DNA of 64,000 bases from Ectocarpus siliculosus (taxonomy: Eukaryota; Sar; Phaeophyceae; Ectocarpales; Ectocarpaceae): positions 1 to 64,000 of the forward strand of contig FN648585.1 of assembly GCA_000310025.1 (NCBI GenBank), written 5' to 3'. The notes beneath the pieces are model-generated. The model saw only the letters and a list, made by a program, of their open reading frames with translations. It was not told where the DNA came from and searched no databases. The translations under genes and the position numbers were made by a program. Of the stretch, positions 1 to 64,000 are shown in pieces. The stretch's first letter is position 1; each line of letters opens with the position of its first letter.

Positions 1-714
1 TACCCCCGGGGTAAGTACACGCTCCGCCATTATTGTGAATTCCCCCCGTTTTTTTTCGGACGATCTTTCACGAGCATTTCACCATCACAACGCATCAGTG
101 CTGACGCACCCAGAGGACATACAGTGTTTGGACGGTACCCGTCATCCGTCGAACGCTTGCTCGCGTATTTTCTCCATTGCGGGAACACAGAGTGTGTGAA
201 TGAGAGTCTTTTTTTCTGTTCTCTCCAGGGGTAATCCACCCCCGGCGTATTCACGTGGAAAAATAACCCTTACCCACCTTTGTGTCTACCCTCGAGGGAG
301 CACAATTTAAGAGGCTAAGTTCATCCGATACGGCACCGTCGACTACGGTAACACAATTATTGTGGATCAATTTTCTGGCACATACGAAAACCCAAGACGG
401 CAGGATATATCGTTGGAATGGTCTACCACTTGACTGCCAATACACGGTAGCGAACGCACTCCTCTGGAGCCATCAACCCGGTGTAACAGAACTCAAAGTG
501 CGACCACGCAATGCTCCTGAAAACCTCACTTTTCGGCCTCAAACTTCGAGACATTCAATATGTGAGACATCCAAGGCCGAAAATAACACAAACCACTAGT
601 GGGCTGGCGTGGCATTTAAGCCACAAACAGCGCAATACACAGCGATGTATTCCATATTCGTTCCGTGCTTCAAGAACTATCGCAAGCTTCCCAGTATAGC
701 GCAAATATCCTCAC

Positions 715-1130
715 CTTGCACATCAAGCCCCGGGCAGCAGTGATCCTCCTAGACGCACCCTTGCCCTTGCCCTTGCCCTTGCCGTCACCCTTGTCGTACT
801 TCACATGGGCCCAGTCCAGTTCGCAAGTTCTACTCCGCCTCTCGCTCACGGCGTATCCCCACTCGCCTAGTTGGACGACTGGGTGCACGCCGATGTCTTT
901 TGCTTCCGCCACCATCCCCAACAACAACGTTTCTTCGACTTCCGACAAGAACGCTTTAGCTCGGGCTTGCGAGATACACGCGGTCAAACCGGCGTACGGA
1001 CATCCGTTGATGCCGTTGAAAAAGATAGGCGTCGCGTCCACCACCGTGTTCTTGTCAAGCGCCTCCAACGACGCAGCGGCGTGCTCGCAAATGGCCCCCG
1101 TAGCACTCTGAACGCCAGCGTTGGCCCCCG
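715..1130 (-). CDS. exon of an unrecognised protein-coding gene
   Basis: The minus strand is open here and reads like real protein, with a balanced composition: an Ala/Glu-rich helix-like start, a short segment containing VVDATPIFFNGINGCPY, then a run of alternating Lys-Gly just before the end. The Lys-Gly run comes from a 6-bp tandem repeat at about 757-783. The open frame continues past position 715, but AAG followed by GTGAGG at 715/714 is a good splice donor, and an acceptor-like CAG lies near 1130, so I treat it as an internal exon. No domain is recognised. It lies downstream of, and on the same strand as, the Gly-rich exon at 1960-3197 and could belong to the same gene. Function unknown; moderately sure it is coding. 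Confidence 0.4.
757..783. repeat. 6-bp tandem repeat (CCCTTG)n
   Basis: About four perfect copies of a hexamer lie inside the unknown exon and encode alternating Lys and Gly on the minus strand. The repeat keeps the reading frame, so length changes would be tolerated. Confidence 0.8.
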
Positions 1131-1959
1131 CTGTTTGGCTAACCGATCGCTGATAAAGAAGCATCCTGAGAGACGAACAAGGCGAGTAAACATGCGACGA
1201 CAATTCAGCAACAACGACAATTCTACAACACGTTGGACAAAAGGAAACCCATCTGAAAACAGCAATAATCGGACCGGCCAGTACTTCAAGGAGCTTCGAC
1301 CTGGTGCTTCGTGCACCATTTCGCATGACCCAACCAACAACAAATAACAGCAAGCGAGCACTGGGCACACCCTGCTTGACATGGCTAACCGGTCACACCC
1401 TGTATCTCATGGTTCGCTCACGTGTGGCACTCTAACCTAGAGCAGCTGCTCCGCGGTGAAGGCTTCGGGTTCGTCGCTGTTGGCGCAGGATTCCGTCGCA
1501 CCGTCGTCACTACCCAGTTTTGGTTCGCAGCGATGCATACCGACCGTGGTGTTTACGGCATTATCCGCTGCAGGCAAGCGTATCACGCTCACGGGTACAT
1601 GCCGCGGAGCTCCTCGTCCCCTACCGCCCCCTAATCCGGCGACCAAACCCGTACCCCTTGATACCCGGTTGGCTGGTGGCACCGCCCGTGTTTTCCTTGA
1701 GCAGCTGGTTAGATGGAACGGCGCAACGGTGACAATTGTAGGCAATGGGGAGGTCGGATTTACTTTCGAGACACATGTTGCGAGCGAGAGGCCTACATAG
1801 GTAACGTGTCCCGTGCCCGGGTTTGCGAGGGTTTCGGGGGTCGAACCCACAAGCTAAATCTTCATCTATAGGTCGCGGCGAAAACATGACGCAAGAAGGG
1901 AAGACCGACCTGCTCGAAAGAGGGAGACGGTATATGACAAAAGAAAGGAACAGGCTCAC

Positions 1960-3197
1960 CTTTTGCACTCGCACCACGTCTTGATGCTTTTGTGGCACTC
2001 GCAGCACTTCTGTTGGAGATCCTTGTTGAACCCGTGGTAGCAGCGCGCCCTGCACGCCCATCGCGGGCACCTATCCTCCAGACAGAGTCTCTTTTTCTGG
2101 TTTCCGTATAAAGGCAATGTACCACACGCGGAGCACCGGCGGTTTAGTGTGGTCCTTGTCCGCGCAGGTCTGCCAACTCCTCTGCCACCACTGGTATTAA
2201 GGGCACCAACTCTCGTTCCTGGTGAGGATTGCACACCGCCTCTCCCGCGGCCGCTCGCTGTTGCAGCGGGACCAGCCCCCCCTGCTTGGCTACCGCCCCG
2301 CCCAGGACGTTGGCCGCCGACGCTGGCACCACTACCTCTACCACCGCTCAGAGTTTGGCTATCGCCCCGCCCAGGACGATGAGCGCCGACACTGGCACCA
2401 CCACCTCTACCACCGCTCAGAGTGCGCGCAGGTCTGCCACCTCCTCTGCCGCCGTTGGCGTTAAGGGCACCAACTCCCGTTCCTGGTGAGGGTTGCACAC
2501 CGCCCCGCACAGGGACTCGACCGCCGACACCACCCCTCCCGCGGCCGCTCACTGCAGCAGCGGGACCAGCCCCCCCTGCTTGGCTACCACCCCACCCAAG
2601 AACGTGACCGCCGACGCTGACGCCGACACCACTGCCTCTACCACCGCTCAGAGCGCTCATAGCAGACCCACTTTCTTGGATACCACCCCCCACAGGACCT
2701 GGACCCCAAGCTGCGCAAGATAGCGTGTCCTGCTGCATGAGTCCCACACCGCTCGCTGTTGTTCTTGGAGCAGGCAGAGGAGGTGCTGATGCTTCACTGG
2801 GTCCTGGCTGCTGTAAACTGGCAGTGCTAGACGCAAGTTCTGCGCTACGGTGGTTGACCATCCCTCCTTGCATGAGTCCCACACCGCTCGCTGTTGTTCT
2901 TGGAGCAGACAGAGGAGTTGCTGATGCTTCACTGGATCCTGGCTGCTGTGCTACATTGGCAGTGCTAGACGCAAGTTCTGCGCTACGGTGGTTGACCATC
3001 CCTCCTTGCATGAGTCCCACACCGCTCGCTGTTGTTCTTGGAGCAGGCAGAGGAGTTGCTGATGCTTCACTGGATCCTGGCTGCTGTGCTACATTGGCAG
3101 TGCTAGACGCAAGTTCGGCGCTACGGTGGTTTCCATGCATCGGCGGCGTAGAGCACTCCGGTACTCCTGTGTGTTCGAGCGTAGAGCATGCTAACAC
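1960..3197 (-). CDS. repeat-rich, Gly/Arg-rich protein with Cys-rich C-terminus, unrecognised
   Basis: A 413-codon open frame on the minus strand. Residues about 20-150 are three tandem copies of a 45-46-residue unit (HRSAELASSTA...). Residues about 170-345 are rich in Gly, Arg, Ser and Val with many GRGRGG-type stretches, typical of a disordered or RNA-binding region. The last 60 residues hold about ten cysteines in CxxC and CxxxC spacings (RCSACG, CRARC, CCECHKSIKTWCEC), which look like zinc ligands. The frame closes at TGA 1956-1958, but AAAAG/GTGAGC at 1960/1959 is a good donor, and an acceptor at 1855-1854 could start another exon. The gene could be a domesticated or element-borne zinc-binding protein. 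No family is recognised; the coding call is supported by frame length and unit conservation. Confidence 0.55.
2736..3145 (-). repeat. three tandem coding repeats, periods 135 and 138 bp
   Basis: Units begin at 2736, 2871 and 3009, each starting with CATGAGTCCCACACCGCTCG on the plus strand. The second and third are nearly identical; the first lacks a codon and has a few substitutions. Periods are multiples of three, so the minus-strand frame is preserved. Confidence 0.9.
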
Positions 3198-3783
3198 AGA
3201 TACAGTCCCGTGTGCCGTCGGTCTTCAGGGGCGTCGGTGATTGGCTGGACTGCTAATACATTTCCATATTGTAGCCCATACGTTTGTAGTGCCAATTTTT
3301 TTTTGCTCGTGAAGACTGCTGGAGCAGGGGGGCTGTTTGGGGTGCTCGGCAGAGTATACTGTCTACGGGGCCTCCGGGGGGTACGCGGATGAAATGTGTT
3401 GATGGGCATGCTGCATGGCGATGGTGTTGCCTACCGCATGTCTCTCACTCTCTAATCAACCAAGGTCTTGAGTCAACCTTCTTTCTCTTTCGGCCTCTGA
3501 CGGGCTACCGCACCCAAACATTTGAGTACCGTTTTTATGGGCAAAAAAATCTTTATCGTTGGTTTTCTCAAATGCATCGCACGTGCGGCGGGAATCGTGG
3601 TCTACTGCTACCAAACGATTTGTGACAGATAAACCACAAATGCGTCATGGAAACTGAATGTAACGAGTTCGCAAAGGGCTCCCCACAACCCTTGATGCAC
3701 TGATGCTGTGCCCGCCAACATGTGGCGATAGCGCTCCGGGGGTGCGAGAAAAAATGTTCTCGGTGTCAAAAAGAGACCAAAAC

Positions 3784-4280
3784 GTGCGTCAGCGCTTCCC
3801 AACGGCAAAAAGTTGACCGCTTGAGAGGGCACGTGAGTACAAAACTATCCAGCTCTCGTCCTCTAGGCCATCGATTCATGTTTTGTCTTCTTGGGTGTCT
3901 TCTCCATGAACGACTCTCATCCGGTTGTGCGTGGGTTGGCAGTGGCCGCGCTCTGCCGGCAGGGAGGCACATCGTTGTGCGCGCAAAGTTGTGGACACAA
4001 ACGTTTTTTTCGGTCTATTTTTTCACTTGAATATAGAGGGCTTGTTCCTCCGTCCCAAAAAAGACTTTTTCAGCACATCGAAATCACAGCGACGCACCTC
4101 CCTTCCTGTTGAGTACGTCCACTGCTGAACCGCGAACACCCGGATGAGAGCCGTTGATGGAGAAGACACTCAAGAAAACAAAACATGAATCGATGGTCTA
4201 GAGGACGAGAGCTGGATAGTTTTGTACTCACCTCTCCTCTCAAGCAGCCGACTTTTTGCCGTTCGGAGACGCAAACCACG
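3784..4280. repeat. fold-back inverted repeat, arms about 195 bp
   Basis: The plus strand at 3784-3975 reappears as reverse complement at 4085-4280, with roughly 85% identity by eye and a spacer of about 110 bp. Shared landmarks are GTACAAAACTATCCAGCTCT and CATCGATTCATGTTTTGT. A transcript crossing it would form a long hairpin. No coding role seen. It could be a fold-back or MITE-like element, or an inverted duplication. Confidence 0.8.
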
Positions 4281-4299
4281 CTTTCTCCGTGCCCTCCAA

Positions 4300-5214
4300 A
4301 CCACCCCTATCTGTTTGTTTTTTTGTGCACGCTTGACGAGCTCCCGCCATGTATCAGCCGGCAAAACGTTGACACGGTGACGCTAGGGTTGTCCAGATCC
4401 CTCTATGAGCTTGCTACGTTGAGTGTGCGCTGCGCAGTGGTTGGTGTTTAGGCCGGAAGGGGCGGTCGGCTACTAATCTCGCCGCTCTTGGGAAACATTT
4501 TCGCGACCTGCCCCATTTCAAAATGTTTGAGAATATTTTGGCAAAGATATTCTCCCATAAACAGTGAAACAAAATCTTTATCCGCAAATGTTTGAAATAT
4601 AAACATTTTCGCAAAGATTTGGCGACCATAAACATGGGTCTAAGTGTTCTGAGGCTTGTGCGTGTTATCAGAGTACCCAAGACCGGCCGTAACGTACATA
4701 TACATGTTTGTAGGTCCTAGCACTTGCTTGGTCGGCCGGCTGCACGACTCTCCGTCTCTCTCTGACTCTCGCTGTGTGTGTGTCTCTTTCTCTCTCTCTC
4801 TCTCTTCCTCTCTCTCTTTCTCTGTCAATCGCTCTGTCTCTCTCTGCCCATGTGTCCCTCCCTCTCTCTCCCTCTCTTTCCCTCTGTCTCTCGCTCTGTC
4901 TCTCTCTAAACCGGCCAGTTTCGTAAGCGACGAGCACGCCACATCACTGCATGCCGCCGACACAGCAGCAGTTGTAAAATAAGTATATGCTCCACTGATC
5001 GCTGCTGAAGAATGCATACATTGTCATGCATACAGCAGCGCGTACATCGTTGTTCTTGACATAAAAGGCCATATTGACATATTTCTCGTCAAGCATGAGA
5101 TAGCGCGGCAGTGCGGTATGTAAGTTCCTTCCATTGTATTGATTTCGCTACCAATCTAGCAGAGTTCGGATCGACCCTTGTTGTTTTTCGCCTCTGTAGG
5201 GTGATTGTTGAAAG
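4300..5214. other. non-coding stretch with pyrimidine-rich tract
   Basis: No gene is supported. Positions 4753-4910 are an imperfect CT-rich microsatellite, which creates artificial Arg/Glu-rich or Ser/Leu-rich open frames on the two strands. Confidence 0.7.
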
Positions 5215-5218
5215 CAAG

Positions 5219-5236
5219 CCGACGAATATCGTCGGC
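5219..5236. repeat. short palindromic hairpin GACGAATATCGTC
   Basis: One of five related hairpins (others near 5839, 15978, 32249, 60844), each a CGACGA-spacer-TCGTCG palindrome. It is followed by CGTTGCTAGTCCCAAG, and near 60860 the related CGTTGATTGTCCCAAG follows the hairpin. This suggests a conserved element end. Confidence 0.55.
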
Positions 5237-5454
5237 GTTGCTAGTCCCAAGCTTTATATTTTTATTTTAGTCGCGTGTTGCGCGTGTGCTGACACCACGA
5301 ACGGGAAGGACCTTAATTAGCCGACACACTACGCAATAATGGTCGTGATGGACGCGGGTACGCAATAAAAAAACAACACATACATCCGATCCTCGGGAAT
5401 CACGAAATGCAACGTCTACATACACACGGTAGGCACTCTGTCTGTCCCTTTAAC

Positions 5455-5620
5455 ACGGTACGTACTGCTTTTGCCTACCACTCACTCTCGTCCTCTCGTC
5501 CGCATCAACAACAAACAATGCAACTTGCCGCACAACAAGAGCCATCCCTGCAGGAAAAGCTGTACAAACAAGCAAAAAGCAGCTCCTGCTGCGGTAAGCT
5601 GCTGCTGTATGTACCATTTT
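5455..5620 (+). repeat. dispersed repeat, copy 1 of 2
   Basis: Starts GTACGTACTGCTTTTGCCTA and carries CAGCTCCTGCTG further on. A direct-orientation relative lies at 8788-8930. No credible protein; the open frames are CAA/CAG-rich low-complexity readings. Confidence 0.7.
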
Positions 5621-5756
5621 TCAGCACGCACGAACAACAGATACAGCACAGGCGAAAGAGCTGAGTCTGCCTGTCTGTGTCTGCGTCGGCGTGAGTAGGG
5701 GTGGGTGTGAGGTATCGATAGAGTAACGACAGGATGTTTTTTTATGTTTATTCTTC

Positions 5757-5832
5757 TTAATATGACACAACGAATCCATCTCCATCATAGAAAAGAGTCT
5801 GAGACAGATTAGCAATGAATTCATTGTGTATG
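5757..5832 (-). repeat. dispersed repeat, ACTCTTTTCTATGATAGAGATGG family
   Basis: The reverse complement matches 37337-37400 and 50975-51058, with a diverged partial copy at 41752-41790. The core includes CAGACTCTTTTCTATGAT and ends TTCGTTGTGTCA-TTAAGAAAAA. The A-rich end suggests a short retroposon or an element terminus. Confidence 0.7.
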
Positions 5833-5838
5833 GCATCT

Positions 5839-5853
5839 CGACGAGTATCGTCG
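5839..5853. repeat. palindromic hairpin CGACGAGTATCGTCG
   Basis: Inverted copy of the hairpin that ends the 15.5 kb and 31.8 kb repeats; flanked by AACGCG/GTTGCC-like sequence as in those copies. Confidence 0.6.
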
Positions 5854-5909
5854 CGTTGCCTGTCTGAAGCTTTCGATTTTTGCAGCGGGTAACAATCAAG
5901 GTAGACACC

Positions 5910-7330
5910 AAGAAGATGCCCGATGAGCACACAGGAACCGGGGGACCCCAAAAAACAAAAGCATGAAAAACAAAAGAAAGAAAGAAGCGAGAACAAACGA
6001 GTCAGACGCGACAGGCTTCAGGGAGGAGGCAAAAGAGCGCATAGAAGAAAAGCACCGTCGCCGCTCGCTCCGGACCGCTGGAAACTCTCACATAGCACTA
6101 CATATGGAGCAAATATTAGGTAGGGCCCAAGTCCATTGCTTGGCATAACGCCCATCGCTTCACATGCAGCAGCCGGATGCACGGGTAGCCTCTTACTCAG
6201 CAAAAAGCGAAACGACTGCGGTTGGTTGACGTTCGATGTTGTTGGGACCCTACCGGCGAAAGGCGAGAGAGAGAGAAAGAGAGGTAGACAAAAATACGAG
6301 AGCGGAGAGAAGACAAGGCATTGACTCTCTCGAGAAGAGAAGGCATTGACTCTCTCGAGAAGAGAAGGCATTGACTCTGTCGAGAAGACACTCACTCTCG
6401 TCCCTCTGGCCCGCCGCAGGCTGTCAGACATGATGTCACGTTGTGTATCGAACGGCGATATCCGATGTCGGCTCAGCAACAGCAAACAAGCACAACAACA
6501 AACAAATATAGTCAGTCGCCGTGTGCGAGCTGTGGACTACTATCTTGTTGTAGGAAGTGAGAACTAAAAAGAGCACGACTACATAGCACCACGGACGAAC
6601 TATTATCGCAATACGCTTGCCGTCCGCCATAGATGCGCACCGCTGCACGAACGAGCTGTTGGTTATCATACCTCACTACGTAGTATCTAAGATTGTGCTG
6701 CCATCTAGCTTACCTATCGCTCAAATTACGACTACGCAGCAGACTCAAGGCAAGGAAGCAACACGCGTGCCGATGCATACCAACCATGCATGCAGCAAAA
6801 CAAAACAAGGCGGACCGTCTGTTGTTGTTTGTCTCTTCAACTGACTGTGCTGCCGACAACGACACTGGAAAAAAGTAGGAGACGCGCATCGCCTACGCGA
6901 GCAACGCGTGCAGCCCAAAAAAACAGAGACGATAACCTTACGACCTTTCTTTTCAGCACATTCCGAGCATATACTGCAGCAACCGCAAGTATGTGTACAG
7001 CAGCAGCCGCATGTTGTGTACAACAACGGTCACTCAGGAAGAAAATCACAACAACAAACAAACGCAAAAAAAAAAAGGTGGTGGCGCGCAGCACGCAGGA
7101 CCCTCTTTCGCTTTGAACCGGCCATTCCCATGGCGAAACAGACAAGGTACAGCAGTGAAGGCCGACTCTTGCCGGCCCCAGGAGGCGGAAGCTGCTACAA
7201 CTCGGGGACGGGTCATGATTTGCGATTGATTCCTCACCGAACGGATATCGAACGATGACACTACTGTTTCAACTAGCTTCAGAAAAGCTTCAAAATTAAT
7301 TGTGAAACTTGCATAGAGATGGCAAGTAAA
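5910..7330 (+). repeat. large dispersed non-coding module, copy M1
   Basis: About 1.4 kb matching the reverse complement of the modules at 13.0-15.5 and 24.0-28.3 kb. Shared landmarks include GCGACAGGCTTCAGGGAGG, GTTGGTTGACGTTCGATG, CACTCTCGTCCCT, CGCAATACGCTTGCCGTC and CCATGGCGAAACAGACAAGG. Open frames inside are short and differ between copies, so I see no protein. It could be a non-autonomous transposon or retroelement remnant. Confidence 0.75.
6311..6385 (+). repeat. 28-bp tandem repeat, three copies
   Basis: The unit GAGAAGAGAAGGCATTGACT plus CTCTC repeats three times with one or two mismatches. Other module copies have only one or two units, so the number varies within the family. Confidence 0.85.
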
Positions 7331-7343
7331 CACCCCGTTCCAA

Positions 7344-7549
7344 AGAATATCTGTCGTTGATTTTTATTGACTTGCGGACCTTTCGGGGCCAGTTTGTTTT
7401 AGCGTACCTCTTTAGGGTAAGTTAGCCTGTGACCACGGGAATCGACCGCGTCAAGTGTTGGATCAGTACGCACATATGAAGGTACTGGGTAGAGAGAGAT
7501 CTGAACGGTTTTTAATGCGAAGACAACAACAACAACAACAACAACAACA
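7344..7549 (+). mobile_element. 5'-truncated LINE 3' tail with (CAA)n end
   Basis: Closely matches the 3' end of the LINE at 46172-46380, beginning AGAATATCTGTCGTTGATTT and ending GAAGACAACAACAACAACAA. Only the last 200 bp are present, as expected of incomplete target-primed reverse transcription. Read in antisense, a 7-base loop with a CGGG/CCCG stem resembles a tRNA T-arm, but no full tRNA fold is seen. Confidence 0.8.
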
Positions 7550-7559
7550 TTTAAAACTG

Positions 7560-8660
7560 AACTAATGGGTGGTGGGCGGATGACCGGCGGACCCCAAAAA
7601 GCAAGCGGAAAAATAAAATATAGACTATGTTAAGAAAAAAAAGAAAAAGAAGAAGGGACGACAAAGACAAGTGAGCCAGACGCGACAGGCTTCAGGGAGG
7701 TGGCAAAAGAGAGCATACGAAAACCACCGTCGCCGCTCTGAACCGCTGGAAGCTGTCACATAGCACAGCATGCAGCAAACATTATAGGGGCCATGCCCCC
7801 GTTGCTTCAAGTAAAGAGGCTAGCGCCCATCGCCTCACATACAGCAGCCGGGTACGTACTACACAAATAGCCTCTTACTCAGCAAGAAGAAAAACGATTG
7901 CGGTTGACGTTCGATGTTGTTGGGACCCCAACGGCGATAATAGGCGAGAAGGAGAGACAGGTGCTACTACTACGTAGATCAACAGAAGAAAGCGTAGAGA
8001 AGGCATTAATTAACTCTCGAGACCCTAACCGAAGACACTCACTCTCGTCCCTGTGGCCCACCGCAGGCTGTAACGAACGACGACATCCGATGTGTGCTCA
8101 GCAACAACAAACGCAACAAACCAAATATAGTCGCCGTTTCCGAACTAACTGTGGAGACTCTCTTTCATCACTTGTGGTATGAAGTATGAAGTGACAACGA
8201 AATAGAAAATGATGACGAGAAGCACCACGGACGAACTATTTTCTCAATACGCTTGCCGTCGCGATAGACGCGCACCGTTCCACGAACGACCAGTTGTCAA
8301 ACCTCACTACGCAAATAAGATTGTTGTCCTGCCATCTACCCCTTATCGCTCAAATTACGACTACGCAGCACACTAAAGGTAAGTAAGGCAGCAACACGCT
8401 TGCGATGCTTTACCACCCATCCATGCATGTAAGAGAAGAAAAAAAAAAGGGTATGGCGGACCGTCTGTTGTCTGTATCTTCAACCGTGCTGCCGTTGCTT
8501 TTCTTCATGGATATCGGCACAGAGAAAAAATGAGGAATGCGCATCTCCTACGCGAGCACGGCGTGCAGCCCAAGCGACAGAGACGATAACCTTATGACCT
8601 TTGCAGCATCTTCCGAGCATAACAGCAGCCACCGCATGTGTACAACGGTCACTATAGAAC
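7560..8660 (+). repeat. large dispersed module, partial copy M2
   Basis: Same order of landmarks as M1 (GCGACAGGCTTCAGGGAGG near 7684, ACTCTCGTCCCTGTGGCCCA near 8040, CGTGCAGCCCAAGCGACAGA near 8562) but with deletions. It lies in the same orientation directly downstream of M1 and a LINE tail. No coding capacity seen. Confidence 0.7.
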
Positions 8661-8690
8661 TAAGGAAGAAAATCACAAAATCACTGGTTA

Positions 8691-8775
8691 TCGCCCCACA
8701 GCGAGCGATAGCTGCTCAAACGACTGTGAGAGGTCTTGAAATCGTCTCAGCTACCCAGAACTGCTGGTAGTTGCC
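8691..8775 (+). repeat. dispersed repeat, copy 1 of 3
   Basis: The segment around GAGAGGTCTTGAAATCGTCT is nearly identical to 9232-9316 and occurs reversed and more diverged at about 52690-52815. It ends CAGAACTGCTGGTAGTT. Confidence 0.8.
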
Positions 8776-8787
8776 GGAGATTTGCAG

Positions 8788-8930
8788 GTACGTACTGCTT
8801 TTGCCTACCACTCTCGTCCTCTCGTCCGCACATCAACAACAACAATAAATGCTAATTTTCGCACCACAAAAGAGCCATCCATGCAGAAAGTTGCAACAAC
8901 AGAACAAAAGCAGCTCCTGCTGTATGTACA
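8788..8930 (+). repeat. dispersed repeat, copy 2 of the 5.5 kb repeat
   Basis: Matches 5455-5620 from GTACGTACTGCTTTTGCCTA through AAAAGCAGCTCCTGCTG with several indels. Confidence 0.7.
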
Positions 8931-8975
8931 CAGAATGTCCAGCTGTGTGCTGAGGTCGGTCAGCATCTCGAGAGA

Positions 8976-9160
8976 AGCGTAGCCAGCAAGCAAGGCTTGG
9001 CGCGGGACACGAGAGAAGCAAGCAAGGCTTGGGGCGGGCGGCGAAAAAAAGAAGACGACTCTATATAAAAAGATCTGTAAAAAGAAGGGTTGGCGCGGGC
9101 GGCGAAAAAAATGAAGACGACTCTTATACAAAAAGATCTATAAAAAGAGGACCCTCAACG
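8976..9160 (+). repeat. minisatellite: 28-bp and about 63-bp tandem units
   Basis: AAGCAAGGCTTGG recurs at about 28-bp spacing, followed by two about 63-bp units, each GGCGAAAAAAA-GAAGACGACTC-TATA-AAAAGATCT. The open frames across it are low-complexity Lys/Arg readings. Confidence 0.8.
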
Positions 9161-9231
9161 ACAAGTCAACCAATCTGGTCGTTCCGATGTGACGATGTAA
9201 CGCAGATCTTCTTGTCGACGGAGAAACTGGT

Positions 9232-9316
9232 TATCGCCCCACAGCAAGCGATAGATGCTCAAACGACTGTGAGAGGTCTTGAAATCGTCTCAGCTACCCA
9301 GAACTGCTGGTAGTTC
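9232..9316 (+). repeat. dispersed repeat, copy 2 of 3
   Basis: Near-identical to 8691-8775, 540 bp upstream, in direct orientation; the pair brackets the minisatellite. It lies about 290 bp upstream of the Harbinger transposase reading frame. Confidence 0.8.
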
Positions 9317-9602
9317 TCGGAGGTTCGCAGTGTGGGCTGAGATCGGCCTTTTCGACCCGGTCGGGCAAGGGGTCCGCTATGCTACTGAAAACTCCACAGA
9401 CGGAAAAAAAAGACTTTTGATCGACTGAGACCCAAGCTAGAGCTTGGGAACTGCTGCTGTTGCTGCTCTTCTGTTGGGAAATTGGAGGGTTCGTGTTTTT
9501 AACGGCAGCGAAAGGTCACGAAGACTCCGCGCCCCTCGGTTGCAGAGTCATAATATTTTATGTGATATCTACTGTTAACCGAGTCATGCAAATAGGTTTC
9601 AT

Positions 9603-10561
9603 GTGCTGATACTCGCAATGCAACCTTCGTCGCATCTTCGTCATCACCCCACGTGCCACCGCCTGCAGAAGTTGTACGAGTTCCTGGATGCTGAGGGTCA
9701 GGCGGAGAATATGGTGTTCTACGACCAGCGAGAGGGAGGCGGGATAACAGCAGACGGGACAAGGGTTGAGCAGAGGCGAAAGATATTTCGGGGAGTGACC
9801 GGACTTTTTTTCACGTTGATGGTCCTGCGCACCGCAACGTCGATTGTGGTGGCATCGGCCCTGTTTATGCCCACGAGACTACCGGGGGGAGGGCGTTCAC
9901 GACGTGGTTAAACTTCCTTTGGCAGTGTCTTCCGCCTATGGTTCGGCTTCCTACTTTAGCAGAGGTGGACGAGTCCGTCCCGCAGAACTTTGTCGATCAT
10001 GGGTATGCAAAATGTGTTCTAGTTCTGGACGCCACTGAGATAGAAATGTGCAGGTCTTGGCAAACTGGCTGGAACTGGATCACATATTCCACGTACAAGG
10101 GCAGACAGACGGCTAAATTACTTGTCGCGGTCACCCTTGGGGGTGCGATTTGTTACATTGGGCCCGCGTATCCCGGTAGGATGACCGATGTTGAGGTTGT
10201 AAAGGCGTCTGGTCTTGTCGACGCCATGACGGATAATGGCCTTGATCACGAAGACCTCATGGTCATGGCGGACAAGGAGTTCAATTCGGTGTCGCCGTTG
10301 TTGATCGAGGAAGGTTTCCTGTACGTGGCGCCTCCTTACAAGCGGCAGAAGGAGAAGCAGTTCACTGAAGCCGACATGGAATCCAACTGGGAGGTAGCGA
10401 ATTTGCGCATTCATGTAGAGCGGGCAATCGGGGCCATGAAGAGGTGGAGTATCGTCGACAAGACATTCAACCATACGCAACTCGATCACTTGGAGATGTG
10501 CTTCCATGTGGTTTCAGCTCTAGTAAACATTATTCAGCAGCCGTTCAAGAGCGACAAGTAA
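9603..10561 (+). pseudogene. PIF/Harbinger (HARBI1-like) DDE transposase, frameshifted
   Basis: A DNA-cutting transposase of the DDE_Tnp_4 family. The frame from 9603 carries the N-terminal part, including ENMVFYDQREGGG and the LFFTLMVLRTATS helix that normally precedes a helix-turn-helix. Near 9865-9885 the homology jumps to the frame that contains TTWLNFLWQCLPP and then the open frame from ATG 9938. That frame holds the three catalytic residues: Asp in VLDATEIEM (10028), Asp in MADKEF (10271) and Glu in IHVERAIG (10418). The catalytic domain looks intact to TAA 10559-10561. The frameshift separates it from the DNA-binding region, so the copy is probably inactive unless the shift is a sequencing error. 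Autonomous Harbingers usually also encode a Myb-like protein, which I do not find. A possible non-autonomous partner is the MITE at 38123. Confidence 0.85.
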
Positions 10562-11745
10562 ATTTGTTAGTGACGCGTTTGCGCATACAACGAAATTTGC
10601 TACACTGATGCCGTGTAATTTCTGTTAAAAATAAAGTCTTTCCACTGTGCGCAAAACAAAAAAACGCAAGACGAAAGATGATCCGCATTTGGCCGTGTAA
10701 TCTCGCCGCGCACATACATGCAGCCGTGGAGTTCGAAGGGGTCAGGAAAGATGTGCACATGTGCACCTACATTTGAAAATTGAAGCGATAGTCACACCAC
10801 GCCCTGTCCTCCGAGATGTCGGCGATGCACAAATCCCTCCCCCTCACTGTCCTGATGACCGTGCGATCTACCCGTACTGTCTCCACCTGCAGCGCTATAT
10901 GAGCGCAGCCCACAACTCGAGCTCTTTCGTTTCGTGCTCATCTTCTTCCTCGCTGCCAACCAACAGCAGGACAGCTGCGCACAAGAGGCAAAGCAGCTCA
11001 TGCATCAGTTCTCCGGTGCTCATGGCGCCGCAGCGGCGTTTAAGGTTGACATCCCGGATCGGCCTCCTGGTTCTATCCATGGCTTGTGTAAGGGGGCATG
11101 GGGCGGGCACTGGCTGCGCGTCTCGTAGCCCGCTGCCGTCTCGTGCCACAACGGCGCAGCAAGCGGCCCAAACTGACGTGGACCAACCAGCGCGCGTGGT
11201 CGTTCGGGCGGAAAATTTTGCTTGCAAATTTCTCTATGGCGAAATCTCAAGACATATTTAGGCAGAAGTCGCGTCGGAGGAACTTTAGATACCCCGAACT
11301 GGTCGTTACGAGCCAAATTTTGTTCTGCGCAAACACGTCAGTCTTCTCTTATTATTAACCCAACGTCGAAATCGTTCTTTTTTAAACGTAACGGTTAAAA
11401 GAAAACCCGACTTTTTTTTGCTTGTTCTTTTCGTGATGTCATCGCAAAAAGTACGTTTCCTTCCCTGAATACACGCTTTGCTCGGCACACAACAGGTTGA
11501 CATGGTATTGCTCCCCATAGAGCAGCGATAAAAGCGCAATAAGCAGCACCCGGCACAGAGGACAACACACTTAGAAAGATCCCGTCCATCCGGCCTGCTG
11601 TTTTCAGTTTTCAGCAACAACAGGCGCACGGCAGACTGTCGCCACCTGGGTGTTGCTTGCGATTTCTTCAGTTTGCCAGCTCATTTTTCACGGTTGCGAC
11701 TCCCATCTTTGACCACCACCTACCCAAAGGTAGACGAGCTCAACA
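10562..11745. other. no confident gene; weak minus-strand coding trace
   Basis: On the minus strand, about 11040-10770 has a Met-start frame rich in Leu and Glu (LCLLCAAVLLLVGSEEEDE), followed after a one-base shift by a frame with VRVDRTVIRTVRGRDLCI. The order resembles the N-terminus of Harbinger-type transposases, but there is no catalytic motif. Its orientation is opposite to the transposase next door. Confidence 0.25.
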
Positions 11746-11754
11746 ATCATAGGG

Positions 11755-12118
11755 CGGCAGCCGCGCTGACGGCCAGCATCATATAGATGGCCAATCCGAA
11801 AGAATTAGCGTGTTGGAGGCCCTGTTGCTCTACTGTTGCGTGGCGCCGTGGATTGATGTTGATGTGTCCGACCAAAAACAGATCATCTCGCCGCAATTTT
11901 TCCAACGGCATTTTGGTGAGGTGGCACACGTCTCTCACACACCTTATTGAGCAGCACCCAAGCACCCAATACCCACGAAGCAGCACGGCGCCGGGAGATG
12001 GTATCATATAGACAGCCGAACCGAAGGAATCAGCGCTTTGGAGGTCATGGTGGTGCTGCTGTACTCGTTCTACTGTTTCTGTGTTGGCATGTGTGATCGA
12101 AAAAAATTCCCCAGCACC
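11755..12118 (+). repeat. imperfect direct duplication, period about 230 bp
   Basis: Positions 11755-11895 and 11985-12118 share CATCATATAGA-GGCC, CCGAA-GAAT-AGCG-TTGGAGG and GATGTGT-CGA. No protein is credible in this interval. Confidence 0.55.
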
Positions 12119-12149
12119 AACAGCAGCAGTTGAAGACGAGAGCACCACG

Positions 12150-13020
12150 CAATGTCTAGTTTTGGACCAAGAACGGACTTAACGCCGCTTCTGCCGCTTG
12201 TCCATCTCCACAACAGACCTGGACGTGAGTCTGGCAGGTCTTTCTAGCGTTCTCAGTGATGTTACAGCGCCCGCGGTGCGCTTGTCCGATGTTTCTGTCA
12301 AAAACACGAAAACGTTAAAAGAGCAAGCCTCAAAAAAACCCGACTCCTTCTTTTCACGCTTTCGGGGAAAAACGCCTCCATATATGTTCAAGAAAACACG
12401 GTTTCGTTTTTTTTTTCGTGTTTTATTGGTCGATAACAATAGCCCTTTTTATTTCTTCATTTATCTCCTGTTGGAGTTTAGAGTTGTTTCTTTTTTGCTA
12501 ATAAACGAGTTCTGTTTTCGGGCGTAGTGTTGGGTTGGGTGAACGGCATACCGGCCCATGACTTGCATCGGTTTTTTCCAGGCCTCGGACGGAATACTCT
12601 TTGCTTGGTAACCCTCGTGAACGTTGGACATCCTTAAGTTGGAGTTAGACTATCGCGTCTGGAAATTCCTTGGGGACGGAACCAGATGAGTCTCTCGCAG
12701 CGTCAGTTCTATCCTCGTGGAACGTAAGGTAACGCGGCGAACAGCGAGCGTGCGAATAATAACACGGGAAACGGAAAGACGCCTAGGATGACGACCTCAT
12801 CGAACTGTATTGCCTAGGGCTTGGCACAACCCGACCCCGTGTTTCGGTGCCATGCATCTTGCTGGCTCCCCGTGCGACACAGTGCGAAAAATGGGGTATT
12901 GGGGTTGAAGAGTGCAACCTGTCGTCGATTTTTGTAACGTTGTATTTTACGCATCGGGGTATTCGCATCACAGCGTAGAATCGGTGTCAAAGGGTTTCAA
13001 GACGAGAGCAAAACATACTT
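12150..13020. other. no supported feature
   Basis: Short discordant open frames and T-rich tracts (12350-12500). I see nothing else. Confidence 0.5.
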
Positions 13021-13024
13021 CGTA

Positions 13025-15490
13025 GCGGATAACAAGCTTCAGTCTCATATTTCAATATCCGTGGGTGGGTGGGTGGGTGGAACTTTTATTCGCAGAGCCC
13101 ACCCCTTGCCCGACCCCGTCTCAATTGCCGATCTCGAGCTACAGTGTAAATCTCGTGGCGCCCGAAGTATGGTTCGGTGGGCAATCGCAAACCATTACCC
13201 CTCCCCGAGTTTCAGCAGCTTCCACCTGCTGTGGCCGACACGACTCGGCGTTGACTGTTCCTTGTCTGTTTCGCCATGGAAACGGCCGGTTGAACAGCGA
13301 AAGAGGGTCCTGCGTGCTGCGCGCCACAACCTTATTTTTTTTTTGCTTCCTGAGTGACCATACTGCTGTTGCTGAATTGCTTCAGACAAGGTTCAAGGCT
13401 ATCGTGTCTGTCGCTTTGGGGTGCACGCGTCGCGTAGTAGGCGATGCGCGTCGCTTACTTTGTCGCCTGTTGTGTCGTTATACATGAAAATCAACAGCAG
13501 CACAACAGTTGAGACAGACAACAACAGGCCTGTTTTCTCTTGCTGCATATGCATGGATGGGTGGTATGCATCGTATTAGTCTAAGGGGCGTATGCATGGG
13601 TGGTATACATCGAATAAGGGTGTTGAGGCTTTTTGAGTCTGCTGCGTAGTCAGTCTCGTAACTTGAGCGATAAGGTAGATGGCAGCACAATCTTATTTAC
13701 AAGAGAAAGTGAGGAATGACAACCAACAGTCTGCTGCTCTGTGCAACGGTGCACATCTATCGCGGACGGACTAGTTCGTCCGTATAGTCATGATTTTTTT
13801 TCTCACTTCGTCACAGAAGGATGAAAGTCCGCACTACTCTAGTCTGTCTATCTAGTTCCAACTCGGCGACTTGTGGTTGTTGTGTTTGTTGTTGCTGAGC
13901 CCACTTCGTATACCGCCGTTCGGTACAGATGTCTGACAGGCTGCGGTGGGCCAAAGGGACGAGAGTGAGTGAGTGTCTTCTCGAGAGTGAGTGCCTTGTC
14001 TTCTCTCCGCTCTCTTCTTTTAGTCTACCTGTCTCTCTCTCGCCGTTCGCTGGTGGGGTCCCAACAATATCGAACTACGTCAACCGCAGTGGTTTCGCAT
14101 CTTGCTGAGTAACTACCCGTGCACCGGGCGGCTGCATGAGAGGCGATGTGCGCTACCTGTTTTATGTCAAGCAATGGACTTGGGGTCCTTCCTAATGCTG
14201 GACATGCAGTGCTATATGTGACATGTTCCAGCGGCCCAGAGCGAGCGACGACCACGGTGGGTTTTCTATGCTTCTTTTGCCTCCTCCCTCAAGCCTGTCG
14301 CGCCTGGCTCACTTGTCTTTGACCTTCTTTTTTCTTTTTTCATGCTTTGTTTGTTGGGGTCCCCCATCCACCCGCCCACCATTATTTTTTGTTGGGAGGG
14401 CAAGTTGGGGAGGGGTGTTTACTTGCCATGTTCATGACTGGGCCCCGGACTTTCTACTCGCACCCCGTCCATTCCACTTGTCAACAAACCACCACATCCT
14501 ATTGTACCATGCCCACCGACACGTCCAAGGCTTGGGGAATTTTGAAGCTTTCGCTTCAGTCTCATCGTTCAATATCCGTGGAAGTTTCATTCGCATGCCC
14601 CACCCCTGCCCGACCCGGTTTAAAATGCTATCTCGAGCAACAGCGCAAATCTCGTGGCGCCTCGAGTATGGTTCGGTGTGGAATCGCAAGTCATGAGCCG
14701 TCCCCGAGTTTGAGCGGCTTCCGCCTCCTGTGGCCGGCAAGAGTCGGCCTTGGCTGTTCCTTGGCTGTTTCGCCATGGAAACGGCCGGTTGAACAGCGAA
14801 AGAGGGTCCTGCGTCCTGCGTGCTGCGCGCCACGTTTTGTTTTTGTTTGCGTTTGTTCTTGAGTGACCATGGTACACATGCGGCTGCTGCTAGCTGCGGT
14901 TTCTGCTGTCATGGTCGGAATGTGCTGCAATGGTCGTACGGTTATCGTAGTCAGGTTTGACAACAGTCTACTCGTTCGTATAGCGGTAGCGGTGCACATC
15001 TATCGCGACGGCAAGCGCATTGAGATAATAGTTCGTCCGTCATGCTTGCTTCTAGTCTACACAGACAGATAGTCGTGTTCTTCTTTGTTGCCACTTCATA
15101 CCAGAAAATAAAGAAAGTCTCCACCAACTTGCAGTATCTCCACAGCAGTTAGTTCGGAAACGAGGACTATTTTTCTTTTGTCGTGTTTGTTGTTGCTGAG
15201 CGCACATCGGATGCCGCCGTTCGTTACACGTGTTCAAGCCTGCGGTGGACCAGAGGGATGAGAGTGAGTGTCTTCTCGACGAGAGTTCATGCCTTGTCTT
15301 CTCGAGTCTCTCTTCCTTTAGTCTACCTCTCTCTCTCTGTTGCATTTTCGCCGTTAGGGTCCCCAATAATATCGAACGTCAACGGCAATCGTTTTGCGTC
15401 TTGCTGAGTAGGAGGCTACCCGTGTACCCGGCTGCTGCATGTGAGGCAATGGGCGCCGCCTCTTTCCGTCAAGCAATGCGCATGGCCCCT
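13025..15490 (-). repeat. large dispersed module, copy M3, about 1.6 units
   Basis: Reverse orientation relative to M1. One unit runs from about 13030 (CTCATATTTCAATATCCGTG) to about 14555, where the same start recurs (CTCATCGTTCAATATCCGTG), giving a period near 1.53 kb; a second, shorter unit follows to about 15490. Both contain CGCCATGGAAACGGCCGGTT and GCAATGGACTTGGGGTCCTT-type landmarks. A (GTGG)n run lies at 13060-13080. No conserved protein. Confidence 0.75.
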
Positions 15491-15491
15491 A

Positions 15492-16011
15492 CGGGTTCGT
15501 CTATGGATAGTTTTTGCAGCTTATAAGTACTTGCGTATAAAACGACTTCTTCATGGATGGGTAATGATGAGAGGTTTCAATTCAACTACTACAGTAACTT
15601 ACTTGTATGGAGGGTGCTCGTTGTTCTTATATGTATGGCATGTACCGGCAGTAGTAGGTCACACAATATATCGCATCATCAACGCATCATCAATATTCAC
15701 AGCTAATAATGTTAGCCCACGACGACGAGGATGTCAAACGATAGGTGGTAGGTTTGTTTCGGAAAGCTACTGTATCGGTGCCAACGCCGCCCGGCCACGA
15801 TTTCTGCTTTGGAGTAATCGAGCTTTGAAAATTAACAATTGTTCAGGGGATGTGATATCTTATGTCATCTACTCTGTGTATAGAACTCTTTGTCGTGCTT
15901 GGTGGGCGAGCGTGTCGCGGTGTGCGCCCTCGACTTTATTAACGGCTTAAAAACTGGAAAGCTTCAGACAGGCAACGCGACGATACTCGTCGAGTTGCTA
16001 TCACAATGTTG
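15492..16011 (+). repeat. 520-bp dispersed repeat, copy 1, ending in hairpin
   Basis: Matches 31775-32276 in direct orientation at high identity from GGTTCGTCTATGGATAGTTT to GTCGAGTTGCTATCACAA. The 3' end holds the palindrome CGACGATACTCGTCG (15978-15992) about 12 bp before similarity ends. No coding capacity. The layout, terminal hairpin near the end without long inverted ends, is reminiscent of a non-autonomous Helitron, but a CTRR end is not clear. Confidence 0.75.
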
Positions 16012-16299
16012 TATCCCCAGGCAGGCCCAGGTGCAAAATTAGCCTAAATCCATAAAAACAAAAGGACACCCCCCCCCCCCTCCGCCCCCCTCCCTCCTCT
16101 TGTACCGCATTCCTCCACCAAGGTCTCCTCCGGGCAAGAGAGAAACACGCCCCAGCTTGGGTCGTGACAATTACAGCAACCCACGACCTCCTCCGCCACA
16201 CACACAGAATCACTTCACGAATGCACACGCAAGCACTTTTCAACGTGGCTACGCAGAGTGTGCAGAATTGTTTTCTTCGCGTACTCTTGGCGGTAGATA

Positions 16300-16925
16300 A
16301 TCCAGGCACACCTCTTGGTGGTCCGATCGCCTCTCGTGATTTACGAACGCCATTAATTTGTCCCTCTTGAGTTTGCTGATGTCCTCGCCAGCATCGAAGT
16401 GCACTTTGCGTGCGGCCCACATTCCCCTGGTAGAGATGCGGGTTGAACTGGTTCATTCGATCTATGGGTGGAACCCCACTCGCGTGGACTTGTTTGACGT
16501 CGTCCCATCCTACATTCCCTTTCGGATCCCGAACACTCCGGACGACCGTGGTTCCTACCGACATACTCATGCCGTATAGCTCGCACTGTTTGGCCGATCG
16601 AGAACCCTTGCCATGCTGCATTATCCAGCGGCATGCCATTCCCGTACACGTGGTAGGATTGAACGTGGCTAGCTGTTCTTCAAACATCTGGAGCAGTGTA
16701 CCTAAAAACAGCGCCATGGCGGCGTGGGAGCACCCCCCCATAATGCCTGCAAGACATTCGCAGAGAGCCGCGATGACCTCCAGGGCTACCAGGGTTTGCG
16801 CCGACCGCGGGTCATTGCCCACGACCTCCTCCTCTTCCTCCCCCTCCTTCTCCTCTTGCTCCGTCGGGGGTGCGTTCTCATCCACTTCGTAGTTTGATGC
16901 GGACGCGGTACTCCTTGTCGGCCGA
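16300..16925 (-). pseudogene. late exon(s) of the XPG/SAP-type gene, unrecognised domain
   Basis: An acceptor (AACACACAG) near 16940 opens a minus-strand frame with an acidic Glu-rich stretch (residues about 8-20 after the Met at 16885), then a hydrophobic helical segment (ALFLGTLLQMFEEQLATF), then DDVKQVHASGVPP and MNQFNPHLYQ. At about 16420 the coding signal continues in the next frame (WAARKVHFDAGEDISKLK...), which implies a one-base shift in a G run, and that frame closes near 16250. No known domain is recognised. The exon follows the nuclease exons in the same orientation and I infer it is the C-terminal part of the same gene or element. Confidence 0.4.
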
Positions 16926-17480
16926 GAAGGAGGCGCCCGCGCTGTGTGTTATCAGTTGGAGATTATTTCATCGGGATGGGAAGGTTGTTAGGCGCAGTCT
17001 TTCATTTTCGAGGTTTTAATCTCCACTACAACGTTGCTGACGGAGCAGGCAGCGATCGAAAACAAAGTCAACAAAATGCAGCGTACCGCACCGTCATGAC
17101 GTGCGGGGAAACAAGGCAAGAACACGTGGGGGACCGGGTCTGTCCCTCGAGTATCGTAGAGGGTAACTTGTTTTGTGTACGATGCTGGCATCAGCGTTAT
17201 TCCGACGGGAACATCTACACGGTTGTAAACATGGTCAAGGCAGAAAAGCACGAATGCAACGGAAAGTACGTGTGCGCATGATGCACACAGGCCCGGGTGG
17301 CAATATGCTGCGCTGTCACCGTCGAATCGTACGTCGGGACTAGATCAAGCATACTTTTTTATGTAATCCGAACATCACAACATAACAACGTTAGAACACA
17401 CACCGGAAACAATATGACGGCAACGCGAAGCAGTATATGCCTATCCTCCTTCCAGGCGGGGTGCATATTGTGCGCCTCAC

Positions 17481-17887
17481 CTAGTCCCAATCCACATAAT
17501 GCTCCCCGCTGCCTGAACGGTCCAAAACCTGCTGAGGTTCCCCATGTCCAACACCCGCTGCAGCGATCTATACCAGAGCCGCGAGCCCTTGCCGGCGAGT
17601 TTGTTCACTTCTCGCATGAACCGTAAGATGACGGCTTTCGATATCTCGGGGAGATACCGCCGCATAGCGGACCACTCCTTTATGCGCAGCCCTGTCGCAG
17701 GAAGATCCGGCATTAGCCTGGCCTCCTTTTCCTCAAAAGAGCTGAGGTCCGGAAAGGGATGGCGAAACGCCAAGTTGGTGTCCAACACACCGCAGCTCCT
17801 AATCAGCCTGACGACATCCCCAGCCATCTGAGCAAGGAGTGCTTTGTTCAACCCACTGGTCCCGGTGTTGTCGAGACACCTAAAAAC
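17481..17887 (-). CDS. internal exon downstream of the XPG/SAP exons, unrecognised
   Basis: A textbook acceptor with a polypyrimidine tract (TTTCTCCCCTCAG) precedes 17887 and a GTGAGG donor follows 17481. The open frame between encodes a helical, basic protein segment (SGLNKALLAQMAGDVVRLIR..., FMREVNKLAGKGSRLWYRSL). There are no stops in 407 bp. It sits between the SAP-like exon and the acidic exon on the same strand, so I infer one multi-exon gene. Family not recognised. Confidence 0.5.
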
Positions 17888-18742
17888 CTGAGGGGAGAAA
17901 TGCACACGACAAGAGGAGCATCCCAAGCGTGTGGGGCGCATATACGTTCATGCTTAGTTGATGACGCACACCGAAACCCACCCGCTTATCTTAGGCGAAG
18001 AACAATGTACATCTTCGATTACAATTTGCTATCTCCACGTGCAGTTGCCGCGTGCATCTCGTACCCCACCGCTGCCTCGAACAGAGCGCGAAGAGACCAA
18101 AACTTCTAGGTTCGTTGTTACCCTACGCACAATAATCCCGTGTTCGAACGACTGCTCTAACGAAGAGGTTGACGCACATCAATATCTGACTTGTGGTCAA
18201 CGTGACCATTACCGAAAACAGACTGCGAGGGGGGCTGAATTGCACATATCCGGCGCGAATGGTGTACTTAATCTGCTCTGAGGGTGGCCCACCGTACGCG
18301 AACAATTTAACTACAGTCCAAAATCGCACAACTTGTGATCACTTGTGGGGTGCACCATTTTGGGGCCATTCCAAATACAGTACTTCTTCAACCAATCGGG
18401 ATATCCGCCCCGAACCTTATTAACAGCAGCCGCAGTGCGCTGTGTGCAAAGCGGAACGTGGTGTGTGGTCTCTTTTGTAAGCGTGTGTGCGTACATCGCT
18501 CAACCTGCTGCTGGATGGTCGACAGGCGCACCCGGAAGCCAGTAACGGCAGTCTGAAATATGACGAAGCGCCAAGTTTACAACACAGGATGCACTCTTTA
18601 CCCAAAATATAGTTTGAAGTAGTAATAGTCTATGGACCAAGTATTCTGTCACAGCCATAACTGTAACTACCCTCCCCGACTAGTAACCTACTGACAGTAG
18701 CTCTCTATAAAAAATGTCGCTAAAAACCCATCTTTTACTCAC

Positions 18743-19059
18743 GCTTAGAAACTCGCGAAGCTTAGGCACGGTCCACTTGGTGTAATCTTCAGTCTCCCCC
18801 GGGAGTCTGCTGAAGCCGTGCTCGCGGTAGTTGTTTGTGTCTTGAGGACCTCGAGCGCGAGACGCCCTGCTGCTAGCATTCGAGGGGCGACTGCTAGCCG
18901 TCTCGGGTGTTGCCTTTTTCTTCTGCCTGCCAGCATCCGCGCCTGCCGCCTGCCCCTTCCCTTGTGCTGTACCCAGCGGTGGGTCCCATTCGCGCCCGGT
19001 CAGCAGACATATATCTCCCCGGGCCACACGGGACGCCAGCGGGGATAGCTCCAACGTCC
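18743..19059 (-). CDS. exon with SAP-like segment, downstream of the XPG-type nuclease
   Basis: The acceptor GTACAG at 19061-19060 and the donor GTGAGTA after 18743 bound an open frame. It begins LELSPLASRVARGDICLLTG, which fits the end of an XPG/FEN1 domain, passes through a Lys/Ala/Ser linker, and ends DYTKWTVPKLREFLS, the first helix and turn of a SAP DNA-binding motif. The donor falls inside the SAP motif; a possible continuation exon starts after TTTCAG at about 18560. SAP motifs bind DNA and are common in nuclear nucleases and in some transposon proteins. The upstream exon ends at the donor at 19451. Confidence 0.55.
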
Positions 19060-19450
19060 CTGTACGTGCAGGATGCGAGCATAAGAGTGAAGGGAATTCA
19101 GGCGATAGTATATGCAACGCCGTCACTAAATGTATCTGCTTGTACATCAGTACAGCAGGGTTACGCGGTATGCAGTACAGCGGGAGCCGTGTAATCACGG
19201 GACGAGCAAAGCCCGACCGAGGTCATTTGTGGGTTTACATATAAATCTACTTTGTAGAAAGCATGTTTGAAGGTACATCAGACCTCCTGGCTGCACGCAG
19301 ACTCCAGTGTAAAGGACACCTTTTAGTTGTGTGTAAGGTCTCACTGCTGGCGCCCGACTACAAGTAGGGTGACGTCGGGAAACATCAACCCAAAATCTGG
19401 TCTTAGGTACGAGGAGCATTCTTACGCACACAAACACGCGGAACACTGAC

Positions 19451-20555
19451 CTGTATGGCGGGTGATTTCCTCCCTGGTCGACGCGCCGGACAAATGTTGG
19501 AGTTCGCCGCTCAGCGGGTTCCACACCACGGGCTGTGTAAACATGGTGTGGCAGGCGCGCAGTCGGATCTCAAACTTACGCCGCGCAGCAGGCGTGTCCT
19601 CCTCCCTGGACTCCACCAGCAGCCTTGAGGCCAGGTCTCCCACAACCGCATCGAATGGTAGCAAAGATGCCGCCCAGACACGCTTTCTGTGTCAACGAAA
19701 GCTAGCCTTGCAGCAGTAACTGGTCCGACATTTTTGAATTTCGCGAAGTCTTTGCCTACGATAATGGCGAACAAGAGAAGGCGGCGGCGGGCGGTCGGTT
19801 CCGGTAGAGGCGTGTAGTCGAAGCCCTCGTCAACTGGCTGGTGTATCCCGTGCAGCTGGCGCAGCCGACCACGAACATCCCCGCTCCGGAGGAAGGACCA
19901 TGTGGTGGGTTGGAAGAGCAGCCTCTGCCGGACGCATCGTCCGACAAGCTCTCCTCTCGCGTTCTTTACCACTTCCACCAAAAGATCCAGTACCCCAAGA
20001 ACTGTGAAGTCGGAGTCATTGGCATACACGTACACGTTCGCCCCTGTTGCGAGATGGATGTCCTGGAAAACTGCAAGCTGTGGATCCGCTTCGCCTGGGG
20101 CGATGTTTACCTCCCCCCTGATACGGGCTCTCAAGCGCGTTGCGATCTCAGCGGTAACTCGACCGTCGAAAGCACAAGCAGCGCTGGCCAACTTGTTGAT
20201 CTCCACGGGACAGCCACCGGCGTCGTGTAGAGCACGCGCCTGTTGTGCACTCTTCTGCCTCCTCTCTCGTCGGTGTTGAGATGTCCCACTCTTGGCCGGA
20301 GGCGGCCGACCGTCGAACACTACCGTCACTAGGAAATTGCGGTCTTCAAAGAGCTTCATCTCTCGGGCACACTCCTACTTGACGGGAGACGTCGCTGTTG
20401 AGAAGTAAATTTTCCGTCGCTACCCCCCTCAAACACATGCGGTGATTTAGGAACCCGCCGTCGACGATGACATGATGTTTTCCTTGTCCGTTTTCAAGAT
20501 CAATCCTGACCGAAGCCACGCTTTTAGACAAGCGGGAGAGCGAATTGACTCCCAT
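19451..20555 (-). pseudogene. XPG/FEN1-family structure-specific nuclease, frameshifted
   Basis: The start ATG at 20555 begins MGVNSLSRL, matching the MGIxGL N-terminus of FEN1/XPG nucleases, followed by the metal-binding VDGG. After a one-base shift near 20375 the frame continues with VFDGRPPPAK and an Arg-rich helix. It then has the XPG-I block with GEADPQLA and the acidic ANDSDFTVLG, and the helix-hairpin-helix GKDFAKFKNVGPVTAARL. A second shift near 19700 leads to the tail (RACHTMFTQPVVWNP), which ends at donor GTCAGT at 19451. The family cuts flap or bubble DNA in the nucleus using two clustered acidic metal sites; the key acidic residues seem retained. Two frameshifts make this copy probably dead. 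FEN1 proper lacks a SAP-type tail, so this is a divergent family member, possibly carried by an Academ-type transposon. Confidence 0.75.
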
Positions 20556-20599
20556 CCCAACCGAAGGGAAGAGGGCGTGGGAATGACGGAGACGAGTGG

Positions 20600-21462
20600 G
20601 AGAGAGGTCCCCAAAAAGGACCAAGTTCGAGCACGCGACTGGACCGGTCTCTGTGTTGCAAAAGGCAACATTTTTTTAAATGGCGGCCTGTTCGGGGCCG
20701 CTTTTGGAGACCGGAGTAGGATGTAGGATGGTCGCTTCGCCCCGTGTGGCGAGTGGAGGATGGTGCAGCAGCAGAGGATTGGCCAGCTGTCACATCGTGC
20801 TTGTCAGGCTCCCCCGAGACTATCGAGGGTGTGGATGCCACGCACCTCATGTCGTACGTCATGTACTGTGCCTGGCGGCAACGGCGCGGCAGCACCCCCT
20901 ATTTTAAAGCAGCTGCTCTACTGCTGCAATATATTCGAAGCATTGATCATGTCTTCTACACGCATGAGTCGAAAGTCGTGTGTTAGGAGAGACAGGTCAA
21001 CAACTTCGGTGGCTCGCAACTTGGATGTAAGCCACCTCGTCACAAACGTAGACAGAGACAAGTGCCTGACGCTGAATCGCCACTGGTGAGAGTGTGCGCA
21101 GTTCTTCTTACTACACTCTGGTTTACCATATGCAGATAGATGCATACTTGTGTTGCGCGTCGTTTGTTGCCTGCTGTCATACAAACGACTGCTGTCATAC
21201 CAACGAGGGCAGATATGATACTTAAAACAGAACAACACAATCAACGACGCCGAGGGTCGTTTGGCACCTGACATTAGAACGATCTACACTCGTTGTATCG
21301 GGTACCCACGTACCCACACAAGAAATGAAACCACGACAACCCACCACTACCAATACCACAAGGAAAGCTGACCTGCCCTGTCCTGTTTTTTCATAGACGA
21401 GAGGGTACACAAACGGCATACATAGATCGTCCCCCGACTCCTAAAAGCCCCCCCCCCCCCCC
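20600..21462. other. no supported gene
   Basis: Upstream region of the nuclease gene. Overlapping short open frames disagree between strands and no motif is recognised. Confidence 0.5.
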
Positions 21463-21784
21463 NNNNNNNNNNNNNNNNNNNNNNNNNNNNNNNNNNNNNN
21501 NNNNNNNNNNNNNNNNNNNNNNNNNNNNNNNNNNNNNNNNNNNNNNNNNNNNNNNNNNNNNNNNNNNNNNNNNNNNNNNNNNNNNNNNNNNNNNNNNNNN
21601 NNNNNNNNNNNNNNNNNNNNNNNNNNNNNNNNNNNNNNNNNNNNNNNNNNNNNNNNNNNNNNNNNNNNNNNNNNNNNNNNNNNNNNNNNNNNNNNNNNNN
21701 NNNNNNNNNNNNNNNNNNNNNNNNNNNNNNNNNNNNNNNNNNNNNNNNNNNNNNNNNNNNNNNNNNNNNNNNNNNNNNNNNNNN
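21463..21784. other. assembly gap (N), flanked by C homopolymers
   Basis: 322 undetermined bases, with C runs at 21448-21462 and 21785-21807. Apparent long open frames that cross it are artefacts of unknown codons. Confidence 0.99.
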
Positions 21785-22228
21785 CCCCCCCCCCCCCCCC
21801 CCCCCCCTCTGCCAATGGCGACCTGTTCTTCTTTCTTTCTCGTAGTCTACTGCATCCCTTACGACTGCGAAAAGTGATAACGTCCAACCCCCCCCACCCT
21901 TCATGCGACTCGCCAAATACCTCACGGCGCTTCGCGCTTGGTGATGTGAGAGCCTGGTCCGGTGAGAACCCGGCGTGCTCCGTCCCGGCTTTGTAGGGAT
22001 GCGAGGTCAATGGTCAAACGACTACGGCATGCACGACTATGAGTACACCCCCTCCCCCCCCTCCTAAAAAAAAGGACAACACACACCCGCCCCACAAAAA
22101 CACCAAAATAACTGCACTTTCCTTCGCAAAACGAGGACCCCCTTGAGGCGTCCCCCTGGAGGCGGGTCGTTTGGCGATCGACTAAAAACCAAAAGTGTTT
22201 GACCGGCATGCTCAGAAATATCGTCAAC

Positions 22229-23857
22229 CTAGTTAGATCGGAAGGGAGGATAGCCATTGCCCTGATTGACGTCGTTGTTCTGTTGCCCGAAAAGCTGCAT
22301 ATAGCCACTCTGGTTGGTGGCACCTTGGGAGGGTGCACCCATCCGCTGTGTGGGTGCACCCATCCCCATCGACGACGCCCCTGCCCCCTGGGTCGGCATC
22401 ATCCCCATCGACGACGCCCCCGCCCCCTGGGTCGGCATCATCCTCATCGCGGACGCACCCGCCCCCTGGTTCTGCATCATCCCCATCGAGGACGCACCAG
22501 CCCCCCGGGCCTGCATCATGTTGTGTGGCACGGACACGAACCCCCCCATTGACTGGATGCCTTGAGCCATGGCGTTGTTGTGGGCCTGGTCGGAAACACG
22601 TGCTTGATTGGCGTTGCCCTGCGACAAAGCGGTGCCCATTGAAGCGGCCATCTTCATTAACGTGTTACCATCCACCGTCGCCAGAGCCCCATGCGTCGTC
22701 GCCTCTTCACGTTCGTCACTGGACACGCACCATCACGACAACGCAGGACACGCGTCAGAAAGAAGCGGGTGTTGAGTCTATCCGTGGGTACTTTGCAACG
22801 TACCACCAGCTCTCGAAATGGAACAAACGAAGAGAGACAGTCCGACATTTTACAACCTAACCTTCCTCGTCTTGATTTACGATTTGCGGTGGCTGCGTGG
22901 ATGCTATAAAGCGTCAGCGACGGAGAAAAGGACGACGGGCCACAACCAAATTACACCAAGTGTACTCACCTCCTCCGCGTAGCCTCGTGCTCACGCGGAC
23001 TGCGCCTTTTCGGCGATGGAGTCTTGGATGGGGGGCCTCTCTTGTTGCCCGAAATGCTCCTGTGGGTTTTTGGCAGATGCGTAGCGGAGTATCGAATGGA
23101 CGGGGGGCGGAGAGTTAAATAGAGCGGGGGTGGAGCGTTGGAAGGAGGGCTTAGAGGGGTATGGGGCGGCTGTCGGAGCACTTGTTTCCCTAACCAACGA
23201 CGCCCAAGACCCAACGAAGCCGGAACACTCACTCGCGACTGGGAGAGTAAAAAACCAAAGGCGGCGCATGCAACGGTGCCCTCGTCGACCTCTTTCCCAG
23301 AACACTCACGTAGACAACAACAACAAAAAAACCTAGGCCGCACACCCACATACACCCGGAAGGTCTAGAACAACGAATTGGGTACTTCGGTGCGGAGGCA
23401 TTACCCACCCTTGTGTGGGGTGCCCCGAAAACACTCCAGGAACAAACACCATCAACACTCACTCGTCGAGCGGGCGGCCGTTCTCCTTCACGACCCCGGT
23501 GACGTACTCGCATGCGTTCGTCAAGCGGCTTTAGATGCTGGTGAACAGCGACCCAACACGCGTCTCTAGGTCGGCTTTCGCACTGCTCTCCATCTGAGTC
23601 AACCGTGCCTCCAGGTCCGTCTTCAGCTGCAGTACTTGACTTGCGACCTCGGTCTTGACCAGGGTCATCAATGCCTCGTTGTTGGCCATGACGCCGGCTT
23701 TGGCTGTCGCAGTCAGCTTGGCGTCTGACACCTGCGGAGTGCTTCTACGGACGCGGTTTGGGCAGGCGGCACGAGATGTTGTTGGGGGGCGGACGAGTAA
23801 TGAGGAATATGCCATAGGTGCCACATCAGTCTTCGGTTGGCGAATGACAAAGTCCAA
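22229..23857 (-). pseudogene. three-exon unrecognised gene: coiled coil, then Gln/Met/Gly-rich tail
   Basis: Exon A (23857-23463) encodes a helical, heptad-like region (LMTLVKTEVASQVLQLKTDL...) and ends at donor GTGAGTG, with an in-frame TAA at 23531-23533. Exon B (about 23062-22970) ends at donor GTGAGTAC and carries an in-frame TGA at 22991-22993. Exon C starts after acceptor TGTCCAG at 22718 and runs to TAG 22229-22231; it contains four to five copies of a 13-residue Gln-Gly-Ala-Ser-Met repeat and a Gln/Asn-rich end. Introns would be about 400 and 250 bp. Two stops upstream of donors suggest decay, unless my exon limits are wrong. No family recognised. Confidence 0.45.
22325..22510 (-). 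repeat. 39-bp coding tandem repeat
   Basis: About four to five imperfect copies on the minus strand encode MPTQGAGASSMGM-type units; the period is a multiple of three and the frame is kept. Confidence 0.85.
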
Positions 23858-23989
23858 GGCAGCCGGAGAAAGATGCGGCTTTCCTCCCGAGCACAGCTTC
23901 TAGGGACCGATGTTTCGTATTTACGGGTACGTTCTCCAGATCCATCCTCAGGACTCGCGCGGCTACGTTCTGGAATCATGCGACAGGTC

Positions 23990-26900
23990 ACCAAATCTGC
24001 GGTTCGGGGGACCTTTCATTCTGAAGCTTTAGCTTCAGTCTCATATTTCAATATCCGTGGGTGGGTCGAACTTTTATTCGCACACCCCACCCCTTGCCCG
24101 ACCCGGTCTCAAATGCTGATCTCGAGCTACAGTGCAAATGTCGTGGCGCCCCAAGTATGGTTCGGTAGGGAATCGCAAACCATGACCCCTCCCCGAGTTT
24201 TAGCAGCTTCCACTTCCTGTGGCCGACACGACTTGGCCTTGAATGTTCCTTGTCTGTTTCGCCATGGAAACGGCCGGTTGAACAGCGAAAGAGGGTCCTG
24301 CGTGCTGCGCGCCACAATCTTATTTTTTTGTTCTTCCTGAGTGACCATACTGCTGTTGCTGAATTGCTTCAGACAAGGTTATAGGCTATCGTGTCTGCCG
24401 CTTTGGGGGGCAAGCGTCGCGTAGTAGGCGATGCGCGTCGCTGACTTTGTCGCCCGTCGTGTCGTTATTTATGAAAAGCAACAACAGCACAACAGTTGAG
24501 ACAGACAACAACAGGCCTTTTTTTTCTCTTGCTGCATATGCATGGGTGGTATGCATCGTAATAGTCTAAGCGGCATCTGCATGGGTGGCATACATCGAAT
24601 AAGGGAGTTTGTGCTTTTTGAGTCTGCTGCGTAGTCAGTCGTAACTTGAGCGATAAGGTAGATGGCAGCACAATCTTATTTACAACAGAAAGCGAGGAAT
24701 CGCAACCAACAGTCTGCTGCTCTGTGCAGCGGTGCACATCTATCGCGGACGGACTGTAGCTCGTCCGTGTAGTCATGTTTTTTGTTCTCACTTCGTCACA
24801 GAAGGATGAAAGTCCGCACTACTCTAGTCTAGTGCCAACTCGGCGAATTGTGGTTGTTGTGTTTGTTGTTGCTGAGCCCACTTCGGATACCGCCGTTCGG
24901 TACCGATATCTGACAGCCTGCGGTGGGCCAAAGGGACGAGCGTGAGTGAGTGTCTTCTCGAGAGTGAATGCCTTGTCTTCTCTCCGCTCTCTTCTTTTAG
25001 TCTACCTGTCTCTCTCTCGCCTTTCGCCGGTGGGGTCCCAACAATATCGAACTACGTCAACCGCAGTGGTTTCGCATCTTGCTGAGTAAGAGACTACCCG
25101 TGCACCGGGCGGCTGCATGAGAGGCGATGTGCGCTACCTGTTTTATGTCAAGCAATGGACTTGGGGTCCTTCCTAATGCTGGACATGCAGTGCTATATGT
25201 GACATGTTCCAGCGGCCCAGAGCGAGCGACGACCACGGTGGGTTTTCTATGCTTTTTTTGCCTCCTCCCTCAAGCCTGTCGCGCCTGGCTCACTTGTCTT
25301 TGATCTTCTTTTAATCTTTTTTCATGCTTTCTTTGTTTGTTGGGGTCCCCCATCCACCCGCCCACCATTATTTTTTGTTGGGAGGGGTGTTTACTTGCCA
25401 TGTTCATGACTGGGCCCCGGACTTTCTACTCGCACCCCGTCCATTCCACTTTTCAGCACACCACCACATACATCCTTTTGTACCATGCCCACCGACACGT
25501 GTAAGGCTTGGGGAATTTTGAAGGTTTAGCTTCAGTCTCATCGTTCAATATCCGTGGAAGTTTCATTCGCATGCCCCACCCCTTGCCCGACCCGGTCTAA
25601 TGTGCTGATTTCGAGCTACAGTGCAAATCTCGTGGCGCCTCGAGTTTGGTTCGGTGTGGAATCGCAAACCATGAGCCGTCCCCGAGTTTGAGCGGCTTCC
25701 GCCTCCTGTGGCCGGCAAGAGTCGGCCTTGACTGTTCCTTGCCTGTTTCGCCATGGAAACGGCCGGTTGAACAGCGAAAGAGGGTCCTGCGTGCTGCGCG
25801 CCACATTTTGTTGTTTTTTGCGTTTGTTCTTAAGTGACCATTGTACACATGCGGCTGCTCCTGCGGTTTCTGCTGTTATGGTCGGAATGTGCTGCAATGG
25901 TCGTACGGTTATCGTAGTCAGGTTTGACAACAGTCTGCTCGTTCGTATAGCGGCAGCGGTGCGCATCTATCGCGACGGCAAGCGCATTGAGATAATAGTT
26001 CGTCCGTCGTGCTTCTAGTCTACACAGACAGATAGTGATGCTTCGTCACAGAAGGATGAAAGTCCGCACTACTCTAGTCTAGTGCCAACTCGGCGAATTG
26101 TGGTTGTTGTGTTTGTTGTTGCTGAGCCCCCTTCGGATACCGCCGTTCGGTACAGATGTCTGACAGCCTGCGGTGGGCCAAAGGGACGAGCGTGAGTGAG
26201 TGTCTTCTCGAGAGTGAATGCCTTGTCTTCTCTCCGCTCTCTTCTTTTAGTCTACCTGTTTCTCTCTCGCCTTTCGCCGGTGGGGTCCCAACAATATCGA
26301 ACTACGTCAACCGCAGTGGTTTCGCATCTTGCTGAGTAAGAGACTCCTACCTGTGCACCGGGCTGCTGCGTGAAAGGCGATGTGCGCTACCTGTTTTATG
26401 TCAAGCAATGGACTTGGGGTCCTTCGAGGCATGCATGCAGTGCTATGTGACGTGTTCCAGCGGCCCAGAGCGAGCGACGACCACGGTGGGTTTTCTCTTC
26501 TTATTTGTTTGCCTCCTCCCTCAAGCCTGTCGCGCCCATAGCTCACTTGTCTTTGATCTTTTACTTTATCTTTTTTCATGCTTTGTTTGTTGGGGTCCCC
26601 ATCCACCCGCCCACCATTAATTTTTGTTGGGAGGGGTGTTTACTTGCCATGTTCATGACTGGGCCCCGGACTTTTTACTCGCACCCCGTCCACTTGTCAA
26701 CACACCACCATATCCTATTGTACCATGCCCACCGACATGTCCAAGGCTTGGGGGATTTTGAAGCTTTAGCTTCAGTCTCATCGTTCAATATCCGTGGGAG
26801 CTTTACTCGCATCCCCCACCCCTTGCCCGACCCGGTCTAAAATGCTGATCTCGAGCTACAGCACAAATCTCGTGGCGCCTCGAGTATGGTTCAGTGTGAA

Positions 26901-28330
26901 ATTGCAAACCATGAGCCGTCCCCGAGGTTGAGCAGCTTCCGCCTCCTGTGGCCGGCAAGAGTCGGCCTTGGCTGTTCCTTGCCTGTTTCGCCATGGAAAC
27001 GGCCGGTTGAACAGGGAAAGAGGGTCCTGCGTGCTGCACGCCACAGTTTGTTGTTTTTTGCTTTTGTTCTTGAGTGACCATTGTACACATGCGGCTGCTG
27101 CTGCTGCGGTTTCTGCTGTCATGGTCGGAATGTGCTGCAATGGTCGTACGGTTATCGTAGTCAGGTTTGACAACAGTCTGCTCGTTCGTATAGCGGCAGC
27201 GGTGCACATCTATCGCGACGGCAAGCGCATTGAGATAATAGTTCGTCCGGCGTGCTTCTAGTCTACACAGGCAGATAGATAGTCGTGTTCTTCTTTGTTG
27301 CCACTTCATACCAGAAAATAAAGAAAGTCTCCACCAACTTACAGTATCTCCACATGATCTCCACAGCAGTTCGGAAACGACGACTATTATTTTTCTTTTG
27401 GCGTGTTTGTTGTTGCTGAGCGCACATCGGATGTCGCCGTTCGTTACACGTGTTCAAGCCTGCGGTGGACCAGAGGGATGAGAGTGAGTGTCTTCTCGAG
27501 AGTTCATGCCTTGTTTTCTCGAGTCTCTCTTCCTTTAGTCTGCCTCTCTCTCTCTGTTGCATTTTCGCCGTTGGGGTCCCCAATAACATCGAACGTCAAC
27601 GGCAAGCGTCTTGCGTCTTGCTGAGTAGGAACCTACCCGTCCGTGTACCCGGCTGCTGCATGTGAGGCAATGGGCGCCGCCTCTTTCCGTCAAGCAATGC
27701 GCATGGCACCTACGGTTCGCCGCACATGCAGTGCTGTGGGACAGCTTCCAGCGGTTCAGAGCGTCGACGGTGTTTTTCGCCGGTAGAGCCCCAGAACAAC
27801 GCGAACCCCGCGACTGTTTCATTGTTTTGGGGTCCCCCACTCACCCACCCGTCCATGAATTTTAGCAGTTTTCGTTGGGGGGATGTTTTTCTTGTCATGT
27901 CCATGACGTGGGCCCCGAGCGAGTATAGTTCGGTAGGGACTTGCAAACCATGACCCCTCCCCGAGTTTGAGCATCAGCTTCGGCCTGTGACGGACAAGAA
28001 GACCGGAAATCGTCTCGCCATCCAAACAACAGTTTGCCAGTTGAAAAAAGAGGGTCCGGTCCGCCGAAGATTTTGTTTTTATGTTTCCCTGCCGACAAAC
28101 AACCTCGGCTACGGCAGTGCAAATCTCATGGCGCCTCAAGTACGGTTCCGTAGGGAATTGCAAACCACGACCCCTCCCCGACTTTGAGTATAGCTTTCAC
28201 CTCCTGCGGCGGATAACACCGACGTCAAACCCTAGATTTTATCCGTCTGTGTCGCCATGTCGTCGCCATCCACGAACAGCAGTTGGAGAGTCACAATAAA
28301 GAGGGTCCGCTTCGCCACCAAGATTTTTTT
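23990..28330 (-). repeat. large dispersed module, copy M4, tandem array of diverged units
   Basis: Unit starts recur at about 24035, 25530 and 26770 (GCTTCAGTCTCATCGTTCAA or close variants), giving periods of about 1.50 and 1.24 kb. Partial units follow around 27900-28330, where AACCATGACCCCTCCCCGAG and its relatives occur twice within 250 bp. Each unit holds GGCCGGTTGAACAGCGAAAG and TTGGGGTCC landmarks. Open frames on both strands recur only because the DNA repeats; no conserved domain. It is the longest uninterrupted repeat block in the window. Confidence 0.8.
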
Positions 28331-29300
28331 TTTTTTCGATTCTTCTACAGCTGGATATGATGCTACCATGTATCGGGTATAGCTGTGGTTGAGCTTGAGG
28401 GATATAGGGTCTACGGCAGCATATTCTATGCGAAGAGTTAACGCCTTCCTCGCGTAACGATGCGCATCTCCCACGGCAAGCAGAATGGATGACGTCATCA
28501 TGACCCTATTTCTTGTGGCTACAAGTTCAAGTTCGCCCGGGCGTTTTTGTTCTTGCATGTGAGGTAGTGGGTGCTGCCCCTGCTGTTTGCTGCGGTACAT
28601 GGAAAGCTTCCAGTGGGTCAGAGCGGCAAGGGGGTCTTGTTTCTTCACTTGTTTCTTAGCTCTGCTCTCCTCTACTTCTTCTTTGTTTCCTGTCGCTGGC
28701 GGTCTCTCTTTTGTTTTCGCCCTTCGTTCTTGCTTGCAAGAAACTGTGAGGATGTTAAATGGCTGAGTCTGACTGTTTCTTAGGGTCCCCCGCCCACCCA
28801 CGACCCACCTGTCGGTATGATTCATTCGTGGTCTCCAATTTTTTCAGCAGAAGTGGTTGTCTACTACAGGACATGCGCTACTACTACTGCTGCGTCCATG
28901 GGTGGGTGCAACAACAGAAGAGCTCCAGGGACTGGTGGTCTTCGGACCTGATCGCAGAGAGAGGTTCCTGCCAATATTAATACCACAATATTATACGATT
29001 CTTATGAAATGCCAATGACGGGGAACGCGTCCTACGCCTCTTCTCTTTTTTTTTTTCCCTCTCTCCCGTCCGGTTCTTTCGTTTCGGAGAGGAAACCTAC
29101 TGTGAAAAGCGTATCTTCTGGGGTCCGCATCCATTTAGTCCCAGATTCTTTCCCAGCGTGCGGAAGAGCGCGTTCTGGTTGTTGTATCCTTTTCATTCGG
29201 GTGTGACGTGCGCACTACATGTAAACGAAAAAAACAGATGAACGAGATGATTCTTGAAAGCATGGAGTCCGTCGCCACAAAAAAGTGGATGCGCATGGAT
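28331..29300. other. no supported gene; weak module traces
   Basis: A 197-codon minus-strand frame (28825-28232) is Lys/Arg/Glu-rich and overlaps module-like DNA (the reverse complement carries GGGACC and GAAGCTTTCC landmarks), so I do not call it a gene. T-rich and pyrimidine tracts fill 28640-29080. Confidence 0.45.
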
Positions 29301-29599
29301 GGGCGTACAGTACTGAGCCCTGTTTAGTGCCGGTTGAATAGTGCCAGGTGCCCGGTTTAGTGGCGGTAAAATCTCTGGACACAGGCACTGCCCTCAATAG
29401 TGCCAAACCAGCACTATTGAGGGCATGCCCGGTTTAGTGCCGGTTTGGCGCCGCTGTCACCCCCAATAGTCCCGGTTACCCCGCGCGAACACACACACAC
29501 ACTATCGATCGTGTACTGGGGAGTCACGATCGAGCAGACTGCGGCACAGGCAAACTTTGTGGTGCAGGTGCATTGTTACCATGCAAGGACCGCTTGAGC

Positions 29600-30223
29600 C
29601 GAGCCCACTCCCTCGTCTGCACCAAGACCGGCGCCTCAACCTTCCTCCATAAATAACAGGATGGTTCGAGTAGTCCTCAAGACACTGCGCGAGTGCCATA
29701 TGCTCATCGCCGTTGAGGATTCCTCCCCTTTTACCACGGGCACTGGTAGGGGAAAGGGGCCATGCAAGATGGATTTGGTAGTACCCCCAGGATTACACGC
29801 AGGAGAGAAGGAAGAGGAACTCTGCACCAAGTCCATTCTTATAGACGTAACAATTGTCAACCCATCCGCAGGTCGAAGCATCGACACGTTGATTCGAAAG
29901 CCAGGATCCGCCCTCGAAGATCGAGCTGCAAGTAAGGCAAATCACTACAATTGTATGCGGGAACTTTCAACCCGTCTAGATTTACGTTCCTTACTGCTGC
30001 TTTTTCGACGAATGGTGGTCTTGGCAAAGGCACCAATCGACCCATCGTTGCTATCGCCCACCACTTGGCGCACGAAGCTTTTTGCCGGGGGAATTTCGAC
30101 GACGAAAGAGCCTTAGTTCGCCTGAAAGCTTTTCATACTAACAGGATTCGGAGACGGTATACCTTCGAGCTCGTTTTCTGTAGATGCGAACTCGCGATGT
30201 GTTCAAACGTCATGGGCTACTGA
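29600..30223 (+). pseudogene. decayed possible PD-(D/E)XK nuclease-like domain of retroelement type
   Basis: Two overlapping plus-strand frames (29661-30116 and 29951-30223) read as one protein after a shift near 29940. In order: a Cys/His segment just upstream in a third frame (HSLVCTKTG), a helix (VLKTLRECHMLIAVED), CKMDLVV with an Asp, SILIDVTIVNP with an Asp, and AASKANHY with a Lys. An aromatic-rich end with NPSRFTFLTAAFSTNGG follows. This order matches, from memory, a PD-(D/E)XK-like domain found at the C-terminus of many algal and protist reverse-transcriptase proteins. At least two frame breaks make it non-functional. It lies wholly inside the inverted-repeat element, so it was captured or is what remains of its cargo. 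Confidence 0.4.
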
Positions 30224-30603
30224 TCGACCAACTTCCACCAGGGCCAATCGGTTGGGATCTCTGCGACAACGTTAGTAGTGAGGGTGATTATTTTAGGAGT
30301 GACGGACACGAAGAAAAGGGAAAGGGAAGAAAGGAGGACGAAGACGACGATGGAGGAGGAAACATGGAGGAGTGGAAGAGAGCAAAGGGTTTGAGCCAGA
30401 TGACCTTCCCCGAAACAAAAAAACGTAGGGCTTCCCTAGAGATTCTTGTCAAAATGAGGATCAGAATGATGGTAGCGAAAACAAGGAGGATAATGGTGAA
30501 TGTACTCCTAAACGAACTAGAGTACAAGGAAATAGTTGGGTAGACGCGTCCAGTTGTCTTCTGTTGCTGTTGTTTCTGTCTTTGATCCGAAGGGTAGTTT
30601 AGC

Positions 30604-30760
30604 CTCCCCCATGCTGCCCCCTCACGGGGTCCCAGTTCATGGGAGATAAAAGTGTTTTGTGTTTTCAACTGCACTAAGACTGACGTCTTTTCATTGGACA
30701 GCCGGTTTGCGCGGGCGATGCTAATAATAAAAGCACACACACCAGGCAGAGAAGACAGAC
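30604..30760 (+). repeat. dispersed repeat, copy 1 of 2
   Basis: Shares CCCCCTCACGGGGTCCCA and GCGTCTTTTCATTGG-like blocks with 59090-59225 in the same orientation. It lies inside the TA-flanked element, whereas the second copy lies in the piggyBac region. Confidence 0.75.
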
Positions 30761-30825
30761 TCCACACAGAAAAATAGGGTACACGTGCTACTGCAGACCC
30801 GAACAGCTCTTCGCAGGGGCGTACC

Positions 30826-31047
30826 ATGCCATGTGCGGAAGGTGAACTGTGCGCTCAACCAGACTCAACGCCGCAAGACCCTCATGGCCACCACTGCCAA
30901 GGAGGATGTGGCGGGCGGCTGCACGGCATTTGCGGCAGCATGTTTTGTGCAGGGATATTTTGTACGAACAAGAGCTTTACAAGCAGTTTGTGCCGTCACA
31001 GCTTACTCGAGTACATGACGTGTCTTCTTTCGCCGTCGACTATGTAG
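30826..31047 (+). CDS. short frame with His-Cys zinc-binding-like motif
   Basis: The ATG at 30826 opens a 73-codon frame containing CAQPDSTPQDPHGHHCQ then GGCGGRLHGICGSMFCAG, a dense Cys/His pattern of the HxCxxxCxGxLHGxC type. A similar motif begins the minus-strand gene at 35465 (NHCCRECKGPVRNTC). I infer a zinc-binding module used at the N-terminus of a local gene or transposon-protein family. The frame is short and may be a first exon. No upstream promoter element is evident. Confidence 0.35.
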   Translation: MPCAEGELCAQPDSTPQDPHGHHCQGGCGGRLHGICGSMFCAGIFCTNKSFTSSLCRHSLLEYMTCLLSPSTM

Positions 31048-31589
31048 TCCTGGTTAGGCTGTAGCCCGAAACTACTGTATCTTATTTTACAACAAAAACT
31101 TGTTGGCTCCACAGGTTGGAACCACACATGTCGCAAGAAAGAAAGTCTGCCCACGCCCACGCTGGAACTTCCTTCAACAGCAGTGTCGATCCATTTCGTA
31201 CTCTGTTGACCCTGCAAACGTGGGCGCTACACCATATAAGTCGAACACAACCTCATTAGTGCCAGACCGGCACTAATGAGGGATTTGCCAGCCCTCAATA
31301 GTGCCGTTTTGGCACTATTCGCAATAGTGCCGGGTGCCCGGTTTAGTGCCGGTGAACGCTCTGTGCACGTACCGGCACTAAACAGGGCCCAGTACTGTAG
31401 TGAGATATGCCGGTCGAAGACTGACGATTTTTTCGGGTGCGCGTGAGTTCGCCTCTAACATTCGTTTGCTCATTGTTTGCTTCATTGTCCAGTCTATAGT
31501 TACTTCCTCGCATGCATAGCGTATTGAAGCGAGCGGAGGGTGACTAATCTGTCGTCGACTCGAGGACCCTTTTTCGGGTCCATTATATT

Positions 31590-31757
31590 TTTGTATAACG
31601 TTTTGGGTAAGTTAGCCTGTGACCACGGCGGGAATCGACCGCGTCAAGTGTCAGACTATCATACATAATAGTACGAACAGACGAAGAAGGTACAATAAGG
31701 TACTGGGTAGAGAGAACAGAACGAACGGTTTTTTGTGATTAATTGTGAAGACAACAA
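31590..31757 (+). mobile_element. diverged LINE 3' tail fragment
   Basis: Contains GGTAAGTTAGCCTGTGACCA, TACTGGGTAGAGAGA and GTGAAGACAACAACAACG in the order of the LINE tail at 46172-46380, with small insertions. It directly abuts the second copy of the 520-bp hairpin repeat. Confidence 0.65.
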
Positions 31758-31774
31758 CAACGGCACTGCTGGGT

Positions 31775-32276
31775 TCGTCCATGGATAGTTTTTGCAGCAC
31801 TTCTTTTTAAATATTTGTGTATAAAACAACTTCTTCACGGATGGGTAATGAGAGGTTTCAATTCAACTACTACAGTAACTTACCTACGGAGTATGGAGGG
31901 TGCTCGTTGTTCTTATGCATGGCTTGTACCGGCAGTAGGTGACATAATATACCGCATCATCAATATTCAAAGCTAATAATGTTAGTCCACGACGACGAGG
32001 ATGTCAAACGATAGGTAGGTTTGTTTCGGAAAGCTATCGGTCGGTGCCAACGCCGCCCGGCCACGATTTCTGCTGTGGAGTAATCGAGCTTTGAAAATTA
32101 AAAATTGTTAAGGGGGGTGGGTGTGATATCTTATGTCATATACTCTGTGTATAGAACTCTTTGTCGTGCTCGGTGGGCGAGCGTGTCGCGGTGTGCGCCC
32201 TCGACTTTGTTAACGGCTGAAAAACTGGACAGCTTCAGACAGGCAACGCGACGATACTCGTCGAGTTGCTATCACA
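31775..32276 (+). repeat. 520-bp dispersed repeat, copy 2, ending in hairpin
   Basis: Direct-orientation match to 15492-16011 with small indels; the terminal palindrome is at 32249-32263. Confidence 0.75.
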
Positions 32277-32299
32277 ATAAATCACCTGTGACACGTACC

Positions 32300-32734
32300 T
32301 CCCGCGCAGGTAACCACAACGCCGGACATGCGCAGCACTTCCAATAACAGCCAATGCTAGCAGCAATAACAGCGGTGTTGCCAAAATCCGCAACGAAAAA
32401 CATAAACAGTTATATGTACCCCCACACATCCACATGCATTACGCAAAATTCCATGAGGGACGAACTCGTAGGTAATGACGGGCGAAGAGGAATAACCAAC
32501 GGAAACATCGCCCCGCATTTTCATATTTTTGGGCGTAACGGATGTGTTTTTGTCCACGAGGGGGCATCCTGGAAGGACACAACGTCCTTGATTCCAGACA
32601 GGAAGGCTGGTTTTGGGTAGAGCTTTAACAAAATGCTGAAGTACGAGATTGTGATACGTCAGTAGACCAACACTCTCGTCTTGCCCTACCGTCAACGTCC
32701 TGCCCGAGGTGTGGAGGTCGAAAGATTTTCCCAC
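32300..32734 (-). other. open frame, possible 3' exon, unrecognised
   Basis: A 125-codon stop-free minus-strand frame (32734-32357) with a plausible protein-like middle (SLPVWNQGRCVLPGCPLVDK) but a hydrophobic Cys-rich end that looks non-coding. It could be a terminal exon of the gene at 32.8-35.5 kb. No domain recognised. Confidence 0.25.
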
Positions 32735-32849
32735 GACATCACCTTGTAGGGATTGCTGTGCTTAAAGAGTATTACCAGAATAACCGTCACCAGACCCCGC
32801 AACCGTTAGTCAACGCACGACACAAACACATTGGTCATCACCTGTGCTG

Positions 32850-35465
32850 AAGAATTCGCGAGTGCTTGGGCGGTGGTCTTCCATTTGTTTGCCGCCTCGA
32901 CGGAGTTGTCCTTTCACTTGTTGGCAGCGTCCGTCTGTGTCACAGACAAGAGACCACGATTCACAGGGCCGAGACAAGAATGTACACATGTCCATGAGGG
33001 TCTGTTTGCCGGCCGTTGCAGACCTCACCAAATCACTGCACGAGCAGCGCCATCAGCAGCTACAGCAACATGGTACAGCAGAGTTGGCAACTAGCAAATA
33101 AATTCCCATGCTGCGACCACCCACTACACGAGGCGGATGGAAATCGTTTAAATAAAATACGCACCGGGGCATTGTGGTAGGTAGGGGGGTTATATAACGA
33201 AAACAAACAACACCGAGGTGAGATGAAACAAAAACAAATAGAGTCGGGGATGTAGCCACGGGATACTCTCGAGGCTTTTTCTTGTGCTACGGACGCATTC
33301 GGGGGGTGGTCACGCGGGATATTTGGTACGTGTTCATGGGTATTTCGGCAGGTCGTTGATTCATGTCCCTTGTCACGCGTACGCCAACGCCTACATACTT
33401 ATTTCTTAAATGCGCCGGTTTCACCAAACAACTCCAAGAGATGGAACCCGAAACTATGTACCCAATATCAATACCGTTCCTCACCTGTGCCTTGGGTAAG
33501 TCTGTGAGGAGTGCCTTCAAGTGCTGGGCTCATGCTTCTTTGCCGGCGTCCTTGGCGGCAGTAATGAACTCCCTGGAGTTGGCATTGATGGCTGTCACTA
33601 CTGCGCTCATGGCCTTCGCTTGGCTCGCAGTCCCTGCCATCTTGTCTACCAAAGTACCGACGATCTTCTTGTCTCCGAACACGTGCGTCAAGGCGTCGGC
33701 GATGCAGACCTGAATTTCTTCCAGGGGCAGGACGACAGATCCAGCCTTCGAAGGCGTGGCCGCCTGCTTCGAAGGCGTAGAGGAGGACTTGTTGCGCAAC
33801 CTCATCGTCCTATCGGCTCCCACACCTTCTCCCGATGTCCTACGGCTCGACGCTGAAGTAGCTGAGAACCAAGTGCGAAGAATGGAACACCAAATGGAGG
33901 GACGCAAAGTGGCCGTACCTTAGTACGCAGTATACAACAGCAGTAGTATATAAAAACATTTCAACACGCCTACTTGACACATATCCTGGGATCGACGTCA
34001 AATCACAGACCGAACATGGGTAGACACACACGGCGCCAGGAGCGACGGGACGCAAAATTCACGTAAAAATAGTGTAGCTCATATGGACACACGCATCACC
34101 ACTGCTGTGCCACCATACACTGGTAGTGGTCGGCATCATGTCCTCGTGCAAATGCATTTCATGGTCTTTCGTGGCCATCGATGTAGTGACCACAACAATG
34201 TGGGTCGCAACTGCTGCTCCGCGTTTTCGCGACACAGGCGCGCTCTGGACCTCACCTTCGGGAGAGGTCCTCTGCCGTGCGGCGGTGGGTGTGGCGGCGG
34301 CAGCAATATCGTCACCTCCGCCTGCGATTTTCACATGTATCACGCGCACTACGAACGGACAAACACAACCGTTGGAATTGCGACTTAGTAGAGAATGAAC
34401 GAAGCCCGTGATCGGCGGACTGCCATGTTCATCAACGCCTCACACTAATAGAAGGCTGACCGTCCTTTGGCTGGCCAACGATTCCGATCTCCTTGCAACC
34501 ATCCTGGGCGAATCGGGCCTTATTGTGGCCTCGCGGGAAGGAGAAACTGTTTTTGTCTGTCCTTGCTATTCTTTACACGTGCTACTCTACACGGACTCAC
34601 TATTGTGAAGGCCAGACGCGTTTTTCCAAGCGTCGGAATTTCCATCAGTCTTGGGGTCACCCTCATCCTCGGACCCTGTTTTGTGCCCAGTGAGACGTGT
34701 TCAAGGGTCAGCAGCAGCTTGGTCAGCAGAGATCACGATTTATAAAGCAAAATGCTACCGTTAGAGATAGTCCATGTATGTCTAGCCGATCGTGTGCATG
34801 TGACCCGCTTGCATTCCGTCTGTTCGAAGCCTCCACGGCATAGGACACTTCACCTAAGATACCCGACTAGCTTCGGTAACCACAGACATCATGCCAAAGC
34901 CCTGCGCCCTTGCGCCAGCCACTACGATGATGTTACAGCAGTAACGTTACCCAAAAATGCCCGGGACCCTGCTGTTCAAACACACAAAAAAACAGCTCAC
35001 AAGGAAAAACGTCTGGAGCGCCATGTGCACTCACTACCTTCGCCGCAGTCAGGGGAGCAAGCCACGCGGGTGCACGCGAAGTGCCTCCCATTGCCGTGAG
35101 GGCATTGTGTGACGATCGCCTATGAACCTTCTTTGGCCACGCAGTTGTCGCCGGCACTGCACGGGCCTTCTGTTCCAGCTTCTCCTGCAGCAGCTCGGGC
35201 TCGCACGACATCGCGGTGACGAATAGCTCCGGCTTTCTCTTCCTCCGTCATCATGAGTTTGCACTTGTCTCCCCCGCGTGCAAACCCGAACGGGTCCGCC
35301 AACACCCCTAAGGTCCTGGCTGCACGTATTGCGCACGGGTCCCTTGCACTCTCTACAGCAGTGGTTAGTGTTGCACTCGGCCTGAATGCACTGCCCAAGG
35401 ATATCGCAGGCAAAATTTGCCGTCATGGCGGACCCAGCCGCCCCGACATTCGCCATACCGGACAT
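32850..35465 (-). pseudogene. decayed multi-exon gene with N-terminal His-Cys motif and helical exons
   Basis: The 5' part (35465-35040) encodes, in one frame, CIQAECNTNHCCRECKGPVRNTC, a zinc-ligand-like motif. After a shift it encodes Asp/Lys-rich and Gln/Lys-rich helical segments, ending near a GTAGTGAG sequence at 35033. A Ser/Arg-rich segment lies at 34349-34059. The best exon is 33907-33485: basic N-terminal part, then LPLEEIQVCIADALTHVFGD and further Ala-rich helices. It has an in-frame TGA at 33530-33532 and a GTGAGG donor right after 33485. Another helical exon ends at a GTGATG donor near 32849 and has an in-frame TGA. The pattern suggests a DNA-binding or transposon-accessory protein. 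No family is firmly recognised. Confidence 0.4.
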
Positions 35466-35469
35466 GTCC

Positions 35470-35970
35470 CTAAAGTGTTACTACTATGTTCATGAAGTGC
35501 CCCTACACCTTGACTTATATAGGCCTTGGTTGTGTTGAAGACTATGGTCGAGTCGGACGTGAAGTTGATCCAGGGGGAGTCCGCGAGAGTGCTGTGTGCT
35601 GTGGTTACTTAGGCTTGTGGCTTGTGGTCTTGTGTTTTTTGTTTGAAAGGGTGGAATGCGGTGAGATTTGCGCTGGTGTGACGTTGTGGGTGCTATTCAA
35701 GCCAGGTGTAGCAATCATCTCGTGGCTGTGGTTGTGTGCACCCCCTTGGCGCAGAAAGAGGCCTGCGGTTCGTAAGGGTGTGTGTGTAACCCGTGTCCGG
35801 CGCTGGAACAACATTGTGAGGCCTGTGCGTCCGAGGGCGGTGGTAGGATGATGAGCCCACCTCAACGAGAACCTGGGGGAAAATGTGTCTTGAAAATAGA
35901 CTGGGAATCGGCCTGACCCAATTGCAGGAAGCCTATGGAGTTTTGAGTATATTCTGCTCTACCTCTCGCT
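35470..35970. other. no supported gene
   Basis: A GT-rich plus-strand open frame (35486-35851) has low-complexity Val/Trp/Cys composition and no motif. Nothing else seen. Confidence 0.45.
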
Positions 35971-36055
35971 GTGGTGCTGATCCCTAGTCGTGCACATCCG
36001 ACATGCCTTGCCCACACATATAGACGCCCACACCCCGATTTCTGTCAGGTTTGGT

Positions 36056-36780
36056 TAAGGCCGCACTGGGGATCGCAGTACTTCCTCTTCAAAAAACCAG
36101 GAAACGCCTGGAAACGCCTGCATATCTCGGTTTTCCAAAGTCTAAATCCAGTACGAAACTACCATCGTAAACTAACCGTCCGCACCCGTCGCTTGTGTAC
36201 AATGTTAGTAGCTGAGGTTGTACCCCTTGCGATACACTACAGACTAGCGGTCCGCGATTTTCCAAACGATCCTTCTATCATCGAGTTCGGTGAGCTACAA
36301 GCTAGATTTTTTAAGCTGCTTTGCGGTCCAATTTTGAAACGCTTCAAGCACACGGTGAACACGAATCACCGCCGATGTGAGTGTATGGGGTCGCGAACTT
36401 CAGCGCAGCTCTTCCCTCACATATCCAGCTGGTCGCCATTGTCGATTTGAATGCCTAGGGTCATGTATATGCATGTCCAGCCTTTAGGCAAAGGTGCTTG
36501 AAGCGTTTCAAAATTGGACCGCACAGCAGCTTAAAAAATCTAGCTTGTAGCTCACCGAACTCGATGATAGAAGGATCGTTTGGAAAATCGCGGACCGCTA
36601 GTCTGTAGTGTATCGAAAGGGCTACAATCTCAGCTGCTAACATTGTACACAAGCGACCGCTGCGGACGGTTAATTTACGAAGGTAGTTTCGTACTGCAGT
36701 TAGACTTTGGAAAACCGAGATATGCAGGCGTTTCCTGGATTTTTCAGAGGAGGTACTGCGATTCTCAGTGCGCCCTTAAA
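36056..36780. repeat. long inverted duplication, about 290-bp arms, 142-bp spacer
   Basis: 36056-36351 and 36494-36780 are reverse complements with only scattered mismatches. Both arms encode the same peptide outward-in (HYRLAVRDFPNDPSII and onward). In the first 120 bp next to the spacer they differ at about one position. Direct repeats of 25 bp (GTGCTGATCCC-A-TCGTGCACATC) flank the structure at 35974-35998 and 36972-36996, separated from the arms by unrelated sequence. A transcript would form a nearly perfect 290-bp duplex. Confidence 0.9.
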
Positions 36781-36799
36781 GTTAGGTGTTCACCAAACG

Positions 36800-38119
36800 A
36801 CGTTGAAAGTTCGGTGCGTGCTTCCAGGCTTGGATTTCCAGTTCCAAGTATGATGTTTTCGGAGGTAGACGCATGATCGCTGTTGACGCTTATCTGCTGA
36901 CCACGCTGCTGACTACTTGAGCATAGACTTGAATTTGGGCCGACTTTCGCAGGCCAACTGCGCTCCCTGCAGTGCTGATCCCCAATCGTGCACATCATAA
37001 CATCGTTCTATGGTCTTTGATCTCCACTGTGGCCAAGTATCGGCCGAATCGGGGGACTGCAGTGTTTCAGCAATCCTAGGTGAAAGTTGGCTCACACGAG
37101 CTGAAAAGGTTGCGCGCAGCAGCAGAAAGCTGGTTCAACTCAGATGTGATCGTGAGGCATTTCTCACGTCCAAAGCAAAATTAAATGGTGAAAACTGCTT
37201 TCCGATGGAGGGTATGACCTGCGTGAGGTGCCTGTGTACCTTGGTGCCCCGCCGAGGTCTGTGCGAGGAGCGCGCGGTGGTGAAAGGACTGGGCTCAGCC
37301 ATGTCCAACCTGGGGAGGGGATGAAACAAAATTGCTAATCTGTCTCAGACTCTTTTCTATGATAGAGATGGATTCGTTGTGTCACATTAAGAAAAAAAAC
37401 AAACAATTTGACCCCGCTGAAACCGGCGGCGTGATTTTTTGTCTGTACTTTTTTCAATTTGTGTAGGGGGCATCACGTGTGTACCGTGGTATTTTTTATT
37501 GTTTATTCGACGGCTTTTTTCGACGACGTTTTTCGACGATTTTTTTCTGAAATCGGTGTTTTTGGCGATCGCCTATGGCGGAAGGGCCTATCGTCGTCCA
37601 CTCTTCCTCTCTTCATTTCTCCTCTCGCTTGGCAACAACAGTAACAGCAACAAGACAACTGATCCTGGGCGTCATCTCTTGGGCAGGTACGACCCCATCG
37701 CACTAGGGAACGAACAAGTTGATGAGCCTTTTGTGTGTAGCCCTACAGTAATTCCAGCGTGTGTTTGTGTAGCATCGCCTTCGTTCATCATTGTAGCATT
37801 CGACTGCCCTGGCAGGGTGGGGTAAAAAACACCCTGCAGGATCACGCACCCTCCTACCCTGTCGACGGCAGAAACGTGAACCACTTGCAGGGCAAAGGAT
37901 GCCTACCCTGTACAAGGCCTAACCTGCCAGCGCGGCCTGAATCTCACCTTGGAAGCAAGCTGCGGCCGCGATTTTCGTGTTGTTCAAGGGTGCCCACATA
38001 AAAGTGAAAACGACACCTGCGTCCCAGAGAGGTCAAAAATTCTGATTTGTTGGTGCCGTAATTGCAAGAAAAGCTAAAAAAATATAATTTTTTTCGTTTT
38101 TTTTTTTATTTGATTTTGG
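36800..38119. other. no confident gene; one short repeat
   Basis: Positions 37337-37400 carry the ACTCTTTTCTATGATAGAGA family repeat in plus orientation. Open frames at 37010-37324 and 37439-37825 show no motif. T-rich sequence fills 38080-38115. Confidence 0.5.
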
Positions 38120-38122
38120 TAA

Positions 38123-39355
38123 GGGCGTGTATTAACGAAGTGCCGAAAATCAAAATCCAAATGGGCGCAAAATCAAAATCAAAATGCGTTATCGTGGAAA
38201 ACTGAAAAAAGAGGGTCGTGTAGGTTAACGAGGATAGGAGACAGATGAGGCAAAAAATCAAAAAGACCTGGCACCAGGGGAAAAGCCAGCAACGCAGCGG
38301 TGATTTTTCTAGGGTGCGTTTTACGCTCTTCTGTTCACGTGTTAGCCGATATCTCGCCAAATACTCAACAAGTTGCCTCAAGAAAGGTATCCGGAAAGAG
38401 CTGGAAACATGGGCTGTTGGGCAATGCCAAGGTTTGGGGCCGTGAGGTGCCGAATGCGCCGTAAAAAAAAGGTTGTGTTGAAGCAAAAATGCCAACGGTT
38501 GCGAGCGGTCACTTCAAGTTGGGTGTTTTGGGCCGCCACGGGTTGTGATATCCACCAATAACTTCCCGAAGAAGGAAGCAACAGCAACAGCAACGCCACG
38601 CGGCAGGAGGTACGTCTCTTCTCCATCTTTCAAGCCCAAGGTCTGCTACCGTGGAGTATCGTGCGTGTAGGGAAAAAAGTTTTGGTTGACCCTAAAAAAT
38701 CCACGTCAGAGAGCGGATAGTTCAAGTTCGCGCCGAATGTCTGCTCACAGTTTAGTTTTTCAGCGATAACTCTTCGAAGGAGGAAGCAACAGCATTAGCA
38801 ATGCCACGCGACGGGAGGTAGCTTTACCCACCCTCGTACAAGGTTAGATGCCTTGGGGTATCGTGAGTGTGGAGAAAAAAGGTTGCAACTACCCTCTCCC
38901 GCACGGAACAGCCCGAAAAAGCCGCGCAACCCTGTTCTGATCGTCAGTCCGTTCACTGCTTGTCACGATCGGCATTTTCTCCTCGAGTACCCAACGAGCC
39001 GGCCCGTTTTGTGGCTTGCCGGCGAGCAGAGTCTTCTGGCTACAAATAATGGCCATGTTGTCGGTGGTAGGGTGCCGATAGCCCCTCTATAAGCAGTGTG
39101 CAGCAGGTCGTGTCGTACACTTGCTTTGCAGCGGCCTCGCGGCAGGTGCTCCAAGCCTTCGAAGTCTTGAACTCCTATCCTCTTTGATATTGATTTTGAT
39201 AAAAAAATGTCCCCCGGGGACTTCTTCCCAGACAGACGAACTTCTCAAAAAGCAAAGGGCGTCGTCAGGAGGTAGCAGATATTCGACCAATCAGATCTCG
39301 ATTTTGATTTTGATTTTTTCGATTTGGATTTTCGGCACTTCGTTAATACACGCCC
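38123..39355. mobile_element. Harbinger/Tourist-type MITE, 1233 bp
   Basis: Perfect 27-bp terminal inverted repeats begin GGGCGTGTATTAACGAAGTG at the left and as reverse complement at the right, and TAA lies immediately outside both ends (38120-38122 and 39356-39358). A 3-bp TWA/TAA duplication with a GGG-start terminal repeat is typical of PIF/Harbinger elements. The inside has no transposase. It holds AT-rich AATCAAAATC subterminal tracts and two diverged direct copies of a roughly 190-bp unit (about 38555-38740 and 38760-38900) sharing GAAGGAAGCAACAGCA-like and GCCACGCG blocks. The DDE transposase at 9603-10561 belongs to the superfamily that would mobilise it. Confidence 0.85.
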
Positions 39356-39889
39356 TAACCCTCCCCCCCCCATACATACATGCATAATACATACATGCAT
39401 AGCGCCTCTGGAGGGTATGTCAGATTTTTTTTTTCGTTGTTATTTGTTTTTTCCGGTTTTTCGTAGGCTTGAGCATATCGCTCTTAGACTAGTACTAGAA
39501 GCCCAAACGGGAACATATTGGGGACCCAGCACTCAAATGCCTATTTGCCGCACGGTAGTTTGCCTAGGCTCCGCTGTATGCCACGATTTTGAAGACCCGT
39601 GGTGTATCATGCTTGTCTGAAAGGGGTAACTTGTGTGATATTTATTTATTTATTTATTTATTTTTTGACTTCACTTCAAATCAGCGCTCACAGCACTAGT
39701 GCCGTTTACTCTAACCCGTGGTCACACAGAAGAGCCCCTCCCTACCCTCCCCTCCTGCGGTACTTTGCCTTCGATTTTTAATGCGAGAAGAGTTCAGCAC
39801 TCTCTTCCCTCTGTGTACACACGAACTAGCGCTATCCACTAGCCCAGGAACGGAAGCGAGAGAAAAACTCACTTTGCAAGAAAAGCTCG

Positions 39890-39965
39890 CTTACGCCGGG
39901 ATTCGAACCCCTGACCTGACCTCTAGGAGGTTACGAGGTTACCAACTAGACCACCGGGGCGACCG
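39890..39965 (-). tRNA. tRNA-derived sequence with perfect A and B boxes; pseudo-tRNA or SINE head
   Basis: On the minus strand TGGTCTAGTTGG (39953-39942) fits the pol III A box and GGTTCGAATCC (39909-39899) fits the B box, 32 bp apart. A D-arm-like GGT...ACC and a 7-base loop TCCTAGA flanked by ACC/GGT can be drawn. The T stem has only three pairs, and no 7-bp acceptor stem closes. So it is more likely a tRNA pseudogene or the head of a SINE than a working tRNA. The continuation (minus, below 39890) shows no obvious A-tail. Confidence 0.55.
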
Positions 39966-39969
39966 GGTG

Positions 39970-41120
39970 ATATATGGGCCTCTGACCGTACACATCTCCC
40001 AACCCGCGTGCCCCCTAGTCGTAAAAGTGTAAGATGGAACGAAGGAATCTGGGGTATGTGGCGCGGGATTAAATTCTACAGCGGTGGCAAAGTAAGCCAG
40101 GAATTGCGGCCACGTTTCATCCGGGGATTGGATTTGAACGGCGGTGAGCACGTCGTGGAGTGCAACTTCATCAGCAGCAGCGAGAAGCAAGAATATAAAG
40201 AGTGCATACTGCAGCGGCTCCTGTTAGACGAAGAGGCGATCTGCCGTAGAGATCACCGCGTGTCAGGAAAAGGTTAGGGGTGGTCTTCTGGGCGGAAACG
40301 ATTCATGAACATAAAAACTGACTACGAGGGTGTTTGCGGAATCGTTTTCAATTTCGGTCTTGAAAGTTCGAAGAAAATGCAAGCCGAGGTCAAATTCTTT
40401 TTATTTCGAAAACCCTTGGAAATACAGCTAGCCTTCGCTGACGCTATGAATTCATTGCTATCAGGGTTTTGGCGGACTTGTGTTTGGGTTTGGTCTTGGA
40501 AGCCCGAAGGAAATCCGACGTGAGATCATAATTTGATTTCCAAAACAGCTTGCGAAGATCCGAGTGTATTGTTGTTGCTGTTGTTGTTGTCTTCACATTA
40601 AAAACCGTTCCGATCTCTCTCTACCTGGTACCTTCGTATATGCATACGCGTTAAACAAACTCCCTTCTACACCGTGAGATGAGCGATCGAACAGAGATGA
40701 TCTGCGTTACTGTATTTGTTGCGCGCTCTAGCTAGCTAGTTGGCTCGTCTGTTGCTCCAACAACAAGAGGCAGCACCCACAACCACGATTGCTGTTTACG
40801 CCGTGATTCTTTTTCCTTGCACAATTTGCTTGCGGGCGCACAACACATCACACTTACTTCACTTTCAGACCACGCAGTTCAGTTGGAAACAAACGCCGAT
40901 CGCCACCTTTTGGATGCGCCCTTCCTCTGAGCGAATTGCTGCGATATCTGTTGGTTGTCGGGGGTAGGCTACCTCTGGAACAGAGGTAGGCGTAGAGCGT
41001 GCTACGCAACGGGTAAGTTTCTTCATTTCTTCCTCAGTGGTGTGTGTGTGTCGTTTGTCGTTTGAACAAGGTTAACAACAATCAATCTGTACACAACCAA
41101 CCGAGCGTGTGTTATGAGGT
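39970..41120. other. no supported gene
   Basis: Short frames at 40008-40277 and 40305-40523 are plausible in composition but carry no motif. A LINE tail fragment in minus orientation lies at 40569-40650. Confidence 0.45.
40569..40650 (-). mobile_element. short LINE 3' tail fragment
   Basis: (GTT)n followed by GTCTTCACATTAAAAACCGT and TCTCTCTACC, the reverse complement of the LINE terminus, only about 80 bp long. Confidence 0.75.
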
Positions 41121-41338
41121 GTTGTTGTTGTTGTTGTTGTTGTTGTCTTCACATTAAAAACCGTTCCGATCTCTCTCTACCCAGTACCTTCGTATGTCCG
41201 TACTGATCCAACACTCGACGGGGTCGATTCCCGTCGTCACAGGTTAACTTACCCTAAAAAGGTACACTAAAATAAACTGGCCCCGAGGGGTCCGCAAGTC
41301 AATAGAAATCAACGACAGATATTCTGGGATCCTCCACC
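41121..41338 (-). mobile_element. LINE 3' tail, 5'-truncated copy
   Basis: About 218 bp, reverse complement of 46172-46380, from (GTT)n to CAACGACAGATATTCTGGGA with only scattered differences. It lies 0.6 kb upstream of the start of the long LINE and in the opposite orientation, so the two tails form an inverted repeat around the LINE. Confidence 0.85.
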
Positions 41339-41949
41339 CCCTCTTCGCGCTAGGTGTTGTGCCTACGTGGAATGCACCACATGTATGTCGGCAGCAGCAC
41401 CGAGTCTGGCGTGCAGTGACGACTATCTAACTGGCTTGCGGTACTGCTGTAGTTGGTTCGCCATGGTAATGTACCACGGCCGAGGGTGTGGGTGCATAGC
41501 TAGCCTTGGGAGCTTGTGCGGCATGTGTCGGGAGGACGTCGGGAGTGTCTGGGGGTGTGTAGGCCAATGGAATTTTGCCACATGAAAGACAAACATGAGC
41601 AAGTTCGATATGGGGCTTTTCTTGGAGCTTTTGGGGCAATTCGTATCAGCGAAATATCATAGTTCGAACGTTCCTTGGAACTTTGGCGCTCGATGGCATA
41701 AAATATATCAAGATCAAATCGAAAATTGATCTTCGCAAACACCGTAATCTAAGACTCTTTTCTTAGATAGAGATGAAATTGTTGGGTTATTTCCAGAAAA
41801 TATATTCCCACCAGGCCTGCCCCCCCCGTCCCTGGGGTAGGCCGAGGTTCCGCAAGTGGATCTAGACCTCGAAAGACCACCCAGCAAAGACGGATATACG
41901 GTCCCTAGCACTGTTGAGAGGGGGATCCTGAGTTTGGCGGTTGGGAGTT

Positions 41950-44900
41950 ACTGCTGTAGTGAGATCGGGGTAGCTCGTGAACCGCCAGCTTTGGTAGCTG
42001 CAAAATGAGGCTGGATCCTAACGCCCCGGCTTGGACACCGGGGTTATGCAGCAGCAGAGAGCACGGTGAGGGTGGCGGAGTGACCGCACGCCGTGGGGGT
42101 ATGCCCCAGAGAGAGGAAAGGAGAGAGTCCAGAGATGGAAGGCCACACCGCTCCGGGACAAGAAGACAACTCTATGGGAAACAAGGCAAGAACCGGGATA
42201 ACTATTACATTAGCCCGAGTGTTCGCAAAAAAATAGCAAAAAAACAAAGAAAGAGCGGGAGATGGAGGAGAAGGAGGGGTCGGGCGGCGCGTAGGCTAGC
42301 TAAGAGAGCAACGCGCGCCGCGCGAAAGAGACAGCAGGGTCAACTTCTTAGGGTAGCAACCTGGAATGTGCGGACTTTGGCTGTAAACGGGGCCAATGGA
42401 TACGGGCGAGCCTAAAGCATTCTACACGAGGCAGCGAGACAAAACGTATCGGTGGTAGGAATGCAGGAGACACGGAGGGCAGGTCGAACGGAATTTGCAG
42501 CAGCGGGCTTCCGGGTGTTCTGCTGTGGCACGGAGACTGGTGGAGTCCATGGTGTGGGGATAGCCGTCAAAGAGTCACTGTGCAAGACATCCACGTTCAC
42601 TACGGAGTTTATCGACGAACGCCTTATGGCCATGAGGTTTCGTGGAGCGGTCAACTTCGTAGCCGCGTATGCTCCAACCGAACCTTCAACCGCCGACAGC
42701 AAGCGCGCGTTCTGGGGAAAACTTGACAGTCTCGTGCGGAGGATCCCTTCCAAAGAATGTGTGTATGTTCTATTGGATGCCAACGCGCGGACGGGAGATA
42801 GGTTGGACGGAGGGGACGGAAGGGTAATAGGAATGTACGGGCGTGATGAGCTCAACGACAATGGCATGCTACTGTTGAATTTCGCAACGGAAAACAGGCT
42901 AGGTCTCACGAACACGTTCTTCGAGACACGCAAGGGCGGAATATGACACACATACAACGGTGTGTCGGGAAACGATTGCAAGCGACTTGACTACATCCTG
43001 ACAAGGCAGGCACATCACGGCCGAGTTTCTAACGTGGTTGTCACCCCCCAGCCGGTTCGCCCAGTCAAAGCAGACTCAGACCACAACATGGTAGTAGCCA
43101 CCGTCAACCTCGGTGGCAGGCTTGCCCACAACCGTGCAGTCCGGACTAAACCGAAACAGCAGCAATTCAACCGACGGGAATTGCAGTTCGAAACAGCACG
43201 AGGTGCGGTGACTGATCGGTTCCTCCTCAACCTCGACACACGACTGGACGAACGAACAACCACCGCCGCGGAATTGGTGACCGACTTTACCAATGCTCTC
43301 CTCGAAGCAGCACGGACGACCCTAGGGGAGGAACCGCGGAGACGTCGCACGCAGGGGTGGTGTGAGACCCCAGAGACGAGAGCAGCGCTGGAGGAGGCCC
43401 TTACCACACGGCGGGAAGCGCGCCGGGCGATGAGGGGCAACTGGAACTCAGCAACGTGGAGAACTCTCAAAGCAGCGTGTAAGGGAGTGGCTACAGCAGT
43501 CGAAAAGGGCATTTATGCCCACCTGGACGGACATGTGACTGAACTCGAAGCAATCTACAAAGATCGCGACATGAGAGGACTGTACCAACACCTCAAGAGA
43601 TCAGTGGGCCTCAGCGGTAGACAAGCGGGGGGACAGCAGTTCGTCGCGGATGAGAACGGCGTGTTGCTCCGGAACAGGGACGACATCCTCCAACGGTGGG
43701 CGAGATTCTTCAGCACCCTACTCAACACCAAATCCCCCACCCTGAACCCAGACATCATCGAACGAGTGACACAGCGGCCAGCGACACGTGACAGTCAACG
43801 GTTGGGAGAGGTGCCAGATCTCGAGGAGGTGGCACGGGCAGCGAAAGGCCTCAAGAACTGGAAGGCACCGGCCATGACTCCCTCCCTGCCGAATTGCTCA
43901 AGATCGATGACGACGAACCCGTTGTCCTGAGACACCTCCATACCATCCTCGTCAAGGTGTGGAACGGAGGAGATATCCCCCAAGAGTGGAAGGACGCAAC
44001 CATCAAGGTGCTGTACAAGAAGGGTGACCGGTCCAACTGTAACAACTACAGAGGGATTTCGCTACTATCTCACGTAGGCAAGGTTCCCATCAAGATCATC
44101 ACCAACCGTCTAAGCGCCTTCTGCGAGGCCAACAACATCCTCCCGGAGGAACAGTGCGGATTCCGACCGGGGCGATCCACCGTCGACATGCTGTTTGTCG
44201 TGCGTCGCCTCCAGGAGCTGGGGCGGAGAAAGAAAATACCGCTCTACATGTGCTTCGTCGACTTGAAGAAGGCGTATGATTCGGTGGACCGAGAGATGCT
44301 ATGGAAGGTGCTGGCCAGGGCCGGGATTCCCGCGAAGTTAATCAAAGTCATCCGCCAATTCCACGATGGAATGCGGGCCCGGGTGCGCATGGACGACGGA
44401 GAACTATCGGACTGGTTCTTCGTCACACAGGGTGTGCGACAAGGATGTGTGCTATCCCCACTGCTGTTCAACATCTTCTTCGCCGAGGTCCTCGAGGTCG
44501 TCGTTATCCGATTCAGCGAGGATGATATTGTTCTGCGGAATCTGGTGTGCTTGGAGGAGGGGAAGACGGAAGCGGGGGGGGGGGAGGAGACACCCCTTGA
44601 CCGAATACGGAGGGCAGTATGGGGGATGCTGTATGCCGATGATGCCGGCGTCGTATCGAGGTCTGCAGAAGGACTGGCGAGAATGATGACCATCATCGTT
44701 GAGGTGTTCGGAGAGTTCGGGCTAACGGTGTCGGAGAAGAAGACGGAGACGCTCCTGATGCGCGCGAAGGACAAGCCGACTGCAACATCACAGTCCCCCC
44801 CGCCTCCTCCTCCACCACTGACTATCGAAGCCGCGGGACAGAAATACGCCCAGACGACCGAGTTCCGGTACCTCGGTGGTCTCGTCAACGAACATGGCGA

Positions 44901-46380
44901 CCTCACCCGGGAGATCAGCTACAGGAGCAGAGGAGCGTGGGCGTGCCTCAGGCGATATGGCCAGGAGCTCTTCGACAGACCGAAAGCGCCATTCCGACTC
45001 AAGATCCGCCTCCTCCAGGCGGAGGCGATGGAGGCACTGCTGTACGGCTGCATGACATGGTCACCACTCAGCGGCCACTATCAGACGCTGCGGTCGACAC
45101 ACCACCGACTGCTCCTTCGAGTTATCGGGTACAAGCGCAAGAAAGACACCTACCGGCAGCTCTCGTACGCCCAGACGCTGAAGAGGGTCGAATGCCAGAG
45201 CGTTGAAGCCACGATCCGACAACGACGCCTACTGTTCGCGGGAGCACTGGCAAGGCAGCCGGACGGGCGACTCCCGAAACGACTGATGCTCGGCGAGCTG
45301 GCGGGGGGGGAGAAGCCACGTAGGGGGGGACAGGAACAGAACTGGCCGAAGTGTGTACTCGACGACCTGAAGGCCTTCGGGGCCGACCACGGATCTACGA
45401 AAACCGACCCAAGTTGTCTCGGAATTCCCGTACCGAAAGACACGGCACCGAAGTCAAGGTGGACGGAAGCCGCGAAGGTGGAGGGGGGAGTACCCTGGCA
45501 TGCGGCGGTGCTGCAGAGAGCTGAGAGGTTCATGACCTCCTGGCACGAGAAGGAAGAAGAGGCCAGCCGACAACGAGCGCTCAAACGAAACCACAAGCCA
45601 ACAACCAATGGGGCGGGAGGGGGGCAGGAGACGGACGAGACGGCGAGGGAAGAAAGCAAACGAGAAGAGACGGACCGAGTGGCACGACACGTGCCGGATT
45701 GAATCTCTTTTCGCCAATTCCCCCCCCCCCAACGCTGCACCATTGCACCAACCCCCCAGTAGTAGTGATTTCGTACCACTATAATGTATCGCTGGTTGGT
45801 GGCCATGTTTGCGTGTTTGCTTGTTCTTTAGTGGTCTCTCCACCGTGTGCCTTGTTCTGCCTCATACTTCCTGTTATTTTCGGCCTGGTCCCTCTTTGTC
45901 CTCGCCCTTTTTTTCATTTTTTTCATTTTATTTTCATTTATTTTCTCTTCTCCTTACGGTTTCCATTTTTATTTTTTCTCCTTTTTTTTTCTCTTTGTCC
46001 TTTTTTTTCTCTCTTTTTTTCTCTCTTTTTCTGTGCCAGATGGACTTGTCTCTGCTTGCGTTGTGAAGTACCAAGATTGAACCAAGGGAGTGTGCCTCTT
46101 TCTCTCCGGCCCATGATAGATAGTGACTGCTAATCTCAGTTGATACCCCGCATAGCGTGAAGAGGGAGCGGAGGATCCCAGAATATCTGTCGTTGATTTC
46201 TATTGACTTGCGGACCCCTCGGGGCCAGTTTATTTGAGTGTACCTTTTTAGGGTAAGTTAACCTGTGACCACGGGAATCGACCGCGTCGAGTGTTGGATC
46301 AGTACGGACATACGAAGGTACTGGGTAGAGAGAGATCGGAACGGTTTTTAATGTGAAGACAACAACAACAACAACAACAA
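41950..46380 (+). mobile_element. nearly full-length non-LTR retrotransposon (LINE)
   Basis: Includes a 5' leader, one long coding region (42005-45702), a pyrimidine-rich 3' untranslated part (45715-46030) and a 3' end of (CAA)n instead of poly(A) at 46360-46380. The exact 5' end is unknown. Four more tails of the same family lie at 7344, 31590, 40569 and 41121, so the family was once active here and inserted mostly as truncated copies. Confidence 0.85.
42005..45702 (+). pseudogene. LINE polyprotein: APE endonuclease plus reverse transcriptase, disabled
   Basis: Copies its own RNA into DNA at a nick made by its endonuclease. The frame from 42005 starts with an Arg-rich region, then the endonuclease: LRVATWNVRTL, VVGMQETRR, AAYAPTEP, and the catalytic SDHNMVV near 43075. 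It is broken by TAA at 42413-42415 (after GYGRA) and TGA at 42944-42946, where a Trp codon is expected before HTYNG. A one-base deletion near 43869 moves the rest to the next frame. That frame carries the reverse transcriptase: [17 protein letters not shown] (catalytic Asp 44260), [14 protein letters not shown], and MLYADDAG (44632-44643). A C-terminal Arg/His-rich region ([22 protein letters not shown]) follows, to TGA. No RNase H domain is seen. Three lesions make it inactive; reverse-transcriptase motifs are intact. Clade undetermined. Confidence 0.9.
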
Positions 46381-46399
46381 TAGTCAAGTAACAGCTTGC

Positions 46400-48740
46400 G
46401 AAGACCGTCGTAAACATATTTCAACAAGTCATCATTCAATATGACGTCACGATGTGGTAGCTGTTTGCCCTTTTGGTTTTCGCTCAGGTTTGCACATACT
46501 AGCACCAAAGAAGACCCAGCGTGGACCTCGTCAGACCGCTATTCCGTTGAAAATCGAAAATCGAAACGGTCACTGATTGGACAGAGTTCCGGTGTTCCGC
46601 CGCCGGATGTTTTATCTGAGGGTCAGTGTTCCGAATATTCTCCGATATTAAAAAATCAAAAGCGAGCACGAACAGACTCGAAATCAAAAATCGAATGCCA
46701 ATCGGAAATCAAGCTGGCTGCCACACACGCACGGAATCGTACATTCCTCTATTTCGATACTCGTCTGTAACCACCTACAGACAGCTTGGTGATGCAAGCA
46801 AGCGCTTGGCAGAAATCTGACACCCAGCAGAGCATGGTATACTTTCTTTGAGCGAGGTCTTCATCGCCGTGAAATTCAATCGTTGTAAACGCAGTTCACC
46901 GGCCACTATTTTGGCTTTCCGACATCAGCACGCAGCAAATACCCTCAAACCCGCCTGATCATGACCGTTATTCAGAGCTATTGTTCGCTGTCTTGGATGC
47001 CGTGTGGCTCTCATGGTCATTGTTTGAATCATCCCAACTGCCATGTACGGGCCTTATTCACCTGTCCCATGTTGATTTTCTATTTCGATTCTCCGCCTGC
47101 GCTGTGTAGAGCCAAACCGAAATCAACATTCAAAATCAAGTTCGAGTTGGATTTTCGAAGGAACGTTTTTTTCACAAGGTCCACCCTCACGCATGTCGCC
47201 CGTCCGTGCAAAACTCTACAAGGCATGTACTTCCTAACTTGCTGACAAGCTTCCGTCCTACTGTGAGCCATCGAACAGATATCTCTATTTCACACTCTTC
47301 GCAAAGTTGACTCCTCTGATACGACCAACGAAGAAATAGTCAACACCAACAACCACACGACTGCTGTAAAGTCCTCGTGACACTGTTCACACGCCGACAC
47401 TTTGCACACGCCACATAACACTCTCACTCAGATCACGCAGTAAGTTGTAAACCCCGTTCGCCACGGAACCTTTTGGATGCGCACTTCCTGTGAGTTGCTT
47501 GTTGCGATACCTATTGGTTGTCGGGGGTATAGGCTGACCCTGAGAGGTGAAGCGTGTGCCGCGCAGCGCGTGAGGTTGTTTTTCCTTGCTGAGCGGTGTG
47601 GTGTTTGTGTCTTCAACAATCAATATTCTTACAATACAAGGGCCCCGGCGGGGGGGGGGGGGTACCCCCCCCCCGCCTTCGGCATGAGTCTGAAACGGAG
47701 GATATCAGGTAGTTGAGCCTCATACCAAGTGCGGAAGATGGGAGGCGTTGCAAAAAACTCAGAGAACAGTAGAAGAAGGAGAAGGCTGGGGGTCGGAAAG
47801 GACGGCAGGAGATGTGTCCGCAATTGTTCGTGCCGGAGAAGCGTATGCACGAAAAGAGAAAATTTAAGACGCAAGACATTAAAAAAAGGATGAGCTTTGT
47901 GATTTGTGGGTGTGTAGACCGCCCGTAATATTTCGCGCCGGAGAAACGTACGTAGTTGTAATTTGTGGGTGTAGTAGATTCACCTGAAAAAGCGGTGTCG
48001 GGTTCGTAAGAGAGAGCCGGTAGGCGGCCGATGAAAAATATAACCACTTTGTTGGTCGACGCATCATGGAAGCAGCGAAACTAAGCAAAGAAAACAATGC
48101 ATGCACTCGGTGCTCAAGAAAAAAGATATATTTGTACGAATGAATGCAGCATGTGAGGAGACCAAATGAAGTATTAGATATGGTAACAACCTTGCATGCA
48201 ACCACTTTCCCCCCGCACATATCCTACTTATGGAGAGCACGCATACCCCGACCTATTGAAGAACTGAAGCGAAAAAAGCGTCCTCGTCGCAAGGGACAAA
48301 CATGATGCAACCAATTCCCCTCTGCGCACATTCTCCTTATTATGGAGAGCACGCATACCCCGATGTTCATAGCCACATATACGTGGGCGCAAATTCCTTA
48401 AAGCAAGGTGACGAATCATTGTTAATGCGTCAAATGTCGAGACTTATACGCAACCACTTCTCGCACACGCACACACGCATACCCCGACTCTATTGAAGCA
48501 GGGAAGCTAGGAAAGCGTGAGAGAAACCTCCAGCGACCTGCACATGAGCGCAAATTGCAAAAGCAGTGCAAAGAATGAATGCAACCAATGCGTTGTCCAG
48601 GCTATGAGCTGTTGTGACGAATGATTGAAAGGAGCGTAAAGCGAAACAACCGATCAGAGCCACGAGTAGACTAACTCAAGGGCCATGTTGGTGACGCAGG
48701 CGAAGTTGGAGCTGTCCAGAGCTTGGGCTAGGTTTTCACG
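46400..48740. other. no supported gene; repeats and G/C palindrome
   Basis: 46515-46650 shares GTCACTGATTGG, TGTTCCGCCGCCGGAT and GTTCCGAATATTCTCCGATA with 52385-52550. At 47647-47677 GGC, 13 G, TA, 10 C and GCC form a palindrome that could fold into a G/C hairpin. The rest shows only short frames. Confidence 0.5.
46515..46650 (+). repeat. dispersed repeat, copy 1 of 2
   Basis: Diverged match to 52385-52550 in the same orientation, ending GTTCCGAATATTCTCCGATA in both copies. Confidence 0.7.
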
Positions 48741-48803
48741 AGTCGAGGCGTGAACGCAGAAGACGTTGACGAAATAATCCTGGTCGTATTCGTTGAAAAT
48801 TAC

Positions 48804-50027
48804 TTAAACCCACTGGTGGTTCATTTCGTTCAGAGCATCAGGACCTTCACTGTCGAACGTTAGAAGGATGATGTGCGCATGCGGGAAGCGGCGTTTCTGG
48901 AACTCGCGTTTCTGGAACTCGATGATACCTAGGTGGCTGTTGTAGAGACCAAAAATGTTACCGCTCTTGAGAACTCTCCTAATCTCTTTCAGTTTCAACT
49001 TGAAGACGCGACAACACAGATCGGGGCGGTCGTAGGCACTTTGTCCTGGGAGCAAGTTCTCAGTAACTTCAGCCCAGTTTGCGTTGAAAGTAACGGTAAC
49101 AAACTAAGGCGGTCGACCTCGTCTGTTGACGATAGCCAAAGCGTCCTCAGTGTCAGAGTTTCTCTGGCAGGGTGGGCCGGGGAAAGAGGCAGGGAGTAAC
49201 TTTCCTGGTTGTTCGGAAGGGGAGGAATCTCGAATGGAACGATCAGACGCAAGCCTACGTTGCATATCTTTGGTTTGAACGAACGGCAGTCTATCCTCTT
49301 CCATTCTGCTGAGGGAATCACAAGCCCATTCTTGTTGTGGACGGCTGTTGATCTTGAATATTTGTTCGGAAAGTATTCGTTGCCTGCGGTAGTAAGGGAA
49401 CTTGACGTGCTGAGTGTTGTCCTATTTCGTCGTCCGTGACTTGTTCTCGGGAGTTTCGTCCTTGTGGCCTTTGCTCCACCCGGGCTCACCATGAAGATAA
49501 AGTAACGGGAACTGAAGGGTCTCGTGAGCTGGACTCCACAAAGGTAGGAAACGGGGTTTGGTAACAACGGCTCTTGTGCCGTCATTGGCCTGACCGGAAG
49601 TATAAAGAAGAGCCGCTATCTCAGGAGCAGTGACTGTGTCGCCCACGACGGGTCCTTCAGATGCTCTACTCACCTATGCGAATTCCATGTAAGGAACCTC
49701 ATCGTTGTTGTTGTTTTGCTGAAGATTTAGAATGTCGTCGACAGCACAACGGTACTGCCTAGCCCATTTGATGTTGCCGTTGATGTGAGACCTCAAAACG
49801 TTTGCTGTCTGAGAGTTTAGGTTTCGGGACGAAGCATGGGACACAAACTCGGAGTCGTAGATGTAGAATCTAGAGCTGTTGTTCACGGAGCAGTCAGCAT
49901 AGTGCTCTTGCAGGTAGAAGATGCGGTGGTAAGCTCTTCCGTGTAGTGCCAACATGCTAGGCGGCTTTGGCTGAGTCCACGTTCTCTTTTGGATACCACC
50001 GGCTCCCAAAGCAATAAAACTGAACAA
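48804..50027 (-). pseudogene. Helitron replication-initiator (Rep) fragment, nonsense-interrupted
   Basis: Helitrons move by a rolling-circle-type mechanism using a Rep/helicase. One minus-strand frame is open from 50027 to 48804 except for TAG at 49674-49676, TAG at 49422-49424, TAG at 49104-49106 and a terminal TAA at 48804-48806. In order it carries the Helitron-like N-terminal domain (LHGRAYHRIFYLQEHY, FYIYDSEF), the LQFPLLYLHGEPGW block, YRRQRILSEQIFK, GKLLPASFPGPP, EDALAIVNRRGRPP, and FVTVTFNANW. The Rep core follows (LPGQSAYDRPDLCCRVFKLK), then EFQKRRFPHAHIILL with the two-His HUH motif at 48881-48873. The catalytic Tyr block and the helicase domain are missing; sequence below 48804 does not match them. 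A 15-bp duplication sits just before the HUH motif. Confidence 0.85.
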
Positions 50028-50041
50028 ACCGTAGCACTTAC

Positions 50042-50477
50042 GTTGGGCATTGCGAAAGTGTGGAGTGCAGAAAATTTGAAGTAGTTGGGACGGTATTGGT
50101 AACAGACAGGTGATGACTTGATTTCCATTGGCGCAACAGTTGGGGGAGCGAGCTGTTCTTTCTTCCCTCTAAAGTGTTGAACCGCAATGACGGCACACAC
50201 ACGTAGTTGGGCAGCCTCCTCCTCCTCGGTGGTCCCTATCTCCTTGATGATCTTCTTCGCCTTGAGGGTTTGGGTGACGGACTCCTTCCAGAGCCTCCTG
50301 GCGCAGTAGAAGTGGAGCGGGGGGTCCCAGTCCTTGATCACGAGGTCCCCCTCGGAGATGATCCCCGTGCAGCCGGTCTGAAGATCGTCCGCGATGTTGT
50401 TCTCGTCGGCGCGAACGCACGATTTCTGGGCGAGTGCACGTGGAGAACAAAAGGCAACGGCGCAACGTCGTGGGCAT
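50042..50477 (-). CDS. probable upstream exon of the Helitron gene
   Basis: Bounded by acceptor TTCTACGCAG before 50477 and donor GTAAGTG after 50042. The best frame has SCVRADENNIADDLQTGC, SEGDLVIKDWDPPLHFYC and a Lys/Glu-rich helix (LKAKKIIKEIGTTEEEEAA). The spaced Cys/His pattern could be a zinc finger, which some Helitron proteins carry upstream of Rep. A competing frame is also open, so the assignment rests on composition. An intron of about 15-60 bp would join it to the Rep segment. Confidence 0.45.
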
Positions 50478-50571
50478 CTGCGTAGAAGTATGCACGTGTA
50501 GTTTATGATTAACGACAAAGATGAATCGCCACACACACAATTGAAGATAGTACATATGAAGTGTAACTCAC

Positions 50572-50675
50572 GCCGATGCGCTTCTTGGTTGTCGGAGTTG
50601 CGTTCTTGAGAAGCTTGCCGCCAGACGTCTTTGCCAAGACGCAGTGGATTTCGACGGCGTGGACGTTGGCGTGAT
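50572..50675 (-). CDS. candidate small exon upstream of the Helitron exons
   Basis: Acceptor CTCCGTGCAG and donor GTGAGTT enclose 104 bp with a protein-like frame (HAVEIHCVLAKTSGGKLL, then NATPTTKKRIG). I infer it belongs to the gene that continues at 50477. No domain recognised. Confidence 0.3.
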
Positions 50676-50699
50676 CTGCACGGAGATGTAAAAAGAAAT

Positions 50700-53680
50700 T
50701 ACAGAGGAGATGGCATAAACGAAAGTGTTTTCAGAAGATCGTTGACGGCCGTGCTCTCAGGAGTTGGTGTTGAGGATGTCGGAGGAGACAGGAGTGTGAC
50801 GGGAAGGGCACGAGTGGCAGCGCGCTACAGAAAGATCCTGTCTGTCCTAAATCTTCATCTCGCCGCATTTTTAAGTGCGCGTGCACCGAAACTGTACAAA
50901 AAAAAAGATTTATCGCTAAACGATTCCGCCGCATTTTTGCGTGACGGAGAGAGAAGAAAGGTACTTTTTGACGCTATGAATCCATTGCTAATCTGTCTCA
51001 GACTCTTTTCTATGATAGAGATGGTTTCGTTGTGTCATATTAAGAAAAAAAAAAAAGTTTATGCACAAATGAAGATGTACGTACACAGGAAGCACAGCAG
51101 TTAGCGCGTGAAGGAAGGACTTACACTGACACGCGCACGAACGTTCGTGTTGAACACGCCTGCACTCTATGCCCGTGCGCACCATGTACCGCAACATGTC
51201 GTTTTGCAAAAAAGCGTGCTGCTGTAAGAATCCACCCGACCTAAGGGACCCTGCGTGATTGATTGAGTTGACGGCCCATGCACGCTGGAACGCAGTCAGA
51301 AAAGACCGGGCTTTGTGATTGGTGGACGGAGTGGAGCCGCGCTCACACCCGCCGCGTCGGACTCGTAAGAGAGCGCCGGCACGCTGCGGCTCGGCCTCGC
51401 GCCCTCCTCTCAGCGCGCGGAAACCCCCCGCGCTGCGCAGCGGCAGCGGGCTGTCGAAAAATCCGGAAGAAATGCGCCCCGTGGGGCTCTAAGGCGCCGA
51501 AAAAGTGCTCTAGGCGCACGAGAGAGCAGCATTCAAATCACTTGGATTTAGAGTTCAGATCTACGAAGACTCACCTTCGTTAATTGTACTTACTTCTACA
51601 AACTACCGAGCGTGGGTTTGTTGTGAGGTGCCGCACCGACGAGAGGGCAACGAGAGAGCAAGTGTGTTCGCCCCTACGGACTTCTTTTCACCCTTCGCCT
51701 CCTCCGCCACTCATCGTGTGCTTCTGCCACGTTTGTTTTTGGACTTTCCTCTTGGGCACGTATTTTGAGTCGTTCGCCCGACTGAAACCTGTACGGGTTA
51801 TCTTACGGGGCGGAAAATTCCGAGCAAATGCTCCTACAAAGATCATTGTGGGCAGGATGAAATTCGATCTTTTCGGCCGTCTTGGGGCAACTTGGGGAGC
51901 AAGTCGTAATAAAGCAATTGATCAAATTCTTGAAGATCCATCGACCTTCGGCGCTCGGGGTGATAAAAAAGATCGAAACTGTATCGAAATTCGAGTATCG
52001 GAAACACCGTATTGTTTCTTACTTGGCTTCAGTATGAAGAGTGTCCCCGAAACGGACTCTTTTCATATTGAATCCGAGCCACCCTTTGTCTGCCAAGGAG
52101 CTCAGATACCTTAAAGGAGCTCAGATACCTTATAGGGACTCTGTACATAGCCCCTTCGACTAAAATGGATGACAAACATTTTTTGTTGACTTTTTTTTAT
52201 GGAGGGACTGCGTACTGGGAAGGTATTGTATGCGGACGGTATGTAGGTGTATCGCGATCCCGGTTCAGCTTCATAAACCATTTTTTATGTCATGAAGTGG
52301 CTCAGTCGTGTAGCAGCAATGCTGGCATGGTTTTTATGTCCATCCGATCGGCTCTGTATGTTGTTTTTTTATGAGTGCACTTGTCGACAGCTCAGCGCGG
52401 TCCTTGTCAGACCACTTGCATTCCGTCCAAAAACTGAAATTCAACATCAAATATGTCACTGATTGGGCAGCGCGCCAGCCAGTGTTCCGCCGCCGGATTT
52501 TGGACGGGGCGGTTTGTTTGTGTTCCGAATATTCTCCGATATTTTGGTTAAATCGGTTCGGAGCACCAATGGACTCCAAAATCATAGAGCTTGGGTCTCT
52601 GTCGACCAAAAGTCTCTTTTTTCTGTCTGTGTCATTTTAACCGCGTACCCCTTCCCTTGACCGATCGGGTCTCAAAAGCCGATCTTAGCCCACACCGCAC
52701 ATCTCGGAGAACTACCAGCAGTTCGGTGTAGCTGATACGATTTCAAGACCTCTCGCTGTTGTATGAGCAGCTATTGCCTCTTGTGGCGTGAGAACCGGTT
52801 TCTGCGTTGTTGATCCGCGGTGGAGCAGGTTGACTTGTTGCGAGGGTCCTTATTTTTCCTGAAACAACGCTCGTCATTAATCTCTACCGTCATCATGCAG
52901 TACGCATCATGCAGCGCCCGTTCTGCTCAGCTGCTGCTGCACTATGCTTCTAGCGTGTTGTGCTTGCTAGGGAATCTCGCACATTTAACCACAGGCAGCT
53001 CTTTATAGCTAAGGTGCTTGCACGACTCCTCCGACGGGAATGGGTGAGCTACAGCGCGGCAGGCATCTACGCCGGTTGCGTTTTTTGTTGACAACGAACA
53101 ACGAACATTGGTGTCAGGCTGAGTTTTATCGTCCGGGAGACCTAATCCGAAGAAGCTCTAAGTCGACACCCGCTATGCACTGCGTATTCTTCTTGTACTG
53201 CTGCTGCTGCAGCCGCCCTTCGCGTAGAGAGCCCGTTGTCTGTTGTGCTTGATGTGGTCTAGCGGGACACTACGGCGGGTGTGTGTGTGTGTGTTTCTTG
53301 CTCTGTCTAGAGAGGGGGAGGGGAAGAGGTGATGGAGCATCATGACTACTGCTGTAGAAACATCAAGAGGTGAGCGATGCGCTCTATGAGCAAAGACGAG
53401 AGCGAGGGCTGCGTAAGATTTACGTGCAAGACCTTATGGCCCTTTGTTCGGTGTGGTGTCGTTGTGCGTGCTGGTATCTGCCACATATGATCTTACCTGC
53501 AGCTTGCTGCTGTGACCTTTTCGGGAGACTCCGGTCCTATTTTTCTTTTTTTCCGGGCGGCTGGGGTCCTACGAGTCGAGTGGGGTATATCGCAGCCGCG
53601 GTCCCCCCTCCCGCTTGCTTGCCTGCCCTCACCTTCTGCTGCTGCTCTCTGTGACACTGCTGTCGAGCAGCACGCGTTCG
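50700..53680. other. no supported gene; repeats
   Basis: 50975-51058 is the ACTCTTTTCTATGATAGAGA repeat, 52385-52550 the second copy of the 46.5 kb repeat, and 52690-52815 a reversed third copy of the 8.7/9.2 kb repeat. 51300-51520 is GC-rich with an Arg-rich chance frame. 53280-53295 is a (GT)n run. Confidence 0.5.
50975..51058 (+). repeat. dispersed repeat, ACTCTTTTCTATGATAGAGATGG family
   Basis: Matches 37337-37400 and, reversed, 5757-5832; ends in A12, longer than the other copies. Confidence 0.75.
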
Positions 53681-53689
53681 AGACCGCCC

Positions 53690-53879
53690 GCTGCAAACAT
53701 GTCTGACGAAGTTTCCGAAGCTGATCAACTGGCAAGTTGACGATGTGATCATAGCCTCCAAGAAGCGGGGCTTAGGCACGAGATATTATCGCTTGCGGCG
53801 AGGCAGGCTCGTTTGCCTCGATTGCGATGATCGCCGCTTTGGGCCGCCGGCCCGCGCGGGAGTAAGGGCTGCGGCACAA
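53690..53879 (+). CDS. candidate exon, unrecognised
   Basis: A plus-strand frame reads LTKFPKLINWQVDDVIIASK, then TRYYRLRRGRLVCLDCDD, and meets a donor GTGAGAA after 53879. Composition is protein-like, with a CxxC. The start is unclear. It could be an exon of a gene that continues towards 56.5 kb, but I cannot join it to anything. Confidence 0.3.
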
Positions 53880-54009
53880 GGTGAGAACTTAGGCAGCCTG
53901 GGGGAGCCTTCTGCATACTACATGCCTCGACATATAGGGTCGCCGCAGGCAGTCACGTGCACAGATAAAACACAGCGCAGATGTCGCGCATGTATGTCGC
54001 AATTTTGAA

Positions 54010-56480
54010 CATGCTGTCACTTACAGCGGTAATCTACAGCAGTACAGCAGTCACGGGGCAATTTCAGAACAAAAATCGAGGGAGAGAGGACCCACGTGAC
54101 TCGAGACTCGAGACACCAGTCTCATCGAGATGCAGTAGCGGCTACGGTTTTACAGAGGGTCGTCACAAGCCAGTATCCTTCTTGTATTTGCCGGATGTGT
54201 CTTGTGCCGTGTTAGCTTGGACCATGAGCATGGTTTACAGCAGTAATCGCATTTCAAAAGGCTCTCGTTTGAACCAGCTACCAAAAAGAGTCTGTGGAGG
54301 GCACATCATTCATGTTACATCACGTCAGTTACGCGTTCGAGCAACTTAGGATATGTTGTGGCGAGCAAATGCACCCATCACAAGTACCGTTTACGGTAGG
54401 TGACACAAAACACCACACCTCGAGCGATTTTCAGAACTCGATTGCTTCGCAGCAAGTAGGAAGAGTGCTGATGCCGAAAATGGCAGCGTTGTAACCGTAG
54501 CACGCTACATTACGCATCTCACTCGCATGCCCTCATGGACTGCTGTTACGCCAACCTTGATGTGTGGCGAGCACGCGCTGTCTACCTGAAGTGTGATGCT
54601 TGCCTGAGAAGTCAAAAAGATCATTCCTGGGAGATCGGGAGACCTCGGGAAAATCCAATGGCAACTGTTGAGAAAGGTTCCAGAGGTTCCATGTTGAGAG
54701 GGTCTCCTGTCCATCCTAGATAAAGGAATGTCCGGGCGCACAGCCTGTTCTTGGGGTTGAGTAATTGTAGTGTTTGCAAGCCTGTTGCTTGGACCTGGAT
54801 GTTCTTTTTTCCCTCGTTTTTCTATTTTTCAAACGCATGCGGAATTATTGATTTCGCTGTGCCTCCAGCGGGCATATCCAGACACACGCGACGACGGGGG
54901 CTTTGCAAGAAATCGACGCGACGATGAATGTCAACCAAACCGGTGTACAATTTCGTTTCCTGTTGGAATTTGCGTCAACAGTTGCATTCACTGTCAGGGG
55001 ATCATGTCCCTCACGGCGACTGCGGAAGGACACATTTGCTTGCCTATTGTGCCCGACGTGGATCTGTCACGAGGCCCCCGACTTCGTATGCTCGATCAGC
55101 GGGAGGAAGCAAGCCCTGGACGGAAAGCCCAGTGTCGTCTACCTCCACGGTGATGGCAGCAGGTGGGTCGGCAAAGAGCTGTCGGACGGAAATGGCGCAA
55201 GAGCTGAGCCGTACATCCGAGACTTGCACGGAGACGGGACGGGTTAACATGTGTCATGAGGAAGTGTAAGTACGACATGGGAGCGGGGTTGCTCGTGCAC
55301 GTGCAGGTCTTCCACGAGGTGGACCAGATCGCGCGGGAGACGAACACTGCCTAGCATGTGATGAACAACATTCCGGGGAGCCCTACGTAAAAGTGAGTAA
55401 ATTTTGCATGCGTGAAACAATTTCCAGGACCCCCCGTTCGTTTTTTCATGTGTCTCCAATTTACAAGTGACTGCTGTTGTCGATCTGATTGTGCCGGGCT
55501 GTTCTCCTCCCCTTGATATTTACAACTGTTGGTTCTTGCGCGTAGTGCCCTTGTGTAACTGACTCGATTGTGGATCTTCCACGGGCTGTTGGAGGCCTAA
55601 CTTCCGAACAGACCTTCGAAAAACCGAAAAAGAACAGCAGCAGTACAAGCGCACATGCGCACATACAAGCAGAGGTACATGTATCAAGGAAGGGGGAAAA
55701 CAGCAGCAGCAGCGCCAACAGAGCAGCCTCGGGCACACAGCCTCGTTCGTATACAGCCGCAGCAGGGGTTACTCAAATCGAATGCAGCCCCGCTAAATTC
55801 AACCTCGCTTGCCGTATACCTACTCGAGGTGACATGTATACACAGCTGACAGATGAGCCGCTACATAGATAAATCGGTTGCAAAACAGAGACAGCAGTAG
55901 TGTACAGCACCTACAACGATCAGGATGCCGCGGAGGTTCCCACCTGACAGCGAAGTTCCATACTCATCACACGACCAAATGATTCAAACACACATATTTT
56001 CAGTTTCTTTAGGTCCTACGTGTGTAGACAGACATATGCATATCTCATCTCTATGAATCCGTACGCGCCGCTGTACATTTTTATAGTGTAGAGGGAAAAA
56101 ACAAGACGAGCAGCAGCAGCTATAGCAACTCTTTCGTAGAATTAGACGCTATTCCTATGGGTGCCCCTTGTGTTCCTCAAAGGAAGGTATCGACCATGCT
56201 TAATATCGTTGTACGCGCTCGGATGTCACGATGTTAGACGGCTGCTGCTGCTGTGCTAAACATATACCAGGAGTACAGCAGTCTTTCGCACAAAATCTCA
56301 AGCGGGAAATCGTCCGTCGGGTGCAAACAACTAGAAATAGTATAGAGGGGAGAGATAGTTGGAGAGAGAAACGTACCATTTGACAGACTGGGGGACTGGT
56401 AGTGAGGTTAGCAGTGAGGATAACAATATCTTGAGTTTAGACTGAGGCGTGACTGCTGGGTCCGCTTGTTCCACACACGT
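54010..56480. other. no confident gene
   Basis: Overlapping frames at 54770-55270 on the plus strand end near a GTAAGT donor at about 55266, but none shows a motif. TACAGCAGTA motifs lie at 54035 and 54236. CAG-rich spacers fill 55640-55760. Confidence 0.4.
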
Positions 56481-56499
56481 TAAGACATGAGACACCAGC

Positions 56500-56870
56500 A
56501 TGGCACACACAATCGACGAGGGGCAGGATATAGCGTATTGGGAGGCAACGGCTACCGAGTACGATGCGACCGACAACCCGCATGGTATTTTCGAGGCGCT
56601 GCTGTCTATCGCAGCCGCGACCCCGGAAATGTATCGTGGCGCCACGGAGGCTGCCGCAAAAGCAGTTGAGCGCCGTTTTTGCCCACATGGGAACGAGATC
56701 CCCGACCCTTGTCAGAGATAATGGATGCCAACGACAGGCAAGCCGCGGCACGGGTGCATGCTGGGTTGTGCGGCCGTCTCCATGCCCACCACATCGCCCA
56801 CATTGACCTCGACGCCGCCGATGCGCGTGCGGGGGGCGAAGCAACAACCTCAAAGGATCTTCGGAACCAG
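56500..56870 (+). pseudogene. unrecognised exon with a frameshift
   Basis: The ATG at 56500 opens an acidic, Ala-rich helical frame (DEGQDIAYWEATATEY, GIFEALLSIAAATPEMY). Near 56690 the protein-like signal passes to the next frame (LSEIMDANDRQAAARVHAGL, HHIAHIDLDAADARAGG) and ends at the donor GTTAGT after 56870. I infer one exon with a one-base shift. No family recognised; no partner exon identified. Confidence 0.4.
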
Positions 56871-56949
56871 GTTAGTTTTGTTGCTGCTGCTGTTCCTGCA
56901 AGCCCTTTTCCCAGGTTGAACTTGCATGCCTTCTGTGTCTGCACAAGCT

Positions 56950-58150
56950 AAAGATCCTCTGCGATGGCCTGATGTCGTGCTGCTCTACATAACATCGGAT
57001 TTTGTTAGGTTCATGTGAGTTGCCTACAGTTGTACGTGCAAGGTGTACCCCGGCAACAGTTGGGCTATTTTGACCAATCAGAAGCAGCAGTCTACAAGAC
57101 TATATACAGCAGTGCTCTACGGCAATACATGGTAGTTATGTATATGATGTACAACAACGTTGTTAGAACGGACGTACAGAGGACACAATATTTCGGTTTG
57201 CGGTCTAGATTGCACAGCAACAAAGCCGACGACCCCCGTCTCGTGTATAGTCTCGTACCGTGAGACCAGGTTGTTTTCTCGAAAAAAGTAGTATATTGAT
57301 TGTGTTGATATTTTATAGAAGTAGTAATGAGTCCGTCGTCATCCCCCCCCCCCTCCCTCCCCCCCTTTTTCCGTGTGTACCGCTGTAGAACGCCACAAAA
57401 TATCGCCCCTTGAGGATGAAATGATTCTCGGCCGAACGACATGCGGTCAGGTTGTCAGAGAGCCTTTTCCCCAAGTCGCCCGAGTAACAACCGCCGGTGC
57501 ATATACAATTCGAAATTAGTAGTGCCCCACGCAGGCGTGTCGTGCAATTTGGCCCGGCGACGCCCCCCTGCCGGAGCCCGTCGTCAACGCGCTGCATGCA
57601 TCGCCGCCGTAGAATCTTGATAGGTTTCGGTTATTGTAGAGAACGGGGGCGGAAGACAAGGGGACGCGTTGCGATAGTGCGGTGTCATGACAATCAAATA
57701 ATGAAAGGCGGCGATGCGTGCGTACGTGGGGCGAAAGCGGAGGTCGACAAGGGGAGTTGGTTTTAAGCTGTATCAGTTTGTGTAACACGCGACACCTCGG
57801 GGAAAACGCCACATGCACGGGGTGCCCGCGATGTGTATTTTGGGCTTTCGAGAGGCATGCCTGATTGCCATGCTGACAGCCTGACAGAAGCCAGGAAAGC
57901 GTGGGGAACCGTATTCCGAGTGTATTTTTCATATTCATTCTCGGAACGGAAAGGGCAACCGCTGACCTCGCAATGTCTTGTACCGTTAACAAACTTCGTG
58001 TTAGCGACGACGGGACAGGGTAACAATTATTCGTAACTTGGAGGTATATAATTTTGCTCTACTGGAGTGGTCCGACACCAACAAAATCACGAATGCCAAC
58101 ATGAATCAGTAAAAATAGGGGGCGCACGAAAAAAGTGCAAGATACAAGGA
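56950..58150. other. no supported gene; poly-C tract
   Basis: A C/T homopolymer tract lies at 57338-57370. Short frames at 57015-57263 (plus) and 58026-57763 (minus) lack motifs. Confidence 0.45.
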
Positions 58151-58153
58151 ATC

Positions 58154-58900
58154 TTACCTAATCCACCCAAGAGTCTTTCTAGTACAAGTACACGTACCGT
58201 CTACTCCTTCACAGTGGGCACGGGACGCCTCGCTGTGAGCATGGTCGTCCAAGTAGCACTCCTGGCACATCGACACCCCTGACTCACTCCCATTCGTACA
58301 GTGCTTTGTGCAAATGCAGCCGCTTGTGGACCTCTTATCACATGTAGGGTTCACGCTGCCTCCGGCATTCTTTAGCTTGACGCTTCCCCATAAAGGCCCG
58401 CGCGACGAACGCCGTCTCCGTTTCTTCCTGCCCGTGCCAACGTTACCCTCGGTACACCTGGCCATCAGAAATGTCGCCATCGCCTCGTCCCAAACAGCCC
58501 GCTCTACTTTCGCCAGCCTGTTCAACTCCGACACAGCATCCTCCAACTGTTGTACCCTGTCAATCCAGGCATTCTTCCGCGCTATCACCAGGCTGCGCTG
58601 ACCTCCTTGCGCAGCATACGAACCCACTTCTTGCAAATCTGAAAGGCGTTGGTCAAGGCCTGCTCTGTTTTAGCTTAGCCTCCATGACGCGTCGCCTGTG
58701 ATTGCTGTACGACTTTTGGTCGTGTGTGTGCGATTCGTTCTGTTGGTCGGCCGTATCGACTTCCCCCATTTCCCGAACATAGCCCTTGCGCATGCTCGGC
58801 TGCTCGGCATGCAGTCCTTTTCCTTCGTTCCCGGCTTTCCGCATCCTTCCATGGTATTGGGAAAACCACACATACATCGGGATGGACACGAGAGGGGGTA
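58154..58900 (-). CDS. piggyBac C-terminal segment with Cys-rich tail
   Basis: The frame with PSMRKGYVREMGEVDTADQQ matches the MGGVDxxDQ signature. It is followed, in a shifted frame, by EQALTNAFQICKKWVRML, the usual Asn-Ala helix, and in a third frame by a coiled region and a basic patch. A Cys/His-rich tail follows (SGCICTKHC, MCQECYLDDHAHSEASRAHC, CTCTRK), ending at TAA. piggyBac proteins normally end in a Cys-rich zinc domain that binds the element ends. Two frame jumps show decay. Confidence 0.7.
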
Positions 58901-58977
58901 TGATCAAAATTAGCACGAAGCAGAGACATCATGACGTACGGAGTAATCGACCCCCTCAATAAAACGGCGCAGCATCA

Positions 58978-59622
58978 CAGAGGCTATATTTTACAGGGCA
59001 GGTGGGAGGTTCAATTTCATGTTGTGGCAAGGGCACGTGAAGGCAGGGCGGAACAAGTCATGAGGTAAAAAAACATACACACACACACAGCCTCCCCCAT
59101 GCCGCCCCCTCACGGGGTCCCACTTCATGGCATTTAGAATTTGTCTTTTCAACCGCACTGAGACTGGCGTCTTTTCATTGGCTAGCCGGTTGGCGCGGTC
59201 GATGCTTACATCAAAGACACACCAAGGGTCTACCTAAAAAAGAAATCCGGACACATGCCCCCCCCCCCCCGCGGGAGGGAAATTTTAATTTTTGTCTTTT
59301 ACAAAAAAAAATATAATGGGGTTTTTTCACCAAAAAAAGGCACCCTCCCCCCTACTGGAGAAGGTTTTATGTCCACGGGGCCCCTTAGGTAAATATGCAG
59401 AAATCAGAGTACCCCCCCAACCCCCCCCCCCCACCACCACGATTTTCTGTTTGTTGGGCCTTGTCTCATGTCTCTTGAAATTTGTTTCACGTTGACCCAT
59501 GGGGCACAAACACACACCTTCGACAAGAATAGACACACAGAGTCTATATTGTACAGGGCAGGTGGAAGGTTCAATTTCGTTTTGTGGCGAGGACACGAGA
59601 ACGCAGCGCGGAACGACAAACC
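58978..59622 (+). repeat. direct repeat pair, about 85 bp, 560 bp apart, with intervening repeat
   Basis: 58978-59062 and 59538-59622 share CAGGGCAGGTGG-AGGTTCAATTTC and GTGGC-AGG-CACG. Between them lies the second copy (59090-59225) of the repeat found at 30604-30760. This lies in the presumed intron of the piggyBac gene. Poly-C tracts at 59256-59270 and 59414-59432 flank T-rich sequence. Confidence 0.7.
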
Positions 59623-59781
59623 AATAACGCCCCCTTCCCATACGAAAGACACAACATCACAGAGGTTTTTACTGGAACTTGTTGAAAGGTAGGCGGGGAG
59701 TTGATTTATTCTTCATCACATGGACAATAGAAGGCGGCAGGGCGAAAGAACTGAAATGATCCCAAACCCGCATATACTCAC

Positions 59782-60279
59782 TCGAGCGAAAGAGGTTTGA
59801 AGTGGTTGATCCCACCATCCACCAGCTCCTCCCCCTCGCCCGGCTGCGCGATGTGGATGGTGCTCCACAGAAGGACATATTTCGAATCCTTCCACTGCAC
59901 AAACGCGACCTCTCCCGACCGCCAGAATTGCAAGTCACCACGTTCGACAAGCTTGTGGCCAAGGCTCTTGAGGTATGGCACCGCCCCGGCTGTTCGATCG
60001 GAACGGCACGTGCCAACCGCAAAGATGTCGTAGGACACCAAGCACTCCAACAGCGTCGGGTTGGTGAAATAGTTGTCCATGGCGATGTAAACCCCGGATC
60101 CAACGAGCTTCTCCTTCAAGACCGGGCTCGCGCCAAGCAGCACCCAAAGCACCTGACTCGTCGTGCGCCCGAGTGGGCAGTCCATCAATTGACGCAGGTT
60201 CGGGTCTCCGGTCATCCCCCCGTCGACGCTCGATATCAAGCAGTACCCCTCTACATCGCACAGAGCCACATTTTGATAC
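59782..60279 (-). CDS. piggyBac catalytic-core exon
   Basis: The acceptor has a strong pyrimidine tract (TCCCTCCTCTCTGTAACAACAG) just before 60279. Immediately after it one frame gives GIKMWLC and the next frame gives CDVEGYCLISSVDGG; both match the family, so a one-base deletion is inferred near 60262. The block continues with VYIAMDNYFTNPTLLECL (second catalytic Asp), a GTCRSDRT stretch, LVERGDLQF, and VQWKDSKYVLLWSTIH (third conserved Asp region). It ends at donor GTGAGTAT. Confidence 0.8.
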
Positions 60280-60843
60280 CTGTTGTTACAGAGAGGAGGG
60301 AAACCCGGCGGGAAAATAAGGTCACCCACGACTAGGGTTTCTCCCCGACTCGATAAACTGGCACCGGGTATCTGCGGGTTGGAACCAGTACCCGGGTAAA
60401 GGGGGGGGTTCGCCTGGTATGTATAATATAGTATGAGGTACGCCATGATTCTGTGGGCGACGTGCAACCGGCTTTTTTCTGCGTACTAATAACATCACGA
60501 TTTACCCTCCAGGTCTTGGGTGCCGTGTGTCAAACCCAAATGCATACATACTCTAATACAAGACAGATGGAAATGGAACCGGCCGTGTATCCCAGTCCCG
60601 GGCGGCGTGTACCGGGTTTTGCCCCAGTCGGGGCACAACACTATCCACGCCGACCGCACAGGAAAAAAAAAAAACGTACTGCCTCGCCCTGCCGCTGCGT
60701 ATGTAAGGCAATCCAAGAGCAAAAATAGCTGAAAGCGATGTATAATTCCCAGAATTTGTGTTCGAAACAACCAATATCATAAAACAAGATCAAACAGCTC
60801 TGAACCTACCCAGTAAAAAAAGAGAGGTTCAGCCAAGCGACGC

Positions 60844-60860
60844 CGACGATATACTCGTCG
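60844..60860. repeat. palindromic hairpin CGACGATATACTCGTCG
   Basis: Fifth member of the hairpin family, followed by CGTTGATTGTCCCAAG as at 5236. Confidence 0.55.
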
Positions 60861-61461
60861 CGTTGATTGTCCCAAGAAACAAACACCGAATATTTTGTAG
60901 AACTCACCGTGAGTGATCGGCTCTAAGGGGTTAAGTTAAACCTCTGGGAGAACTTGGAGAACGTCGAAACACTCTTGACCATCTGCTTGACATAAGCCAG
61001 CCAATGGTTGATGTCCACGTTTTCCGCCCACAGGCTTTGTTCAGATTTTCCTCCAGCAACCTGCCGAGATGTGACGAAGGCACGGGTGGTCACGACATAA
61101 CACGCGATACAATTAGTGACAGTGTGGGCGGACGTCATCTCCCCGAACGTACCAGATGCAGTGACCGCACGCGTGTACTGGGCCCCGAATGCAAGTGGGG
61201 ACATCACGGTCGGCGAGGAAACACTTTACTAACCTTAGTGCCGTCCTCATGTACACGCCAAATTCAACGCAAGGGACTAAAAACAAAAAGTAGTAAAATA
61301 AAAATACAGACATACACCGATTTTCGCTAGCACGCGACGGTGACGGAATGCCGAGAGTGAAGGGTGCTGGGGATCTTGTCACGTCCTTGTTACGGAGAAA
61401 CGGGTACCAGACGAAGACCAACCACAACCAACCAGAAAGGAATACAAACCGCCCGTCTCAC

Positions 61462-61853
61462 CTCATGTGCCACTTGGAGTCGTAGTCCGGGTTTTCTGTG
61501 CCGTCGTCGAGGAGCCGCGAGGGTGCGTTGGCGTCGGAGCAGTGGATGAACTGACTGTACAGCAGCTCGAACTTGTCTCGCGGCATGCACTTGCGCACAA
61601 GAGGGTAGTTGTCGTGTTCTGATGTACTCCAGTGCTTTCTCATACGGGTTTTCTTCGTGAGTCCGATCGTAACCGTGAGGCCAGCCATGCCGTAGATGTT
61701 GTCCTCGTTGAACGGGTTACCCTGGTCTCGCTCGGCGGGATCATCCAAGGTAACGTGACCGTGCGTCCTTTTCTTCGATCGCTGGTGCTTACGCCGAGGG
61801 TCCACCTCACCCTCTAGCGATTCCGTCGTGCAATGCTCAATGTACGCGTTCGT
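61462..61853 (-). CDS. piggyBac N-terminal core exon
   Basis: Acceptor GCCCAG before 61853 and donor GTGAGA after 61462. After a basic Lys/Arg/His linker, the segment IYGMAGLTVTIGLTKKTRMRKHW, then MPRDKFELLYSQFIH and DSKWHMR, follows the family pattern of a GLxxLP-type helix, a Trp, a MSRxRFE-like motif and an early KxxxxR. No stops. Confidence 0.75.
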
Positions 61854-62211
61854 CTGGGCGGAGAACAAACGACGAGGGGAACGGGCGAATGGGTGAGGTG
61901 GTGGAAATATCATTAGGTTCGTTGCGCATTTTGCTACTACTGCAGTACGAGTGGTTCAAGCATGCAAGAGATGCGGTCGTGATGCGCTTTCCGTGCGGTC
62001 CAGCCTTTCACACAAAGAACGCCAACGGGGACCAAATCCATGAAGGAGGGAGAGGGAAACACTTTTTTTTTTTTTTTGCGTTGTACGAAGTAGACTTTCG
62101 TACGACACAGCGGCTGATCCACGTTCGGGTGAGCGGGCCCGGCTCTCCCGCCCGGCGCATTCGGGGTGCAAAATACGGGACGCAAAAAACTGCAAAAAAA
62201 ACAAGACGCAC

Positions 62212-62631
62212 CTTATCAACGAAGAGTTGTACTGCCTCTTTGGGGAAGTTCATATCGAAGCGCGTCCCCACCACTTGCTCAATCGCGAAGGCCCCGGAGT
62301 TGCTGCCGAACGCCTGCATGAACTGGTCCAGCGACCGCATCTTCTCCTGCGCGCTGTGGGATAGCGACACCGGGCTAGCAGAGGACCCTGCCGAGGGTTT
62401 CTTGTTGCGCCTTTTGTACGCGTCCGTGTTCTCGAAGTCTGGGATTCCCCGCTCCGACCAATCCCAGGACTCATCGACTTCCTCCTCCTCCTCCTCCACC
62501 ACCGGTTTCGGCTGCCGCCGTTTCTTCGGCTATTTGGGGGCTGCACGCGCGCCACCCTTGGCTGCCTTTGCTGCCTCTGCTGTCTCCTTCGCTTTCTCGT
62601 CCTCCTCTTCCTTGATCCTGAGGAGCTGCAT
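62212..62631 (-). CDS. piggyBac N-terminal exon
   Basis: Opens at ATG 62631-62629 with Lys/Glu/Ala-rich sequence, meets TAG at 62532-62530, then continues in the same frame with a Glu run (VVEEEEEEVDES) and SLDQFMQAFGSNSGAFAIEQ to FPKEAVQLFVDK, where donor GTGCGT follows. An acidic N-terminus is usual in the family. The exon joins in phase to the next one, whose first residues TNAYIE match the conserved TN(R)YA position of piggyBac proteins. Confidence 0.65.
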
Positions 62632-62993
62632 TGGTCATGTCGCGGGAATCCATCGGCCGGGGGGGGTGGGAGCAACGAAGTAGTCAGGGACGTCCTTTGT
62701 CATAGGGGTCGTGATTCCGCAGACGGAACACGAACGCAAGGCGGGCGCAAAAATAAACAAATAATATAACTACCCATTTACCAGTGCAGCGCAGCAGGGA
62801 ACGGCGCTTCAAACACTTGCAACATGTGTGAGCGCCCAGAAAACATGAAAGCCTGATACGCAGGTGGCAGGGAGAGTCCGGGGCACGGGTGCTGATTAAC
62901 GCACGACAAAAAAAATATGCAACAACAAAAATACGGAAGAAACCAAACCATTGACGGTCAACATCCAGCACACCACACGAACAACTTGGACAC

Positions 62994-64000
62994 TTAACGC
63001 AGACTCCCTAAAATGCGAGCAACAGATGTGAGCAAGCCAAACGAGTTTGAGGGACGGTGCGTGCTGCATTCACGAACGAGAAGGGAACAAGAAAGAGTTG
63101 CAAGTGCCAGCACCACCAACCGGTAGCCTTCCTCGATTGTATGCAAATGTAGATTTCTAAGGAAGAGACACAGATCGCAGTAGGCGGCATGGAAATTCTG
63201 AAGCAACTGCAGAAAACCCACTTTATCACCCAAAGCCTTCCTCTTGTTGCTAAAAAAAAAAGCCCGCTGGTAGTCCACTTTCTTGATCTTCGTCATGTCC
63301 GCCGCAAGCTTATTTTTACTCTTCGTCAAGACCGTCGACGCTCCAGGGGTCATGTGGTGCGTCTAATCCTTTCCTCCTTCACCGATGCTGCCGTCGGAGT
63401 CATATGACGCATGCGGCTCGAGGTTGCCGGTTTTTGGTTTCCCCCGCCTACACGCGCCTGACTCTTTCTTGATCACTCTGTCCTTGGAGCTGGGAGGCGC
63501 GCGCGTCCCGGACCCAGCGGGCTTCTGCTTATCCTTTCCGAAAGCACGCCTTTTTTTCACGGGGCTCCCATCGGTCCCCAACCTCGTTCGCGGAGGTCGG
63601 ATCGTTCGTCTGCCATCCATGTCGAGACATGACTTGTACGTGAGTCTTAGGGACACCCCTCTTCTGGCGCTAGGTCGGCCCGAAATCCGGCGAAGGTGCG
63701 GTCTCCCTCGGGTCTTCCGGCTGCTGTTGCCCTCCGCGGATATTGTCCTCGAAAGCGGATGCCGCGTCCGCTCCTGGTTCCAGCCAGTCGAAGTGGTTGT
63801 TCATGACGTGCGCGTTATTGTCTACAACGCCGTTGACGCCAGAACGTGCCGCCCATGGATCTTCTAGATTGCGGAACAAAAGGTGGATCCAGTAATCTCC
63901 GGCCTCGTCCATTTTCTGCGCTTTGTCGAACAAGACGAGACCCCTGGCGCTGGCTGCTGAATAAAGCGTTTCGTTTTGTCCCGACCCCGTAGGCTCCCAC
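62994..64000 (-). pseudogene. partial unrecognised gene at the window edge
   Basis: Runs in from beyond 64000. The first frame (to 63670) encodes RGLVLFDKAQKMDEAGDYWI, FRNLEDPWAARSG and HVMNNHFDWLEPG, acidic and well composed. A second frame from 63656 encodes a basic Lys/Arg/Pro-rich, nuclear-type region to TAG 63365-63363. It continues in the same frame with LTKSKNKLAADMTKIKKVDY and SNKRKALGDKVGFLQLLQNF before losing protein character. I infer one gene with a shift near 63665 and one nonsense codon. No family recognised; it lies directly upstream of the piggyBac gene on the same strand. Confidence 0.4.

What the first reader, a model, noticed from the sequence alone, without database searches (positions are those of the whole stretch)
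16300..20555. XPG/FEN1-type nuclease joined to a SAP-like motif and extra exons: possible Academ-like transposon
Ordinary FEN1 is an intact housekeeping protein. Here an XPG-family nuclease (MGVNSL start, GEADPQLA, ANDSDF, GKDFAKFKNVG) is frameshifted twice, is followed by a SAP-like exon and at least two unknown exons, and sits in a transposon-rich window. XPG-like nucleases are known passengers or parts of Academ-superfamily DNA transposons. If the unknown exons at 17.5 and 16.4 kb are the transposase, this would be a stramenopile branch.
Basis: partly seen in the sequence, partly recalled or inferred. Interest (0 to 1): 0.75.

Follow-up and report, generated by a model that had tools for sequence, protein, structure and literature searches.

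The report
Transposon carrying an EXO1-like repair nuclease
The broken nuclease gene is one part of a large jumping gene that, in several distantly related families, carries its own DNA-repair-type exonuclease next to its transposase, which suggests that this kind of transposon needs such an enzyme to move.

Summary
Window 20555-16249 (-) is one four-exon gene: XPG/EXO1-type nuclease, weak SAP-like motif, SWIM-like zinc-finger module; frameshifted twice in exon 1. It belongs to a decayed ~14.7-kb DNA transposon running from 35934 to about 4700, split by nested inserts.

It is not Academ. Its transposase (9660-10561, +) matches DDE_Tnp_4 (E 8e-30); a sister copy adds HTH_Tnp_4 and a weak THAP-like start. 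The target duplication is AT, shown by occupied/empty-site pairs. These marks point to the PHIS superfamily, nearest ISL2EU, which is reported from animals and carries a YqaJ exonuclease. YqaJ was found on none of the element contigs; the XPG/EXO1-type nuclease stands in its place.

The convergent nuclease-transposase pair occurs in four lineages (nuclease identity down to 33-34%). Seven metal-binding carboxylates are invariant in the four rows aligned, and two lineages show purifying selection between them. One copy reads, on predicted splicing, as an uninterrupted 834-aa protein.

Most likely the nuclease is a core 5'-processing co-factor of transposition (inferred). Verdict: a new variant of a known kind. 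"Transposon with XPG" was right; "Academ" and "unknown exons are the transposase" were wrong.

The parts
19451..20555 (-). Exon 1 of the nuclease gene: XPG/EXO1-type nuclease domain from MGVNSL; two frameshifts (near 20377 and 19682)
18743..19059 (-). Exon 2: linker and start of the weak SAP-like motif (WTVPKLREFLS)
17481..17887 (-). Exon 3: rest of the SAP-like motif (VFRCLDNTGTSG...) and a conserved module of unknown fold
16249..16941 (-). Exon 4: SWIM-like CxCx2Gx4CxH zinc-finger module and C-terminus; broken by a frame change near 16434
9660..10561 (+). Transposase catalytic exon (DDE_Tnp_4), frame-broken; its THAP-like first exon is not found in the window
35015..35287 (-). Remnant of a third, Cys-rich ORF near the nuclease-side terminus
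32276..35934 (-). Element piece 1, with the terminal inverted repeat ending GGAAGCCT at 35934; followed by AT
22047..24015 (-). Element piece 2
16002..21462 (-). Element piece 3, with the nuclease gene; 95.6% identical to the C15 copy
12449..13034 (-). Element piece 4
9450..10571 (-). Element piece 5, with the transposase catalytic exon on its opposite strand
4700..5204 (-). Element piece 6; the last ~1.1 kb (THAP-like exon and transposase-side repeat) is not found in 1-4700

Best explanation
The gene is the accessory nuclease of a large PHIS-superfamily DNA transposon most like ISL2EU. The element has ~200-390-bp terminal inverted repeats, inserts into AT and duplicates it, and is moved by a THAP-like/HTH/DDE transposase. 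Convergent to the transposase gene lies a second gene for an XPG/EXO1-type nuclease with a SAP-like motif and a SWIM-like zinc finger. I propose that the SAP and SWIM parts tether the enzyme to transposon or repair-intermediate DNA, and that the nuclease trims 5' strands or flaps at the excised ends or donor gap, the step for which animal ISL2EU may carry its YqaJ (lambda-exonuclease-type, by recall 5'-3') exonuclease. Shown here: element structure, AT duplication, conserved gene pair, conserved catalytic residues, selection between two lineages. Inferred: activity and the step at which it acts. The window copy is decayed and presumably inactive.
For: Multicopy: the XPG exon is found on 17 contigs. 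C15 copy bounded by ~390-bp inverted repeats; C13 by 312-bp arms; C261 by 207-bp arms. AT duplication: joined C15 flanks match unoccupied sites with a single AT on C234 and C11; AT lies outside 25 of 26 element ends read (10 of 11 lineage A, 11 of 11 B, 4 of 4 D, the last from two copies that share flanks; lineage C ends not read). Transposase: DDE_Tnp_4 E 8e-30, HTH_Tnp_4 E 1.6e-9 and THAP E 0.0076 in C13. Linkage: 17 of 19 transposase contigs have the SWIM-like exon 0.7-12 kb away, 16 of these 17 convergent; 14 of 17 XPG contigs have the transposase. Four lineages keep the pair. Seven carboxylates invariant in 4 of 4 rows, one per lineage, lineage D by C4. Nuclease exon A vs B dN/dS 0.22, transposase 0.11-0.12. 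Uninterrupted 834-aa spliced frame in C53. Exonuclease 1 is the best PDB match, E 1.1e-16.
Against: No transcript or activity data. Synonymous change between lineages is near saturation, so the ratios are rough; within families the XPG exon gives 0.42-0.93 and other exons 0.11 to 3.4, so recent constraint is weak or not visible. The full 834-aa protein scores XPG_N just under its cut-off (21.5 against 22 bits) and shows no XPG_I, SAP or SWIM match. SAP (best E 0.05) and THAP (best E 0.007) are under the Pfam cut-offs, and the lineage-D first exon does not hit THAP. SWIM matches 1 of 4 rows, at E 0.029. In C94 and C261 the nuclease exon has frame changes or stops, so lineage D is represented in the nuclease alignment by C4, which has no transposase match. 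No labelled ISL2EU or Harbinger transposase was available, so placement inside PHIS rests on domains and AT, not on a tree. C114 and C454 have a transposase without a SWIM-like exon match on the contig, C372 and C4 an XPG exon without the rest. One end (C124 left) lacks AT.
Confidence: 0.62

Rival explanations
1. The nuclease is a passenger captured from the host EXO1/FEN1 pool and kept for a benefit to the element other than transposition, such as protecting its DNA or blocking host silencing or repair.
For: Giant DNA transposons with accessory genes are reported from Ectocarpus (PMC12477816, section 5). Exonuclease 1 is the nearest solved relative.
Against: Four deep lineages keep it in the same place and orientation, with invariant catalytic residues in the rows aligned; ISL2EU keeps a different exonuclease as its second ORF (PMC4482050).
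Confidence: 0.22
2. An Academ-superfamily (AcademX) transposon.
For: AcademX elements encode a nuclease (PMC10045372 passage; that it is XPG-type is recalled).
Against: Two-bp AT duplication instead of 3-4 bp; DDE_Tnp_4/HTH_Tnp_4 transposase.
Confidence: 0.03
3. A host FEN1/EXO1 pseudogene that happens to lie among transposons.
For: Broken frames in the window; the genome also has XPG_I matches on five contigs other than C187 (not examined further).
Against: 17 contigs, linkage to a transposase, terminal repeats, empty sites.
Confidence: 0.01
4. Part of an integrated virus that carries a FEN1-like nuclease.
For: XPG-type nucleases occur in large DNA viruses (recalled).
Against: No relatives confirmed in viral contigs with the nuclease or SWIM-like alignments; two-bp target duplication with inverted repeats and spliced genes. 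The element's other ORFs were not all scanned for viral genes.
Confidence: 0.01

Closest known systems
ISL2EU group of the PHIS superfamily (PMC4482050; PMC9179366 passage)
   Same: AT target duplication; DDE + HTH + THAP-type transposase (THAP weak here); a second ORF encoding an exonuclease-type protein; terminal inverted repeats (ISL2EU 6-259 bp)
   Different: XPG/EXO1-type nuclease instead of YqaJ; 11-15 kb instead of ~4.8 kb; ends AGGC or AGAC instead of usual GG; repeats up to ~390 bp; base outside AT is C at 15 of 25 ends and A at 5, not A|AT|T; ISL2EU reported only from animals
PIF/Harbinger, Pangu, Nuwa, PHISTA (PMC4482050; PMC12730594 passages)
   Same: DDE transposase of the same superfamily, mostly with a second ORF
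   Different: Those make TWA, ANT, CWG, TNA or (PHISTA) TA duplications; second protein Myb/SANT for the first groups by Han et al., and a TET/JBP dioxygenase in TET+ PHISTA
AcademX / AcademH (PMC10045372 passage; original paper not held)
   Same: A DNA transposon with an accessory nuclease (AcademX)
   Different: 3-4 or 9-10 bp duplications; other transposase (recalled)
Kolobok lineages with swapped accessory enzymes (KolobokE, D, P, H; PMC9587614 passages)
   Same: Same theme of a DDE transposase paired with differing nucleases or a helicase
   Different: TTAA duplications, another transposase superfamily; none of the accessory enzymes listed in those passages is XPG/EXO1-type
EXO1 / FEN1 / XPG nucleases
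   Same: N-terminal MG, metal ligands, I-region, H2TH-like GNDF..F.N.G
   Different: Fused to SAP-like and SWIM-like modules; lies in a transposon

Membership tests
PHIS superfamily | DDE_Tnp_4-type transposase with helix-turn-helix | tested here: met
   DDE_Tnp_4 E 8e-30 (window); HTH_Tnp_4 E 1.6e-9 (C13 copy)
PHIS superfamily | No or 1-4 bp target duplication (PMC10045372 passage) | tested here: met
   AT
ISL2EU | AT target duplication | tested here: met
   Empty sites for C15; the C53 flanks against an unoccupied repeat near window 7123, compared by eye
ISL2EU | A|AT|T target preference | tested here: not met
   Base outside AT is C at 15 of 25 AT-bearing ends, A at 5, T at 3, G at 2 (counted)
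ISL2EU | THAP domain in the transposase | tested here: inconclusive
   E 0.0076 (B) and 0.018 (A), under cut-off; none in D; C not tested
ISL2EU | Second ORF with YqaJ exonuclease | tested here: not met
   Only 1 YqaJ place found in the genome, on C16, not an element contig; an XPG-type nuclease instead
ISL2EU | Transposase falls in the ISL2EU clade | not testable with these tools
   No labelled reference transposases available
Academ | 3-4 bp (AcademX) or 9-10 bp (AcademH) duplication | tested here: not met
   2-bp AT; Academ values from PMC10045372
Academ | Academ transposase | tested here: inconclusive
   Transposase hits DDE_Tnp_4/HTH_Tnp_4; no Academ profile was available for a direct test
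XPG/RAD2 (EXO1-type) nucleases | XPG_N and XPG_I regions with catalytic carboxylates | tested here: met
   At E up to 1, XPG_N in 4 of 4 rows (best 7.1e-6) and XPG_I in 3 of 4 (best 2e-5); seven carboxylates invariant; Exonuclease 1 E 1.1e-16
SWIM zinc finger | CxCxnCxH | tested here: met
   Invariant C48, C50, C58, H60 in 4 of 4 rows; the Pfam profile only at E 0.029 in 1 of 4
SAP domain | SAP profile match | tested here: inconclusive
   E 0.05 to 0.076, at most the first 15 positions, under cut-off

The most novel reading that the evidence does not exclude
A PHIS/ISL2EU-type transposon lineage outside animals in which the accessory exonuclease of one fold (YqaJ, lambda-exonuclease type) has been replaced, on a conserved SAP-SWIM DNA-binding chassis, by one of an unrelated fold (XPG/EXO1). 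Two unrelated 5'-3' nucleases in the same slot would mean that this transposition pathway has an intrinsic need for 5'-end processing.
Probability: 0.45. Interest if true: 0.75.

Novelty: new variant of a known kind. Interest (0 to 1): 0.6.

Why it matters
The role of the second ORF of PHIS transposons was called unknown by Han et al. 2015 (PMC4482050). A lineage that keeps a nuclease in that slot, but from another fold, is a natural comparison that points to the biochemical step the second protein serves. It would also extend AT-inserting, exonuclease-bearing PHIS elements beyond the animals from which ISL2EU has been reported (if the host is an alga, which was not tested), and gives genome annotators a nuclease family that might otherwise be named as host FEN1/EXO1 genes.

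Tried and rejected
Academ reading: rejected on the 2-bp AT duplication and the transposase profile. Unknown exons as transposase: rejected; they are collinear, spliced parts of the nuclease gene. A first TA reading of the duplication was replaced by AT once unoccupied copies were compared. The HIV Rev hits to the nuclease I take for a basic-stretch artefact. Relatives in viral contigs and, for the SWIM-like alignment only, genome contigs: pattern matches, none confirmed at E 1e-3. Transposase against PDB: none at E 1. A first alignment script printed nothing because its anchor was not found. A second terminal-repeat pattern (7 places, 1 + 1 in the control) added only an unrelated-looking C54 place. 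The right end of the C71 copy was looked for in one stretch and not found; lineage-C ends were not looked for. No structure prediction was run: only window sequence would have been admissible and the window copy is frame-broken. A tree with labelled PHIS transposases could not be made. Genome searches state that their counts are lower bounds and that a missing match does not show absence. Literature: in the listings seen of searches (titles and abstract starts; capped lists) I saw no paper on an XPG/EXO1 nuclease in a PHIS or Harbinger-like transposon. This covers open-licence PMC only; Repbase Reports and the AcademH paper were not available, and no supplements were read.
Full report
What was checked. 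The window exon alone gives XPG_N E 4.7e-4 and XPG_I E 0.013, both under the Pfam cut-offs. A profile of four rows, one per lineage, finds Exonuclease 1 (human by recall) first in the PDB at E 1.1e-16; further Exonuclease 1, FEN1 and XPG chains follow (48 distinct sequences at E up to 1, some of them HIV Rev). At E up to 1, XPG_N matches 4 of 4 rows and XPG_I 3 of 4. The spliced full-length protein as a whole only reaches XPG_N at 21.5 bits against a cut-off of 22.

Copies. The nuclease exon occurs on 17 contigs of the unnamed 189-Mb genome, in 22 match rows; by best row, five contigs are at 89-100% protein identity, seven at 51-54% and five at 31-37%. The window copy is about 96% identical in DNA to four sisters over 5.2-5.5 kb. 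So it is not a single-copy host gene.

Element. The C15 copy lies between inverted repeats of ~390 bp whose outer ends are 14.7 kb apart. The window holds the same element in six pieces from 35934 down to 4700, with nested inserts between them. The transposase-side end, with its first exon, is not found in 1-4700. A second family, complete on C13, is 14.3 kb with 312-bp arms. A third lineage on C261 and C94 has arms of about 207 bp, about 11.4 kb apart in C261.

Target duplication. Joining the C15 flanks and searching the genome found unoccupied paralogous sites on C234 (89% identity over query 2-215 of 215) and C11 (query 68-215), each with a single AT at the junction. The right junctions of C131 and C239 against unoccupied repeat copies in the window give AT as well. 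The C53 insertion lies in the same kind of repeat; its two flanks, compared by eye, fit an unoccupied copy near window 7123. Of 26 ends read, 25 have AT: 10 of 11 in lineage A, 11 of 11 in B, and 4 of 4 in D. The four D ends come from two copies that share flanks and are not independent; lineage-C ends were not read. The exception is the left end of C124. The base outside AT is C at 15 of the 25, A at 5, T at 3 and G at 2.

Transposase. Window 9770-10561 matches DDE_Tnp_4 at E 8.2e-30. The C13 copy also matches HTH_Tnp_4 (E 1.6e-9), and its first exon matches THAP weakly (E 0.0076; lineage A 0.018 and none in D).

Second gene. Four exons with GT-AG borders give an uninterrupted 834-aa frame in C53; the splicing is predicted, not observed. 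The same six borders are found in C15, C376 and the window; my strict patterns found 4 of 6 in C131 and 5 of 6 in C239. The protein starts with MG in all four rows. Seven carboxylates (D32, D82, E156, D158, D181, D183, D270 of the first row) are invariant; that they are the metal ligands of FEN1/EXO1 is by recall and by the Exonuclease 1 alignment. The four rows are C53, C15, C187 and C4; C4 stands for lineage D because C94 and C261 have frame changes or stops in this exon, and C4 has no transposase match. A SAP-like stretch spans the exon 2-3 border (best E 0.05; first 15 positions only). The fourth exon has an invariant CxCx2Gx4CxH (rows C53, C15, part of C187, C261); Pfam SWIM reaches E 0.029 in 1 of 4 rows.

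Linkage. Relatives of the transposase lie on 19 contigs (29 rows) and of the fourth nuclease exon on 18 (23 rows); the tool calls such counts lower bounds. On 17 of the 19 transposase contigs both are present, 0.7-12 kb apart, and on 16 of these 17 they converge (C12 does not); C114 and C454 lack a match to the exon. The transposase is on 14 of the 17 XPG contigs; C376 ends just after the gene, and C372 and C4 have the nuclease exon alone in the 8 kb read of each. The order XPG-(SAP)-exon 3-exon 4 opposite the transposase is seen in C15, C13/C53, C187 and C261/C94; in the 8 kb of C187 read there is no match to the SAP or THAP exon.

Selection. By a Nei-Gojobori count the XPG exon differs between lineages A and B with dN/dS 0.22 (C53 vs C131 and vs C15), the transposase 0.11-0.12, exon 3 0.30-0.31 and the first transposase exon 0.31; for exons 2 and 4 synonymous change is saturated and no ratio could be formed. 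Synonymous change is high throughout (0.58-0.69 of sites in the exons with a ratio), so these are rough. Within families the XPG exon gives 0.42-0.93 (window against C131 0.83) and other exons from 0.11 to 3.4, so recent constraint is weak or not visible, as expected for decaying copies.

What it is not. Academ is excluded by the duplication length (AcademX 3-4 bp, AcademH 9-10 bp, PMC10045372 passage), not by a transposase profile. YqaJ, the partner in ISL2EU, was found in the genome only at C16, on no element contig. Viral and prokaryotic collections gave no confirmed relatives.

Comparison. Han et al. (PMC4482050; parts 1-3 of 4 read) define ISL2EU by AT duplications in A|AT|T, a DDE/HTH/THAP transposase and a YqaJ second ORF, only in animals, and state that the functions of the second ORFs are unknown. 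Here AT and, with a weak THAP, the transposase architecture agree; the A|AT|T context and YqaJ do not. I therefore call it ISL2EU-like within PHIS, not a member of ISL2EU. Swapping of accessory nucleases is known in Kolobok (PMC9587614 passages). The Ectocarpus element survey (PMC12477816; abstract and section 5) lists giant KDZ, EnSpm and Sola-1 elements and Harbingers with TNA or ANT duplications; XPG, Academ and FEN1 do not occur in its main text. That this host is Ectocarpus is my guess and was not tested.

Mechanism. Shown: structure, AT duplication, recurrent pairing, conserved active site. Inferred: the enzyme acts as a 5' exonuclease or flap nuclease on transposition or repair intermediates, with SAP and SWIM as DNA-binding parts. 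From recall, many animal YqaJ proteins of this type also carry a SWIM-like finger followed by CT..C.W; if that can be shown, the nuclease domain alone was exchanged on a shared chassis. This is a lead, not a test.

Noticed in passing
window 24016-32275, 13035-16001, 10572-12448, 5205-9449: Nested inserts split the element; several share repeat families with each other and with the flanks of the C131 and C239 copies, so these repeats also serve as insertion targets for these transposons.
   Followed up: partly
L025 (C19:129780-130410): A ~480-bp relative with both terminal repeats and AT on both sides, a likely non-autonomous (MITE-like) member.
   Followed up: partly
C15:4024600-4039500 and C234:43981-44195: The C15 insertion sits in a palindromic spacer between leucine-rich-repeat-like coding stretches (LRR reading by eye); the flanks match many places in the genome (29 match rows).
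   Followed up: partly
L044 (C16:4387488): The only YqaJ match found in the genome lies beside a helicase-like ORF (by eye), perhaps an integrated virus; not on any element contig.
   Followed up: no
L045 (C200:10500-19500): A lineage-D-type nuclease C-terminal half is paired with a more divergent transposase (38% identity); its XPG exon was not found in the stretch read, which begins with a run of N.
   Followed up: partly
L021 1792-2436, 3740-4252, 6211-6936; window 35015-35287: A third Cys-rich ORF and low-complexity or coiled-coil-like ORFs between the nuclease-side end and the nuclease; no Pfam match to the Cys-rich ORF in two copies.
   Followed up: partly
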